From assembly GCF_030296675.1 (NCBI RefSeq), contig NZ_AP027736.1:124001-188000 (forward strand): a stretch of 64,000 nucleotides of DNA, read 5' to 3'. Below the pieces are notes generated by a model. The model was not told where the DNA came from, made no database searches, and saw only the letters and a program-made list of their open reading frames with translations. The translations under genes were made by a program, and so were the position numbers. Within the stretch, counting starts at the first letter, position 1. Each line of letters starts with the position of its first letter. This stretch comes from Demequina sediminis. GTDB taxonomy: Bacteria > Actinomycetota > Actinomycetes > Actinomycetales > Demequinaceae. Shown here in pieces: positions 1-64,000 of the stretch.

Positions 1-1564
1 CGCGGGCGGAGTTCATCATGGATGCGTCCGCTCCGAGCCAGGCCTCGGTGGACGCCGCGGCCGACTCTCTCGAGCAGGCGATCGACGCGCTCGCACCGGG
101 CGACGGCACGATTCCCGACCCCACCGTGGCGCCCGTCGAGCTGACGGTCGTCGAGGGCGACGAGATCACCCTTCCCGGCACGGTCGACGTGGTCGCCTAC
201 GACGACTCGACCGTCTCGGAGGAGGTCGTGTGGAGCGGCGCTCAGGACTGGATCTCCGGCCCCGGCGTCTACACCGTCACGGGCATCACCGAGGGTGGCT
301 GGCTCGCCACGGCGACCATCACGGTCACCGCGCGTGGGCTGGTCAACCCCGGCTTCCAGACCGGCGACACCACCGGATGGGACCTCCCCTCCGATCCTCA
401 TCCCGAGACGTACGGCGTGGTCGCGGACCAGTGGAGCTCGGTGGGCGGCCAGGCGTTCAACGTGTGGGGTCCGACCCCGTACGAGTACGTCCTGAGCCAG
501 ACCCTCGAGGGCCTCGCGCCCGGCACCTACGCGGTGTCGGCGGGCGGTCACGGCGAGGACACCGCGACCGACGCGGTCGCGCTGACGGGTGAGCTGTTCG
601 CCACGTCCGGCGACGCGGAGGAGACGGACGCGTTCGCCTTCACCGGCTGGGGCGCATGGGACTACCCGACGGTCTCCGTGACCGTGGGCGACTCGGGCAC
701 CCTCACCGTGGGCGTCCGCGGCGCCGGCGGCACCGAGGACTACGCGTGGTACGACGAGTTCACGCTCGAGCGGACCGACGCCGTGGCGGCTGACACCGCC
801 GCGCTCGAGGACGCGCTGGCCGCGGCGAGCGGGGTCGACCGTGACCTCTTCACCGTGCCGTCGCTCGCCGTGCTCGACCTCGCGGTCGAGATCGGCGGGA
901 TCGCTTTGAGCGCCGACACCCCCGACCAGGATGCCGTCGACGAGGCCACCGCGATCGTGACAGGGGCGATCGACGCCCTGGTGGCGGTGCCCGACCTCGC
1001 GGACATCACTCCCGACTCGACGGAGTTCTTCACGGAGATCTCGTGGCTCGCTCGCGAGGGCATCACGACGGGCTGGGCCAACGGCGACGGAACGTTCGAC
1101 TTCCGTCCGCTGTCGCCCATCACCCGCGACGCGATGGCGGCGTTCCTCTACCGCTTCGCTGGCGAGCCCGAGGTCGAGCTGCCCGCCGAGTCTCCCTTCG
1201 TGGACGTGACGCCCACGTCGACGGAGTTCTACACGGAGATCGTGTGGATGTACCAGGAGGGACTGTCCACCGGTTGGGAAACCGCCGCGGGTCGCGAGTA
1301 CCGCCCCCTGTCGCACGTCAAGCGCGACGCGATGGCGGCATTCCTCTACCGCTTCGCGGGTAGCCCCGCGTGGGAGGACCCCGCGCAGTCGCCGTTCGTC
1401 GATGTCACCCCCGACAGCACGGAGTTCTTCACGGAGATCACCTGGTTGGCGGACACGGGCATCACGACCGGCTGGGAGACCCCGCTGGCGACGAGTACCG
1501 CGCGCTGGCGCACGTCAAGCGCGACGCGATGGCCGCCTTCCTCTACCGGTTCGCCGGGATGTAG
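1..1564 (+). CDS. Secreted protein with three C-terminal SLH-like repeats, 5' partial, one frameshift
   Basis: The frame is open to the window edge, so the N-terminus is missing. After a short helical stretch there is a bacterial Ig-like segment (VELTVVEGDEITLPG), a carbohydrate-binding-like segment (LVNPGFQTGDTTGWDL), a second helical linker, then three repeats of about 55 residues of the form GITTGW...FRPL..ITRDAMAAFLYRFAG. Such repeats are thought to hold secreted enzymes at the cell surface. The modules resemble the tail of a large secreted glycoside hydrolase, but no catalytic domain is in view. In the third repeat the frame breaks at 1481-1485; adding one G restores GWETPAGDEYRALAHVKRDAM and a natural stop at 1564. 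Confidence 0.75.
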
Positions 1565-1581
1565 GAGGCCTCACGCACGAC

Positions 1582-1616
1582 GGCCGTGGCCCCGGGTTCT
1601 GCCCGGGGCCACGGCC
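1582..1616. terminator. Strong bidirectional terminator hairpin
   Basis: A perfect 15-bp stem (GGCCGTGGCCCCGGG with its complement) closes a 5-nt loop. It lies between the converging SLH-like protein gene and glgX. There is no clear U tract, which is usual in high-GC actinobacteria. Confidence 0.8.
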
Positions 1617-1665
1617 TGTGTCGTCTCTGGGGTGCGAGGGGACGATGCCCCCGCGGGGGCGTCGC

Positions 1666-3815
1666 TCAGCCCTGGGGGCGCGTGAGGTACAGCCTGAGCG
1701 ACAGCGCCCCGAGCTGCTGAACCGCTCCGGGTGCGACCTCGACGTCGGGGCGCTCGGCGAGCGAGTCCCACGCGCTGTCCCACGCAAGGTGCCACGGCGC
1801 GCCCTGGTCCTCGGGGATGGTGACCTCGATGTCCCTGTTCGCGCCGTTCACGACCACCAGGGCATCGGCCTCCGTGGGAATCGACAGCGAACGCATGAAC
1901 TGCACCACGCGCGTCTCGGGATCCTCCCACCAGTCCTCGTCCTCGTGCTCGCCGTCGACGCGGAACCAGGCGGAGTCCGCGCGGAACTGCGCGTCGGTGG
2001 GGTCCTCGTCGACGCCGTCATAGAAGCGTCCCGGCCGGAGCACGCGGTGCGCACGGCGCAAGCGAATCAGCTCCGCGATCGACTCGCGCAGGTTCACCTG
2101 CCACTCGTCGTGGTTCCAGTCGAACCACGAGATCTCGTTGTCCTGGCAGTAGGCGTTGTTGTTTCCGCCCTGCGAGCGGCCAAACTCGTCGCCGCCCAGC
2201 AGCATGGGGGTGCCGGCGGAAATGAGCAGCGTGCCCAGCAGGTTGCGCAGCGAGCGTCGCCGCGCGTGCAGGATCTCGGGGTCGTCCGTGTCGCCCTCGA
2301 CGCCGTGGTTGAACGAGCGGTTGTTGTCCGTGCCGTCGCGGTTGTCCTCGCCATTGGCCTCGTTGTGCTTCTGGTGATACGCCGTGAGGTCGTGGGCCGT
2401 GAAGCCGTCGTGGGCCGTGACGAAGTTGACGGACGCGATCGGCCCGCGCATGCCGTAGGGCTCCGAATGTCCGAACAGGTCGGACGAGCCAGCGATGCGG
2501 GTGGCGAGCTCGGGCGCGGTGGGGTGGTGGCGCTGGCCGGACTGGGCGGCGCCCCACTGCAGCCAGAACGAGCGTGTGTAGTCGCGAAAGCGGTCGTTCC
2601 ACTCGGACATGGGCTGCGGGAAGTTGCCCACCTGCCAGCCGCCCAGACCGATGTCCCAGGGCTCGGCGATGAGCTTGAGGCCGCCGAGCACGGGGTCCGT
2701 CGTGAGGCCCACCAGGAAGGGGTGGTCGGTCGAGAAGCCCTGCATGGTGCGGCCCAGCGTCGCGGCGAGGTCGAAGCGGAAGCCGTCGACGCGCATCTCA
2801 GTGGCCCAGTAGCGCAGCGAGTCGAGCGCCATCTTCACCACGACGGGGCGCGAGAAGTCGAGCGTGTTGCCGGTGCCGGTCGTGTCGTCGTAGTGCTGGG
2901 GTGCGTGCGGCTGGCTGCGGTAGTACGCGTGGTTGTCGAGCCCCTTCCACGACAGCACGCGGTCCGAGCTCGATCCCTCCGCGGTGTGGTTGTAGACCAC
3001 GTCGAGGATCACCTCGAGGCCCCCTGGTGGAGGAGGTCGACCATGCCGCAGAACTCGTCCTGCACGGCCTGCGCGCCGGCCTCTCGGGCGGCACGCGTGG
3101 CATAGGCGGCGTGCGGCGCGAAGAAGCCGAGCGTCGAGTATCCCCAGTACGAGCTGAGGCCAGCGTGATCGAGGTGCGGCTCGGATGCGAAGGCGTGAAT
3201 GGGCAGCAGCTCGACGGCGGTGATGCCCAGCGACGTCAGGTACTCGATCGCGGCCGGGTGGGCGAGGCCCGCATAGGTGCCCTGCAGGTCGTCGGGCACG
3301 CCCGGCATCGTCTTCGTGAGGCCCTTGACGTGCGTCTCGTAGATGACCGTGTCCGTCCACGGCACTCGCGGGTGGGGAGTCTGCCAGGGCCCGGACGGCT
3401 TCTCGGTGACCACCGAGCGCGGCATGAGCGGAGCGGAGTCCGTCGAGTCCCGCGAGCTCAGCAGCGCGCGCGAGGCGGGGTCCGTCATGGGGGCAAGATC
3501 GCCCTCGATGCCGCGGCCATACGGGTCGAGCAGCAGCTTGGCGGGGTTGTACCGGTGGCCCTGCTTCGGCAGCCACGGCCCGGTCGCCCGGAAGCCATAG
3601 CGCTGTCCCGCGCGGACGTCCGGCACCAGAGCGTGCCAGATCCCGTTCTGGGGTCCGTGCAACGCGATCCTGGTCTCCGCGCCCGACTCATCGAAGAGGC
3701 AGAGGTGCATCGCGGTCGCGTGGGCCGCGAACACCGCGACGGTCGCTCCTCCCTCGACCAGGTGCACCCCGAGGCGATGGGGGTTGGGGGACGGCTCGAC
3801 CGTGGAGGTGTTCAT
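1666..3815 (-). CDS. glgX: Glycogen debranching enzyme GlgX, one frameshift
   Basis: About 716 residues once repaired, the normal GlgX length. It hydrolyses alpha-1,6 branches of glycogen in the cytoplasm. The N-terminal CBM48-like part (RLGVHLVEGGATVAVFAAHA) is followed by a GH13 barrel with YETHVKGLT, DVVYNHTAEG, DGFRFDLAATLG (nucleophile Asp), LIAEPWDIG (acid Glu) and VTAHDGFT (stabilising Asp), all typical. The frame shifts at 3020-3024, where one C is missing from HQAGLEVILDVV. ATG at 3815 is chosen; an in-frame GTG lies two codons upstream. It is monocistronic and diverges from etfB. Confidence 0.92.
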
Positions 3816-3887
3816 GTTCACATTGTCCTTGACGCCGCCATGGCGTGCCGCATTCCCGGTGCGGCGCGCCTCACACCCGTCGCACCC

Positions 3888-3893
3888 TAGGAT
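3888..3893 (+). promoter_or_regulatory. -10 element TAGGAT of leaderless etfB promoter
   Basis: TAGGAT ends 7 nt before the ATG at 3901. There is no Shine-Dalgarno sequence, so the transcript probably begins at the start codon. Confidence 0.6.
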
Positions 3894-3900
3894 TGCACCC

Positions 3901-4689
3901 ATGCGCATCCTGGTGACGGTCAAGTTCGTCCCCGATCTGCAGTCGCAGCGCTCCTTCACGGACGGCGCGGTGACCCGCACGGGCGACGACGGCACGATGA
4001 ACGAGCTCGACGAGAACGCGGTCGAGGCCGCGCTCCAACTCAAGGAGGCCGCGGGGGAGGGCGAGGTTTATGCCCTCACCGTGGGTGGGGACGATGCCGT
4101 GGCGGCGGTCCGCAAGGCCCTGCAGCTGGGCGTCGATCACGCGATCCACGTGTCCGACGCCGCGATCGCGGGCTCGGACGTGTTCGGCACCGCGAAGGTC
4201 ATCGCCGCCGCGGTGCGCAAGGTGCACGCGGAGGCGCCGCTCGACCTTGTCATCACGGGAATGGCGGCCCTCGACGGACTCACGTCCATGCTGCCGACCG
4301 CCCTCGCGGCGGAGCTTGACTGGTCCCAGCTGACCCTCGCCTCGGGCCTCACGGTCGAGGACGGGACCGCGAGCATCGTCCGCCACCTGCCCGACGCTCA
4401 CGAGACGCTCTCCGCGCCGCTGCCCGCCGTGGTGTCCGTCACGGACGAGGCCAACAAGCCGCGCTACCCCAACTTCAAGCTCATCATGGCCGCGCGCACC
4501 AAGCCCGTGACGACGTGGTCGCTCGCGGACCTCGGGGTGGATCCCGCGACCGTGGGCGCCGGCGCGGCGCGCACCGTCGTGGTCGACGCCTCGCCGCGGC
4601 CCCCGCGCGAGAACAGGGTCGTGGTCACGGACACCGGTGACGGCGGCACGCGACTCGCCGACTTCCTGATCGAGAGGGGCCTCGCATGA
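3901..4689 (+). CDS. etfB: Electron transfer flavoprotein beta subunit
   Basis: 262 residues. It pairs with the next gene product to form the soluble ETF heterodimer that takes electrons from acyl-CoA and related dehydrogenases. The typical EtfB opening MRILVTVKFVPD, the early NELDENAVEAAL and the central DLVITGMAALDG are present. An upstream in-frame extension is rejected because of the TAGGAT promoter element just before this ATG. The stop overlaps the etfA start (ATGA), so the pair is translationally coupled. Confidence 0.93.
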   Translation: MRILVTVKFVPDLQSQRSFTDGAVTRTGDDGTMNELDENAVEAALQLKEAAGEGEVYALTVGGDDAVAAVRKALQLGVDHAIHVSDAAIAGSDVFGTAKVIAAAVRKVHAEAPLDLVITGMAALDGLTSMLPTALAAELDWSQLTLASGLTVEDGTASIVRHLPDAHETLSAPLPAVVSVTDEANKPRYPNFKLIMAARTKPVTTWSLADLGVDPATVGAGAARTVVVDASPRPPRENRVVVTDTGDGGTRLADFLIERGLA

Positions 4690-5639
4690 GCACGGTCGCA
4701 GTCCTGGTCGAGTCCCGCGAGGGAGTCGTGACGCAGCCCACGTTCGAGGCGCTCACGCTCGCGCGTTCGCTCGGCACCCCCGTCGCGGTGTGGTTGGGGT
4801 CCGCCCCCGAGCCCGCGGAGGTCGCGCGGCTGGGGATTTACGGCGCCACCGAGGTGCGCGTGGTGCCCACAGGGGACGATGCTCGGGTGGTGTCGCGTGC
4901 GGCCGCCGCCCTGGGTGCGGCCACCGCGGATGCCGCGATCGTCGTGCTCATCTCGACATTCGTCAACAAGGAGATCGCGACGCGCCTCGCGCTCGCGACC
5001 GGTGCGGGCGTGGTCGTCGACGCCGCGGGAGCCGAGCTGGTCGACGGTCGCGTCGAGACCCTGCAGACCGTCTTCGCGGCGACGTGGAACGTGCGCACGC
5101 GCATCGAGTCCGACGCGGCGATCGTGGGCATCCGACCCAACACGACGCAGGCCCAGGCGGCCGAGACTCCCGGCGCCGCGACCCTGGTGACGGTCGAGGC
5201 CGCTCTTCCCGAGACTCGCGAGGCGATCGTGGCCGTCGAGCCCGTGCCCGCGAGCGACGGCGTGCCGCTGGCCGAGGCCCCCGTGGTGGTCTCGGGCGGT
5301 CGCGGCACCGGCGGCGACTACACGCTGGTGCGCGAGCTCGCCGAACTGCTCGGCGGCGCGGTGGGCGCGTCCCGCGATGCGACCGACGAGGGATGGATCT
5401 CGCACGAGCACATGGTGGGCCAGACCGGCACCACCGTGACCCCCGCGCTGTACGTGGCGTGCGGCATCTCGGGCGCGGTCCACCACCGCGGCGGCATGCA
5501 GGCCTCGGGGACGATCGTCGCGGTCAACATCGACCCCGATGCGCCGATCTTCGAGATCGCCGACTTCGGCGTGGTGGGCGACCTGGGTGACGTGCTCCCG
5601 CAGGCGATCGCACGCATCGAGGACCACCGCAGGGGCTAG
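4686..5639 (+). CDS. etfA: Electron transfer flavoprotein alpha subunit
   Basis: 317 residues. It carries the FAD of the ETF dimer. The N-terminal domain begins VAVLVESREG. The C-terminal FAD domain is clear: VVSGGRGTGG, then GAVGASRDATDEGW, VGQTGTTVTPALYVACGISGA and INIDPDAPIFEIADFGVVGD-like motifs (here VNIDPDAP). It overlaps etfB by 4 nt. The cysteine desulfurase and MnmA genes follow a few kilobases downstream, a frequent actinobacterial order, here split by an SDR and a nuclease gene. Confidence 0.93.
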   Translation: MSTVAVLVESREGVVTQPTFEALTLARSLGTPVAVWLGSAPEPAEVARLGIYGATEVRVVPTGDDARVVSRAAAALGAATADAAIVVLISTFVNKEIATRLALATGAGVVVDAAGAELVDGRVETLQTVFAATWNVRTRIESDAAIVGIRPNTTQAQAAETPGAATLVTVEAALPETREAIVAVEPVPASDGVPLAEAPVVVSGGRGTGGDYTLVRELAELLGGAVGASRDATDEGWISHEHMVGQTGTTVTPALYVACGISGAVHHRGGMQASGTIVAVNIDPDAPIFEIADFGVVGDLGDVLPQAIARIEDHRRG

Positions 5640-5651
5640 GAGCCGGGACGG

Positions 5652-6479
5652 TCAGTCCTCGCGGTCGATCCCGAGGGACAGGCCCTCCCAGCGGTCGACC
5701 TCCGCGCCCATTCGCGCCAACTTGGCCCTGGTCTGGGTGACCGCGTGGGCGCCGCAGATGAGGTGCAGCGGCGGCTCGGCCTCGTCGGCGAGCCGCAGCA
5801 TCGCCTCGGCGACCGCCGCGGGTGACCCGGGCTGGCGACCGGGGAGCGCGTGAATGCGCTCCCAGAACGGCTCCATCACCGGGGCATAGTCGGGCAGCAC
5901 GTCCTCGTTCTTGGCGCCGGATGGGATCCACTGCGAGCGGATGGGCCCGGGCTCGAGCAGCGTGACGCGGATGCCCAGGTGGGCGACCTCCGCCGCGAGT
6001 GCCTCCATGAATCCCGAGACCGCGAACTTCGACGCGCAGTAGTACCCCAGGCCGGCCGAGCCGCGCACGCCAGCGATCGATGACACCGTGAAGATGTGGC
6101 CGGATCGCTGCGCGCGGAGGTGGGGAAGCAGCGCGGTGGTGACCGCGGCGGCGCCCCAGAAGTTCGCGTCCATGACCTCGTGAGCGTCGGCGGAAGTCGA
6201 CTCCTCGATGGTCGAGAAGTAGCCGATCCCCGCGTTGTTGACCAGCACGTCCACCCGGCCAAACCGCGCGATCGCGGCCTCGACCGCCGCCGCCACCGCG
6301 GCATCGTCCCTCACCTCGAGCGGGAGGGCGAGCACCGTGTCGGGGAAGCGGTCGACCAGCGCCGCGAGGGTGTCGGGCCGGCGCGCGGTGGCGACCACGC
6401 GGTGGCCGGCGGCCGCGGCGGCCTCGGCGGTCGCACGGCCGATTCCGGTCGAGCAGCCGGTGATGAACCAGACGGCCAT
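5652..6479 (-). CDS. SDR family oxidoreductase
   Basis: 275 residues, classical short-chain dehydrogenase. The NAD(P) motif is TGCSTGIG near residues 8-15. Then come VLVNNAGIGYFS, the catalytic Ser in VSSIAG and YYCASK (Tyr and Lys). The Arg in the ATARRPDT strand end suggests an NADPH preference. The substrate cannot be told from sequence. A good ribosome site (GGAGG) precedes the ATG at 6479. It converges on etfA with a 12-nt gap. Confidence 0.88.
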   Translation of the reverse strand: MAVWFITGCSTGIGRATAEAAAAAGHRVVATARRPDTLAALVDRFPDTVLALPLEVRDDAAVAAAVEAAIARFGRVDVLVNNAGIGYFSTIEESTSADAHEVMDANFWGAAAVTTALLPHLRAQRSGHIFTVSSIAGVRGSAGLGYYCASKFAVSGFMEALAAEVAHLGIRVTLLEPGPIRSQWIPSGAKNEDVLPDYAPVMEPFWERIHALPGRQPGSPAAVAEAMLRLADEAEPPLHLICGAHAVTQTRAKLARMGAEVDRWEGLSLGIDRED

Positions 6480-6666
6480 GAGTCCTCCTACGACGGGTGT
6501 GGGACCACCGTAGCGCGGGGAAGGCGCCGCCTCCCGGGCCCCTCGTCACGCTTCGGAAATGTAGATGTCATCAAGATTTCACCCGGCAATCTCCCGCTTG
6601 CCATGGGCTTTCGGGCACCAGGTGTCTACGGTGGAGAGGTCCCCCTACCAGGTCGAAAGGTTCCCC
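6480..6666. other. Intergenic region between SDR and nuclease genes
   Basis: 187 nt between divergent genes. It must hold both promoters. It is less GC-rich than its surroundings near 6555-6600, but no convincing -35/-10 pair or palindrome was found. The nuclease ribosome site GAAAGG lies just before 6667. Confidence 0.4.
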
Positions 6667-9600
6667 ATGCATCGCCGCATTCTCGCGCCAGGGTTGATCG
6701 CTGCCCTCGCCGTCTCCACGGTGGTCGCCGTGCCAGCCCAGGCCGCCACGACTGACCTCTTCATCTCCGAGTACGTCGAGGGATCCGCTAGCAACAAGGC
6801 CGTCGAGATCTACAACGGCACGGCCGATGCGGTCGACCTCAGCGCGTACACGCTCGAGCTGTACTCGAACGGCGCCGCGACCGCGTCCGTGACGACGCTG
6901 GCGGGCACGCTCGCGGCAGGCGACGTCCACGTCGTGGTCAACGGCTCCGCTGGCGCGGCGCTGGCGGCTCTCGGGGACCAGACGGGAGGCGCGACGAACT
7001 TCAACGGCGACGACGCCCTGATTCTGCGCCACGGCGAGACCGTCATCGACTCGTTCGGCCTGGTCGGAGTCGATCCCGGCACCGAGTGGACGGGCGGTGG
7101 GGCAGACGACACGCTGCGCCGCAAGGCCACCGTGTGCGAGGGCGACACCGTCACCTCCGACGCCTTCGACGTCGCGGTCGAGTGGGACTCCTTCGCGCAG
7201 GACACCTTCGACGGGCTGGGCGCGCACACGAGCACGTGCTCCGGCGAGCCGCCCGTGGACGTGCCGCCCACCGTGACGAGCATCGTCCCCGCGGACGGCG
7301 CCGTCGGCGTCCTGCCCGGCGTCGCCCCCGTGGTGACCTTCTCCGAGCCGGTCGCCGTCGATGACGCGTTCGCGCTGATCTGCGGCGAGGATGACCTCGC
7401 GCTGACCACGACCGGTGGGCCGACCGCCTACACGGTGACCCCGGCCGCCCCGCTCGAGGCGAACGCGGAGTGCACGTTCACCGTCGACGCCGGGCGGGTC
7501 ACGGATGTCGATGGCGAGCCCGACCTGCTCGCTGCGAGCGCCTCCGCGACGTTCACGGTGCTGGGCGACCCGACCCCGATTTCCGCGGTGCAGGGCGCCA
7601 CCGACACGAGCCCCCTTGCCGGCCAGACGGTCCTCATCGAGGGCGTCGTCGTCGGCGACTACGAGGGCCGTCTCCCGCGCTGCGCGGCTTCTATGTCCAG
7701 TCCCGCGACGCGGACGCCGACGCGGATCCCGCGACGTCGGAGGGCATCTTTGTCTTCAACGGGAACGATGACTCGGTCACCCTGGGCGATGAGGTCGCCG
7801 TGGTGGGCGTGGTCGCCGAGTACCAGGGGCAGACCCAGCTGGGCTCGGTGAGCTCGATCGAGGTCCTCAGCCACGACGCCCCCGTGACTCCCGCCCAGGT
7901 GTCGCTGCCGTTCGCCGCCGCGACCGACGCCGAGGCGTTCGAGGGCATGAGCGTCGAGTTCGCCCAGCCGCTGTTCGTCACCGAGATGTACCTGCTGGGA
8001 CGCTTCGGCGAAGTGACCGTGTCCGGCACCGCGCGCCTCGACCAGCCCACGGCCGTGGTCGCTCCCGGCGACGAGGCGAATGCGCTCCAGGCGCTCAACA
8101 ACCTCAACAAGATCAAGGTCGACGACTCGCTCAACAGCCAGAACCCCGACCCGCTGGTGTTCGGGCGTGGGGGCAGCCGCTGTCCGCGTCGAACACGCTG
8201 CGCGGCGGGGACACCGTCACCGGCCTCACGGGCGTCATGACGTACACGTGGGCGGGCAACTCCGCGTCGGGCAATGCGTGGCGCGTGCGTCCGGCCGCCG
8301 AGCTGCCCGACTTCGAGGCGGTCAACGAGCGTCCCACCGCCGCACCCGAGGTGGGCGGCGACGTCAAGGTCTCGGCCTTCAACGTGCTCAACTACTTCCT
8401 CACGCTTGACGAGGGCACCCCGGTGTGCGGCCCCGACGGCTTCGAGCAGGACTGCCGCGGCGCCGAGACGCCCGAGGAACTTGAGCGTCAGACCGCGAAG
8501 TTGGTCGCGGCCCTCGAGGCGCTCGATGCCGACGTGATCGGCATCATGGAGATGGAGAACTCGACCGGCGTGGAGCCCTCGCGGCGCTCGCCGATGCCCT
8601 CAATGAGGCGATCGGTTCGGACGACTATTCGTACGTCGACACCGGCGTGGTGGGCACCGACACGATCCGCGTGGGCTTCCTCTACGACACCACGGCCGTC
8701 GCCGAGGTGGGCGACTTCGCGGTGCTGGACTCCGCGGTGGACCCCCGCTTCGACGACGACCGCAACCGTCCCTCGATCGCGCAGACCTTCGAGGAGAGCG
8801 CGACAGGCGAGACCTTCACCGTGGTGGCCAACCACTGGAAGTCCAAGGAAGCTGTGCGGCCTCGGGCCCCGATGCCGATCAGGGCGACGGTGCGAGCTGC
8901 TGGAACGCGACCCGCACGGCAGGCGCGGAGGCGCTGGTCGACTGGCTGGGCACGGACCCGACGGGAGTCGCCGACGAGGACGTCATCATCATGGGTGACC
9001 TCAACTCGTACGGCCAGGAGGACCCGATTCAGGTCCTGCGCGAGGCGGGTTACGTCGAGCTGGGCGGCGGGGACTACTCGTACGTCTTCGACGGCCAGTG
9101 GGGCTCGCTCGACTACGCGTTTGCCTCGTCCACGATGGCGGAGCAGGTGACGGACTCCGCTCACCTGCACATCAACGCGGACGAGCCCTCGGTGCTCGAC
9201 TACAACACCAACTTCAAGTCCGCGTCGCAGATCGAGAGCCTCTTCGCCCCCGACATGTACCGCACGTCGGACCACGACCCGGTGCTGATCGGCCTCGACC
9301 TCACGGCGCCCGCCGCCCCCGAGTTCACGGACGTCTCCGCCGATCCCGCGTCGCCGCTGTACAGCGAGCACGCCGAGGCGATCGCGTGGATGGCGGCCGA
9401 GGGCATCTCGACGGGATGGGTCACCGAGGACGGAACCGAGTTCCGCCCGCTTGCTCACGCCAAGCGTGACGCGCTCGCGGCGTTCCTCTACCGCGCCGCG
9501 GGAGAGCCGGACTTCGACATGCCGGCCCAGTCGCCCTTCGTGGACGTGTCCTCGGACCCGTCGTCGCCGCACTACACGGAGCACTGGGAGGCCATCACGT

Positions 9601-9938
9601 GGATGGCGGTCACGGGCCTGTCGCAGGGCTACGAGACCGCCGCGGGGGTCGAGTACCGCCCCCTCAGCCGCGTGACCCGCGATGCCGTGGCATCGTTCCT
9701 CTACCGCGCGAACGGCGAGCCAGAGTTCGACATGCCCACGGAGGGGCCGTTCGTGGACGTGTCCGCCGACCCGGCCTCGTCGGTGTTCAGCGAGCACGCC
9801 GTCGCGATCGCCTGGATGGGTGAGACGGGTCTGTCGACGGGATGGGAGACGCCAGCCGGCGCCGAGTTCCGACCCGTGTCGCCCATCACGCGCGACGCGA
9901 TCGCTGCCTTCCTGTTCCGCCTGGACGGGCTGCGCTAG
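6667..9938 (+). CDS. Secreted ExeM/NucH-type endonuclease with LTD, Ig-like and three SLH-like repeats; four frameshifts
   Basis: A signal peptide (MHRRILAPGLIAALAVSTVVAVPAQA) leads to a lamin-tail domain (LFISEYVEGSASNKAVEIYN), an Ig-like segment (PPTVTSIVPADGAVGV), an OB-like region, then an endonuclease/exonuclease/phosphatase domain with FNVLNYF, IMEMEN, VVANHWKSK, GDLNSY and the final SDHDPVLI. Three SLH-like repeats end the protein, as in the gene at the window start. It is probably a cell-surface DNase. The frame is broken at 7668, 8169-8173, 8576 and 8847, each explained by one missing G or C; every segment then joins without loss of motif. Repaired length is about 1090 residues. Confidence 0.85.
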
Positions 9939-9960
9939 CCAAGGCCGAGAGGACCGGGAG

Positions 9961-9992
9961 CGCCGCCGCCGTGGGAGACCACGGCGGCGGCG
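9961..9992 (+). terminator. Terminator hairpin after the nuclease gene
   Basis: A 14-bp perfect stem (CGCCGCCGCCGTGG and complement) with a GAGA loop. It lies directly upstream of the next gene's -10 element. Confidence 0.75.
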
Positions 9993-9996
9993 TTCC

Positions 9997-10002
9997 TACA
10001 CT
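9997..10002 (+). promoter_or_regulatory. -10 element TACACT of leaderless cysteine desulfurase promoter
   Basis: TACACT ends 6 nt before the GTG at 10009, and no ribosome site fits between. It follows the terminator hairpin by only 4 nt. Confidence 0.6.
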
Positions 10003-10008
10003 GGTCGG

Positions 10009-11151
10009 GTGACCTATCTCGACCACGCCGCGACCACGCCCCTGCGCGCGAGCGCCCGCGACGCCTGGCTCGCGGCGGTCGAGCACGAGGGCAACCCCTC
10101 CTCGAGTCATGCGCCGGGTCGGCGGGCACGCGCGATCGTCGAGGACGCGCGCGAGCGGATCGCCGCGGTCATGGGCGCCCATCCGACCGAGGTGATCCTC
10201 ACCTCGGGCGCGACCGAGGCCGACAACCTCGCGATCGTGGGGCTTCACCGCGCGCGCGCGGCGGCGGGTCGCACCCGGCTCGTGAGCACCGCAATCGAGC
10301 ACCACGCGGCGCTGGACCCCGCGAGGCGCCTCGCCGCGCGCGGAGAGGCGAAGCTCACGGAACTCGCGGTCGACGCTCACGGGATCATCACGGATCCGGC
10401 GGGGGAGTGGCTGTCCGAGGACGTCTCGGTGGTGTCCGTGATGTGGGCGAACAACGAGACCGGGGCGGTGCAGCCGCTCGAGGCGGTGGTCGATGCCGCG
10501 ACGGACCACGGGGTGCCGGTGCACTCGGACGCCGTGCAGGCGGTGCCGTACCTGCCGGTGCGATTCGCGGAGTCGGGACTCACCTCGATGGCGGTGACGG
10601 CGCACAAGGTGGGCGGACCCGTCGGGGTGGGCGCGCTGCTCGTGCGCCGCGACGCGATGCTCGAGCCGCTGTTCCACGGAGGCAATCAGCAGCGCGTGCG
10701 TTCGGGCACCCTCGATGCTCCCGGCGCCGCGGCCTTCGCGGCGGCGCTTGCGGACGCCGCCGCCGAGCGGGCCAGCGAGGCGGACCGGCTCGCTGGCCTG
10801 CAGTGTGACCTGGTCGCGTGGGTCGAGTCGCTGCCTGGCGTGCGGCTCACGGGCCCGCGACCGGGACCGGGCCGGCTCCCCGGAATCGTCAGCGTGGTCG
10901 TCGAGGGTGCCCGCACCGAATCACTGCTCACCGTGCTCGACCTCTCCGGGATCGCCGTCTCGGGCGGGTCCGCGTGTGCCGCGGGGGTCCACCGCACCAG
11001 CCACGTGCTCGGCGCGATGGGACTGGCCGAGCGGGAGGCCGCCGGAGCGCTGCGGATCTCGATGGGACGCACCACCACGGCCGAGGACATCGCCGCCCTC
11101 AGGGGCGTCCTTCCCGACGCGATCGAGAGGGCGCGCGCCGCGGGGGCCTGA
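10009..11151 (+). CDS. Cysteine desulfurase (IscS/NifS family)
   Basis: 380 residues, class V aminotransferase fold. It uses PLP to take sulfur from cysteine for tRNA thiolation and cofactors. The opening [32 protein letters not shown], the PLP lysine in [20 protein letters not shown] and the catalytic cysteine loop SGGSACAAG are all seen. It sits 23 nt before mnmA, so it is the likely sulfur donor for MnmA. The GTG start is set by the leaderless promoter element. Confidence 0.92.
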
Positions 11152-11162
11152 CGCCGACCCCG

Positions 11163-11168
11163 TACCCT
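11163..11168 (+). promoter_or_regulatory. -10 element TACCCT of leaderless mnmA promoter
   Basis: TACCCT ends 6 nt before the ATG at 11175. mnmA may be transcribed both from here and from the upstream gene. Confidence 0.5.
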
Positions 11169-11174
11169 AGAACG

Positions 11175-12263
11175 ATGCGAATTCTTGCGGCCCTGTCGGG
11201 TGGAGTGGACTCCGCCGTGGCCGCGGCGCGCGCGGTGGACGCCGGACACGACGTGGTCGGGGTGCACATGGCGCTCTCGCGCTCGCGGGCGGAGCACCGC
11301 AACGGCTCGCGCGGCTGCTGCTCGATCGAGGACGCGAACGACGCGCGCCGTGCCGCGGACAAGCTCGGCATCCCGTACTACGTGTGGGACCTGTCGGACG
11401 AGTTCCACGACACCGTCGTCAGCGACTTCCTCTCCGAATACGAGGCGGGACGCACCCCCAATCCGTGTGTGCGCTGCAACGAGCACATCAAGTTCGACAC
11501 GCTGCTCGAGCGGGGGATCGCGCTGGGCTTCGACGCGGTGTGCACGGGCCACTATGCGCGCATCGAGCTGAGGGAGGACGGCGGACGCGAGCTCCATCGC
11601 GGCGCGGATCCCGCCAAGGATCAGTCCTATGTCCTGGCCGTGATGGGCCCCGAGCGCCTGGCGCGCGCGATGTTCCCGCTCGGCACCGCGACCTCCAAGG
11701 CCGAGGTCCGCGCGGAGGCCGTCGCACGCGGCCTCGGGGTCTCGAACAAGCCCGATTCCTACGACATCTGTTTTGTCGCGGACGGCGACACCGGCGGCTT
11801 TCTCCGGCGCGCGCTGGGCGAGCGTCCCGGCGAGATCGTCGACGAGACCGGCGAGGTCGTGGGCGAGCACACGGGCGCCTACGCGTTCACGGTGGGTCAG
11901 CGCAAGGGCCTGCGGCTGCCGAGGCCGGCCGCCGACGGCGCCCCGCGCTACGTCACGGGCATCGACACCGCGCGCAACGTGGTCACTGTCGGGCCCGAGC
12001 AACTCCTCAGCGTGAGCGAACTGGTCGGCGAGGACGTGGTGTGGCTCGCGCCGGACGTTGCGTCGGATCGCCCGACAGACTGCACGGTCCAGGTGAGGGC
12101 ACACGGGGAGCCGGTGGCGGCGCGCGTCGAGCGTCGCGGTGAGCGCGTGGTGGCGGCGCTCGAGACGCCGATGCGAGGCGTGGCCGCCGGCCAGTCGCTG
12201 GTGGTCTACCAGGGGACTCGGGTCATCGGTCAGGCCACGCTGACGCGCGAGCCGCGACCGTGA
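11175..12263 (+). CDS. mnmA: tRNA-specific 2-thiouridylase MnmA
   Basis: 362 residues, normal length. It thiolates U34 of Lys, Glu and Gln tRNAs. The PP-loop SGGVDSA lies at residues 8-14. The first catalytic Cys is in TPNPCVRCN, and the second in [16 protein letters not shown] and the C-terminal beta-barrel region follow. Gene order with the cysteine desulfurase matches many actinobacteria. It converges on the lipoprotein gene with an 8-nt gap. Confidence 0.95.
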
Positions 12264-12271
12264 CCGGCCTG

Positions 12272-12688
12272 CTATGACGCCGGCTCGAGGTCCTCGTCCT
12301 GCACCAAGAAGACCTCGCCGAACTGGTTGAGCGTGCACCCCGACGGGATCTCGATCGCGTCGAGCGAGGCCGCAACGCCGCCTCCCGCCGCGATCACGTC
12401 GCCCGCGTTATAGTCGCGGCCCGCGTACCTCAGCGTCTCCGTGTCGGCATCCCACGAGGCTAGGTGGCGCGGGAACGCGGGCACGATGTCGCCCACGTAG
12501 AGGCACCCGTCCCGCAGCGTGAGCGGACCCTCGAGGAGCGCCTCCATCGCCGCCGAGGTGTCCCATTCGTAGCGTGCGAGGGGGACCGGGGGCGCGTCGA
12601 GGGCCAACGGATCCGGCGCGTCTGGCGCGCCGGGCGAGGCGCACGCGGCCAGGGTGGCGACGGCGGCGAAAAGGGCGATCGTGCGCAT
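12272..12688 (-). CDS. Small lipoprotein of unknown function
   Basis: 138 residues. The signal peptide ends in a lipobox (ATLAAC), so the mature protein should be anchored outside the membrane by Cys16. The rest has two further cysteines (DGCLYVGD and SGCTLNQFGE) that could form a disulfide. The family is not recognised. There is no ribosome site; GACCCT 6 nt upstream of the ATG suggests a leaderless message. Confidence 0.7.
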   Translation of the reverse strand: MRTIALFAAVATLAACASPGAPDAPDPLALDAPPVPLARYEWDTSAAMEALLEGPLTLRDGCLYVGDIVPAFPRHLASWDADTETLRYAGRDYNAGDVIAAGGGVAASLDAIEIPSGCTLNQFGEVFLVQDEDLEPAS

Positions 12689-12793
12689 GGAACCAGGGTC
12701 CCACGGCGCGGCGGTGGCGACGATGCGCGGGTGGCACCCGGTGCCCGTTCGTAACGTTTCGGCTACGAAATGTCGCGGCGTGCTCGAAACGGT

Positions 12794-12823
12794 TTGACGT
12801 TCCGGCCATGGCGGCTCTAGGTT
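12794..12823 (+). promoter_or_regulatory. Promoter of the sugar ABC operon (TTGACG-N18-TAGGTT)
   Basis: -35 TTGACG at 12794-12799 and -10 TAGGTT at 12818-12823. The start site should fall near 12830, just before the twin palindromes. Confidence 0.6.
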
Positions 12824-12835
12824 GATGGCGATGTC

Positions 12836-12865
12836 AGAGAGCGCTCTCTCAGAGAGAGCGCTCTC
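12836..12865. promoter_or_regulatory. Twin LacI-family operators
   Basis: Two perfect palindromes: AGAGAGCGCTCTCT at 12836-12849 and GAGAGCGCTCTC at 12854-12865. Both have the central CG of LacI-family sites. Their centres are 17 bp apart. They lie just downstream of the -10 element, so a bound repressor would block transcription. The lacI-type gene at the operon end is the obvious binder. Confidence 0.75.
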
Positions 12866-12904
12866 AGGATCATCGACCCACTAGACGGACACAAAGGAGT
12901 GAAC

Positions 12905-14242
12905 GTGAGCTTCTCACGACGCAAGACCACACTCGGGTTCGCGGCCGGAGCCGCGACCCTTGCACTCGCTCTCGCGGGCTGCGGCAACTCGAGCGACCCG
13001 GAGGGCTCGTCTTCGGCTGCTCCCGGCGAGACCGGCTCGAACGACGAGCCCATTACGCTGACCCTCGCCACCTTCAACCAGTTCGGCTACTCCTCGGAGT
13101 CCGAGGGTGGTGGCGACTACATGTACGACCTCATCGCCGAGTACGAGGAGCTCAACCCGAACGTCGACGTGGTCTACAACGTCGCCGACACCTCCAACAC
13201 CGCTCGCGAGAACTTCTTCACCAAGCTCGGCCCCGGCGGTCTTGCCGACGTCGAGGCCATCGAGGTCGACTGGCTGCCCGAGGCCATGCAGTACTCCGAC
13301 CTGCTCGCCGACCTGACGAGCCCTGACGTCGATGGCCGCTGGCTGCAGTGGAAGACCGACGCGGCGACCGACAAGGACGGCCGTCTGATCGGCTACGGCA
13401 CCGACATCGGCCCCGAGGCGATCTGCTACAACGTCGACGCAATCGAGGCCGCGGGCATGGATGCCTCGCGTGAGGCGATGACCGCTGCCATCGACGGCGA
13501 CTGGGACAACTTCTTCGCGCTCGGCAAGCAGTACTCCGACGCGACGGGCAAGGGCTTCTACGAGGAGAACGCCGCCGTCCTGCAGGCCATGATCGGCCAG
13601 CTCGAGGCGCCCTACGAGGATCCGGCAACGGACGAGATCATCGCCCTCACCAACCCCGAGGTCAAGGAGATCTACGACACCCTGACCGCTGCCTCCGACG
13701 CCGGCATCTCCGCCGGTCTCCAGCAGTGGGGTGACGATTGGGCCGCAGGCATGGCCAACGGCGACTTCGCCGCGATGCCCTGCCCGTCCTGGATGCTCGG
13801 TGTCATCGCGGGTAACGCCCCCGAGGGCAACTGGGACATCGCCGACGCGTTCCCGAATGGCGGCGGCAACTGGGGCGGCTCGTACCTGACCGTTCCCGCC
13901 AACGGCGAGAACGTCGAGGCCGCGACCGCGCTCGCCGCGTGGCTGACTGCTCCCGAGCAGCAGGCCAAGGCCTTCGCGAACGTGGGTGCCTTCCCGAGCC
14001 AGCCCGAGGCCTCGGAGTCGGAGGCCGTCCAGGCCGCGACTAACGAGTTCTTCAACGACGCCCCGATCGGTCAGATCTTCACCACGCGCGCTGCCGCGGT
14101 GACGGTTGCCCCGTACAAGGGCCCCCACTACTTCCAGGTGAACGACGCCATGGTCAACGCGCTGCGTCGCGTCGACGAGGGCACGATGTCCGCCGCGGAT
14201 TCGTGGGCGCAGTTCGAGGCTGACGTCCAGGCGATCGGCTAA
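12905..14242 (+). CDS. Sugar ABC transporter substrate-binding lipoprotein
   Basis: 445 residues, extracellular solute-binding protein family 1. The signal peptide ends ALALAGC, giving a lipidated Cys. The mature part has ITLTLATFNQFGY, a hinge-binding Trp-rich C-terminal half and GGNWGGSYLTVPA. It should capture an oligosaccharide for the two permeases that follow. The GTG at 12905 is chosen because AAAGGAG ends 5 nt before it; an earlier GTG at 12899 overlaps that site. No ATPase gene is in the operon, so a shared MsiK-type ATPase encoded elsewhere is likely. Confidence 0.9.
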   Translation: MSFSRRKTTLGFAAGAATLALALAGCGNSSDPEGSSSAAPGETGSNDEPITLTLATFNQFGYSSESEGGGDYMYDLIAEYEELNPNVDVVYNVADTSNTARENFFTKLGPGGLADVEAIEVDWLPEAMQYSDLLADLTSPDVDGRWLQWKTDAATDKDGRLIGYGTDIGPEAICYNVDAIEAAGMDASREAMTAAIDGDWDNFFALGKQYSDATGKGFYEENAAVLQAMIGQLEAPYEDPATDEIIALTNPEVKEIYDTLTAASDAGISAGLQQWGDDWAAGMANGDFAAMPCPSWMLGVIAGNAPEGNWDIADAFPNGGGNWGGSYLTVPANGENVEAATALAAWLTAPEQQAKAFANVGAFPSQPEASESEAVQAATNEFFNDAPIGQIFTTRAAAVTVAPYKGPHYFQVNDAMVNALRRVDEGTMSAADSWAQFEADVQAIG

Positions 14243-14251
14243 CACGCACGC

Positions 14252-14286
14252 GGTGCGGGCCGCCTCCCACGGGGGCGGCCCGCACC
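14252..14286 (+). terminator. Intercistronic hairpin after the binding-protein gene
   Basis: A 13-bp perfect stem (GGTGCGGGCCGCC and complement) with a 9-nt loop lies between the binding-protein and first permease genes. It probably stabilises the upstream message or partly terminates, giving more binding protein than permease. Confidence 0.65.
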
Positions 14287-14328
14287 CGTCGCATCGGCCC
14301 ACTACCCCCTCGACACAGGACTCGCCTC

Positions 14329-15336
14329 ATGACCACCACCAAGCCGCACACCGAGGTCCCCACGCCTCGCGGCCCCGAGCGCCGACCGGCGCCGCTGACC
14401 ATGCGTCAGCGAATGGGGCGCTGGGACGTCAAGTTTTCTCCGTACCTCTACATCGCGCCCTTCTGGATCGTCTTCGCGATCGTCGGGCTTTTCCCGATCT
14501 TCTACACGGCCGTCATCTCGTTCCAGGAATGGGACCTCGTGCGCAACACGGGCACGATGGTCGGCTTCGACAATTTCGCCTTCGTGCTCCAGGACCGCGA
14601 GTTCTGGCTGTCGCTGCGGAACACCTTCTCGATCTTCCTGCTGTCGTCGGTGCCGCAGCTCGTCGCCGCGACCTTCATCGCCGCGATGCTCGACAAGAAC
14701 ATCCGCGCCAAGACCTTCTGGCGCATGGGCGTGCTGCTGCCGTACGTGGTCGCTCCGGTCGCGGTCGCCCTGATCTTCTCGAACATGTTCGGAGACCGCT
14801 ACGGCCTCATCAACTCGTTCCTCAACGACATCGGCCTCAGCTCGATCATGTGGCACGTCGACGTGATCCCCAGCCATGTCGCGATTGCCACCATGGTCAA
14901 CTTCCGCTGGACGGGATACAACGCGTTGATCCTGCTCGCGGCGATGCAGGCCATCCCGCGCGACCTCTACGAGGCCGCCGCAATCGACGGTGCGGGAACG
15001 ATGCGCCGCTTCTTCTCGGTGACCCTTCCGCAGATCCGGCCCACGATGATCTTCGTCATCATCACGTCGACCATCGGTGGCCTGCAGATCTTCGACGAGC
15101 CGCGCATGTTCGACACGAACGGCCAGGGTGGGTCCAACCACCAGTGGGAGACCATCGCGCTCTACCTCTACAACAAGGGCTGGGTTGACTTCGACTTTGG
15201 TCGTGCGGCGGCGGTGGCGTGGATCCTGTTCCTCATTATCATCGCCATCGGACTCCTCAACCTGTTCATTACCAGGCGCTTCATTGCCGGCGATGCCGGA
15301 GCGAGCACCAAGAAGTCCAAGAAGGTGACCAAGTGA
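14329..15336 (+). CDS. Sugar ABC transporter permease (MalF type)
   Basis: 335 residues with six predicted membrane segments, starting YLYIAPFWIVFAIVGLFPIFY. The cytoplasmic EAA loop reads DLYEAAAIDGAGTMRRFF. It forms the pore with the next gene product. Its stop overlaps the next start (GTGA). Confidence 0.92.
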   Translation: MTTTKPHTEVPTPRGPERRPAPLTMRQRMGRWDVKFSPYLYIAPFWIVFAIVGLFPIFYTAVISFQEWDLVRNTGTMVGFDNFAFVLQDREFWLSLRNTFSIFLLSSVPQLVAATFIAAMLDKNIRAKTFWRMGVLLPYVVAPVAVALIFSNMFGDRYGLINSFLNDIGLSSIMWHVDVIPSHVAIATMVNFRWTGYNALILLAAMQAIPRDLYEAAAIDGAGTMRRFFSVTLPQIRPTMIFVIITSTIGGLQIFDEPRMFDTNGQGGSNHQWETIALYLYNKGWVDFDFGRAAAVAWILFLIIIAIGLLNLFITRRFIAGDAGASTKKSKKVTK

Positions 15337-16209
15337 CCGCCCTCAGCACCCTGATCAAGCGCAAGTCGGGCGGCGCGAGCGCCGTCACCACGATGCGCCC
15401 TAGCTGGTTCGTCTACGCGGCCCTGGCCATCGTGCTTATCGCCTCCATGTTCCCTTTCTACTGGTCGTTCCTCATCGCCTCGGGTGACCGCTTCACGGTC
15501 AATGACCCGAATCTGTCGTGGTGGCCGGGGGGACTTCCTCGCAAACGCGGCGACCGTCATCAACAACCCTGCCGTGAACTTCTGGAAGGCGCTCAGCAAC
15601 TCGATCATCGTGTCGACCGCCGTCTCCGTGTCGACGGTCGTGTTGTCGACTCTCGCCGGCTACGCCTTCGCGAAGCTCCGCTTCAAGGGCTCGGGGCCGC
15701 TGCTCATCGCGGTCGTGGCGACCATGGCGGTGCCGGTTCAGCTCGGCATCGTGCCGCTGTACATCCTCATGCAGCGCTTCGGATGGACCGGCAACATCGG
15801 CGCCGTGATCATCCCGGGCCTCGTGACGGCGTTCGGTGTGTTCTGGATGACGCAGTACATCCAGCAGTCGCTGCCCACCGAGCTCATCGAGGCGGCGCGC
15901 GTGGACGGCTGTTCGATGATCCGCACGTTCTGGCACGTGGGCCTTCCCGCCGCGCGACCTGCGGCCGCGATGCTGTTCCTCTTCACGTTCGTGACCTCGT
16001 GGAACAACTTCATGTGGCCGTACATCGTGCTCGACCAGCAGAGCCCGACCCTTCCCGTGTCGCTGTCGATTCTGCAGGCGAACTACTTCGTGGACTACTC
16101 GCTCGTGCTCGCGGGCGTGCTGTTGGCAACGGTGCCGCTGCTCCTCCTGTTCATGTTCGCCGGACGCCAGCTGGTGTCGGGCATCATGCAGGGCGCGGTG
16201 AAGGGCTAG
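15333..16209 (+). CDS. Sugar ABC transporter permease (MalG type), one frameshift
   Basis: About 292 residues. The first membrane segment is WFVYAALAIVLIASMFPFYW; the EAA loop reads ELIEAARVDGCSMIRTFW. The frame changes in the six-G run at 15527-15532, between SWWPG and DFLANAATVINN. This run fits either one extra G or two missing ones, the only site where an insertion is as likely as a loss. The GTG start overlaps the upstream stop. Confidence 0.85.
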
Positions 16210-16289
16210 GAGGGGATGCCTGTCGCCGTTGGCGGGCATGGGGTCATTTTCGAGATGATGGCCTCATGCCCGCCGATGAAGGTCAGCCC

Positions 16290-17305
16290 ATGACGACCGT
16301 CGGGCGCGCCTCCGCGCCCACCCTCGAGCTGGTGGCCGCGCGCGCGGGGTCTCGCGCGCCACCGTCTCGAGGGTGGTCAACGGGGCTCCGTCGGTGTCGC
16401 CGCCGATCGCCGAGGCCGTGCGTCGCGCGATTCAGGAGCTCGGCTACGTCCCCAACAGGGCCGCTCGTTCGCTCGTGAGCCAGCAGTCTCAGGCGATCGC
16501 GCTGGTCGCGCCCGAGGACGTCAACCGGTTCTTTGGGGATCTGTTCTTCGCGGAGATCGTCGCGGGCATCGACGCCCGTCTCGAGAACTCCGACTACGTG
16601 CTCAACCTGATGATCGCGAATCACGACCCCAGTGGGAAGACGATGCGCTACCTGGGTGGCGGCGCGGTCGACGGTGCGATCGTGGTGTCCCACCACACGT
16701 CCGACCGCTTCCTGCGACGCATCACCGAGTCCCTTCCCGTAGTCTTCGGTGGTCGCTCCGCGGTGGCGGGGCCCGACACATACGTGGTCGACGTCGACAA
16801 CGTCGCGGGAGCCGAGACGGCGACCCGCCGCCTCATCGAGCGAGGCTGCCAGCGGATCGCGACCATCGCGGGCCCGCTCACGATGCAGGGCTCGATCGAC
16901 CGCCTCACGGGCTGGCGTCGCGCCCTCGACGAGGCCGGGGTCGCGGCCGGTCCCGTGGTCGACGGTGACTTCACGATGTTCGGTGCCGCGCGCGCGATGA
17001 GGGAGATCCTCGAGTCGCGTGACAAGGTCGACGGCATCTTCGTCGCCTCCGACCTCATGGCCTCCGGCGCGCTACCCGTGCTGCTCGACCGTGGCATCCG
17101 GGTGCCCGAGGACGTCGCGATCGTGGGCTTCGACGACTCGAGCGCGGCGCTGTCGACGGGTGTGCGGCTCACCACCGTGCGCCAGCCGTCGCGGGAGATG
17201 GGCTGGCACATGGCCGACATCCTCATCGACGTGCTCGCGGGGCGGACGGATCGCGAGCACTCGCTCATCCTGCCCACCGAGCTCGTGGTGCGAGACTCGG
17301 CCTAG
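16290..17305 (+). CDS. LacI family transcriptional repressor, one frameshift
   Basis: About 338 residues. The N-terminal helix-turn-helix reads TLELVAARAGVSRATVSRVVNG once one G is added at 16346-16349. The periplasmic-binding-like effector domain follows, with AIALVAPED, FGGRSAV, VDVDNVAGAETATRRLIERG and VPEDVAIVGFDDS. It lies 80 nt after the permeases it should control, and the paired operators at 12836-12865 fit its family. The ATG at 16290 has GAAGGT upstream; an in-frame ATG at 16266 is possible. Confidence 0.88.
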
Positions 17306-17332
17306 GCAGGCAGGGTTCCCGACTCTCATACG

Positions 17333-17369
17333 CGTGTGCCCCGGCGCCCGAGTGGGGCCGGGGCACACG
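17333..17369. terminator. Bidirectional terminator between lacI and hsp20
   Basis: A 13-bp perfect stem (CGTGTGCCCCGGC and complement) with an 11-nt loop between converging genes. Confidence 0.75.
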
Positions 17370-17374
17370 TCGCG

Positions 17375-17820
17375 TTAGTCGGTGCTCACCGCGATGCGGC
17401 GCGGCTTGGCCGCCTCGGACTTGGCGACGGTGACGGTAAGCAGGCCGTCCTTGTAGGACGCCGTGACCTTGTCGGGGTCGACGCGGTCGGGCAGGCGCAC
17501 CGCGCGGTGGAACCGGCCGAACCTGCGCTCGACGCGACGGAAGCCCTCGGCGTTCTTCTCGTCGTAGAAGTTGCGCTCGCCGGAGACCGTAAGGACGTTC
17601 TCCTCGAGCGACACGTCCACCTGGTCGGGCTTCACGCCGGGAAGCTCCACGTGCATCGTGAAGCCGTCCTCGGTCTCCTCGACGTCGAGGGCGGGGAGAA
17701 GGCTCCCGACAGGGTCGTGTCGGTGTCTCCAAAGAACTGCTGGACGATGCGCTGGAAGTCGTCCGGCCACGGCGACGCGGCAGCGGCCGGAACGGAGCGA
17801 CGGAGAATCTCTCGTGCCAT
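17375..17820 (-). CDS. Hsp20/alpha-crystallin small heat-shock protein, one frameshift
   Basis: 148 residues after adding one G at 17705-17707. It is an ATP-independent holdase chaperone. The alpha-crystallin domain runs from VEETEDGFTMHVELPGVKPD to the end, with VSLEENVLTVSGER and the family motif ASYKDGLLTVTVAK. The end PRRIAVSTD replaces the usual longer tail. A strong AAGGAGG ribosome site precedes the ATG. It is monocistronic and its promoter carries a HAIR operator, so HspR control is likely. Confidence 0.9.
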
Positions 17821-17898
17821 GATCTGACCTCCTTGGAGGATCGGGTGGCCCGGTCGGGATGGCGCCCTCGCGGGCGAGCGGTGAAGCGCTCCGCCTCC

Positions 17899-17929
17899 AG
17901 GATAAGACTTGAGCGGCCTTCGCTCAAGT
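17899..17929 (-). promoter_or_regulatory. hsp20 promoter with HAIR (HspR) operator
   Basis: On the minus strand -35 TTGAGC (17922-17927) and -10 TATCCT (17899-17904) are 17 bp apart. The perfect inverted repeat ACTTGAGC-N7-GCTCAAGT (17907-17929) matches the HAIR consensus for HspR and covers the -35 box and spacer. A bound repressor would exclude RNA polymerase. Confidence 0.85.
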
Positions 17930-17987
17930 CAAGCGTTCCTCCTGGCACACGAAGTGTTTCTGCCGCCCGGCCGGCGCGGTAGGCGCG

Positions 17988-18692
17988 CTACTCCGTGTCG
18001 TAGGGCATGCGTCCGACCCGACCGGGGTGGGTTACGTGACCCAGCCATGCGACGACGAGCGTGATGATCGCGGACAGCGCCATGCCGGCCCCGATGTGCA
18101 CATGGAGCAGCAGCGCGCCGGCGAGCGCGCCGAGCCCGATCAGCACGACCGCCCCCGCGCGCCGCTTCCACGGCTGCCCGCCTCCCGTGCCCAGCACCGA
18201 GTCTGACGCGAGGCCCGTGATGGTCGAGGTGACCACCACCGTGGTGACGTCCTTGACCGCGACGTGGCGCGCGGCGGCCGCCTGGCAGCCCATCGCGAGG
18301 CCCAGGGCGGCGGTGATCGAATACTGGAGCACGTGCCCCGGCTCCGCGACGAGTGCCGCGGGCACCGCCGCCAGCGCGATGATGATGCCGACCGCGACGA
18401 AGAGCACGGTGTGGCGCGCGGTCCACGCCGCCGCCGCGCCGCGCAGCGCGCGACCCCCAGCGGCCGCGCCCGCCATGAATCCGGCCAGCGCGATCAGGGG
18501 CCCCGCGACCGGCAGCCCGGTGTCGCCCGCGAGGGCCATGCCGAGGATCACCACGTTGCCCGTCATGTTGCCGGTGAAGACGCGGTCGAGGCCCAGGTAG
18601 CCGACCGCGTCGATGATGCCGGTCGAGAACGTCAGGGCGAGCATGAGCCCCAGGTGGGCGTTGGCGGGATTGCGGCGCATCCGGTCGAGCAC
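17988..18692 (-). CDS. YoaK/DUF1275 family membrane protein
   Basis: 234 residues with about six membrane segments. The family signature is present: an early TFSTGIIDAVGYLGLDRVF followed by TGNMTGNVVILG, and ALGLAMGCQAAAARH in the middle. The molecular role of the family is unknown. GTG at 18692 is chosen because GGAGG lies 5 nt before it; the ATG at 18680 is too far. It diverges from the FmdA-like gene and shares a compact promoter region with it. Confidence 0.85.
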   Translation of the reverse strand: MLDRMRRNPANAHLGLMLALTFSTGIIDAVGYLGLDRVFTGNMTGNVVILGMALAGDTGLPVAGPLIALAGFMAGAAAGGRALRGAAAAWTARHTVLFVAVGIIIALAAVPAALVAEPGHVLQYSITAALGLAMGCQAAAARHVAVKDVTTVVVTSTITGLASDSVLGTGGGQPWKRRAGAVVLIGLGALAGALLLHVHIGAGMALSAIITLVVAWLGHVTHPGRVGRMPYDTE

Positions 18693-18728
18693 GGGACCTC
18701 CGGGTGGGTGGGGCCCCGGCCGGGTCCG

Positions 18729-18769
18729 TTGACTGCGCCCGGGGCGGCTGTAGTCTCGGCCACAGACTA
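18729..18769. promoter_or_regulatory. Compact divergent promoter with mirrored TAGTCT -10 boxes
   Basis: For the plus strand: -35 TTGACT (18729-18734), 16 bp, -10 TAGTCT (18751-18756). The complement of 18764-18769 is also TAGTCT, so TAGTCT-N7-AGACTA is palindromic and can serve as -10 for the divergent yoaK-like gene. The two polymerases could not bind together. Confidence 0.6.
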
Positions 18770-18794
18770 GGGCACACACATCACGGGAGGTCGC

Positions 18795-19881
18795 GTGGCC
18801 GACTACCAGGGCATACTTCAGCCCGGCGAGAACCTGGACGGTTCCGCCTACCTTCCCGCCGACGCGTCGACGGTGGGATGGGGCCGGCTGCCGCGACGCG
18901 GAGACGCGCCCGTGGTGACTCTCGACCCGGGTGACGAGATCACGATCGACACGGTGAGCCACGAGGGCCTGTTGCCCGATCAGGGGCAGGATCCGGCCGC
19001 GTTCTTCGGCGCTCACGGCGTGCCGAGGAGCGCGTCCTGGACGACGCGATCGCGATCGCGGCGACCCGCACGCGCCGCGCAGAGGACGGCCCTCACGTGG
19101 TGAGCGGGCCCATCGCGGTGCGGGGCGCCCGGCCGGGCGACCTGCTCGCGATCACGCTGCTCGAGGCCACGCCGCGGGTCGACTACGGCGTGATTTCCAA
19201 CCGCCACGGGCGCGGCGCGTTGGCTGGCGAGATGCCCGCCGGGCCGCACGACGTCAGCGTCTTCACGCCCATCTCCCTGGAGGCGGACGGAGAGTGGCGG
19301 GGCCGCCTCCCGCTCACCGAGGGCGGCGAGCGCGCGGTGTCCTTTCCGCTCGCGCCGTTCCTGGGCATCATGGGCGTCGCGACGGACACCGCCGAGCGCG
19401 CCCACTCGGTGCCCCCGGTGCGCACGGCGGCAACGTCGACATCCGTCACCTCACTGAGGGCGCGACGCTCTACGTCCCCGTCCAGGTGCCCGACGCGCTC
19501 GCGTACGTGGGCGACCCGCACTTCGCGCAGGGCAACGGAGAGGTCGCGCTCACCGCGCTCGAGGCCTCGCTGCGGGTGCGCGTCCGGTTCGACCTTCTTG
19601 ACGCGACCGATGCGGCACGCGAGTTCGGCACCCTCGCCGGTCCGCTCGCCGCCGATGCGACGCACCTCATGCCCACCGGCATTGACGCCGACCTCGACGA
19701 GGCCATGAGGGCCTGCGTGCGTCAGGCGATCGCCCTCCTGGGAGCCCGGTATGGCATGGCACCCCACCTGGCCTACGCGTATCTGTCGGCGGCCACCGAC
19801 TTCGAGATCTCCCAGGTGGTCGACCTGGTGAGCGGCGTCCACGCGCGCATCCGTCGCGCCGACTTCGAGGAGGTCCTGTGA
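18795..19881 (+). CDS. Acetamidase/formamidase (FmdA) family amidohydrolase, two frameshifts
   Basis: About 362 residues. The family hydrolyses small amides to acid and ammonia. Seen are VTLDPGDEITIDTVSHEG near the N-terminus, VSGPIAVRGARPGDLLAITLL, FLGIMGVA with the downstream glycine-rich loop PPGAHGGNVDIRHLTEGATLYVPV, HFAQGNGEVA and AYLSAATDFEISQVVD at the end; all are typical. One G is missing at 19025 and one at 19417. GTG at 18795 has GGGAGG before it. It overlaps the AtzH-amidase gene by 4 nt, so its job is probably tied to purine nitrogen; oxamate or a related small amide is a guess. Confidence 0.88.
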
Positions 19882-21457
19882 CCCTTCCGTCCGTGACGGG
19901 CGACGCGCCCGAGGGCCTGGTCGAGGCCGTGCTCGCGTACGAGGCGGCGCTCGCGGCCGACGATCAGGAGGCGCTCGCGGCGTTCTTCGTGCCCGCGGCC
20001 GACACGCTGCGGGCCGACGCGAACGGGCTGCTCGTGGGCCACGACCGCATCACGGCCTTCCGGGGCCGCCGTGGAGGTGCGGGAGTGCGCGAGGTGCGCG
20101 AGCTGCGTGTTCACGTGCTCGGCGACGCCGCCGCCCACGTGGTCACCGTCAACGCCCCCGCCTCGGGAGGACGCGGAGCCGTCTCTCAGCTGTGGGTGAG
20201 AAACGAGTCCGCGGGCTGGCGCATCGCCGCCGCCCATGTCACCGCCCCCGCCCGTGCGATCGATCAGCGTGTGTGGCGTGTGGTCGGGGCGCCGTTGGTC
20301 GCGGGCGCTCCCGACGGGCCTCTCGCGGGGGAGACGGTCGCGGTCAAGGATCTCTTCGCGATCGCTGGCCACCGCATCGGGGTGGGCGTGCGTGCGTACC
20401 TCGCCGAGTCGCCGCTCGAGCACCGCACGGCCCCTGCGGTTGCCGCCCTGGTGGACGCGGGGGCTGACGTGGTCGGCATCGCGCAGACCGATCAGTTCGC
20501 GTACTCGATCGCCGGGCTCAACCCCGACTACGGCACGCCGGTGAACCCCGCCGTGCCCGGTGGGATCCCGGGCGGCTCCAGTTCGGGGCCCGCGAGCGCG
20601 GTCGCGCTCGGCCAGGCGAGCATCGGGCTCGGCACCGACACCGCCGGCTCGATCCGCGTCCCCGCGTCCTATCAGGGACTGTGGGGTCTGCGCCCGACCC
20701 ACGGCGCGGTGTCGCTCGAGGGGTGGCGCCGCTCGCTCCGCGCTACGACACGGTCGGTTGGCTGACGCGAGACGGGGGAACGATGCTGCGGGCGGCCCGC
20801 GTGGGACTGGCCGGGTCCGGCGCGGCGCGGCCCTCAGGTGGTCTGCGCGGCGGTGGCGCGCACACCGGCGACCTGGTCGCCGCGCCTGGCGCGATGGCGT
20901 CGTGCGCGGAGCCCGTGCGGGAGGCCTTCGACCGGGCCGTCGAGCGGCTGGTCGCGACCGGACGCGAGGTCGACGCCGTCGAGCTTCCCGCCCTCGACGA
21001 GCTGCTCATGACGTTCCGCGTCACGCAGTCCGCCGAGGCGTGGCGCTCCGACGGCGCGTGGGTCGACGCCCATCCGGGCGCGCTCGCCCCCGACGTTGCC
21101 GCGCGCTTCGCGTGGGCGCGCGACGTCACCCCCGAGCGCGAGGCGGCGGCCCTCGCCGACGCCGCGCGGCTCGCCGCCGCTCTCGATCACGCGCTCGGTG
21201 ACGCCGTCCTGCTCATCCCCGCCGCGGCATCGGCCGCCCCGGCGCTCGACGCGCCCGATGCGGAACTCGAGGAACGACGCCAGGCGACGCTGGGCATGAC
21301 CGCGATCGCTGGCATCGCGGGGCGGCCCGCGCTGTCCGTGCCGCTGCTCGTGACCCCGGAGGGTCCCGTGGGGCTGTGCCTCGTGGGGCCGAGGGGGAGT
21401 GATCTCGCGCTGGTCGAGCTCGGCCTCGAGCTCGAGGATCACCTGGCGCGCGCATGA
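19878..21457 (+). CDS. AtzH/HpxZ-like domain fused to amidase, one frameshift
   Basis: About 526 residues. Residues 1-125 form a SnoaL-like AtzH/HpxZ domain (VEAVLAYEAALAADDQEALA, QLWVRNESAGWRIAAAHVT). Residues 130-526 are an amidase-signature enzyme with the Lys-Ser-Ser triad: K157 in VAVKDLF, cis-Ser in PGGSSSGPAS (about 234) and S258 in GTDTAGSIRVP. In Klebsiella the separate proteins HpxZ and HpxY (AtzE-like) are tied to oxalurate use; here they are one chain, next to PucG, which makes oxalurate. One G is missing at 20721-20724. An allophanate- or biuret-type substrate remains possible. Confidence 0.85.
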
Positions 21458-21531
21458 CGTCCCGCAATCCCCGCGTAACATCCGTGCGGCACACTGTGTA
21501 AGTCACACCAACATTTCGTGGGAGGCCAGCC

Positions 21532-22772
21532 ATGCCCCTGCCCGGCCCGATCGACCCGCCGGCCCGACTCCTCATGGGCCCGGGGCCCATCACGGCCGAC
21601 CCGCGCGTGCTGCGCGCGATGTCGGCCCAACTCGTGGGGCAATACGACCCGTACATGACCCAGGTCATGGCCGAGGTGCAGGAGCTGTATCGGGGGTGTT
21701 CGAGACCGCCAACCCGCAGACGCTGCTCATCGATTCGACGGCGCGCGGAGCGATCGAGGCGGCGCTCGTGTCGATCGTGTCGCCGGGGGACAGGGTGCTC
21801 GTGCCCATCATGGGGCGCTTTGGTCACCTGCTCGCCGAGATCGCGGGCCGTAGCGGCGCCGAGGTCCACACGCTCGACGTCCCGTGGGGGCGCGTCGCCG
21901 AGATCGACGCGATCGCGGCGGCCATGGAGCGCGTGCGCCCGCGGGTCCTCGCGATGGTGCATGGCGACACGTCGACGACGATGATGCAGCCCTTCGAGGG
22001 GTTGCGCGAACTGTGCGACCGCTTCGACTGCCTGCTCTATGCCGACGTCACCGCGACGCTGGGCGGCAACCCGTTCCCCGTGGACGGCTGGGGAGTCGAT
22101 GCGGCGACCGCGGGGCTCCAAAAGTGCTTGGGCGGGCCGTCCGGCTCTGCTCCCGCGACGTTCTCGCCGCGCGCCGTCGAGGCGATCGAGGCACGCCGGT
22201 CGATCGAGGCGGGCATCCGCGTCGAGGGGGACCCGGTGGCGGCGGCTCCCATCCGCTCGAACTACTTCGACCTCGCGATGATCTTCGACTACTGGGGGCC
22301 GCGCCGGCTCAATCACCACACCGAGGCCACCACGATGCTCTACGGCGCCCACGAGTGCGCGCGCCTCGTGCTTGACCAGGGACTGGCGGCGTACCAGGAG
22401 CGTCACGCCCTGCACGGGGCCGCGATGCTCGCCGGCGTCGAGGGGCTCGGCCTCGAGGTCTACGGCGATCGCGCACACAAGATGGCGAACATCGTCGGAG
22501 TGGTGATCCCCGAGGGCGTCGACGGCGAGGCCGTGCGCGGCGCGCTGCTCGAGGAGTGGGGCATCGAGATCGGCACCTCGTTCGGACCGCTCGCGGGCCG
22601 CGTGTGGAGGATCGGCACCATGGGCTACAACGCGCGCCGCGACGCCGTGCTCACGACGCTGGCCGCGCTCGAGGCGGTGCTGCGTGCGCAGGGCCATGCG
22701 GTGCCCACGGTCGGCGGTGTCGAGGCCGCAGGCGAGTGCTACGTGAACGCCGGCGACGGGTCGCCGGCGTGA
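21532..22772 (+). CDS. pucG: PucG-like (S)-ureidoglycine-glyoxylate aminotransferase, one frameshift
   Basis: 413 residues, class V aminotransferase. PucG moves the amino group of ureidoglycine to glyoxylate, giving oxalurate and glycine. The family opening RLLMGPGPITADPRVLRAMS, LLIDSTARGAIEAAL, VHGDTSTTMMQP, ADVTATLGGNPF and the PLP lysine in AGLQKCLGGPSG are seen. An alanine-glyoxylate aminotransferase would look alike, but the allantoate amidohydrolase overlapping its end supports PucG. One G is missing in the run 21692-21696. A GGGAGG site precedes the ATG. Confidence 0.88.
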
Positions 22773-24040
22773 AGAGGTCCCGCGCGCGGGGCGCGTCGCC
22801 CGCCGCGATCGCCGACGCGCGCGAGGCGCTGCGCCGCTGCGACCTGCTCGCCGGGGTCTCGGCTCGCGAGGGCGCGATCGAGCGCGTCTACCTGTCGCCC
22901 GAGCACGCCCGCGCCAACGCGATCGTGTCCGGGTGGATCGCGGACGCGGGGATGAGTGCCTGGCAGGACGCCGCGGGCAACGCGCGCGGCACGTACCCCG
23001 GCGCGACGCCGGACGCCCCCGTGCTGTTGCTGGGCTCGCACCTCGACACCGTTCCCGACGCGGGCCGCTACGACGGCATCCTGGGCGTGATGATCGCGCT
23101 CGCGGTGGTCGCGCGGCTATCCGCGCGCGGCGTGCGGCTTCCCTTCGGGATCGAGGTGCTGGGCTTTGCCGATGAGGAGGGCGCGAGGTTCGGCCGCACG
23201 CTGCTGGGCTCGTGCGCCGTCGCAGGCACGTGGGAGGAGGGCTGGCTCGAACTGCGGGACGACTCCGGCATCACCCTGCGCGACGCCCTCATCACCTTTG
23301 GGCTCGACCCCGACGCGGTCGCCACCGCCGCGCTCGACCCCGCGCGCGTCGTGGGCTATCTCGAGGCGCACATCGAGCAGGGGCCGCTGTTGCTCGACGC
23401 GGACCGGCCGCTCGGCGTCGTGTCGGGAATCATGGGGGCCAAGCGCTTCGACCTCGCGATGGACGGTCAGGCGGGACACGCGGGCGGGGTGCCGATGCGT
23501 CATCGCCGCGATGCACTGCTGGGCGCGGCGGCGACCGCGCTCGCGGTCGAACGGGTCGCGCTCGACGAGGGAGTGGTCGGCACGGTCGGAGAGCTGAGGG
23601 TGTTCCCCGGCGCCGCCAACGTCATCCCTGGCCGCGCGGAGTTCTCGCTCGACGTGCGCGCAGCGACGGACGCCCACCGCGACCGGGCGTGGGAGGCGAT
23701 CCGCGCGCACGCTCTCGAGGCGGCGGGTGAACGGCGGCTCACCTTCACCGAGAACCTGCGCCATGTCGCGCGCGCGACCTCCTCCGAGCGCCGCCTCAGC
23801 GAGGCGATCGAGCACGGCATTCGCACCGCGACGGGCGAGGAGCGGCCGCTCGAGCTGCTGTCGAAGGCCGGTCACGACGCGATGGCGATCGCGTCCCTGA
23901 CGTCCTACGCGATGCTGTTCGTGCGGTGCGGCAACGGCGGCGTGAGCCACCATCCCGACGAGTCCGTGACGCTCGAGGACGTCGCACTCGCGATCGACGC
24001 TTTCGAGGCGGCCGTGCTCGCGGTCGCCGACCGCGCGTGA
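22769..24040 (+). CDS. Allantoate amidohydrolase (M20 family)
   Basis: 423 residues. It cleaves allantoate to ureidoglycine, carbon dioxide and ammonia. Metal-site motifs are complete: GSHLDTVPDAGRYDGILG, FADEEGARFG, LEAHIEQGP and the late SHHPDESV. N-carbamoyl-amino-acid hydrolases share these, but the operon place directly after pucG makes allantoate the likely substrate. The GTG start overlaps the pucG stop. Confidence 0.9.
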   Translation: MKRSRARGASPAAIADAREALRRCDLLAGVSAREGAIERVYLSPEHARANAIVSGWIADAGMSAWQDAAGNARGTYPGATPDAPVLLLGSHLDTVPDAGRYDGILGVMIALAVVARLSARGVRLPFGIEVLGFADEEGARFGRTLLGSCAVAGTWEEGWLELRDDSGITLRDALITFGLDPDAVATAALDPARVVGYLEAHIEQGPLLLDADRPLGVVSGIMGAKRFDLAMDGQAGHAGGVPMRHRRDALLGAAATALAVERVALDEGVVGTVGELRVFPGAANVIPGRAEFSLDVRAATDAHRDRAWEAIRAHALEAAGERRLTFTENLRHVARATSSERRLSEAIEHGIRTATGEERPLELLSKAGHDAMAIASLTSYAMLFVRCGNGGVSHHPDESVTLEDVALAIDAFEAAVLAVADRA

Positions 24041-24050
24041 GCGGAGTGAC

Positions 24051-24644
24051 CTACCTGCCGTCGACGTCCGCCGTGTCGACGTCGTCCGCCTCGTCGACGT
24101 CGTCCGCCGCGCCGAGCCCTGTGCAGTCCACCTCGACCGCGCCGTGAGCGCGCAGGTACGCACCCGCCCCGCGGTCCCCGTTGAGCGTCGCGAGCAGCGC
24201 GTCGACGTGCGCGGCGCCGATCAGCACCGGATGACCGGGGGTGCCCGCATCGGTGGCCCTCGCGAGCACGGTGGGATCTCCCACCCAGTGCGACGCGACG
24301 CGAGCGACGGCCTCGGGCGCAAGTCGTGGCAGGTCCACGAGGGTGATGAGCACGGCCCCCGCGCCCGCGCCGCGGGCCGTCTCGAGGCCCGCGCGCAGGC
24401 TTGCCCCGAGCCCCGCGGCCCAGTCGTCCGCCACCACACCCGTGGTGTCGTCGGGGAGCAGCTCCGCCGCGGCATCGGCGCTCGCGCCAAGCACCGCGAT
24501 GACGGGCGCGCACCCCACCCCGGCGAGAAGGCGACAGGCGCGAGGGAGCCAGGCCCCGGCATCGTCCCTCACCAGGGCCTTCGGGCCGCCCAGCCGCGAA
24601 CCGGCGCCCGCCGCAAGCACCACGCCTGCGAGTCGCTCTGCCAT
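24051..24644 (-). CDS. MocA/MobA-like nucleotidyltransferase
   Basis: 197 residues. The N-terminus LAGVVLAAGAGSRLGGPKAL is the NTP-binding loop of molybdenum-cofactor cytidylyl/guanylyltransferases; VDLPRLAPEAVARV and GHPVLIG follow. It probably loads a nucleotide on the molybdopterin of the xanthine dehydrogenase encoded further on. The C-terminal tail is rich in Asp and Val repeats (DDVDEADDVDTADVD), likely disordered. The ATG at 24644 is preceded by TAGGAT at 7 nt. It converges on the allantoate gene by 10 nt. Confidence 0.85.
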   Translation of the reverse strand: MAERLAGVVLAAGAGSRLGGPKALVRDDAGAWLPRACRLLAGVGCAPVIAVLGASADAAAELLPDDTTGVVADDWAAGLGASLRAGLETARGAGAGAVLITLVDLPRLAPEAVARVASHWVGDPTVLARATDAGTPGHPVLIGAAHVDALLATLNGDRGAGAYLRAHGAVEVDCTGLGAADDVDEADDVDTADVDGR

Positions 24645-24651
24645 GCTGGAC

Positions 24652-24657
24652 ATCCTA
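24652..24657 (-). promoter_or_regulatory. -10 element TAGGAT of leaderless mocA-like promoter
   Basis: On the minus strand TAGGAT ends 7 nt before the ATG at 24644. It overlaps, on the other strand, the GGAGG ribosome site of uraD. Confidence 0.55.
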
Positions 24658-24667
24658 AGGAGGACGC

Positions 24668-25141
24668 ATGATCGAACCCACCCGCGAGGAACTCCTCGCG
24701 TGTCTGCACGTCGAGCGCTGGGCGGACGCGCTCGCGGCCCGCGCGTACGCGACGATGCTCGAACTTGAGCGCGCCGCGGTCGCTGCCGCGACGCCGCTGT
24801 CGCCCGCCGAGATCGACGAGGCGCTCGCGGCGCACCCCCGCATCGGGGACCGGCGCGACGGGGACGATGCCGAGGCGCGGTTCTCGCGCGAGGAGCAGTC
24901 CGCATCGGCGTCGGCAGACCAGGCTCTGGCCGCGCGGCTCGCGGCGCTCAACGCGGAGTACGAGGAGCGCTTCGGGCGCGTGTTTGTGATCCGCGCGGCC
25001 GGGCGCTCGCGCGAGGAGATTGTGGCCGAACTCGAACGGCGGCTGGACAACGAGCCCGGTGTCGAACTGGCCGAGGTGGCCGATCAGCTGCGTGGGATCG
25101 CCCTGCTGCGCCTGCGCGCGACCTATGGAGGTGAGTCATGA
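24668..25141 (+). CDS. uraD: OHCU decarboxylase
   Basis: 157 residues. It decarboxylates 2-oxo-4-hydroxy-4-carboxy-5-ureidoimidazoline to (S)-allantoin, the last step of urate oxidation. The diagnostic HPRIGD (catalytic His) and FSREEQSA, LNAEYEERFGRVFVI and ELAEVADQLRGIALLRL are present. AAGGAGG precedes the ATG. The stop overlaps the uraH start. Confidence 0.95.
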   Translation: MIEPTREELLACLHVERWADALAARAYATMLELERAAVAAATPLSPAEIDEALAAHPRIGDRRDGDDAEARFSREEQSASASADQALAARLAALNAEYEERFGRVFVIRAAGRSREEIVAELERRLDNEPGVELAEVADQLRGIALLRLRATYGGES

Positions 25142-25458
25142 GTCACGTCACCACGCATGTGCTCGACGCGGCGCACGGCCGTCCCGCGGAGGGGGTCCAC
25201 GTGCGGCTCCTGCACGGCGACGTCGAGGTCGCGGTCGGGGTGACCGACTCCGACGGGCGCGTGGGCTCGCTCGGGCCCGATGTGCTGCATCCCGGCACGT
25301 ACACGATGGTGTTCGCGACCGGCGCGTGGTTCGCGGACCGCGGGGTCGCGACGTTCTATCCCGAGGTGCGCATCCCGTTCGCGGTCGACGGCGAGCCGCA
25401 CTACCACGTGCCGCTGCTGCTCAGCCCGTTCGCGTACTCGACGTACCGCGGCAGTTGA
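25138..25458 (+). CDS. uraH: 5-hydroxyisourate hydrolase
   Basis: 106 residues, transthyretin-like. It hydrolyses 5-hydroxyisourate, the uricase product. THVLDAAHGRPAEGVHVRL opens the chain, FYPEVRIPF is central and the diagnostic C-terminal YRGS is present. It is translationally coupled with uraD (ATGA overlap). Confidence 0.95.
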   Translation: MSHVTTHVLDAAHGRPAEGVHVRLLHGDVEVAVGVTDSDGRVGSLGPDVLHPGTYTMVFATGAWFADRGVATFYPEVRIPFAVDGEPHYHVPLLLSPFAYSTYRGS

Positions 25459-25499
25459 CGCGTCAGGAATCTCCGCGCGCGGTGAGGCGTTGACCCCGC

Positions 25500-26141
25500 G
25501 TGACTATCGACATTGAGATCTGGTCGGACGTGGCCTGCCCCTGGTGCTACCTGGGCAAGCGCCGCCTTGAGGAGGCCGTCGAGGCCTCGGGCGAGGAGGT
25601 GTCGGTCAGGTACCGCAGCTTCCAGCTCGACCCGACCATTCCGCACGGCCACCACACTCCGCACGCCGAGGCGCTCGCGAAGAAGTTCAACGCGACGCCC
25701 GAGCAGGTGCGCGAGATGAACCAGAGGATCGTGGACCTGGGCGTCGAGGCGGGCATCTCGTACGACTTCGACAGCTACATCATGGCGAACACGCGCGACG
25801 CGCACCGGCTGCTGCACCTGGCTCACGAGCGTGGGCTGGGCCCGCAGCTCAAGGAGCGGCTCATGAGGGCGCAGTTCACCGAGGGCGCGATCGTCGACGA
25901 CGCCGACACCCTGGTGCGACTCGCGACCGAGGTGGGGTTGGATGCCGACGAGGCGCGGTCCGTGCTCACCTCCGATGCGTACGAGGACGCGGTCGCCGCG
26001 GACATCGCGCAGGCGGCGGCCTATGGGGCGAACGGTGTGCCGTTCTTCGTGTTCGACCGCGCGTTCGCGATCTCTGGGGCGCAGCCGGTGGAGACGTTCG
26101 CGCTCGCGCTGTCGAAGGCTCGGGAGGCGCGGGGGTCCTGA
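25500..26141 (+). CDS. FrnE-like DsbA family thiol oxidoreductase
   Basis: 213 residues, thioredoxin fold with a helical insertion. The active site is CPWC in SDVACPWCYLGKRRLEEA. The cis-Pro loop is GVPFFVFDRAFAISGAQP. There is no signal peptide, so it acts in the cytoplasm, as FrnE proteins do. It follows uraH by 41 nt but is not known in purine degradation. Start GTG at 25500. Confidence 0.88.
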   Translation: MTIDIEIWSDVACPWCYLGKRRLEEAVEASGEEVSVRYRSFQLDPTIPHGHHTPHAEALAKKFNATPEQVREMNQRIVDLGVEAGISYDFDSYIMANTRDAHRLLHLAHERGLGPQLKERLMRAQFTEGAIVDDADTLVRLATEVGLDADEARSVLTSDAYEDAVAADIAQAAAYGANGVPFFVFDRAFAISGAQPVETFALALSKAREARGS

Positions 26142-26480
26142 TCGACCCGCGGCACCCGCGCTGTCGGCGCTGGCGGCCTGTCGTGTGAGGCGGCCACTCG
26201 CCGCGCCACCCCGTCGCCACGCGCATAGGATTCTGCGGTTTTCGAGCCCGAATCGGGCTTGGTGCATCGGATCTTGCGATTGCACGGAGCGCGGGCGGCT
26301 CTGGAGGTGCGAGCTGAGCGAGCCGTGTGAGTCGAGCGACGCGGACGCCTTCGGGAGGGCACATCCGCAGATCCTCTGCGCGAAGCGCAAATCAGCCTGA
26401 AAAGTCGCAAAATCCTATGCGCGAAGCGGTCACGGCCGCGCGTGCTGCGCGCCGCGAGCGCCTTCCGGAGTGCACGCCTC
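26142..26480. other. Non-coding spacer with repeat cluster
   Basis: About 340 nt without a credible gene on either strand. It carries the four-copy repeat cluster described separately and the TTGACA promoter of the following gene. Base composition is lower in GC than its flanks. Confidence 0.5.
26221..26422. repeat. Four copies of a 20-bp motif arranged as two facing pairs
   Basis: Copies on the plus strand: GCGCATAGGATTCTGCGGTT (26221-26240) and GTGCATCGGATCTTGCGATT (26262-26281). Copies on the minus strand: GCGCAGAGGATCTGCGGATG (26362-26381) and GCGCATAGGATTTTGCGACT (26403-26422). The outer two match at 16 of 20 positions and face each other. Both minus copies are preceded by CGCTTC. The layout recalls a REP-like or small inverted-repeat element. 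Confidence 0.65.
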
Positions 26481-26509
26481 TTGACAAACGCTGTAAATCT
26501 CTCGATTAT
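26481..26509 (+). promoter_or_regulatory. Consensus promoter giving a leaderless mRNA (TTGACA-N17-GATTAT)
   Basis: TTGACA at 26481-26486 and GATTAT at 26504-26509 are 17 bp apart. The ATG of the DUF2975 gene is at 26516, 6 nt after the -10, so transcription should begin at the start codon. Confidence 0.75.
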
Positions 26510-26515
26510 CGATAC

Positions 26516-26992
26516 ATGACTTCTCGTGTGATGGCCTGGCTCCGATTCCTGTTGATCCTCGTGCTCGTCGGCTCTGTCCTTGGACAACTGTTGATCCCGC
26601 TCATCGCGGCGGACGAGGGGCGGCGCGCACCTGAGGTCTCCCACCTGGTGGTGCCGTACTCGGTCGCCGGGATCCTCGCGGTCGCGTGCCTTCAGGCGGC
26701 GGTGGCGTGCATCTGGGCGCTGCTCGGCATGGTCGAGTCCGGTCGCATCTACACGAGGCGCGCTCTTCGCTGGGTCGAGGCCATCGCATGGTGCGGTGGA
26801 CTCGCGGCGGCGATCTGCGCGGCTACGGGCGCGCACCTGGTCGCGTGGGAGGGGATCGGTGGCCCCGGAGTGGTTCTCGGTGGGGTCGCTGCGGTGGTGG
26901 CGGGAGGCGCGTTCGTACTCCTCATGATCGTGATGCGAGGGTTGCTTGCCGTCGCGATCTCGGACCGCGCCGAACTCGCCGAGGTGATCTGA
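26516..26992 (+). CDS. DUF2975-like four-helix membrane protein
   Basis: 158 residues with four predicted membrane segments (about 8-28, 48-72, 88-106, 118-142). The layout and the small Xre partner are typical of DUF2975 membrane proteins, whose role is unknown. The stop overlaps the next start (TGATG). The gene has a near-consensus promoter and no ribosome site. Confidence 0.7.
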   Translation: MTSRVMAWLRFLLILVLVGSVLGQLLIPLIAADEGRRAPEVSHLVVPYSVAGILAVACLQAAVACIWALLGMVESGRIYTRRALRWVEAIAWCGGLAAAICAATGAHLVAWEGIGGPGVVLGGVAAVVAGGAFVLLMIVMRGLLAVAISDRAELAEVI

Positions 26993-27204
26993 TGCCGATC
27001 ATCGTGGATCTCGACGTCATGCTTGCCCGGCGGAAGATGTCGGTCGGAGACTTCGCTCTGCGCGTGGGTCTGTCGCCCGCCAACGTCGCGGTGCTGAAGA
27101 ACGGCCGCGCGAAGGCGATCCGTTTCACCACCCTCGAGCGCATCTGCGACGTCCTCGACTGCCAGCCTGGCGACATCCTCCGGTGGGAGTCGGCGTCCGA
27201 GTAG
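26992..27204 (+). CDS. Small Xre/YozG-like DNA-binding protein
   Basis: 70 residues, a single helix-turn-helix: MSVGDFALRVGLSPANVAVLKNG followed by RFTTLERICDVLDCQPGDIL. This is the YozG/HTH_26 type commonly paired with DUF2975 membrane proteins, and it likely controls its own two-gene operon. Confidence 0.85.
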   Translation: MPIIVDLDVMLARRKMSVGDFALRVGLSPANVAVLKNGRAKAIRFTTLERICDVLDCQPGDILRWESASE

Positions 27205-27230
27205 CTGGCGGATCGCAACAACGGATGCGC

Positions 27231-27264
27231 GAAGAGGCGGGCCCGTCGCCGGACCCGCCCCTTC
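27231..27264. terminator. Bidirectional terminator between xre and pgi
   Basis: Imperfect hairpin GAAGAGGCGGGCC...GGACCCGCCCCTTC with a short loop between converging genes. Confidence 0.65.
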
Positions 27265-27282
27265 GCTATGCCTGGTGAGAAC

Positions 27283-28962
27283 CTACTTGCGGTGCTCCTG
27301 GTAGTACGCGATGAGCGCCTGCGTCGAGGCGTCCTGCGCGTCCAGTGCGGCGGCGTCGCCCTCGACCGCTGGGGCGATTTGTAGCGCGAGCTGCTTGCCG
27401 AGCTCCACGCCCCACTGGTCGAACGCGTTGATGCCCCACACCACGGACTGCGTGAAGGTGATGTGCTCGTACAACGCGATGAGCTGGCCCACCACGGAGG
27501 GCGTGAGCGACGGCGCGAAGATCGAGGTCGTGGGCTTGTTGCCCGCGAACGTGCGCGCGGCGACGAGGGCGCCGGTGGTGCCCTCGGCCTCGACCTCGGC
27601 TGCGGTCTTGCCGAACGCCAACGCCTTGGTCTGCGCGAGGAAGTTCGCGAGGAAGAGAGCGTGGACGTCCTGGCCGCCGTCCTTGAGCGGGTACGCCGGG
27701 TTGACCACCGCGATGAAGTCCGCGGGGATCAGCAGCGTGCCCTGGTGAATCAGCTGGTAGAACGCGTGCTGGCCGTTGGTGCCTGGCTCGCCCCAGAAGA
27801 TCTCTCCCGTCGCCGTGGTGACGGGAGAACCGTCCCAGCGCACGGACTTGCCGTTGGACTCCATCGTGAGCTGCTGCAAATAGGCAGCGAAGCGGTGCAG
27901 CTGCTGCGCGTAGGGGAGCACCGCGTGCGACTGCGCGCCGAGGAAGTTGACGTACCAGACGTTGAGCAGGCCCATGAGGACGGGCACGTTCTTCTCGAGC
28001 GGAGTCTCCGCCATGTGGCGGTCGACCGCGTGGAAGCCGGCGAGCAGCTGGCGGAACACGTCGGGGCCGAGCGTGATCGTGAGCGACAGGCCGATCGCCG
28101 AGTCCACGCTGTAGCGGCCGCCCACCCAGTCCCAGAAGCCGAACGCATTGGTCGGGTCGATCCCGAACGCCGCGACCTTGTCGAGCGCGGTCGAGACCGC
28201 AACGAAGTGGTGCGCGACCGCATCGTCCTTGAGTGCGTCGGTCGAGACGTCGACGCCAGCCGCGGCGAGCGACGTCCACAGCCAGTCGCGCGCGAGGCGC
28301 GCGTTGGTGAGGGTCTCGAGCGTGGTGAAGGTCTTCGAGGCGACGATGAACAGGGTGGTCTCGGGGTCGAGCCCCTTGACCTTCTGCGCGATGTCAGTGG
28401 GGTCGATGTTGGACACGAAGCGCGCCGAGATGCCAGCGGTGGCGTAGGGCTCGAGCGCCTCGTAAACCATGACGGGGCCCAGGTCCGAGCCGCCGATGCC
28501 GATGTTCACCACGTGCGTGACGCGCTTGCCGGTGATGCCGCGCCACTCGCCGGATCGCACCTTCTCCGCGAAGGCGTACTCCTTCGCGAGCACCTCCTGC
28601 ACGTCCTGGTCGACATCCTGGCCGTCGACCACCAGGTGCTCGACGTCGCGGGCGGGCCTGCGCAGTGCGGTGTGGAGCACCGCGCGGTCCTCGGTGGTGT
28701 TGATGTGTTCGCCGGCGAGCATCGCGGCGTAGCGCTCGGCGACCTTGGTCTCCTGTGCGAGCTTCACGAGCGCGGCGAGGATCTCATCGGTGACGAGGTT
28801 CTTCGACAGGTCGACGTGGAGGTCGGCGACGTCAAGGGTCAGTCGCTCGACGCGCGTGGGATCCGCGGCAAACCAGGCGCGCAGATCGGGGGCGAAGCCG
28901 TCCTTGAGCGAGGTGAGCTCGGCCCAGGCGGACGTGGTCGTGGGATCGATGGGTGCAGTCAC
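27283..28962 (-). CDS. pgi: Glucose-6-phosphate isomerase
   Basis: 559 residues, cytoplasmic glycolytic enzyme. [50 protein letters not shown], the SIS sugar-phosphate motifs, [19 protein letters not shown] with catalytic His and Glu, and the late [14 protein letters not shown] are all present. GTG at 28962 is chosen because TAGCCT lies 7 nt upstream; an in-frame GTG at 28992 is the alternative. Unrelated to its purine neighbours. Confidence 0.95.
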
Positions 28963-28969
28963 GGGTGTC

Positions 28970-28975
28970 AGGCTA
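28970..28975 (-). promoter_or_regulatory. -10 element TAGCCT of leaderless pgi promoter
   Basis: On the minus strand TAGCCT ends 7 nt before the GTG at 28962. Confidence 0.5.
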
Positions 28976-29022
28976 GCCCGGTTGACTGGCACGCGGGTAG
29001 GACCTCAGTGCATGCGATCGGT

Positions 29023-29334
29023 TCAGGTGAGTCCGAGCGCGTCATCGAGGCGATCGCGCCAGTCCGCACCGGCGAGTCCGGCACGGTCGACGAGGTCCCG
29101 CCAGTCGACCCGGGCGTGCTCGAGGGCGTCCTCGAAGAGCGTGAGGTCGCCGCGAGCGGCGAGCAGGGCCGCAGCCTGAAGCCGCTCGGGGTCGACTCCC
29201 GGGTTCACCGTGAGGCGCTCGAGCGCGCTGACAACTCTGGGCGCGGAGCGGCCGAAGTCCTCGCCTGCTCGCTCCGCGATCCGATCGCTCACCACTGCCA
29301 CGGCGAGGATCCTCTCACGCGGCGACGCGCGCAT
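29023..29334 (-). CDS. Small hypothetical helical protein
   Basis: 103 residues, all helical in outlook, with many Leu, Ala, Asp and Arg; no signal peptide or membrane segment. It reads ILAVAVVSDRIAERAGEDF and ends DWRDRLDDALGLT. The family is not recognised. It lies 60 nt upstream of pgi on the same strand. The codon pattern (GC-rich third positions) supports real coding. Confidence 0.55.
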   Translation of the reverse strand: MRASPRERILAVAVVSDRIAERAGEDFGRSAPRVVSALERLTVNPGVDPERLQAAALLAARGDLTLFEDALEHARVDWRDLVDRAGLAGADWRDRLDDALGLT

Positions 29335-29361
29335 CGTCCCGCGAGGTGTGTGTCGTCCCGC

Positions 29362-29408
29362 GAGGTGCTCAGTGCCCGAATCGAGCGATTCTGGGCACTG
29401 AGCACCTC
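29362..29408. repeat. 47-nt near-perfect palindrome, likely terminator and repeat-family member
   Basis: The 22-nt left arm (29362-29383, starting GAGGTGCTCAGTGCCCGAAT) pairs with 29386-29408, with one extra T in the right arm. It lies downstream of the guanine deaminase gene on the minus strand and can end that transcript. Its core resembles the repeats at 58.7 and 63.2 kb. Confidence 0.65.
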
Positions 29409-29420
29409 CCAGGACGCAGA

Positions 29421-29474
29421 GGGGCGGGGCAGCGCGCAGGGGCGGGGCAGCGCGCAGGGGCGGGGCAGCGCGCA
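29421..29474. repeat. Three perfect tandem copies of an 18-bp unit
   Basis: The unit GGGGCGGGGCAGCGCGCA occurs three times without change at 29421, 29439 and 29457. It is intergenic, just after the guanine deaminase stop. Confidence 0.85.
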
Positions 29475-29493
29475 GGGCCGCACAGCGCGCACC

Positions 29494-30903
29494 TCACATT
29501 TCCGGCGCGACCACCCGCTTGCCCGCGACGTACACCTCGGCGATCGCCGGCTGCCGCAGCCCCATGAGCAGCGTGAACAGCTCCTCGAGGGTCGCCTGCT
29601 CCTCATCATCCGAGCGGATTCCCATGGTGAGCATCCCCTCGAGCGGCTCCCAGCGCGACACGTCGATCAGCAGGAAGTCGGCGTCCTTGCCCGCGTCGAG
29701 GTTGCCGAACGCGTGCTCCATGTCGAGCGCCCTGGCCCCCGCGAGCGTCGCCGCGAACAGCAGCTCCGCGGGGTGCAGCGCCGTCCCCGCGTCCCCCTCC
29801 TCGGAGATGTGGACCTTGTAGCAGTCGCCGGCCACGCGCGAGATGAGCCACTCGTCGCCGGCCCCCACGTCGGTGCCCAGCGCCACGTTGACCCCCGCGT
29901 CGACGGTCGCCCGCCACGGCATCGTCCCTGAACCGAGGAACAATTGGGACGTGGGGCAATGCGCGATCGACGTGCCCGTCTCCGCCATTCGCGCAAGTTC
30001 GCGAGGCTGCGAGTGGACCGCATGCGCGAGCGAGGAGCGCCGGCCCAGCAGCGAGTGGCCGCCGACCTTCGAGCCGGGAAGGAAGCGTCCGTCGTACGTG
30101 TCGAGGTAGGTCTCGACGCCGTACTGGCCGAGCACCGCCGCGATCTCGCCGTCGCCCTTGCGGTTGTTCTCGTTGAGGTGGCTGTGGAAGTACACGCCGC
30201 GCAGCTGTGCCTCGTCGTACAGCTCGCCCATCGCCGCGAGCGTGAGCGGCGTCACCGACAGCGAGAAGCGCGGGACGATCGCCACCTGCACGTGAGCGGT
30301 GCGCGGGTCGCCCGTGTCGACCGCGTGCCAGCGGTCGATCTCGTCCGCGACCAGTGAGATCGCGGTGTCTTCCGACGTGAGGAGGGCCGATGCCGCGGGT
30401 GGCCCCACCGTCTGGACGCCCCGCCCGGAGACGATGCGCAGTCCCGCCTCGAGCGTCGAGCGGTACAGCGCGTCCTGCGCCACGGGGAAGGCGCTGCCGA
30501 AGACCATCGCGGCGGTGGTGCCCGCCGCGATGCGGCGGCGCGCGAAGTACCTCGCGGCGCGGTCGGCAAAGTCGGGATCCGCGAACTGTGACTCGGTGGG
30601 GAAGATGCAATGGTCGAGCCATTCGAGCAGCTGGCCGCCGCCGTGAGCCGCCGTCGCATACGACTGGGGGAAGTGCACGTGCGCGTCGACGAAGCCGGGC
30701 AGGAGGTAGTCCGCCCGGGTGACCGGGGCATCGTCCCACTGCGGCGGCAGCGCCGCGAACTCACCCAGCCACAGGATCTCGCCGTCCCCCGAGACCACGA
30801 GCGCGCCGTCGGGGAGCGAGACCAGCGCGGCGGGGACCTCGGACTGGGCCGGGGCGCCCGCGATGTGGAAGACGTGGGCGCGATAGACGTGCGTCCCGCT
30901 CAC
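29494..30903 (-). CDS. guaD: Guanine deaminase
   Basis: 469 residues, zinc amidohydrolase. It converts guanine to xanthine. Metal ligands: HVHF in PGFVDAHVHFPQ, the His of YFHSHLNENNRKGDGE, and the Asp of ALGTDVGAGDEW. HCPTSQLFLGSG is diagnostic for the family. The GTG start overlaps the uricase stop by 4 nt, so guanine deaminase and uricase are made together. The product feeds the xanthine dehydrogenase. Confidence 0.93.
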   Translation of the reverse strand: MSGTHVYRAHVFHIAGAPAQSEVPAALVSLPDGALVVSGDGEILWLGEFAALPPQWDDAPVTRADYLLPGFVDAHVHFPQSYATAAHGGGQLLEWLDHCIFPTESQFADPDFADRAARYFARRRIAAGTTAAMVFGSAFPVAQDALYRSTLEAGLRIVSGRGVQTVGPPAASALLTSEDTAISLVADEIDRWHAVDTGDPRTAHVQVAIVPRFSLSVTPLTLAAMGELYDEAQLRGVYFHSHLNENNRKGDGEIAAVLGQYGVETYLDTYDGRFLPGSKVGGHSLLGRRSSLAHAVHSQPRELARMAETGTSIAHCPTSQLFLGSGTMPWRATVDAGVNVALGTDVGAGDEWLISRVAGDCYKVHISEEGDAGTALHPAELLFAATLAGARALDMEHAFGNLDAGKDADFLLIDVSRWEPLEGMLTMGIRSDDEEQATLEELFTLLMGLRQPAIAEVYVAGKRVVAPEM

Positions 30904-31802
30904 ACCAGCCCCGTGTACTGCTGCCATGCCGGACCCGCGGCGGGCGCGTCCTCGCGGGTCACGGAGGCCTGGATGAGTCCGTAGGGGCGGTCGTCGGCGT
31001 GGAAGACCTCGTTGGCGTTGTCGATGCCGAAGCGCCCCAGGTCGTACAGGAAGTGGTGCTTGTTGGGCGCGCTGAGTCGCACCTCGACCAGCTCGGGCAC
31101 GGCCTCGAGTGCGGCCTTGCCCATCTCGTAGAGCGTCTGCTGGAGCGCGAGAGAGTGGTGGTCCGCGAACGTCTCGACCAGGGCGGCCTTGATCTCCGCG
31201 TAGGACTCGTCGAAGTCGAACGTCGCGGCGTCCACGTCGCCGAATCGCCACTTCGCGACCAGCGAGGTCGCCATGATGCGATCGGACGTGGGCTCGAGGA
31301 CCGTGTACTCGTCGGAGAGGAAGCCGTGGAACTCCGAGCCGGTGGACTTCAGCACGGTGAGGTCCTTGAGGCCGCCGGTGATCCACGTCGCGCCGTCCTC
31401 GACGGTGACCGCGACGGTTCGCACCTCCTGGCCCGCACGCACCCACGTGTGGTCGTGCTCCGCGCCGCCCACGCTCACGCGCTCCCACGCGAACTCCTCG
31501 AGCTCGACCCTCGCCTGGTCGACGGGCTCGATATCCGCGATGAAGTGCGTCGCGAGGGCGAGGGCGTACCGCTCGAGGCTTGCGAGTCCGACCGTCTTGG
31601 CGTACGCGTAGGCCGTCTGCTTCTGCGTGTCGGTCGGCAGGACGGCACCCTGGTCGCCGGTGAGGTGGGCGTCGTCGAAGCGGCCCCGGAGGCACGTCGA
31701 GACGTTGACGTCGCGGATCTCGTGGCGCGCGCTGTCGCGCACGATTCGGACGATGCGGTTCTCGGCCTTGCCGTACTGGTTGTCGCCCAGAATGATGCCC
31801 AT
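30900..31802 (-). CDS. Urate oxidase (uricase)
   Basis: 300 residues, cofactor-free. It oxidises urate to 5-hydroxyisourate. The T-fold motifs VLPTDTQKQTAYAYA (catalytic Thr) and LKDLTVLKSTGSEFHGFLSDEYT are present, with LSAPNKHHFLYDL near the end carrying the proton-relay His. AAGGG lies before the ATG. It heads a two-gene operon with guaD and its upstream region has a strong inverted repeat. Confidence 0.95.
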   Translation of the reverse strand: MGIILGDNQYGKAENRIVRIVRDSARHEIRDVNVSTCLRGRFDDAHLTGDQGAVLPTDTQKQTAYAYAKTVGLASLERYALALATHFIADIEPVDQARVELEEFAWERVSVGGAEHDHTWVRAGQEVRTVAVTVEDGATWITGGLKDLTVLKSTGSEFHGFLSDEYTVLEPTSDRIMATSLVAKWRFGDVDAATFDFDESYAEIKAALVETFADHHSLALQQTLYEMGKAALEAVPELVEVRLSAPNKHHFLYDLGRFGIDNANEVFHADDRPYGLIQASVTREDAPAAGPAWQQYTGLV

Positions 31803-31868
31803 GGTGGAGCCCTTCGATCGGATGGTCAGGCGTGCATGCAGCGCCCCTCGGTCCACGGTAGCCACCGC

Positions 31869-31898
31869 GCGTTACGTGGGCATTTCCTCACGTAACGC
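31869..31898. promoter_or_regulatory. Inverted-repeat operator upstream of uricase
   Basis: GCGTTACGTG (31869-31878), 10 nt, CACGTAACGC (31889-31898): a perfect 10-bp inverted repeat with centres two helical turns apart. A candidate -10, TACCGT on the minus strand, lies at 31855-31860, so the repeat covers the -35 zone of the uricase promoter. It is likely bound by the purine-catabolism regulator, whose identity is not known. Confidence 0.7.
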
Positions 31899-31927
31899 TC
31901 CGATGGCGGGCCCGCGGCGCCGCCCGC

Positions 31928-31933
31928 TACAGT
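31928..31933 (+). promoter_or_regulatory. -10 element TACAGT of leaderless promoter
   Basis: TACAGT ends 6 nt before the ATG at 31940. It supports that ATG as the true start of the next gene. Confidence 0.55.
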
Positions 31934-31939
31934 CGCGGC

Positions 31940-33009
31940 ATGGGTGACACTCCGGGGGCGGAGAGAACGGTCACGCGCCGGCGCCGGCGCCGACGCCGGC
32001 GCGGGCGCCGTGGCGGACGGCGGTGCGCGCGCTGATCGTGGTGGCTGCGATCGGCGCGGCCCTCGTAATCGCGGTGCCGGCGGTGCTGGTCGCGTGGGAG
32101 CAGCGATCCAACGATGGCCAGGCCGCGGAGCAGGCGCGTTGGGAGGTGGCGACCGCATTCGAGGGGATGGCTGGGTGCGTGGCGCTCGAGACGAGCGAGC
32201 TGGCCGCCCCCGCGGACGGCTCGGACGCCGTGGCCGTGGTTCGCGACTGCGCCGGCAAGGGTGTCACGAACGCACGTTCGGACATCGTCGGCGAGCAGGT
32301 TGACGGCGAGGTCGCGACGGTTGTGGTGAGGACCGGGGCATCGGCCGAGACGGGCGGGGGCGCGGATTGGTTCGCGGGGCACGCGAGTGCGGGTGGTTGC
32401 TGGTCGGTGACCATCGATGCAGGCGCCCGGACCATCACCGGTCTCGAGGACGTGCCGTGTGCGGACGCCGACGTGGCGTTCTCGTCCGAGACGGGCGTCG
32501 TGGCCCTGCAAGGCGACCACTCCGAGACGCCCGCGACGGTGACTCCTGCTGTCGCGGGCGAACTCTCCGCGATCCACGTCGAGACGGGAGACCGCATCTG
32601 GACCGGGGACATCGTCGCCGAGATCGACGGCCGTCCCGTGGTCGCCTACGCGGGGCCCGCGCCGTTCGAGAGCGCAGACGGATGGACCCCCGAGTCGGAT
32701 GCGCGAGCCGCTGGGGCATGGACCCGAACCCATGCGAAGCAGTGGATGCTCGCGGAGGCGGGCTACGGCAACAGCGCCGTCGATGGCCTCCACGGTCCGC
32801 GCACCGTTGAGGCGATCCGTGCCTTCAACGCGGACCAGGGGCTGGCGAGCGACGAACTCGACGAGCCCTTCCTGGTGTGGATCGGTGACCTCGATCGCTC
32901 GGGTGAACGCGATCCGGATGGAGTGGTGGTCACGGCGGTGTTCGCTTCGCCGGGTGAGTCGATGAACGGCGACGCTCTCTTCGCACTCGGGCGCGACACC
33001 TCGCGCTGA
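31940..33009 (+). CDS. Membrane-anchored peptidoglycan-binding-domain protein, likely frameshift
   Basis: About 356 residues if started at ATG 31940: a very Arg-rich cytoplasmic stretch, then a membrane segment (ALIVVAAIGAALVIAVPAVL), an outside domain, a lipoyl/HlyD-like hairpin region (AGELSAIHVETGDRIWTGDIVAEI) and a C-terminal peptidoglycan-binding-like domain (AGYGNSAVDGLHGPRTVEAI). The start frame joins the rest only if one G is added at 32022-32023; otherwise translation would start at GTG 32023. Such proteins resemble the adaptor of some ABC exporters, but no partner gene is near. Function unknown. Confidence 0.65.
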
Positions 33010-33020
33010 CCGTGCGGCGC

Positions 33021-33054
33021 TGCCCCTGCCCCTGCCCCTGCCCCTGCCCCTGCC
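33021..33054. repeat. Tandem CTGCCC hexamer run
   Basis: Five to six head-to-tail copies of CTGCCC directly after the stop of the preceding gene. Confidence 0.8.
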
Positions 33055-33182
33055 GCGGCTCCGCCACACGAAAACGCGGCTCCGCCACACGCCCGCGCGC
33101 AATGGGACGCTCACCGTCGCTATTCGCAGGTCCGTGCTCGCCATGGGACATCCATGGTCGCTCGCGTGTGGCGGAGCCGCGG
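33053..33182. repeat. Inverted repeat of an 18-bp unit, three copies
   Basis: CCGCGGCTCCGCCACACG at 33053-33070 and a near-copy at 33075-33092 face an exact inverted copy at 33164-33182. The arms could form a long stem between the converging genes and serve as terminator. 19 nt of the third copy recur exactly in the xdhC coding sequence (34799-34817). Confidence 0.75.
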
Positions 33183-33191
33183 CACGCGCCT

Positions 33192-34502
33192 TTAGGGCCG
33201 CCCGATCATGACGCCGTCCGCCGTCTCGGATCCGCCGATCCACACGCGCCGCGCACGGCCCATGAGTCGCGCGCCGTCGAATGCGCTCACGGGGTTGCGG
33301 TGTTCGAGGTCCGCCGCGTGTACCTCGAATGGCGCGTCCGGCGCGAAGGCCACGAGGTCCGCGTCGCGCCCGACCGAGATCGCGCCCTTGCCGCCCAGCC
33401 CCGCCCATGCGGCGGGACGTGTGCTCACCCAGCCGACGGCATCGGCCAGAGGAAATCCGCGCGCCCGCGCCCCCGTCCACACGGCGGCCACCGACACCTG
33501 CAGCCCCGCGATCCCGCCCCACGCGGCGGCGAAGTCGCCCGCGCCGGCGAGCTTGAGCTCCGCGGTCGCGGGAGAGTGGTCCGAGGCCACGAAGTCGATC
33601 GTGCCGTCCGCGAGCGCCGCCCACAGCGCCTCGCGGTTCGCGGCGTCGCGGATGGGCGGGCAGCACTTGAACTGCGTGCCGCCCGCGGGGATGTGCTCGG
33701 CATCGAAGGTCAGGTAGTGAGGGCAGGTCTCGGCGGTGAGGGGCAGTCCTTCAGCCTTCGCGGCGGCCACCAAGGGCAGGGCCGATGCCGCGGACAGGTG
33801 GAGGATGTGCGCGCGCACCCCGGTGGCGCGCACCCCGTCGATGACGGCCGCGATCGCGCTCAGCTCGGACGCCTCGGGGCGCGAGTCGACAAAGCCCTGG
33901 TAGTCGCGGCCTCCCGCATGGGGCAGGAGCCCGGCAGGGTCCTCCGCATGCACGATCAACCTGCCCCCAAAGCCGGCGATCTCCTCCATCGCGGAGCGCA
34001 GCTGCCCGCGGTCGAGGTGGCCGAACTCGTCGACGCCGCTGGGCGCGAGGAAGCACTTGAAGCCGAACACCCCCGCGTCCCACAGCTCGCGCAGGGAGCC
34101 CAGATTCTCGGGTACCGCTCCGCCCCAGAACCCCACCGTGACGTGGGTCTTGCCTGTGGCCGCCGCGCGCTTGGCGTCGAGAGCCGCCGGAGTAGTCGTG
34201 GGCGGGATCGAGTTGAGCGGCATATCAATCAGGGTGGTCACGCCGCCCGCACGCGCGGCACGGGTCGCCGAGTCGAAGCCCTCCCACGCGGTGCGGCCGG
34301 GCTCGTTGACGTGCACGTGGGTGTCGACCGCGCCCGGCAGCAGGACCTCGTCAGGAGCCAGCGTGATCTCCGCTCGCGCATCGACCGGCGCATCGACAGA
34401 GGTGATGGCGACGATCCTCCCGCCCGCGATGGCGACCGCGGCGGGGCCCTCGCCGCCCGGCAGGATGGCGCGCGGCGCGCGAATGACGAGGTCCGAGGTC
34501 AT
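33192..34502 (-). CDS. allB: Allantoinase
   Basis: 436 residues, cyclic amidohydrolase. It opens allantoin to allantoate. Metal ligands: HVHVNEPG in AVDTHVHVNEPGRTAWEGF, the carbamylated Lys in GFKCFLAPSGVDEF, HAEDP, HILHLSAASAL, and the Asp of VASDHSP. EPGRTEWEGF-type spacing separates allantoinase from hydantoinase and dihydroorotase. GGAGGG precedes the ATG at 34502. It diverges from xdhC. Confidence 0.94.
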   Translation of the reverse strand: MTSDLVIRAPRAILPGGEGPAAVAIAGGRIVAITSVDAPVDARAEITLAPDEVLLPGAVDTHVHVNEPGRTAWEGFDSATRAARAGGVTTLIDMPLNSIPPTTTPAALDAKRAAATGKTHVTVGFWGGAVPENLGSLRELWDAGVFGFKCFLAPSGVDEFGHLDRGQLRSAMEEIAGFGGRLIVHAEDPAGLLPHAGGRDYQGFVDSRPEASELSAIAAVIDGVRATGVRAHILHLSAASALPLVAAAKAEGLPLTAETCPHYLTFDAEHIPAGGTQFKCCPPIRDAANREALWAALADGTIDFVASDHSPATAELKLAGAGDFAAAWGGIAGLQVSVAAVWTGARARGFPLADAVGWVSTRPAAWAGLGGKGAISVGRDADLVAFAPDAPFEVHAADLEHRNPVSAFDGARLMGRARRVWIGGSETADGVMIGRP

Positions 34503-34524
34503 GAGATCCCTCCGGGTCGGGTGA

Positions 34525-34530
34525 CAGACT
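34525..34530 (+). promoter_or_regulatory. -10-like CAGACT upstream of xdhC
   Basis: CAGACT ends 7 nt before the GTG at 34538; no ribosome site fits, so a leaderless message is likely. It differs from TANNNT at the first base. Confidence 0.4.
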
Positions 34531-34537
34531 GGCGCTC

Positions 34538-35458
34538 GTGTTCGAGATCGCGCGAGAGGCGCTGGCAGTGCTCCACGAGGGCGGCTCGCTGGGGGTCGTG
34601 GTGGTGACGGGAGTGCACGGCTCGACGCCGCGCGCGCCGGGATCCGCCATCGCGGTGTGCGCGGACGGGCGCGCCTTGGGCGCCGTCTCGGGCGGCTGCA
34701 TCGAGGGCGAGGCCTACGAGCTCGCGTTGTCGCGCCTGGCAGATCGCTCTCCGCTGACGCAGACACTCGGCGGTGAGGGCGATCTCTACCGCCCGGGCCT
34801 CGCGTGTGGCGGAGCCGTCGACGTCCTCGCCTTCCACGTGGGACCTGGCGACCACGACATCGTCTCCGCGCTCGAGCGATCCCTCGAGGACGGCGAGGTC
34901 ACGCTGACCCTCCCCGGCGGCGCCGTCGTGACCCGACCGCGCGCGCCGCGGCTGGTCATCGTGGGCGCCGTCGACTTCACGCCCGCGCTCGCGGCGGCCG
35001 GCCGGGCGCTGGGATACCGCGTGATCGTGGTCGACCCGCGGCCGGTCTTCGCGACCCCCGAGCGGCTGCCCGCGGCGCACGAGGTGCACGTCGCGTGGCC
35101 CGACCGCTTCCTCGCGGGCCTCGAGATCGAGCCCAGCACGGTGATCTGCGTCCTCACGCACGACGACCGCATCGACGTTCCCGCGCTCGCGGCCGCGCTC
35201 GCGAGTCCCGCCGGCTACGTGGGCGCGATGGGTTCGCGGGTCGCGTCCGAGCGCCGGCTCGCCCGGTTGCGCGAGGCCGGGGTGGGGGATGATGCCCTGG
35301 CGAGGTTGCGCTCGCCGATCGGCCTGGATTTGGGCGGGTCGAGTCCCGCGGAGACCGCGGTCGCGATCCTCGCCGAGGTGATCGCGACGCGCGCGGGCGC
35401 GAGCGGGAGGCCGCTGGGCGAGACGCGCGGGCCGATTCATCCCCGTCACGAGTCCTGA
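34538..35458 (+). CDS. xdhC: XdhC/CoxI family molybdoenzyme maturation protein
   Basis: 306 residues. XdhC proteins bind molybdenum cofactor and help its sulfuration and insertion into xanthine dehydrogenase. Family motifs: VTGVHGSTPRAPGSAIAV, GAVSGGCIEGEAYE, the GLACGGAVDVL motif, then a Rossmann-like C-terminal half with ILTHD-type CVLTHDDRID and YVGAMGSRVASERR. It ends tail-to-tail with the xanthine dehydrogenase gene, overlapping by 13 nt. Confidence 0.93.
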   Translation: MFEIAREALAVLHEGGSLGVVVVTGVHGSTPRAPGSAIAVCADGRALGAVSGGCIEGEAYELALSRLADRSPLTQTLGGEGDLYRPGLACGGAVDVLAFHVGPGDHDIVSALERSLEDGEVTLTLPGGAVVTRPRAPRLVIVGAVDFTPALAAAGRALGYRVIVVDPRPVFATPERLPAAHEVHVAWPDRFLAGLEIEPSTVICVLTHDDRIDVPALAAALASPAGYVGAMGSRVASERRLARLREAGVGDDALARLRSPIGLDLGGSSPAETAVAILAEVIATRAGASGRPLGETRGPIHPRHES

Positions 35459-38111
35459 GCGTCCCGCGGCGCGGATGACGCGAGGCGCCACACGCGGTCG
35501 CGCGTCATCGGCAGCTCCATGGGCCGCGCCCCGATCGCGCGGCGGATCGCGTTCGCGAGCGCGGGCGCGACGGGGTTGTAGGGCGACTCCGACATCGACT
35601 TCGCGCCCATCGGCCCGAGCACGTCCGAGGTGTCCGCGAAGTAGACCTCCGTGTCGGGCACGTCGGCCATCTGAGGCACGCGATACACGCGGAAGGCGGG
35701 GTTGGCAGGGGCGCCGTCCTCGCCCACAAGGACCTCCTCGTACAGCGCCGAGCCGATGCCCTGCGCGACGCCGCCCTCGACCTGGCCGCGGCACTGGGCG
35801 GGGTTGAGCACCACGCCCGCGTCGGCGGCCTGGACCGACTGCAGGATCCTGACCGTGCCGGTATCGGGTTCGACGGCAACGCGGAACGCCTGGACGTTGA
35901 ACGCGAGCGAGCGGACCTTGCCGTCCGTGGCGCCCTCCGCGGAGAGCCCCTCGGGCGGGATCTCCGCTCCCGCGTCGAGGCGTGCCCGTAGCGCGACGGC
36001 AGCGGCGTGCACGGCCTTGCCCGCGACCGTGATGCCGGTCGATCCCCACGCCCCCGTGTCGTGCGTGGTCGCGTCGGTGTCGGAGGTGCGCAGCCGCACC
36101 GCGGTGGGCGCGAGGCCCAGCGCCTCCGCGGCGATCTGCGTGAGCACCGTGTGCGTGCCATTGCCGAACTCGACCGTGCCTGCCGCGACCAGCGCGGTGC
36201 CGTCGGGGAAGGCCGTGACCGATGCGGTGGCGGGGTGACCGCGCGGCGGGATGGTGGCGATCATGCTGAGCGCCATGCCCTCGCCCACGGACCAACCGGC
36301 AGGGGCCTCGACGCCGTTGCCGCGTGCGAGCGCGGCCTCGGCCAGGTCGAGACACTGGTCAAGCCCGTAGGAACCGAAGACGAGGTCCTCATGGTGGCGC
36401 CGCTCCGTGACGCCGAGCTTGTCGCCGTCGCGGACCGCGTTGATGCGCCGCAGCTCGAACGGATCGATCCCGAGCTTCAGCGCCAGTTCGTCGAGCGCGG
36501 ACTCCACCGCGAAGATCACCTGCCCCAGCCCGTACCCGCGGAACGCTCCGGCCGGGGTCGTGTTCGTGTACACCACCTCGGCGTGGAGCCGCTTGGCGGG
36601 GAGCGGTAGGCCTCGAGGGACTCCGCGCAGCCGTGGAACATCACGCCGATGGCGTGATTGCCGTACGCGCCCGTATTCGAGAGCACCTCGATGTCCATCG
36701 CGGTGAGGCGGCCGTCCGAATCGGCACCCAGCGTGGCGGTGACGCGGAACGGGTGACGCGTCGCGGTGCGGATGAACTCCTCCTCGCGCGTCATCTCGTA
36801 CGCGACCGGCCGCCCGGTGTGCAGCACCGCGAGCGCCACGATGTCCTCGGTGAAGATCTCCTGCTTCCCGCCGAAGCCCCCGCCCACGCGCGCCGTGAAC
36901 ACGCGGATGGACCCGGGGTCGCGGCCCAGGACGAGCGCGAGCTCGTCGCGGGTCAGGAACGGCACCTGGCTGCTGGTCCGAAGGGTGAGGCGGCCGTCCT
37001 CGTCGATCCATCCCAGGCTGCCGTGCGTCTCCAGTTGCGCGTGGCTGACGCGCGCGGTCGACCAGGTGCCCGTCGCGATCGCGGTGGACCGCGCGAGGCC
37101 GCGGCCCACGTTGCCATAGCTGCCCCGCCACGAGGCGATGACGTTGCGGCCCGACTCGGCCACGCCGTCCTCGGGGGTCAGCCCCGGGTGGATCACCGGC
37201 GCGCCGGGGGAGCGCGCCTCCTCGGGGTCGAGCACGGCCGGCAGCACCTCGTACTCGACTCGCAGCGCGGCGCACGCCGCCTCCGCAATCCCGGCGGTCT
37301 CGGCCACCACTGCCGCGACGCGCTGGCCGCGGAAGCGCATCACGGAGTCGAGGATGCGGGTGTCGCGGGGGTCGTCCATCCGGGAGGCGTGCCGGGCGGT
37401 CGAGAAGCGGATGGCGGGCGCGTCCTCATGGGTGAGCACCGCGAGCACGCCCTCCATCGCGAGGGCCGCGGAGGCGTCGATGGAGACGATGCGCGCGTGG
37501 GCGTGCGGGGAGCCGAGCACCTTGAGATGAGTGAGGCCGGGCACGTCCGCGTCGAACGTGTACGGCTCGCGACCCTGCACCACCCGGGCCGCCGCGGGAG
37601 GCTGGGCGCTCGCGCCCACGGCGACCGGCGCATTGTCCGCCGCGCCCGTGCTGGGGCATCCCACGCATGCGCCGCCGCAGCCGCGGACGGCGTGCTCGAC
37701 GGCCTCGCGAATGGGTCGGTAGCCGGTGCAGCGGCACAGGTTGCCCTTGAGCTTGCGGTCCAGATCGGGGAGGTCGTCCTCCGTGAGCGTCGACGCGGTG
37801 ACGGTCATGCCGGGGGTGCAGAAGCCGCACTGGAAGGCGAAGTGGCGCGCGAAGGACTCCTGCACGGGGTGGAGGTCCTCGCCCGGAGCGAGGCCGCCGG
37901 CGGTGGTGATTGCCGCGCCGTCCGCCCGCTGGGCGGGATACAGGCACGAGTGCACGGGGGTGCCGTCCACCAGCACGGTGCATGCTCCGCAGTCGCCCGC
38001 GTCGCAGCCCTTCTTGACCTCGAAGGTGCCACGTTCGCGCAGGTACGTCCGCAGGCACTGGCCGGGGCGCGGCTCGCCCTCGAGGGGTGCGCCGTCGACG
38101 CTGATCCTCAC
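35446..38111 (-). CDS. Xanthine dehydrogenase, fused 2Fe-2S and molybdenum chain, one frameshift
   Basis: About 888 residues once one C is added at 36598-36601. It oxidises hypoxanthine and xanthine to urate. Residues 1-75 form the plant-type 2Fe-2S domain (C36, C41, C44, C56), residues 76-150 the second cluster domain (CGFCTPGM and CRCTGY). The Moco part has [19 protein letters not shown] and the catalytic Glu in [13 protein letters not shown]. The two parts are often separate genes; here they are fused by a short linker while FAD is on another gene. The GTG start overlaps that gene's stop. Confidence 0.92.
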
Positions 38112-38917
38112 GAGGCCTCCGCAAGATCGTTGATCACGCGCGCCGCGAGGACCCCGGCGACGTGCCTGCGCCAATCCGCGGCGCCGAGCGCGTCGGAGTA
38201 GTAACCCTCGGCAGACTGGGCCGCCTCGCGCGCCTCGGCCGGGGACGGAAGGGCATCCCAGCGGAGCACGGTGGGGGTGAGGGTCGCCGCGGTGATGACC
38301 ACCACCGCGGTGCCGTCCGCGTGCGCGCGGCCGCTCGCGACCGCGCCCGAACGGCCCAGCTCCGCGAGCGCGATCTTGTGCAGCGACGTGCGCGCGCCCA
38401 GCGCGTCAGCGGAGATGCGCACCTCCCGAACGAGCTCGCCGTGGGCGAGCGAGGTGGTGCCGTTTCCCGTGGGCAGCGACGCGACGGGGACGATGCGCTG
38501 GCCGCCATCGGGCGTCCAGATCACCGCATCCGCGTCGAGCGTCGCGCACGCGGCCAGCATCGCTCCGGCGGCGTAGGCGCGGCAGATGTTGCCGATGACG
38601 GTGGCCTCGTTCCAGATCTTGAAGCCCGCAAGTAGCGCATGGGCCGCCATCTCGAACAGCGGCTGCGCGGCCCAGCCGGGCCGCGCGGGCTCCGCGAGGA
38701 GCCGCGCGATGGTGCACGTCGGGCCGATCGCGAGCCCGGCATCGTCCACCCGCAGGACGTCCCACCCCATGCCCGACAGGTCGACCAGCCCCGTGACATC
38801 GGGGTTGGCCTCCGAGAACAGCCAGGTACCACCCGCGAGGAAGCGCTCGCCGGCGGCGAGGGTGAGGTCCGCGCGGGTGGTCGCGCGGCGGAAGCCGGTG
38901 ACGGCGGTGAGATCCAT
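38108..38917 (-). CDS. Xanthine dehydrogenase FAD-binding subunit
   Basis: 269 residues, CoxM/XdhB-like. It carries FAD between the iron-sulfur clusters and [25 protein letters not shown] is the first FAD loop, and [19 protein letters not shown] the second. It is a little short for the family at the C-terminus. GGAGGGAGG precedes the ATG. It is the first gene of the xdh operon and diverges from the ABC transporter. Confidence 0.9.
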
Positions 38918-39150
38918 GTCGCCTCCCTCCTGGCTGGCCTTGGTTCGGGGAAGTCTGCCACGGCCGAATGTCACGTTTGTGTCACGTGCGCACGAATTTA
39001 CGAGGGCGAAACACAAGTGCGCATGTTGGTGAAATCTACATTCCCTAGCGTCGACCGCGACGCCCCGGGCATGCGCCCGGCCGTCGACGGAACCACCCCA
39101 CCACTGTTCCGCCCGACGGATGCCGCGTCCACTCAACGAGGGAGAACCAC
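38918..39150. promoter_or_regulatory. Divergent control region of xdh and ABC transporter operons
   Basis: 233 nt. A direct repeat TGTCACGT-N3-TGTCACGT lies at 38969-38987 and may be an operator. TACATT at 39037-39042 could be a -10 box for the transporter; TAAATT on the minus strand at 38995-39000 could serve xdh. No matching -35 boxes are convincing, which fits activator control. Confidence 0.45.
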
Positions 39151-40233
39151 ATGCGTTTCACGTTCGGGAAGGCCGGGCGTCGCGCCGCGGTCACCGCCGC
39201 GGCCGCCGTCGCCGCGCTCGCGCTCGCGGCCTGCTCGTCCGGCGAAGCCGCGCCTGCCGGCAGCGAGTCCGCCGAGGGCGAGGCCGCCGCATCGTTCGGC
39301 GACTTCTCGGTCCAGTTGTCGTGGATCAAGAACGAGGAGTTTGCGGGCGAGTTCTTCGCGGACTCGAAGGGCTACTACACCGAGGCGGGCTTCGACTCCG
39401 TCACGCTGACCCCCGGTCCGTCGACCGGCGTCGCGGAGCTGGTCTCCGGCACCGTCGACGTCGCGCTCTCCGACGCGGTGTCGATCGGCTCGGCCGTCGC
39501 CAACGAGGACGCGCCGCTCAAGATCATCGGCGCCACGTACCAGAAGAACCCCTTCACGATCCTGTCGCTGGCCGACGGCGGCAACATCGTCACGCCCGAG
39601 GACATGATCGGCAAGAAGATCGGCGTGCAGGACTCGAACACGTCGCTGTTCATGGCGCTGCTCGCCGCGAACGGCATCACCGAGGACCAGCTCGAGATCG
39701 TGCCCGTGCAGTACGACCCCGCGCCGCTCACCAACGGCGAGGTCGACGGCTTCGTCGCGTACCTCACCAACGAGTCGATCACCGTTGCCGCGGCCGGCTA
39801 CGAGATCGTGGACCTGCCCTTCGCGGACAACGGACTGCCGTTCGTCGCGGAGACCTTCTCCGTCACCGACGAGGCGATCGCGAACAACCGTGAGGCGCTC
39901 AAGGCCTTCCTGGTCGCGGAGATCAAGGGCTGGACCGATGCCGTGAACGACCCCGAGGAGGGCGCTCGCCTCGCGTACGAGGAGTACGGCGTCGACCTCG
40001 ACCTCATCCCCGAGAACTCGATCGCGGGAGCCATCAAGCAGGCCGAGGACCTGCTGGTGTCCGAGGAGACCGAGGCTAACGGCCTCTTCACCATCTCGGA
40101 GTCGCTGCAGACCGAGACGGTCGCGTCGCTCGCCGGCGCGGGCATCACGATCGAGGCGGCCGACCTCTTCGACCTCTCGCTGCTGGCCGAGGTCTACGAG
40201 GAGTACCCCGAGCTGATCGCGTACGCGGGCTGA
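39151..40233 (+). CDS. NMT1/THI5-type ABC substrate-binding lipoprotein
   Basis: 360 residues. The signal peptide ends ALALAAC, giving a lipidated Cys. The mature domain has [27 protein letters not shown] and GVQDSNTS, typical of NMT1/THI5-like binding proteins for pyrimidines, nitrate, sulfonates or nucleobases. Given the purine genes around it, an oxidised purine, urate or allantoin is a plausible ligand; this is inference only. Confidence 0.88.
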
Positions 40234-40235
40234 TC

Positions 40236-41039
40236 GTGAGCCCCACTGCCGAGGCCGGTGTCCAGGGAACTCCCCTGGGCACCGGCCTGCAGATCACCGG
40301 ACTGTCCAAGGTCTTCACCACGCGCGGACGCCAGGTGGTCGCGCTCGAGGACACGGACCTGCACACGGATCGCGGGTCGTTCCTCGCGTTGCTGGGTCCC
40401 TCGGGCTGCGGCAAGTCGACCATCCTGCGCATCCTGGCCGGTCTCGAGCAGCCCACCACGGGCACCACGCGGGTCGACGGCCGTAGCCCCAAGGACCTGC
40501 GCGCGTACAACGAGCTCGGGATCGCGTTCCAGGACTCGGCGCTCTTGCCGTGGCGCAGCGTCTACGCGAACATCCGGCTGCCGTTCGAGGTGGCCGGCGT
40601 CGCGGTCGACGACGCGTACATCCGCGAGCTCATCGAGCTCGTGGGGCTCACGGGATTCGAGAAGGCCAAGCCCGCCCAGCTGTCCGGCGGCATGCGCCAG
40701 CGCGTGTCGATCGCCCGCGCGCTCGTGCTCAAGCCCTCGGTGCTGCTGCTCGACGAGCCGTTCGGAGCGCTCGACGACATGACGCGCCAGAAGCTCAACC
40801 TCGAGCTCATGCGGATCCTGTCCGCCAAGCCGGCCACGACTCTGCTGGTGACGCACGGCATCACGGAGGCGATCTTCCTCGCGGACCAGGTCGCGGTCAT
40901 GAGCCCGCGGCCGGGCCGCGTCAAGGAGATCATCGAGATCGACTTGCCGCGCCCGCGCACCCCCGAGATCCAGCGCTCTCCCGAGTTCCACGCGTATGTC
41001 GACCACGCCTCCGAGCTGCTGTTCGGGGGAGACGACTGA
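40236..41039 (+). CDS. ABC transporter ATPase (SsuB/TauB type)
   Basis: 267 residues. Walker [11 protein letters not shown]-loop [11 protein letters not shown], signature [15 protein letters not shown], Walker [14 protein letters not shown] and H-loop VTHGITEA are complete. It powers the two permeases that follow. The GTG start is 2 nt after the binding-protein stop. Confidence 0.93.
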
Positions 41040-41834
41040 TGGAGCGTCGACTGCCGCCGTGGGCGAGTGGCGCGCTCGGCGCGGTCGGAATTGTCGCCGC
41101 GTGGTGGATTCTCTCCGTCACCGTGTTCGCGAACGTGGGATCGGGGAACACCAAGGCGGTGCCCACGCCGTGGCAGGTGGCGCAGGGCTATGCCGATTCC
41201 GGCTGGGAGTTCTACGTCCGCAACTTCACGGTGACCCTCAACGAGGCGGCCCAGGGCTACCTGTGGGGCAACGGCATCGCGCTACTGCTCGCGGGAATCG
41301 TGCTCGTCGCCCCCGTCTCGACGGCGTGGTCAACCAGATCGCGGTCATCACCTACTGCATCCCGATCGTCGCGATCGGCCCCATCATCCTGCTGATCCTG
41401 GGCCCGCCGAAGCCGGGCGAGCCCTCGGGCACTGCCGTGTTCCTCGCCGGGTTGTCGGTGTTCTTCACCACCGTCGTGGGCGCGCTGCTTGGCCTCAAGT
41501 CCGCGGACAAGGCGAGCCTCGACGTGGTGGCCGTGTACGGCGGCTCGCGCTTCACGCAGCTGCGCAAGGTGCGCATCATCGCGGCGGCTCCCGCGATCCT
41601 CACGGCGCTGCAGATCGCCGTGCCCGCCGCGTTCCTCGGCGCCGTGCTCGGCGAGTACCTGGGCAAGGTCGAGACGGGAATCGGCCCCGCGATGGTCATC
41701 GCGCAGCAGTCGCTCAACTCGCCCCGCGTGTGGGGCATCGCGCTCGCGTCGGGAGCCGTCGCTCTCGCCGGCTACCTGATCGTGGGCCTGCTGACGCGGC
41801 TCGCCACTCCGTGGTCGAGGGGGCCGCCTCATGA
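41039..41834 (+). CDS. ABC transporter permease 1, two frameshifts
   Basis: About 265 residues after repair. First membrane segment GALGAVGIVAAWWILSVTVF; EAA-like loop LDVVAVYGGSRFTQLRKV. One C is missing at 41315-41318 (VLDGVVNQIAVI) and one base at 41819-41823; after the second repair the stop overlaps the next ATG (ATGA), as expected for coupled permeases. Confidence 0.83.
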
Positions 41835-42685
41835 CCGCGACCGTGGCATCGTCCTCTCTCCAGGGCGAGATTCGGCGCGAATCGCGCCGCGCGACGCTGA
41901 GGGCGCTCGGCTCCTCGGTGCTGACCCTCGTGCTCACCCTCGTCGCGGTCCTCGTGATGTGGCAGGGCTCGATCTGGGCCTTCGGGTTGTCGCCCTACAT
42001 CGCGAAGGGTCCCGTGCAGGTGTGGGAGCACCTTTTCGTCGACGACGACGCGGCGGAGAACCTCTCGACGCTCATGGCACTGCTCGGCGAGACGCTCGTC
42101 GACGCGGGCATCGGATTCGTGGCGGGACTCGCGCTCGCGCTCGCGACGGCATCGGCCTTCCAGCTGTCGAAGGGCCTCGAGCACGCGCTCATGCCGCTCG
42201 CGCTGCTGCTGCGCTCGGTGCCGCTCATCGCGTTCGCGCCGGTCATCATCATGATCTTCGGACGCGAAGCCGCGACCACCGCCGTGATGGGCGCGATCGT
42301 GGTGCTCTTCCCGGCGCTCGTGAACATCGCGTACGGGCTCAAGAGCGCCTCGCCCCAGATGAACGATGTCGTGGCCGTGTACGGCGGCGGCCCCGCCACC
42401 GCGCTGCGGAAGGTGGCGCTGCCCTCCTCCCTTCCCGCGTTCTTCGCCGCGGTCCGGATCTCGGCCCCCGGCGCCATCACGGGTGCCCTCCTCGCGCAGT
42501 GGCTCGCGACAGGACGGGGGATCGGCGGCGCGATCGGCGGCTACGTCTCCTCGGCACAGTTCTCGGATGTGTGGGCCGCCGTCGTGGTGGTCACGCTCGT
42601 CTCGCTCGTGCTCTATAACCTGGTGCTCATCGTGGAAAACACGGTGCTGGCGCGGATGGGCATGCATCCGGAGAAGAGAGTGTGA
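41831..42685 (+). CDS. ABC transporter permease 2
   Basis: 284 residues, six membrane segments. The EAA-like loop is MNDVVAVYGGGPATALRKVALP, close to that of permease 1. Two different permeases imply a heterodimeric pore. It overlaps the regulator gene that follows. Confidence 0.9.
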   Translation: MTATVASSSLQGEIRRESRRATLRALGSSVLTLVLTLVAVLVMWQGSIWAFGLSPYIAKGPVQVWEHLFVDDDAAENLSTLMALLGETLVDAGIGFVAGLALALATASAFQLSKGLEHALMPLALLLRSVPLIAFAPVIIMIFGREAATTAVMGAIVVLFPALVNIAYGLKSASPQMNDVVAVYGGGPATALRKVALPSSLPAFFAAVRISAPGAITGALLAQWLATGRGIGGAIGGYVSSAQFSDVWAAVVVVTLVSLVLYNLVLIVENTVLARMGMHPEKRV

Positions 42686-43269
42686 CCTTGGCGACGACGC
42701 ACGGTGAGGCCGACGTGGACGAGGCCGCCGTGCGGCTGGGCGCTCGCGTGCGCGAGCTGCGCAAGGCGCGCGGCCTCACACTCGTGGCGCTCGCGGAGGC
42801 GACCGACCTCTCGCACCCGTTCCTCAGCCAGGTCGAGCGTGGACTCGCGAACCTGTCGCTGCAGTCGCTGCGTCGGCTCGCGCTCGCGCTCGAGACCAGC
42901 CCCGTCGAACTCGTGGCGGCGGTCGAGCAGGGGCCCGCGCCGCGCCGCGTCGAGGTGGTGCGCTCGGGATCGCGCCGGTCCACCGCGGAGGGCTTCGCGC
43001 GCGGCACGGCCACGTCTCTCGTGCGCGGCTCGCGGCCGTTCACGCCGATCGTGGTTGACTCGGACGCCCTCGAGCCGGGGGAGACCTTCGTGCACGCCGA
43101 GGACGAGTTCGTGTACGTGCTCGAGGGCGAGGCCGTGGTCGAGACGGATGGCAAGACCCACCGCCTGGGCATGGGGGATTCGATTTACTACGCGGGCGGC
43201 GTGCGTCACCGCTGGTGGTCGGACTCGGGGGCGTACCGGCTCCTCGTGGTGAAGCAGCAGGCACGCTAG
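42682..43269 (+). CDS. Xre-cupin transcriptional regulator
   Basis: 195 residues. Residues 15-75 are an Xre helix-turn-helix (RVRELRKARGLTLVALAEAT, LSHPFLSQVERG). Residues 110-195 are a cupin (GETFVHAEDEFVYVLEGEAVVE, GDSIYYAGGVRHRWWS). It ends the transporter operon by start/stop overlap and probably senses its substrate. It is the only dedicated regulator inside the purine cluster, so it may control more than the transporter. Confidence 0.9.
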   Translation: MTLATTHGEADVDEAAVRLGARVRELRKARGLTLVALAEATDLSHPFLSQVERGLANLSLQSLRRLALALETSPVELVAAVEQGPAPRRVEVVRSGSRRSTAEGFARGTATSLVRGSRPFTPIVVDSDALEPGETFVHAEDEFVYVLEGEAVVETDGKTHRLGMGDSIYYAGGVRHRWWSDSGAYRLLVVKQQAR

Positions 43270-43292
43270 CCCGGCTGCTTCACCGTCGCGCG

Positions 43293-43343
43293 GCCTTCTC
43301 AGTCACGCCGCCTTCTCAACCACGCCGCCTTTTCAACCACGCA
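43293..43343. repeat. Three tandem copies of a 17-bp unit
   Basis: GCCTTCTCAGTCACGCC, GCCTTCTCAACCACGCC and GCCTTTTCAACCACGCA lie head to tail. The last copy overlaps the stop codon of the deaminase-like gene, so the repeat may have grown from its 3' end. Confidence 0.75.
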
Positions 43344-44690
43344 GCGCGGCCGCCGCCACCTCCACGCGCCCCGCGATCTCTCGCGCGTCGGCGCGAGCAA
43401 GTTCGCCGTCGACCACGACATCGCGCCCCTGCACCAGGAGGCGCCGCACACGCGGCAGCGAGCCCAGCCCCAGCGCAGCGACGGGATCCGCGATGCCGGC
43501 GTGCTCGACCTCTCCGAGCTCCCACAGCGCGATGTCCGCGAGCTTGCCCGCCTCGAGAGAGCCGATTTCGGCCTCGCGCCCCAGCACCCGAGCGCCGCCC
43601 ATGGTCGCGAGGCGCAGCGCGTCGCGCACGGGCATCGCGCCTGCGCCGTCGCGCAGGCGTGCCATGAGCGCCGCCTGGCGAATCTCGGAGCCGAGCCGGC
43701 CGTGCTCGTTCGAGGCCGCGCCGTCCACGCCCAGCCCCACCGGGGCGCCCGCGTCGATCAGCGCGCGCACGGGGGCGATTCCCGCCGCGAGGCGCGCGTT
43801 GGACGACGGGCAGTGGGCCACCCCGGTGCCGGTGGCAGCGAAGCGCGCGACGTCGTCGTCGGACAGGTGCACGCAGTGCGCCATCCACACGTCGGGTCCC
43901 AGCCAGCCCAGCGACTCGAGGTAGTCGGTAGGCGACATCCCGAACCGCGAGCGACAGAACGCCTCCTCCTCGACGGTCTCGGCGCCGTGGGTGTGGAGGC
44001 GCACGTCGAGGTCGCGCGCGAGCACCGCGGCCTCGCGCAACAGGTCGGCCGTCACGGAGAACGGCGAGCACGGCGCGATCGCGACGCGCGTCATCGCGTC
44101 GAACGAGGCATCGTGGTACCTGGTGACGGCCTCGGCCGACGCCGCCAGGGCATCGGCCGTGGTCTCCACGGCGAAGTCGGGAGGAGGCCTCCCGCCGACT
44201 CTCCGAGGTCCATCGAGCCGCGCGTCGCGTGCAGGCGCAGTCCCAGTGCGGACGCCTCGTGCGCGATCGCGCCCACGATGTCGCCCGAGCCGCGCGGGAA
44301 GATGTAGTGGTGGTCGCCCACGGTCGAGCAGCCCGAGCGCGCGAGCACCGCCATTGCCCCGGCCGCGGCCGCGCCGGCCGTGTCCGCGGTGATGCGTGAC
44401 CACGTGGGGTACAGCGCGACCAGCCAGTCGAACAGGATCGCGTCCTGCGCCCATCCGCGCGTGAGCCACTGATAGAGGTGGTGGTGGGTGTTGATGAGGC
44501 CGGGGGTGACCAGCGTGCCGGTGGCGTCGATGCGTGTCGCGGCGGCGTCGCGCACCTCGGACGGTGCCGCGCCCTCGCCCAGCGAGACGATGCGCGAGCC
44601 GCGGACGGCGATCCAGCCGCGCTCCCATTCGGTTCCGACGGCGTCGACGGTCGCGACGTGACCGCCCTCAATCAGTGTCAGTGGGGACAT
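43333..44690 (-). CDS. 8-oxoguanine deaminase-like amidohydrolase, one frameshift
   Basis: About 452 residues after adding one C near 44183. Zinc amidohydrolase of the AtzB/TrzN/8-oxoguanine deaminase group. Metal motifs: THHHLYQWLTRGW, RLHTHGAETVEEE, WMAHCVHLSDDD and VGLGVDGAASNEHG. HHLYQW and VDGAASNE fit 8-oxoguanine deaminase, which makes urate from 8-oxoguanine; hydroxyatrazine hydrolase is the close alternative. It overlaps the dehydratase-like gene (TGATG). Confidence 0.85.
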
Positions 44691-45658
44691 CACACCAGGG
44701 TAGTCGCGGGAACCACGGCCGGATTGACCACGTTCGCCCCGCACAGCACCACCCCGATGCGTGCGCCGGGCTCGGGCACCCAGCGACGCGTCAGCAACGC
44801 GGCGAAGGGCGCCGCGACTCCCGGTTCGACCATGACCCGCAGCAGCCTCCACAGCCGCGCCTGGGCCTCGAGGACCTCCTCGTCCGTGACCACGGCGGAC
44901 TCGGTGCCGGCGGCCGTGAGCGCGGCCCACGGCACGAGCCCGATCTGCGCTCCCAGGTGATCGGCCGCGACGCCCGAGATCGGCACGGGCGTGGGCGTGC
45001 CCGCCTCGAGCGAGGCCGCGAAGGACGCCGTCCCCACCGTCTCGCAGCCCACGATGCGCATGCGGTCTCCGCACCAGGCCGTGGCGCCACCCGCGAGCCC
45101 GCCGCCACCCACCGCGCACAGCATGGCGTCCAGGCCGCGGCCGTCCTCGCCCACGGCATCGGCCTCGAACTCGCGCGCGACGGTCGCCGCGCCCGCCATC
45201 ACGACGGGGTCGTCGAACGCCTCGATCGTGGTGGCCTCGTGCTCGGAGAGGTAGACGTACGAGGCCTCACGCGCCTCGGGATACGTGGTGCCCACGCGGT
45301 GCACGTGGGCCCCCAGGTGGACCAGTCGCTCGACCTTCGCCGGGTTCGCGGTGGTGGGCACAAAGATGTGCGCCTCGTGTCCGAACCGCTGCGCCGCGTA
45401 CGCGACGGCGGCGCCGTGGTTGCCTCCTGACGCCGCCACAATCCCTGACGGCGAGATGGGCTGCGTGGCGACGTAGTGCACCGCGCCGCGCGCCTTGAAG
45501 GCCCCCGTGACCTGCAGGTACTCGAGCTTGAAGACCAGCGTCGCGTCGATCCCGAGCGTGTCGCCGGGGATCTCGATGACGGGGGTGTGCCGCACGTGGG
45601 GCTTGATCGCGGCCGCGGCCGCGACAATCTCGGCGGCGGTGGGCACGTGAACGCTCAT
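44690..45658 (-). CDS. Threonine/serine dehydratase-like PLP enzyme
   Basis: 322 residues, fold-type II. The PLP lysine is K55 in VTGAFKARGA; the phosphate loop is CAVGGGGLAGG; ASGGNHGAAVAYAA is typical. It lacks the C-terminal ACT-like domain, so it is catabolic. It could drain serine made from the glycine that PucG yields, but this is inference. It is co-transcribed with the deaminase-like gene. CACACT 6 nt before the ATG suggests a leaderless message. Confidence 0.88.
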   Translation of the reverse strand: MSVHVPTAAEIVAAAAAIKPHVRHTPVIEIPGDTLGIDATLVFKLEYLQVTGAFKARGAVHYVATQPISPSGIVAASGGNHGAAVAYAAQRFGHEAHIFVPTTANPAKVERLVHLGAHVHRVGTTYPEAREASYVYLSEHEATTIEAFDDPVVMAGAATVAREFEADAVGEDGRGLDAMLCAVGGGGLAGGATAWCGDRMRIVGCETVGTASFAASLEAGTPTPVPISGVAADHLGAQIGLVPWAALTAAGTESAVVTDEEVLEAQARLWRLLRVMVEPGVAAPFAALLTRRWVPEPGARIGVVLCGANVVNPAVVPATTLV

Positions 45659-45664
45659 GCCCCC

Positions 45665-45670
45665 AGTGTG
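45665..45670 (-). promoter_or_regulatory. -10-like CACACT of leaderless dehydratase promoter
   Basis: On the minus strand CACACT ends 6 nt before the ATG at 45658. Confidence 0.35.
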
Positions 45671-45712
45671 GCCCTCGTGGGCATCGTCCCGTGTGGCCGG
45701 AGGTCCCGCGCG

Positions 45713-48764
<3,052 letters not shown>

Positions 48765-48823
48765 CCCGCGGGCCGAGGCGACGCGCCTGAACCCGCGCTC
48801 GGGCGTGTCGCGGCGTGCGTGGG

Positions 48824-48829
48824 TAGTCT
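48824..48829 (+). promoter_or_regulatory. -10 element TAGTCT of the small membrane protein operon
   Basis: TAGTCT about 35 nt upstream of the ATG at 48864, giving a short leader with a GGAGGAG ribosome site. Confidence 0.5.
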
Positions 48830-48863
48830 GGAAGACGGGCCCAGCGGGACCCCTGGAGGAGCC

Positions 48864-49081
48864 ATGAACACCACCGCAGTCATCGGCATCGTCGTCGGCG
48901 TGATCGTGCTCATCGCGGTCGTCATCGCGCTTGTGAGCGTCGCCAACCGCAAGTCCGAGCCGCCCGAGGACCGGGTCGCGGCCCGACCGGCCAGCACCCC
49001 GATCCCGTCGAGGGAACACCGTCCGACACGTCGACCCCGCACTGGGACCGTCGCATCGACCCGAACGAGGGACCCCAGTGA
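48864..49081 (+). CDS. Small single-pass membrane protein, one frameshift
   Basis: About 72 residues: a membrane segment (AVIGIVVGVIVLIAVVIALV) followed by a short charged cytoplasmic tail. Adding one C in the run 48997-49000 gives the tail STPDPVEGTPSDTSTPHWD...DPNEGPQ, whose stop overlaps the GTG of the acetyltransferase (GTGA). Without repair it would run over that gene. Family unknown. Confidence 0.7.
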
Positions 49082-49656
49082 CGGCGACCGTGCGGGCGGT
49101 ATCCCCGGACGAGACCTCACGGCTCCAAGAAATCGGCGAACTCACGGCCCTCGCATACCTCGCGGACGGGCTGATCGATCACGCGCACCCCTATCTTCCG
49201 CAGTTGCGTGACGCCGCGGCGCGCGCGCGCCACGCGGACCTCCTCGCGATGTTCGACGGAGACCGGGGCGAGGGCGCGATCGTCGGCACCATCACGCTCG
49301 TCCCGCCGGGCAGCCCCTTCATCGAGCTTGCCCAGGACGGCGAGTTTGAACTGCGCATGCTCGCGGTGTCGCCCATCGAGCGCGGGCGCGGTATCGGCCG
49401 CACGCTCGCCCAGGCCGCGATGGACCGCGCCGTCGCGCAGGGTGCCTCCCGCATCGTCCTGTCCACGATGGAGACCATGCACGTCGCCCATCGGCTCTAC
49501 GAGCGCATGGGATTCGTGCGGCGCGAGGAGCTCGACTGGGTGGTCAAGGACAACGAGGACGGCACCGTGACGCGGCTGTCGCCCGCTCATCTCGAGCGCG
49601 AACCCTCGTGCGCCACGGAGGGCGTGCGCCTGCTCGGATACTCGTGGGAGCCCTGA
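49078..49656 (+). CDS. GNAT family N-acetyltransferase
   Basis: 192 residues. Acetyl-CoA motif A is LRMLAVSPIERGRGIGRTLAQ near residues 98-118; YERMGFVRREELDW is motif B. The substrate is unknown. It is coupled with the small membrane protein gene and followed by gatCAB. Confidence 0.85.
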   Translation: MTATVRAVSPDETSRLQEIGELTALAYLADGLIDHAHPYLPQLRDAAARARHADLLAMFDGDRGEGAIVGTITLVPPGSPFIELAQDGEFELRMLAVSPIERGRGIGRTLAQAAMDRAVAQGASRIVLSTMETMHVAHRLYERMGFVRREELDWVVKDNEDGTVTRLSPAHLEREPSCATEGVRLLGYSWEP

Positions 49657-49667
49657 CTCCCAGCCAC

Positions 49668-49673
49668 TAGACT
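49668..49673 (+). promoter_or_regulatory. -10 element TAGACT of leaderless gatCAB promoter
   Basis: TAGACT ends 7 nt before the ATG of gatC at 49681. Confidence 0.55.
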
Positions 49674-49680
49674 CGGGCCC

Positions 49681-49980
49681 ATGTCAACCCTCGACCGTTC
49701 CGATGTGGCGCGCCTCGCGGCGCTCGCGCGCATCGACATGACCGACGCGGACCTCGACCGCCTCTCGGGCCAACTCGACGTGATCCTCGACGCCGTCGCC
49801 AAGGTGGCCGAGGTTGCCGGCGAGGACGTGCCCGCGACCAGCCACCCCATCCCGATGGCGAACGTCCACCGCGAGGACGTGGTGCGCCCGTCCCTCGCGC
49901 AGGAGGCCGCCCTGTCGGGCGCGCCGGACGCCCAGGACGGCCGCTTCCGCGTGCCTCAGATCCTGGGGGAGGAGGCATGA
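49681..49980 (+). CDS. gatC: Asp/Glu-tRNA amidotransferase subunit C
   Basis: 99 residues. It wraps around GatA in the GatCAB complex. [29 protein letters not shown] and the late RFRVPQIL are typical. It overlaps gatA by 4 nt. Confidence 0.95.
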
Positions 49981-51509
49981 GCGTGACCGACTGGACCCGC
50001 GCCACCGCCGCGCAGATGGCCGATGCCCTGGCGGCAGGGGAGGTGACCTCCGTCGAGCTGGTGCAGGCGCACCTCGACCGCATCGCCGCCGTCGACGGAC
50101 TCGACACGCCGAGCGCGGTTCACGCGTTCCTCCACATCGACGCGGAGGGTGCCCTTGAGACGGCGCGCGCCGTGGACGCCGACCGCGCCGCGGGCGTCGA
50201 GCTGCCGCGGCTCGCGGGAGTGCCGATCGGCATCAAGGATGTCCTCGTCACACAGGGCCTGCCCACGACCGCCGGCTCGCGCATCCTCGAGGGCTGGATC
50301 CCGCCGTACGACGCGACCGTGACCCGTCGCGTGCGCGAGGCGCGCATGCCCATCCTGGGCAAGACCAACATGGATGAGTTCGCGATGGGCTCGTCGACCG
50401 AGCACTCCGGCTACGGCCCCACCCACAACCCGTGGGACCTCGAGCGCATCCCCGGCGGCTCGGGAGGCGGCTCGGCCGCGGCCCTCGCGGCCTTCGAGGC
50501 GCCGCTCACGATCGGCTCCGACACGGGCGGCTCGATTCGCCAGCCGGCCTCGGTCACCGCGACCGTGGGCGTCAAGCCCACGTACGGCGGCGTGTCGCGC
50601 TACGGCGCGATCGCGCTCGCCTCGTCGCTCGACCAGCTGGGCCCGTGCGGCCGCACCGTGCTCGACACCGCGCTGCTGCACGAGGTCATGGGCGGTCACG
50701 ACGTCATGGACGCCACGTCTCTCGACGAGCCCGTGCCCCCCGTGGTGGACGCGGCCCTCGAGGGCGCCCGCATGGACCTCACCGGCGTGCGCGTCGGCGT
50801 GGTGCGCGAGCTGTCGGGCGCGGAGGGTGGCTTCCAGGACGGCGTCAAGCAGCGCTTCGAGGAGTCCCTCGAGAGGCTGCGCGGCATGGGCGCCGAGGTG
50901 GTCGAGGTGTCCTGCCCCAGCTTCGAGTACGCGCTCGCCGCGTACTACGTGATCCTGCCGTCCGAGGCCTCGTCCAACCTGGCCAAGTTCGACTCCGTGC
51001 GCTTCGGCATACGCGTCGAGGGAGCGACCATCGAGCGCACCATGGCCGCGACGCGCGCCGCCGGCTTCGGCGACGAGGTCAAGCGCCGCATCATCCTCGG
51101 CACGTACGCGCTGAGCGCTGGCTACTACGACGCGTACTACGGCTCGGCGCAGAAGGTGCGCACCCTGGTCCAGCGCGACTTCGACGCCGCGTTCGCGCAG
51201 TGCGACGTGCTCGTGTCGCCCACGACGCCCACGACGCCGTTCAAGCTCGGCGAGCGCATCGATGACCCGCTCGCGATGTACCTCAACGACATCGCGACCA
51301 TCCCCGCGAACCTCGCCGGCATCCCCGGCATGTCGCTGCCCGCGGGTCTCGCGCCCGAGGACGGGCTGCCGGTGGGCTTCCAGATCCTCGCCCCCGCGCG
51401 CGAGGACGCCCGCCTCTACCGCATCGGCGCCGCGCTGGAGGCCTCGCTGGCCGCCGAGTGGGGCGGCCCGTTGTCCGCGCAGGCACCCGAGTTGGAGGTC
51501 GGCAAGTGA
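49977..51509 (+). CDS. gatA: Asp/Glu-tRNA amidotransferase subunit A
   Basis: 510 residues, amidase-signature enzyme. It frees ammonia from glutamine for GatB. The Lys-Ser-Ser triad lies in [22 protein letters not shown] and [22 protein letters not shown]-like [14 protein letters not shown] and [18 protein letters not shown] are family marks. It overlaps gatB by 4 nt. Confidence 0.96.
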
Positions 51510-53023
51510 CCACGATGACGTACGAGCAGGCGATGGAGGAGTTCGACCCGGTCTTCGGCATCGAGGTCCACGTCGAGCTCAACACCAAGACCAAGATGTT
51601 CTGCGGCTGCGCCAACGAGTTCGGCGCGGAGCCCAACACGCAGGTGTGCCCGGTGTGCCTCGGTCTGCCCGGCGCGATGCCCGTCACCAACGAGAAGGCC
51701 GTCGAGTCCGCGATCCGCCTGGGCCTGTCGCTCGGCTGCTCGATCCGCGAGTCCTCGCGCTTTGCCAGGAAGAACTACTTCTACCCTGACCTGTCGAAGG
51801 ACTACCAGATCTCGCAGTACGACGAGCCGACCTGCTATGAGGGCGCCCTCGACGTGGTGCTCGACGACGGCACGGTGGTGACCGTGGGCATCGAGCGCGC
51901 GCACATCGAAGAGGACGCGGGCAAGAACACGCACGTGGGCGGCTCGGGAGGCATCCAGGGCGCCGACTACTCGCTCGTGGACTACAACCGCGGTGGCGTG
52001 CCCCTGGTCGAGATCGTCACCAAGCCCATCACGGGCATGGGAGACCGCACCGCCGAGGTAGCGCGCGCATACGTCGCGACCATCAGGGACATCGTGCGCG
52101 CGCTGGGGATCTCGGATGGCCGCATGGAGCAGGGCTCGGTGCGCGCGGACGTCAACCTGTCGCTGCGCCCCAAGGCCGTCGCGGGCGAGTCGCAGGACGA
52201 CATCCCCTTCGGCAAGCGCTCCGAGACCAAGAACGTCAACTCGCTGCGCGCCGTCGAGCGTGCCGTGCGCTACGAGGCCGCGCGCCAGGCGGTGCTGCTG
52301 CTCAACGGCGAGCCGGTGATTCAGGAGACCCGCCACTGGCATGAGGACACCTCCTCCACCACGCCGGGTCGCTCGAAGGAGGAGGCGGAGGACTACCGCT
52401 ACTTCCCCGAGCCCGACCTGCTGCCCGTCGAGCCGTCGCGCGAGTGGGTCGAGGAGCTCCGCGCGACCCTCCCCGAGCACCCCGCCAAGATGCGGGCGCG
52501 CCTGCGCGAGGAGTGGGGCTTCAGCGATCTCGAGATGAGGGACGCGGTGGCCGCCGATGCCCTGGTCCTGATCGCGGACACGGTCGCCGCTGGCGCGGCT
52601 CCCCAGGCTGCCCGTAAGTGGTGGATGGGTGAGCTGTCGCGGGTCGCAAACGACCGCGAGGTCGAGCTGGGCTCGCTGCCCGTGACCCCGGCCGCCGTGG
52701 CCGAGCTGCAGGGGCTGGTGGACTCGGGTCGCATCAACGACAAGCTCGCGCGCCAGGTGCTCGAGGGCGTACTCGCGGGCGAGGGTTCTCCCGCCGAGGT
52801 GGTCGCCGCACGCGGCCTCGAGGTGGTCTCGGACGACTCGGCCCTTGAGGCGGCGGTCGACGAGGCCCTGGCCTCGCAGCCCGAGGTGCTCGACAAGATC
52901 CGCGACGGCAAGGTGCAGGCCGCCGGCGCGATCGTGGGCGCCGTGATGAAGGCCACCAAGGGTCAGGCCGATGCCGGACGCGTGCGGGAGATCATCCTGC
53001 AGCGCGCGGGCGTCGAGGGCTAG
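51506..53023 (+). CDS. gatB: Asp/Glu-tRNA amidotransferase subunit B
   Basis: 505 residues. It amidates mischarged Glu-tRNA(Gln) and Asp-tRNA(Asn). [18 protein letters not shown] with zinc cysteines, [28 protein letters not shown], and the C-terminal YqeY-like tail are present. The GTG at 51506 overlaps the gatA stop. Confidence 0.96.
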
Positions 53024-53031
53024 GGGCGCGC

Positions 53032-53691
53032 ATGCTCAGCCAGACCCCCGTTCGCCGCGTCGCGAGCGGGGGTCTTGCATTGTCGGCCCCCGCGTGCGCG
53101 CTCACCTTCGACGACGGCCCCAACGGGCTCGACACGATGCGCCTCCTGGACTTCCTGCGCGACCGCGGGATCCGGGCGGTGTTCGCCGTGATCGGCGCGG
53201 AGATCCTGAGGCCGTCCGGCATCGCGGCCGACGGCACACTCATCCCGTCGGGCGCCGATGTGCTGCGGCGCATCGTGGCGGAGGGGCACGTGCTGTGCAA
53301 CCACTCGACGTCGTTCGCGGACATGGGCGAGTGGAACGTGCTCGACGTGCGCGACGACATGCTGCGCGCTCTCGAGATCATCGAGGGCGCCGTGGGCGAT
53401 GAGGTGCCCGTGCCGTATTGGCGCGCGCCCAACGGCTCATGGGGCCAGACCGCCGCCGTCGCCGTGGCGCTGGGGATGCAGCCGCTCGACGTGGTCAACA
53501 CCATCGAGGATTGGGTCGACCAGGACCCGGCCGTGCTCGCGTCGCGGCTGCGGCTCGCGATGACTCCGGGCGAGCTCGTGTTGGTGCACGACGGCGGGGG
53601 ACCGCGAGGCGGGACGGTGGACGCCGTCATCGAGGTCGTCGACGAGCGGCTCGCCGAGGGGTGGCGCTTCGTGCTGCCCGAGCTGCCGTAG
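53032..53691 (+). CDS. Polysaccharide deacetylase family protein
   Basis: 219 residues, NodB-like CE4 fold. TFDDGPN (metal Asp) is near residue 25, the His pair is in [19 protein letters not shown] carries the catalytic Arg and LVLVHDGGG the late His. No clear signal peptide is present with this start, so it may act inside the cell or the true start may differ. It follows gatB by 8 nt. Confidence 0.88.
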
Positions 53692-53710
53692 CGCGCGTCG
53701 CCTCCGCCCC

Positions 53711-53742
53711 TTGACCTTCTCTCCAACTGGAAGGAATATGGT
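53711..53742 (+). promoter_or_regulatory. MerR/CueR-type metal-responsive promoter of the P-type ATPase
   Basis: TTGACC (53711-53716) and a -10 at ATATGG/TATGGT (53736-53742) are held 19-20 bp apart, too far for normal use. Between them ACCTTC (53715-53720) and GAAGG (53730-53734) form an inverted repeat. This layout and the TTGACCTTC...GGAAGG wording match CueR-type copA promoters. No merR-type gene is in the window. Confidence 0.75.
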
Positions 53743-53773
53743 GGTCGGGACGGCTCGACCTACGGAGGTCCCC

Positions 53774-55815
53774 ATGTCCCCAGCCCACGCACACGCCCAC
53801 CCGGCCCCGGCATCGTCCGGAGGCACCCAGTCCCATGATGCGCACGCTCATGGCACCGACCATTCTGGCCACGCGGACCTGTTCCGTCGCCTGTTCTGGT
53901 GGAACCTGATCCTTGCGGTGCCGGTGATCGCGACCTCGGGGATGGTCGAGCATTGGCTGGGCTACGACCTTCCCGGCACGGCGTGGATCCCGCCCGTACT
54001 CGGCACGGTGATCTACCTGTGGGGCGGCAGCCCGTTCCTCACCATGGCCTGGCGGGACGAGCTCACGCGGCGCCGGCCGGGCATGATGACGCTCATCTCG
54101 CTCGCGATCACCGTCGCGTTTCTTGCCTCGGCGGCCGCCACGCTCGGCGTGGGGGAGCTCGACTTCTGGTGGGAGCTGGCCGCGCTGATCGTGGTGATGC
54201 TGTTGGGCCACTGGCAGGAGATGAAGGCGGTGGGGCAGGCGCGCGGGGCGCTGCAGGCGCTCGCCGAGTTGCTGCCCGACGACGCCGAGCGCGTCACCGC
54301 CGACGGCACCGAGCACGTGAGCCTGAGCGGCCTGCGCGAGGGCGACGTGGTGGTGGTCCGGCCCGGCGCGCGCATCCCCGCGGACGGGCGGGTGACCCGT
54401 GGTGAGGCCAGCGTCGACGAGTCGATGATCACGGGCGAGTCCGCCCCGGTGCGCAAGGGGAAGGCGATCCCGTCGTGGCCGGCACCGTCGCGACCGATGC
54501 GTCGTTGCGCGTCGAGGTCACGGCGGTGGGCGAGGCGACGGCCCTTGCCGGGATCCAGCGACTGGTCGCGGGGGCACAGGAGTCGCGCTCGGGGACCCGC
54601 AGGCTTGCGGATCGTGCCGCGGCGTGGCTGTTCTGGATCGCCCTCGCTGCAGCGGGGATCACGCTCGCGGCACACCTCATCGCGGGCAATCCGACCGGTG
54701 GCCTCACCGCGGCCGTGTCGGTACTGGTCATCGCGTGCCCACACGCGCTCGGACTCGCGATCCCGCTCGTGATCGCGATCGCGACCTCGTCGAGCGCGCG
54801 GCACGGGATCCTGGTCAAGGACACCGCCGCTCTCGAGGCGATGCGCACCGTCGACACCGTCCTGTTCGACAAGACGGGGACCCTCACGCGCGGCTCGCAT
54901 GAGCTCACCGAGGTCGCGACCGTTGACGGCTGGGACGAGGACCGGGTCCTCGCGCTCGCCGCGGGCGCCGAGTCGGACTCCGAGCATCCGATCGGACGTG
55001 CGGTGGTCGACGCGGCGCGCGACAGGGGCCTGGACGTCCCGGAGGCCCGCGACATCGAGACGATGCCCGGACGCGGCGTGCGCGCCGCCGTGGGCGAGCG
55101 TGCGGTCGCCGTGGGAGGGCCCGCGCTCCTCGACAGTCTCGATCTCGAGGCGGCGCCGGTGCTGCGCGAGGCCACGGACCGGTGGCGGTCGCGAGGCGGC
55201 GCGGTGCTTCACGTGGTGGTCGACGGCGCCGTAGTGGGGGCGTTCACCACCGCCGACCCGATCCGGCCCGAATCGCGTGCCGCGGTCGACGCGCTCCACG
55301 CGCGCGGCATTCGCGTGGCGCTCATCACGGGCGACGCGCGGTCGGTCGCGGACGCGGTCGGGGAGGAACTGGGCATCGACGACGTCTTCGCGGAGGTGCT
55401 GCCCGAGGACAAGGATCAGGCAGTCGGCGATCTTCAGGCGCGCGGGCGTCGGGTCGCGATGGTCGGCGACGGGGTGAACGACGCCCCCGCTCTCGCCCGT
55501 GCGACCGTGGGCCTGGCGATCGGGGCCGGCACAGATGTCGCGATCGAGGCGGCCGGCGTCGTGCTCGCGGGTTCCGATCCCCGCGCGGTGTTGAGTGTGA
55601 TCGACCTGTCGCGCGCGAGCTACCGGAAGATGCGCCAGAACCTGGTGTGGGCGACCGGCTACAACGCGATCGCGATTCCGGTCGCGGCGGGTGCGCTGGG
55701 GTGGGCGGGAGTCACCATGCCGCCCGCTGTCGCGGCGATCGCGATGAGTCTGTCGACCATCGTGGTGGCGCTCAACGCGCAGCTGTTGCGTCGCCTGGAC
55801 CTCGGCCCGGCGTAG
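53774..55815 (+). CDS. CopB-like copper/silver P-type ATPase (CPH type), one frameshift
   Basis: About 680 residues. The N-terminus is a His-rich metal tail ([26 protein letters not shown]) with no HMA domain. Membrane motif [13 protein letters not shown] has CPH rather than CPC, the P1B-3 (CopB) type. Actuator ITGESAPV, phosphorylation [17 protein letters not shown] and [11 protein letters not shown] are complete. One G is missing at 54457-54460. It should export copper or silver. GGAGG precedes the ATG at 53774; upstream is a MerR-type promoter. Confidence 0.92.
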
Positions 55816-55909
55816 GGGCGTTCCGAGCCGACAGGCGAGCACCTGCCGTGCGGTTTTCTCCTGGCGGAGGTGGCAACGTCGCCCCCAGGTCCGACCGGAA
55901 GAGTGCGCC

Positions 55910-56474
55910 ATGTCCGCTCCAACGACGACCGGCGCACCATTGCCGGACCTCACCGCCGAGCACCTCGGCGAGGTGCTCGCCCTCCTGCCCGGCTCCGACT
56001 CGGTCGAGCTCAAGGCGACCGTGCCCGGCGCCGACCGCCGGCGCGTGGTCCAACGGCTTGGGATGGACCCGCTGGAGGCCGAGCTGCGACAGGTGGCCTT
56101 CTTCGACACCCCCGACCTCCTGCTCAACCGCCACGGCGTCGTGGTGCGCGCGCGGCGCATCCAGGGCAAGGAGGGGGACACCGTGATCAAGCTGCGTCCC
56201 ATCAACCCGGCCGACCTCGGCGAGGACCTGCGCAGCGACCGTGCGTTCGGCGTCGAGGTCGACGCCATGCCGGGGGCTACGTCCGCTCCGCGAGCATGAA
56301 GGGAACGGCCAAGGACAAGAAGCTGTGGGAGGCCTTTCACGGCGAGACCCCCGCGCGTGCCCTGTTCTCCGCGCCGCATGGGCCGCGGAGCTGTGGATGT
56401 ACCCGGACCGCTCGCAGATCCTTGAGCTGTCCTCGAAGTGCCTCCCGGCCGAGGCCTTCACAGCGGCGGCGTAG
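55910..56474 (+). CDS. CYTH-domain-like protein, two frameshifts
   Basis: About 188 residues after repair. SVELKATVPGADRR is the ExK-like opening; QVAFFDTPDLLLNRHGVVVRARRI and VIKLRPINP are the CYTH beta-barrel strands. The CYTH fold holds triphosphate-using enzymes. One G is missing at 56272-56276 (MPGGYVRSASMKG) and one base near 56371 (before AAWAAELWMYPDRSQILELS). The last part is the tail common to actinobacterial CYTH-like proteins. No CHAD domain is fused. Confidence 0.75.
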
Positions 56475-56640
56475 GCCAAGGCATTTCTCGCGTCGCGCGC
56501 TCGCGCGCCGCCACGACAGGTTGAGCCGCAGCGGCGACAGGTTGTGAGTGAGGGGGCGGCGGGCACCCCGTCCCGCGCTAGCGTGCACCGCGGCGCGCTG
56601 CACGCGCCGCTCCCGCACGACGCCCACGAGGAGACGGCCC

Positions 56641-57279
56641 ATGACACTCGACCGGACGCCCGCCCAGCGATGGCGAGACTTCAGCGCCGAGCACACCGTG
56701 GTGGCCGAGATCATCAAGTTCTCGGGCTTGTCGTTTGTCGTGGCCGCGCTGCAGTACCTGCTGCTCACGTTCCTTCCCGGCGTCCTCTTCCGGGCGACCG
56801 ACTGGGGCTCCATCCCGGCCCAGTTCCTTCACGTCACCCTCGGCCCGCTCGACACGTACGTGTTCGACTACCCCGCCACGGGGGATGCGCTGGGTGGCCT
56901 GAGCTACTTCGTCGCCTTCGTGCTCATGCTGGTCATCTCGCAGGGAGTGAACTTCCCGCTGCAGCGCAACGTGGTGTTCCGGTCGAAGGGACGCGTCGGG
57001 TTCCAGCTCGCGTGGTACGTGGTGGCGCTGGTGCTCATCACGGTGCTGTGCAGCTTCCTCATGAGCCTGTACGTGCCGCTCGTGAAGGAGTGGGCGGATC
57101 CCGCCGTCTACAACCTGCTCGTCACGGTGATCAACGGCGGCGTGCAGCTGATGATCTACTTCCCGGTCTTCAAGATCATCTTCCCCGCCGCGCCGGTCGC
57201 GGCGCCGCAGGCGCTGGCGCTCGACAACGCTGCACTCGACAACCCCGCACTCGACGCGCCGGTACCCGCGCAGCGTTAG
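56641..57279 (+). CDS. GtrA-like membrane protein
   Basis: 212 residues, four membrane segments (about 25-48, 85-107, 123-148, 160-180). [19 protein letters not shown] and [14 protein letters not shown] with the membrane pattern fit the GtrA/DPMS family, which helps move lipid-linked sugars. The tail has three near-copies of ALDNP. It converges on xylB with a 4-nt overlap. Confidence 0.75.
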
Positions 57280-58686
57280 CTCAGGTACGCCCCGGCCGCG
57301 ACGGCGTAGGCCGCCATGATCTCCGGCCGCGTGTCCTTCGCGGGCGAGGCAACCACCGCGAGGGGCCACTCGGGTCGCGATCCCGTCAGCGCCCACGCCG
57401 CCTGCACGGCCGCGCCGGCGGCGACATACTCGCCTGGCTCGGGCACCTCGACGGGGACGTCGAAGACCTGGGCCGCGATCGCCTGCACCGCAGCGTTCTG
57501 CGCGGAGCCGCCCACGAGGAGCGCGCGCTTGGCGACCACGCCCGCGGACAGGATCGCCTCGAGCCCCACGGCCTGAGCCGCCAGCATGCCCTCGATCGCC
57601 GCCCGCGCCATGTTCGCGCGCGAGGTGTTGGCGAGGGTCATGCCGGACAGCGTCGCCGTAGCGTCGGGAAGGTTGGGGGTGCGCTCGCCCTCGAAGTAGG
57701 GGACCAGTGTGAGTCCGCCCGCGCCCGGCTCGGCCTCGAGCGCGAGGGTGCCGAGCTCGTCGTAGCCCACGGCCAGGACCCGCGCGAAGGCATCGAGCAC
57801 GCGCGACGCGTTGAGGGTGCACACCAGGGGAAGGTGCTCTCCCGAGGCGGACGCGAAGCCCGCGACAATTCCCGTCGCGTCGCGGAAGCCCTGCTCGGTG
57901 ACCGCGAAGACGGTTCCGGACGTGCCGAGCGACACGACCACGTCGCCCACCGTCGCGCCGAGTCCCAGCGCGGCGGCGGCGTTGTCGCCCGCGCCGGGGC
58001 CGACGACGCACTCCAGTCCGTGGACCGAGCCCGCGCGCTCGCCGGGTCCGAGCACCCGCGGGACCACGGCATCGTGCCCCAGCGCCGCCACCAACAGATC
58101 GCGGTCGTACTCGCCGGTCGCGGGGTTCCAGTAGCCGGTGCCCGAGACGTCCGAGCGGTCCGTCGTGAGCTCCTCGAGCACCGGACCGAGCGGCGACTCG
58201 CCCTCGGGTCCGTATCCGCGTAGCCGCCAGGTGAGCCAGTCGTGAGGCAGCGCCACCGCCGCGACCCGCGCGGCGTTCTCGGGCTCCGCGTCGCGCAGCC
58301 AGCGCAGCTTGGTAGAGGTGAAGGAGGCGACGGGCACCAGTCCCGTCCGCTCGGCCAGGGCATCGGCCCCGAACTCCTCGATCAGGAGGCGGCGGCGCCG
58401 GCGGACCGGGTGTCGTTCCAGAGCAGCGCGTCGCGTACCACGGCTCCCGCCGCGTCGAGCGCGACCATGCCGTGTTGCTGGCCCCCACGGAGATCGCCGC
58501 GACGTCGGCGAGGCCGCCCGCCTCGGCGAGCGCGGTCTGCAGCGCATCCCACCAGCGCTCGGGGTCGACCGAGGTGCCGTCGGGGTGAGACGCCCTCCCC
58601 GTGCGCACCACGGCGCCGGTGTCGAGGTCGCGGATGACGACCTTGCAGGACTGAGTGGACGAGTCGACGCCGACAACGAGGGTCAT
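57276..58686 (-). CDS. xylB: Xylulokinase, two frameshifts
   Basis: About 470 residues after adding one C near 58385 and one G at 58482-58486. FGGY kinase that makes xylulose 5-phosphate. [15 protein letters not shown] is the phosphate-1 motif, [14 protein letters not shown] the substrate motif, [26 protein letters not shown] (phosphate-2) and [18 protein letters not shown] (adenosine) follow. AAGGAAG precedes the ATG. It is downstream of xylA on the same strand. Confidence 0.92.
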
Positions 58687-58713
58687 GGGGTCTTCCTTCA
58701 CGCACGATCTACT

Positions 58714-58775
58714 GTTCGGGACACTGAGTACTCGAATCCTCGCCGAAGAGCGCGGTTCGGGACACTCAGTCCTCG
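58714..58775. repeat. Two direct copies of a 21-nt motif between xylA and xylB
   Basis: GTTCGGGACACTGAGTACTC (58714) and GTTCGGGACACTCAGTCCTC (58755) start 41 nt apart. A similar pair, 42 nt apart, lies inside the DNA glycosylase gene at 63168-63230. Confidence 0.7.
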
Positions 58776-58847
58776 TCGTGAGACGAGAGCGGCGCCCGCC
58801 CCGTCCGGGTGCACTGACGGGGCGGGCGCCTGGGTCGAGGAGGCTGG

Positions 58848-60038
58848 TTAGCGAGCGCCCATCAGGTGCTCGGCGGCGAGCTGCTGCAGGCGGACGAACC
58901 CGAAGCCCTTGCCGTCGAAGTACGCGTCCGCGTCGAACTGCTCGTAGGCGGAGGTGTCCGCGAGCAGGTCGGCGACGGTCTCGCCCTCGTTCAGCGTGGT
59001 CTGCGCGAGCTCGAGCTGGCGGGTGGCCGCAATGGCCTCCTGCACCTCGGGGTCGGCGCGGAACGCGGCCGCGCGCTCCTTGAGCAGCAGGTACATGCGC
59101 ATGTTCGCCTTCGCGGACTCCCACACGCCGTCGATGTCCTCGGTGCGCGAGGGCTTGTAGTCGAAGTGTCGGGGGCCCGTGTACGCGGCGCCGCCGTTGG
59201 GCCCACCGTTCTCGAGCAGGTCGACCAGCGAGAACGCGTTGAACAGGTCGCCGTGGCCGAAGACCAGGTCCTGGTCGTACTTGATGCCGCGCTGACCGTT
59301 GAGGTCGATGTGGAAGAGCTTGCCGTGATCGAGCGCCTGAGCGATGCCAGCGGTGAAGTTGAGTCCGGCCATCTGCTCGTGGCCCACCTCGGGGTTGAGG
59401 CCCACCAGCTCGGGGTGGTCAAGCGTGTTGATGAAGGCCATCGCGTGACCGACGGTCGGCAGCAGGATGTCGCCGCGGGGCTCGTTGGGCTTGGGCTCGA
59501 TCGCGAACTTGATGTCGTAGCCCTGGTCGATCACGTACTGACCGAAGATGTTGGCGGCCTCGCGGTAGCGCTCGAGCGCGACGCGGATGTCCTTGGAGAA
59601 GTCGTACTCGGCGCCCTCGCGGCCGCCCCACATCACGAAGGTCTTGGCGCCCAGTTCCGCGGCCAGGTCGATGTTGCGCAGGATCTTGCGGATCGTGAAG
59701 CGGCGCACGTCGCGGGCGTTCGAGGTGACGCCGCCGTCCTTGAAGACCGGGTGCGAGAACGTGTTCGTGGTAATCATCGGGATGGTCATCCCGGTCTCCT
59801 CGCACGCCTTCTTCAGCGCGTCGATCGCGGCGCGGCGCTCCGCGTCGGTCGAGGCGAACGGGAAGAGGTCGTCATCGTGGAACGTCATGCCGTACGCGCC
59901 CAGCTCGGAGAGCGTGTGGATCGCGGTCACGGCGTCGAGCGGGCCGCGCGTCGCGGAGCCGAAGGGGTCCTGAGCGTTCCAGCCAATGGTCCACAGACCA
60001 AACGTGAACTTGTCGGCCGGGGTGGGGGTGAGCGACAT
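58848..60038 (-). CDS. xylA: Xylose isomerase
   Basis: 396 residues, class I actinobacterial type. It turns xylose into xylulose. Catalytic H54 and D57 ([10 protein letters not shown]) fall at the same numbers as in Streptomyces. [22 protein letters not shown] (metal Glu), [14 protein letters not shown] and [10 protein letters not shown], with the Asp metal ligands, are intact. AGGAGAGG precedes the ATG. The promoter is of consensus type with an overlapping operator. Confidence 0.96.
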
Positions 60039-60072
60039 CGCGCCTCTCCTATCGTCGTTGAATCGGGTTAAA

Positions 60073-60115
60073 ATGTTCCCGCATAAAACATATCCCCGCA
60101 GAGGGGTCCTGTCAA
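60073..60115 (-). promoter_or_regulatory. xylA promoter and overlapping XylR-type operator
   Basis: On the minus strand -35 TTGACA (60110-60115) and -10 TATGTT (60087-60092) are 17 bp apart. ATGTT-N9-AACAT (60073-60091) is an AT-rich inverted repeat over the -10 and start site, standing out in this GC-rich DNA. It is the likely site of the divergent ROK repressor. Confidence 0.75.
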
Positions 60116-60217
60116 AACGGAGAGGGGACGATGCCCGGGCGGTGGCGGACATGACGCTGACGCGGTGCGGCGGGGTGCGCCGGAGCGGGCATACTGACGG
60201 GCACGGAGGAGGAGCAG

Positions 60218-61374
60218 ATGGCTGAGGAACGTGCGGGGTCGGACACGCCGCGGGTGGCGCCCGCGCGCGGCAGCCGCAACGACCACACGCGACGCCACAA
60301 TCTGTCCGCCCTGCTCACTGCGGTGCACTACGGCGGTCCGCTGACGCGCGCGCAGCTCACGCGCGACACGGGCCTCAACCGCTCGACCATCGGCGGCCTG
60401 GTCGCCGAGCTCGCCGAGCTGGGCCTCGTGATCGAGGATGCGGCCGAGGAGACGGGCGCCGTCGGTCGGCCGAGCCTCATCGTCCGTCCGCGCACCGATG
60501 TCGTCGCGCTCGCGCTGCACCCGGACGTCGATGCGCTCGAACTCGGAGCGGTCGCGATCGACGGTTCCGTCGTGGCGCGCAGGCGCAAGTCGGTCGTGTC
60601 GTCGCCTAGCCCCGAGGAGGCCGTCGTCTTCGCGCAGTCCGCTGCCCGCGAGCTCGCGCGCGACCTGGGCGACGCGCGCGTCGCGGGAGTCGCTGCCGCC
60701 GTGCCCGGACTGGTCGCGGTCGACGGCGACACCGTGGTCGACGCCCCCACCTGGGCTGGCGCGGAGTGAGGCTCGCGACCGCGCTGCAGGAGGCGCTCGA
60801 CCTGCCCGCGACCGTCGGCAACGACGCGAACCTGGGGCTGCGTGCCGAGTGGAGCTATGGCGCCGCCCGCGGCGTCGACACCGTGGTGTACCTCAACGGC
60901 TCCGCCTCGGGAATCGGCGGCGCCGCGCTCATCGGGGGACGCATGCTGCGCGGCGGGCGCGGCTACGGCGGCGAGTTCGGCCACATGATGATTCGCTCCG
61001 ACGGCGAGCGCTGCTCATGCGGACGCGCGGGGTGCCTCGAGACGGAGCTCAACGCCGAGCGGCTCGACGCCGCGGGCCACGAGGCGTCCGCGCTGGATGC
61101 TCTCGCGGGCATCCTTGCGGCGGCGATCGCCAACCTCGAGGTCGCGTTCGACCCGGACCTGGTGGTGCTCGGCGGATACCTGGGTGCGCTGTACGACGAG
61201 CGGCGCGCCGCGATCGAGACGGGAGTGCGCGACCTCGCGTTCCGGCCCGATGCCGAGGACGTGGCGATCGCCCGCGCGGCGCTCGGCGGCAATCGGCTGC
61301 TGATCGGCGCCGCGGAGCGCGCCTTCGCCCCGCTGCTCGCCGACCCCGCGGGAGTCGCGCTGCGCGCGCTGTGA
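60218..61374 (+). CDS. xylR: ROK family xylose repressor XylR, one frameshift
   Basis: About 385 residues after adding one C in 60744-60748 ([12 protein letters not shown]). N-terminal winged helix ([24 protein letters not shown]), then the ROK kinase-like domain with [29 protein letters not shown], the zinc motif [11 protein letters not shown] and a late GGYLGAL. It diverges from xylA, so xylose control is likely. GGAGGAG precedes the ATG. Confidence 0.9.
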
Positions 61375-61383
61375 CGCCGCTGG

Positions 61384-61389
61384 CACACT
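61384..61389 (+). promoter_or_regulatory. -10-like CACACT of leaderless 2-hydroxyacid dehydrogenase promoter
   Basis: CACACT ends 6 nt before the ATG at 61396, 10 nt after the xylR stop. Confidence 0.35.
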
Positions 61390-61395
61390 GGCGAC

Positions 61396-62346
61396 ATGAT
61401 CACCGTCTCGGTTCCCACGCAGGAGGTTGCCGATGCCCTGGGTCACCCCGGTCCCGATGCCAGGGTGATCGTGTGGGATCCGGCGGTCGAGGACGTTCCG
61501 CCCGCCGAGCGTGAGCGCGTCACGATCGCGTGCCTCGCGCACTACACGGGAGGCCGCACCGTCTACGGCCGCCTTGCCGACTGTCCCGACCTCAAGGTGA
61601 TCCAGATCCCCTCGGCCGGTTTCGAGCACGCGGTGCCCTTCGTCCCGCCCGGCGTCTCCCTCGCAAACGCTCGCGGCGTGCACGACACGCGCGTCGCGGA
61701 GATGGCCCTGCTGCTCGCCCTCGCCTCTCAGCGGCGGCTTCCGCAGTTCCTTGAGGCGCAGCGCCGTGGCGAGTGGGCGCCGGACTTCGACGCCCCCAGC
61801 CTCGCGGACACGCGGGTTCTCGTGGTGGGCTACGGGAGCATCGGCGAGGCGATCGGCGCTCGCCTGCGCGCGTGCGAGGCCCACGTTGAAGGAGTCGCCC
61901 GCACCGCGCGTCTTGCCCCTGACGGCACGCTGGTGCACGCCGCGAGCGACCTGCTCAGCCTGCTGCCTCACCACGACATCGTGATCGTGGTCACGCCACA
62001 CACCGAGGACACGGACCGCCTGGTGGACGCCCGTTTCCTCGCGGCGATGAAGGACGATGCCCTGCTCATCAACGTCGGTCGCGGCAAGGTGGTGGACACG
62101 GCGGCCTTGGTGGCGGAGCTCGAGTCCGGTCGCCTGCGGGCCGCGCTCGACGTCACCGACCCCGAGCCGCTGCCCGCGGGGCACCCGCTCTGGACGGCGC
62201 CGCGCTGCATTGTGGTCCCTCACGTCGCGGGCGTCGAGCGACTCACGGACCGTCGCTACACGGGCCTGGTCCACCGCCAGATCGAGGCGCGCCGCCATGG
62301 GGACGATCCCGTCAACTTCGTGATGATGGGCGCCTTCCCCGCGTAG
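61396..62346 (+). CDS. D-isomer 2-hydroxyacid dehydrogenase
   Basis: 316 residues. NAD motif VVGYGSIGEAIGARL near residue 142; SAGFEH and GVHDTRVAEMALLL in the catalytic domain; VVTPHTEDT, INVGRGKVVDTAAL with catalytic Arg, DVTDPEPLP with Glu, and VPHVAG with His. The substrate is not predictable; it may act in sugar-acid or glyoxylate reduction. Confidence 0.88.
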   Translation: MITVSVPTQEVADALGHPGPDARVIVWDPAVEDVPPAERERVTIACLAHYTGGRTVYGRLADCPDLKVIQIPSAGFEHAVPFVPPGVSLANARGVHDTRVAEMALLLALASQRRLPQFLEAQRRGEWAPDFDAPSLADTRVLVVGYGSIGEAIGARLRACEAHVEGVARTARLAPDGTLVHAASDLLSLLPHHDIVIVVTPHTEDTDRLVDARFLAAMKDDALLINVGRGKVVDTAALVAELESGRLRAALDVTDPEPLPAGHPLWTAPRCIVVPHVAGVERLTDRRYTGLVHRQIEARRHGDDPVNFVMMGAFPA

Positions 62347-62375
62347 CGCGACCGTCGCGGGGAAGGCGCCGCCCC

Positions 62376-62749
62376 TCAGAGTTGCTGCCCCGCCTGTTCG
62401 TCGCGCAACGCGATCCAGGCCTTGACGATCTCGGTGAGTTCGTCGCGCCTCTCCTCGGCCTCGTGGATCGACACGAACTGCATCGAACGCGCCTCGCGCC
62501 CGCTGCCGAGGAGGTGCGGATAGCGCCCCGGGATGAGCGCGCCCTGGTGAAACATGAGGGTGGCGTGGTCCTTGGACTTGGGAAGAAGCTCGCGAGGTTG
62601 CCTCGATAGGTGAACGTGGGTGCCTGCCACTTGATGCACTCTTCGATGCGATCGTCCGCGGTCAGCAGGATGCGTCGGACCCTCTCGACCACCACTTTCA
62701 TGGGGTTGTCGTAGTGGGCCATCCAGACGTCCACCTGATTGTCCGCCAT
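62376..62749 (-). CDS. DUF1801-like protein, one frameshift
   Basis: About 124 residues after adding one C at 62580-62582. VVVERVRRILLTADDRIEECIKWQAPTF is the DUF1801 start, then FFPKSKDHATLMFHQGA. The fold is of the YdhG type; function unknown. TAGCCT lies 6 nt before the ATG. Confidence 0.78.
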
Positions 62750-62753
62750 GGGT

Positions 62754-64000
62754 TCAGGCTACGCGGGCGGCCGGTGTCGCGCGCGTCGAACCAGGCAGAC
62801 GCCCCTCCGCGCTCGCGGTCCACAGGTGGATCGCGCCGTACGCACGCCATGGCCGCCAGGACTCCGCCGCGTGGGCGAGTCCGCGCGCGTCGAGACCGCT
62901 CGCGCGCTGAAGGATGAGGTCCGTGAACGGTAGGGCATCGGGATCGCCGAGGGCGCGCATCGCGATGTAGTCCGCGGTCCACGGCCCGATGCCCGGCAGG
63001 TCGAGCAACGCGGCGCGGGTGTGGGCGCGGTCCGCGCCGGGGGAGAGGTCGAGCGAACCGTCGAGCACCGCGCGCGCGACGGCGGACACGGCACTCCAGC
63101 GCGAGCGTGGCATGAGCCCCACTCCGGGATCGACGTCCGCGAGCGCCTCCGCGCCAGGGAAGACCCGGTTCGGGACGCTCAGGACTTCCGATCCGGCCTC
63201 CCTGGGGCCATGGGGGACGCTCACTCCTCCCCACCGCTCGACCATCGTCCCAAGCGTCCTCCGCGCCCCCGCGACGCTCACCTGCTGGCCCACGATCGCA
63301 CGCACTGCGATCTCGAATCCGTCGACGGCGCCGGGCACGCGTAGCCCCGGTGCGGCAGCCGCGAGGGCAGCCATTGCCGCAGACTCGCCGAGCGTCGCGT
63401 CGATCGCGATCGGATCCGCGTCGAGATCGAGCAGCCTCCTGCACCGTGCCACCGCCGCGCCCAGGTCGCGCACGTCGGCGAGCGACAGGCTTGCCGCGAC
63501 ATGCCCCGCGCCCGCGCGCAGGCGCACCGTCGCGCCGCCGTGCGGCAGGAGCATCGTCCGCGCATACTCCTCTCCGTCCCACGCCTCGACGCCCGCGATC
63601 GCGCGCGCCCCCAGGAATGCCAGTGCGCGCGGGACGTCGGCGGGCTCGCGGTGACGCAGGCGCAGGCGAATCTCGCCCGCGGCGCCCCCGGCGCCCCCGG
63701 CCAGTGCGGTGCCGCGGGCGCTCGCGCGACCGCGCACCTGGGACGGCGTGAGATCCCATGAGGTGCGCGCGGCATCATTGAACTGGCGCACCGACCCAAA
63801 GCCGGCGGCGAAGGCGACGTCCGCGACGGGCATCGGGGTGGTCTCGAGCAGGGTGCGGGCGTGCTGCAGGCGGTGAGCGACCGCGAGGGCCAGCGGGCCG
63901 GCGCCCAGCTGATCCGTGAGGACGCGAGACACGTGGCGCTCGGTGTAGCCCAGCCGCCGCGCGAGCCCGGCGACACCCTCGCGATCCACGACCCCGTCCT
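62754..64000 (-). CDS. AlkA-type DNA-3-methyladenine glycosylase with AraC-type domain, 5' partial
   Basis: At least 411 residues; the N-terminus lies beyond the window. An AraC-type helix-turn-helix (GLARRLGYTERHVSRVLTDQ, VADVAFAAGFGSVRQFNDA) is followed by an AlkA glycosylase with IVGQQVSVAGARRTLG, DLPGIGPWTADYIAMRALGDPDALP (helix-hairpin-helix and catalytic Asp) and SWRPWRAYGAIHLW. This is the actinobacterial Ada/AlkA fusion, normally with an N-terminal Ada metal domain. A stretch around 63168-63230 (REAGSEVLSVPN) coincides with a dispersed repeat and may be an in-frame insertion. Confidence 0.9.
   Translation of the reverse strand, partial: DGVVDREGVAGLARRLGYTERHVSRVLTDQLGAGPLALAVAHRLQHARTLLETTPMPVADVAFAAGFGSVRQFNDAARTSWDLTPSQVRGRASARGTALAGGAGGAAGEIRLRLRHREPADVPRALAFLGARAIAGVEAWDGEEYARTMLLPHGGATVRLRAGAGHVAASLSLADVRDLGAAVARCRRLLDLDADPIAIDATLGESAAMAALAAAAPGLRVPGAVDGFEIAVRAIVGQQVSVAGARRTLGTMVERWGGVSVPHGPREAGSEVLSVPNRVFPGAEALADVDPGVGLMPRSRWSAVSAVARAVLDGSLDLSPGADRAHTRAALLDLPGIGPWTADYIAMRALGDPDALPFTDLILQRASGLDARGLAHAAESWRPWRAYGAIHLWTASAEGRLPGSTRATPAARVA
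62756..62761 (-). promoter_or_regulatory. -10 element TAGCCT of leaderless DUF1801 promoter
   Basis: On the minus strand TAGCCT ends 6 nt before the ATG at 62749. It overlaps the last codons of the upstream glycosylase gene. Confidence 0.45.

Follow-up and report, generated by a model that had tools for sequence, protein, structure and literature searches.

In many actinobacteria, an FmdA-type amidase and a protein in which an AtzH-like domain is fused to an amidase probably carry out the last steps of oxalurate breakdown, a task that falls to other enzymes in Klebsiella. Most likely, the two proteins would together convert oxalurate to oxalate, CO2 and ammonia, in an order that we infer. This proposal is based on which genes are present, how well they are conserved, which of them occur together and which active-site residues they keep; the substrates are predicted. 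The pair lies in a block of genes (18795–24040) within a 64,000 nt stretch of the Demequina sediminis genome, hereafter the window.

The block carries, in order on the plus strand, genes for an FmdA_AmdA protein, an AtzH-like domain plus amidase, a PucG-type class V aminotransferase and an allantoate amidohydrolase, as identified by profile matches and tblastn. The DNA is 71% G+C and predicted open reading frames (ORFs) often fall on the wrong strand; genes were therefore called present from tblastn and profile matches. The fmdA-like gene (18795–19881, +), a divergent member of the acetamidase/formamidase family with two frameshifts, was traced with PF03069 and with the intact homologue from relative locus L049. 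An open frame (19878–20765, +) encodes the AtzH-like domain, located at about 19920–20243, joined in one chain to the N-terminal portion of an amidase-signature domain (PF11533, 63.9 bits, cut-off 27; PF01425, 132.3 bits), and the C-terminal part of this amidase continues in another frame (20681–21457, +; PF01425, 37.7 bits; tblastn match at 20717–21451). A pucG-like ureidoglycine-glyoxylate aminotransferase gene with one frameshift (21532–22772, +) and an intact allC gene for allantoate amidohydrolase (22769–24040, +) follow. The sequence-only reading had described four genes running head to tail on one strand; the order and strand hold, but three of the four genes are frameshifted rather than open. 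Its two 4 nt overlaps are present: the FmdA stop at 19881 overlaps a GTG at 19878, and the PucG stop at 22772 overlaps a GTG at 22769. The same overlaps recur in 24 of 64 relative loci with both ORFs delimited (FmdA stop and fusion start) and in 43 of 63 (PucG stop and AllC start).

Four frameshifts interrupt this block, two in FmdA and one each in the fusion and PucG, leaving only AllC whole. FmdA is matched by its L049 homologue in three frames (18774–19022, 18962–19417 and 19414–19869), with breaks near 18.96–19.02 kb and 19.41 kb. The fusion and PucG are each matched in two frames, with breaks near 20720 and 21693, respectively. Six breaks in the window, all within 15.5–21.7 kb, are supported by at least seven relative proteins, and we relied on these. 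A frameshift count on 28 control loci gave 24 events in 465,562 covered bases with support of 2–8, control events with a support of one being left out; several of these lie near the FmdA start or at gene junctions, and one, at the FmdA–fusion junction of L043, reached a support of 8.

These breaks are likelier to be assembly indels than signs of decay. They look like assembly errors because ligA is also split, at about 48.2 kb, and because all six examined breaks adjoin a G/C run of at least 4 (background, 60% of 100 nt windows). Three of the six adjoin a run of at least 5 (background, 18%), and runs of exactly 6 are rarer in the window (0.31 per 10 kb) than in 28 relative loci (1.51 per 10 kb). 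Xanthine dehydrogenase, a transporter gene and one more gene are broken as well, and genome completeness is 92.99, compared with at least 98 in 35 of 43 relatives of the same genus. The same observations make it improbable that the breaks are real and that the strain has lost the pathway while its block decays. Such decay would fit the fact that FmdA, the fusion and PucG together hold four of the six well-supported breaks, and the sparseness of events from 21.7 to 31.7 kb, where the sole further one, at 24.65 kb, is backed by a single protein. Intact copies of the block are common among Demequina relatives.

The window would also encode a route from guanine to oxalurate, judging by family matches to guanine deaminase, xanthine dehydrogenase, uricase, hydroxyisourate (HIU) hydrolase, OHCU decarboxylase and allantoinase. 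Directly downstream of the block are a MobA-like nucleotidyltransferase gene (24051–24905, −; PF12804, 96.1 bits), possibly serving xanthine dehydrogenase cofactor maturation, and genes for OHCU decarboxylase (24668–25141, +; PF09349, 131.8 bits) and HIU hydrolase (25138–25458, +; TIGR02962, 116.9 bits, cut-off 87.45). A guanine deaminase-like amidohydrolase ORF (29494–31695, −), whose family match is confined to its C-terminal two thirds, stays under the cut-offs of NF006679 (331.1 bits, cut-off 351) and TIGR02967 (282.7 bits, cut-off 375.4). Cofactor-independent urate oxidase (30903–31871, −; TIGR03383, 345.8 bits, cut-off 168.4) and allantoinase (33192–34766, −; PF01979) are also encoded, the latter being 53% identical over 421 alignment columns to AllB of L131, which itself passes TIGR03178. 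Further along are an XdhC-like gene (34505–35455, +) and a gene, split over two overlapping frames, for a xanthine dehydrogenase-like molybdenum subunit (35446–38405, −) that matches Pfam MoCoBD and XDH-type NCBIfam families, none over cut-off in this partial frame.

Allantoate amidohydrolase yields ureidoglycine, which PucG and glyoxylate convert to oxalurate and glycine. The PucG of the window is 80% and 70% identical to that of L049 in its two frames. No NCBIfam model exceeds its cut-off for PucG; the best PDB match of the L049 protein is a ureidoglycine-glyoxylate aminotransferase (3NNK, E = 3.3e-168), and it also matches PucG itself (3ISL, E = 2.7e-130). By these matches the protein closely resembles the Klebsiella ureidoglycine aminotransferase, and the HpxJ-type aminotransferase of the Hpx branch has its counterpart here. 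The HpxK-type allantoate amidohydrolase is likewise represented, through NF006775 (508.3 bits, cut-off 479), a model that is not HpxK-specific.

The gene block is widely kept. At 67 of 80 named loci the fusion is accompanied by FmdA, PucG and AllC together, a frequency on which a chance neighbourhood was rejected; FmdA lies directly 5′ of the fusion. Homologous blocks mostly lacking pucG would have spoken against an oxalurate branch; PucG is instead found in 73 of the 80 named loci. In an even sample of the class, 26 loci with a full-length fusion were obtained, and 16 of these have PucG. This class survey returned 52 places in 51 genomes at E ≤ 1e-90, of which 40 were analysed (26 full-length and 14 amidase-only, meaning a profile match without the AtzH part, although G134 has an AtzH match beside its amidase); the places left out were four already in the set (G000, G047, G054 and G056) and eight others. 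FmdA is missing from the examined stretch despite the presence of PucG and the fusion at 4 of 80 named loci and at 1 of 16 PucG-bearing loci of the class sample.

Among 44 Demequina genomes, FmdA is present in 29 of the 30 that have PucG and in none of the 14 that lack it, according to a hand tally of match lists in which two of the 34 fusion-bearing genomes (G005 and G018) have the amidase part only. The single exception, G005, is 85% complete. Every Demequina genome with PucG also has the fusion or at least the amidase portion of it, and four (G009, G018, G022 and G032) carry the fusion with neither PucG nor FmdA, that of G018 being the amidase part.

HpxW, the oxamate amidohydrolase of the Hpx branch, had been noted as missing from the window. 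The absence extends to the whole D. sediminis genome (93% complete), in which its superfamily, PF01019 (the GGT superfamily), was not found. All 44 Demequina genomes lack this superfamily, thereby ruling out an HpxW encoded elsewhere, and members of some kind occur in 30 of 99 relatives overall. A bypass through an AllA-type ureidoglycolate lyase is ruled out as well, with PF04115 found in 0 of 99 relatives but recovered in the E. coli control. Oxalyl-CoA decarboxylase above cut-off was found in 0 of 49 relatives, and the AtzG/HpxX-like family PF13318 in 0 of 49 genomes, the control genomes giving no match either. Because FmdA tracks PucG, and because the HpxW superfamily is absent from the Demequina genomes and ureidoglycolate lyase from the 99 relatives, we propose FmdA and the fusion as the route from oxalurate to oxalate.

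The fusion had been read as HpxZ joined to an amidase. That it is a single chain is borne out by the open frame and by intact relatives (522 amino acids in L049), but the HpxZ and HpxY identities fail by curated cut-offs. Specifically, the AtzH domain of the window scores 54.6 bits against the HpxZ equivalog NF033625 (cut-off 135), and the L049 fusion falls short of the AtzE-family models TIGR02715 (132.8 bits, cut-off 425.75) and NF006631 (137.9 bits, cut-off 461). The closest curated model for the L049 amidase is NF006169 (PRK08310; 367 bits, under the cut-off of 391). Lys158, Ser235 and Ser259, which we take to be the Ser-cisSer-Lys triad of the amidase signature family (PF01425), are retained in 44 of 44 fusions, and the predicted amidase model structurally resembles 2dc0, malonamidase E2, AtzE and AtzF.

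In an alignment to AtzH, Tyr22, Arg63, Arg73 and Gln108 are retained in all 44 fusions and Arg46 and Arg66 in 43. Elsewhere in the dicarboxyurea pocket, Phe94 and Arg96 are not conserved and position 106 is Gln in 28 of 44 fusions. Mutagenesis implicated Tyr22 and Arg46 in AtzH (PMC6219798). A separate AtzH domain in these genomes was ruled out: 38 of 99 have an above-cut-off match, one each, and all lie at the fusion site when compared by eye. Two genomes (G293 and G141) have the FmdA–amidase pair with PucG, and there the AtzH domain is absent, no AtzH-like gene being detected elsewhere in the genome. Such losses are expected if the decarboxylation can take place spontaneously and the AtzH domain simply accelerates it.

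The FmdA of the block is divergent and, by curated cut-offs, far from formamidase. PF03069 scores 72.2 bits over 19294–19881 (cut-off 27), 25.1 bits over 19097–19708, below that cut-off, and gives no match over 18795–19103; the L131 protein reaches 111.8 bits. The intact L049 protein scores 74.8 bits against the formamidase model NF045496, whose cut-off is 500. The GGNxD and GDPHFAQGxGE stretches are invariant in 35 block FmdA proteins and are largely common to solved acetamidase/formamidase relatives, whose structures the predicted FmdA model resembles. Separate FmdA genes in some other families of the order score 568–580 bits with the Pfam model.

The reading to which we give most weight, while rating it somewhat below an even chance, is that an actinobacterial operon for purine (ureide) breakdown ends with this block, in which the fusion and then FmdA turn oxalurate into oxalate. 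The amidase domain would remove the terminal amide nitrogen of oxalurate to give N-carboxyoxamate, the AtzH domain of the same chain would release the N-carboxylate as CO2 to give oxamate, and the FmdA-family enzyme would hydrolyse oxamate to oxalate and ammonia. Were FmdA to hydrolyse oxamate in this way, it would stand in the place of HpxW, and the fusion in that of HpxX, HpxY and HpxZ of Klebsiella. Several observations count against this reading: the loci and the four Demequina genomes that carry the fusion or its amidase part in the absence of PucG, the altered AtzH positions 94, 96 and 106, the low scores of FmdA and the fusion relative to the curated HpxZ, AtzE and formamidase cut-offs, the few loci with PucG and the fusion but no FmdA, and the absence of an above-cut-off oxalyl-CoA decarboxylase in 49 relatives.

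The order may also be reversed, with FmdA releasing the terminal amide nitrogen from oxalurate, decarboxylation of the product by the AtzH domain following and the amidase domain hydrolysing oxamate. We consider this unlikely, though with a real chance of being correct. The fusion would join two consecutive steps equally well, and the predicted amidase structure comes close to that of malonamidase E2, an enzyme acting on malonamate, the one-carbon-longer analogue of oxamate. Furthermore, in the 5 of 26 full-length loci that have a RutB/BiuH-like hydrolase and no FmdA in the examined stretch, the ureido step could fall to this hydrolase and the remaining steps to the fusion. Against this order, FmdA relatives take their names from simple amides, compounds closer to oxamate than to oxalurate. 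In addition, the Hpx pathway links the AtzE-like HpxY to oxalurate: one paper calls it an oxalurate amidohydrolase in the text, though an oxamate carbamoyltransferase in a figure legend (PMC12625717). A split on the oxalyl side, with the fusion yielding oxalate and urea and FmdA acting in a side reaction, is chemically possible for an amidase-signature enzyme, but would give the decarboxylase-like AtzH domain nothing to do and is very improbable.

Rather doubtful, too, is that the fusion and FmdA serve ureide/amide salvage in general, acting mainly on something other than oxalurate, and are co-regulated with purine breakdown as both supply nitrogen. This possibility draws on a second context without PucG. 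Ten of the 26 full-length class-sample loci have the fusion without PucG, and in seven of these a RutB/BiuH-like isochorismatase gene lies next to it; several loci have a creatininase-family gene and two (L135 and L172) an NMT1-type ABC transporter; PucG and the RutB/BiuH-like hydrolase share none of 40 loci. Among such loci in other actinobacteria, the fusion is often accompanied by FmdA. Given its place beside the RutB/BiuH-like hydrolase without PucG in 7 of 26 loci, the fusion is not exclusive to PucG-derived oxalurate. Speaking against a general salvage role, FmdA tracks PucG within Demequina save for one incomplete genome, and these genomes have neither an HpxW- nor an AllA-type gene with which to handle or bypass oxalurate. 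The idea of an oxalurate branch built on two hydrolases gains comparative support from the conserved block, the tracking of PucG by FmdA and the missing HpxW and lyase, while the HpxZ–HpxY identity and an exclusive tie to PucG fare less well.

By gene content, the system would be an hpxW-free variant of the known oxalurate pathway. Like the Klebsiella hpx branch (HpxJ, HpxK, HpxW-X-Y-Z), it places a ureidoglycine aminotransferase and an allantoate amidohydrolase beside an AtzH-like/amidase pair and a further amide hydrolase. It differs in having the FmdA family instead of HpxW, the AtzH domain and amidase in a single chain, an amidase that is PRK08310-like rather than AtzE-like, and no match to an AtzG-like partner, in a search whose controls gave none either. 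It also resembles AtzG-AtzE-AtzH of cyanuric acid breakdown in Pseudomonas sp. ADP (PMC6219798) in combining an amidase with an AtzH-type NTF2-fold domain whose catalytic Tyr and Arg are kept, but its protein is fused, the amidase subfamily is another, the pocket is partly changed and the context is purine breakdown. The AllFGH oxamic transcarbamylase of E. coli, which turns oxalurate into oxamate and carbamoyl phosphate (PMC11326118), shares the proposed substrate and pathway position, and its proteins differ from the block FmdA and fusion. FmdA/AmdA formamidases and acetamidases share the predicted fold and, largely, both conserved stretches with the block FmdA, which stays far below the formamidase cut-off. 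No description of an AtzH–amidase fusion, or of an FmdA protein in oxalurate breakdown, was found in the open-licence PMC literature searched, in which DUF3225 appears in a single paper. A Serratia paper reportedly covers both oxalurate and HpxZ.

Oxalurate is a branch point whose enzymes have been assigned in only a few bacteria, and the proposal gives a concrete, testable assignment to two conserved proteins of actinobacteria that the nearest curated models label no more precisely than amidase and acetamidase/formamidase. More speculatively, and at appreciably less than even odds, the divergent FmdA clade may be an unrecognised oxamate (or oxalurate) hydrolase that replaces HpxW non-orthologously, and the fusion an oxalurate-to-oxamate enzyme complete in itself, with its own N-decarboxylase and no AtzG-like partner, the same parts being re-used in other actinobacteria behind the RutB/BiuH-like hydrolase in a second nitrogen-heterocycle pathway via an oxalurate- or oxamate-like intermediate. 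If the substrates hold, AtzH-type decarboxylation would occur outside s-triazine breakdown, with the two natural domain losses as controls. The assignment would also explain how purine breakdown ends in Demequina without HpxW or ureidoglycolate lyase.

Four genes lie at 18.8-24.0 kb on the + strand of the window: first an FmdA_AmdA-family gene, next a fusion of an AtzH-like domain with an amidase-signature domain (the AtzH-amidase fusion), then a gene for a PucG-like aminotransferase, and last one for allantoate amidohydrolase (AllC). The order and coordinates assigned to this four-gene block by the sequence-only reading are correct, and both 4-nt overlaps that it described are present (19878-19881 and 22769-22772). 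It did not note that three of the four lack a single open frame in the window: FmdA lies in three frames, and the fusion and PucG lie in two each. Many genomes of the same genus hold an intact copy of the fusion.

Proteins of 28 relative loci were compared with the window over 24,428 covered bases. Six frame breaks had support from 7-26 relative proteins (15.53, 17.70, 19.0, 19.41, 20.72 and 21.69 kb), those at 15.53 and 17.70 kb falling in genes outside the block; eight more events had one supporting protein each, four of them at 7.7-8.8 kb. Applied as a control to the 28 relative loci themselves (465,562 covered bases), the comparison returned 24 events with 2-8 supporting proteins each. A G/C run of 4-6 is found at all six well-supported breaks, and runs of exactly 6 are fewer in the window than in the relatives. 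The xanthine dehydrogenase-like gene is also split, and LigA, the NAD-dependent DNA ligase (46495-48761), is divided over two frames near 48.2 kb, its second piece having been identified by eye from a BRCT-like end. The ligA gene is normally essential, and its division points to assembly indels in the window. Such indels are the likelier cause of the frame breaks, as far as one assembly can show.

The best 80 fusion loci, a sample skewed to similar sequences because only these were kept, come from Demequina, Microbacterium, Frigoribacterium, Cellulomonas, Herbiconiux, Agreia, Isoptericola and other genera. FmdA, PucG and AllC all lie beside the fusion in 67 of the 80. Taken singly, PucG is present in 73, FmdA in 73 and AllC in 71, and three loci have none of them; several of the absences are contig ends. 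Many Demequina loci carry a PhzF-like gene between AllC and a MobA-like gene (for example, L035:5195-6040) that is not there in the window, and a weak PhzF-like relative (30-31% identity) lies 3′ of AllC in three Microbacterium loci (L127, 14211-15059; L136; L145).

PucG occurs in 30 of 44 Demequina genomes, FmdA in 29 of these 30 and in none of the other 14, and the fusion in 34 of the 44, including all 30 with PucG; the genomes are related by descent, so the counts are not as independent as they seem. Two genomes (G005 and G018) have the amidase part alone. As evidence against the oxalurate reading, four genomes lack both PucG and FmdA yet keep the fusion or the amidase part of it. A YtcJ-like amidohydrolase gene lies near the fusion in three of these four (loci L048, L068 and L073, the last with an amidase without the AtzH part). 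The HpxW superfamily was found in none of the 44 Demequina genomes, and ureidoglycolate lyase in none of 99 relatives.

Also matched by family in the window are guanine deaminase-like and xanthine dehydrogenase-like proteins, urate oxidase, hydroxyisourate hydrolase, OHCU decarboxylase and allantoinase; judged by these matches, the six enzymes with AllC and PucG cover the route from guanine to oxalurate. An HpxO-type urate hydroxylase can replace uricase in relatives, the protein of Isoptericola locus L143 scoring over the NF033623 cut-off. Urate oxidation in otherwise similar clusters is assigned to unrelated enzymes, a cofactor-free uricase in the window (30903-31871) versus an HpxO-type FAD hydroxylase (L143:4487-5680). 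The allantoinase gene can sit immediately 5′ of FmdA in relatives (locus L131). Genes for an NMT1/THI5-type substrate-binding protein, an ABC ATPase and a permease (39049-42682) lie near xanthine dehydrogenase and encode a possible purine-related transporter.

The AtzH domain of the fusion can be aligned to the AtzH crystal sequence. Tyr22 and Arg46 of AtzH are implicated by mutagenesis (PMC6219798); among 44 fusions, Tyr22 is kept in 44 and Arg46 in 43, Gln106 is kept in part, and Phe94 and Arg96 are not kept. The usual Lys-Ser-Ser residues are present in the amidase domain, and its closest model is PRK08310, whose cut-off it does not reach; its predicted structure (pLDDT 93.2, pTM 0.81) is nearest to 2dc0, malonamidase E2, GatA, AtzE and AtzF. 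The FmdA of the block is a divergent family member, far under the formamidase cut-off, whose predicted structure (pLDDT 90.0) resembles acetamidase/formamidase structures and whose invariant columns include GGNxD and GDPHFAQGxGE.

The Hpx branch has the same logic with other parts: where the actinobacterial block has FmdA, Hpx has HpxW, the GGT-like protein, and one fused chain in the block stands in for AtzG, AtzE and AtzH. HpxW is described as the oxamate amidohydrolase (PMC5270733). By analogy, the fusion would carry out two steps, deamination of oxalurate by its amidase domain and decarboxylation of the product by its AtzH domain, leaving FmdA to hydrolyse oxamate; action of the two hydrolases in the reverse order fits almost equally well. 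In two genomes (L181/G293 and L188/G141), FmdA-amidase, PucG and AllC are present, and no AtzH-like gene was detected in the block or elsewhere in the genome, which is consistent with decarboxylation also being possible unaided. In these loci (L188:1966-9704 and L181:8141-13247), the FmdA stop is overlapped by a start codon in the amidase frame.

Further evidence against the oxalurate reading comes from an even sample of the class, in which 51 of 394 genomes matched the fusion profile (E <= 1e-90); 40 loci were examined. Among 26 full-length fusion loci, PucG is present in 16 (15 also with FmdA), a RutB/BiuH-like isochorismatase gene instead in seven (two also with FmdA) and neither in three; among 14 amidase-only loci, PucG is present in two and the isochorismatase gene in seven (five also with FmdA). 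The two genes occur together in none of the 40. Several loci of this second, PucG-less context have creatininase-family genes, and L135 and L172 have NMT1-type ABC transporter genes. In L135 (8811-12315), L171, L172 and L189-L193, all without PucG, FmdA is accompanied by an AtzH-amidase or by an amidase for which the match to the profile omits the AtzH part, and the two adjoin or lie near RutB/BiuH-like isochorismatase and creatininase-family genes.

No paper assigning the fusion or FmdA to these steps was found in open-licence PMC text, which falls short of proving novelty. The block is real and conserved and is ordinary in kind, a purine operon, whose last steps are plausibly a variant without prior assignment. 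Given both contexts in the class sample, the FmdA/fusion parts form a module that has two or more entry points, and only loci with PucG tie it firmly to oxalurate.
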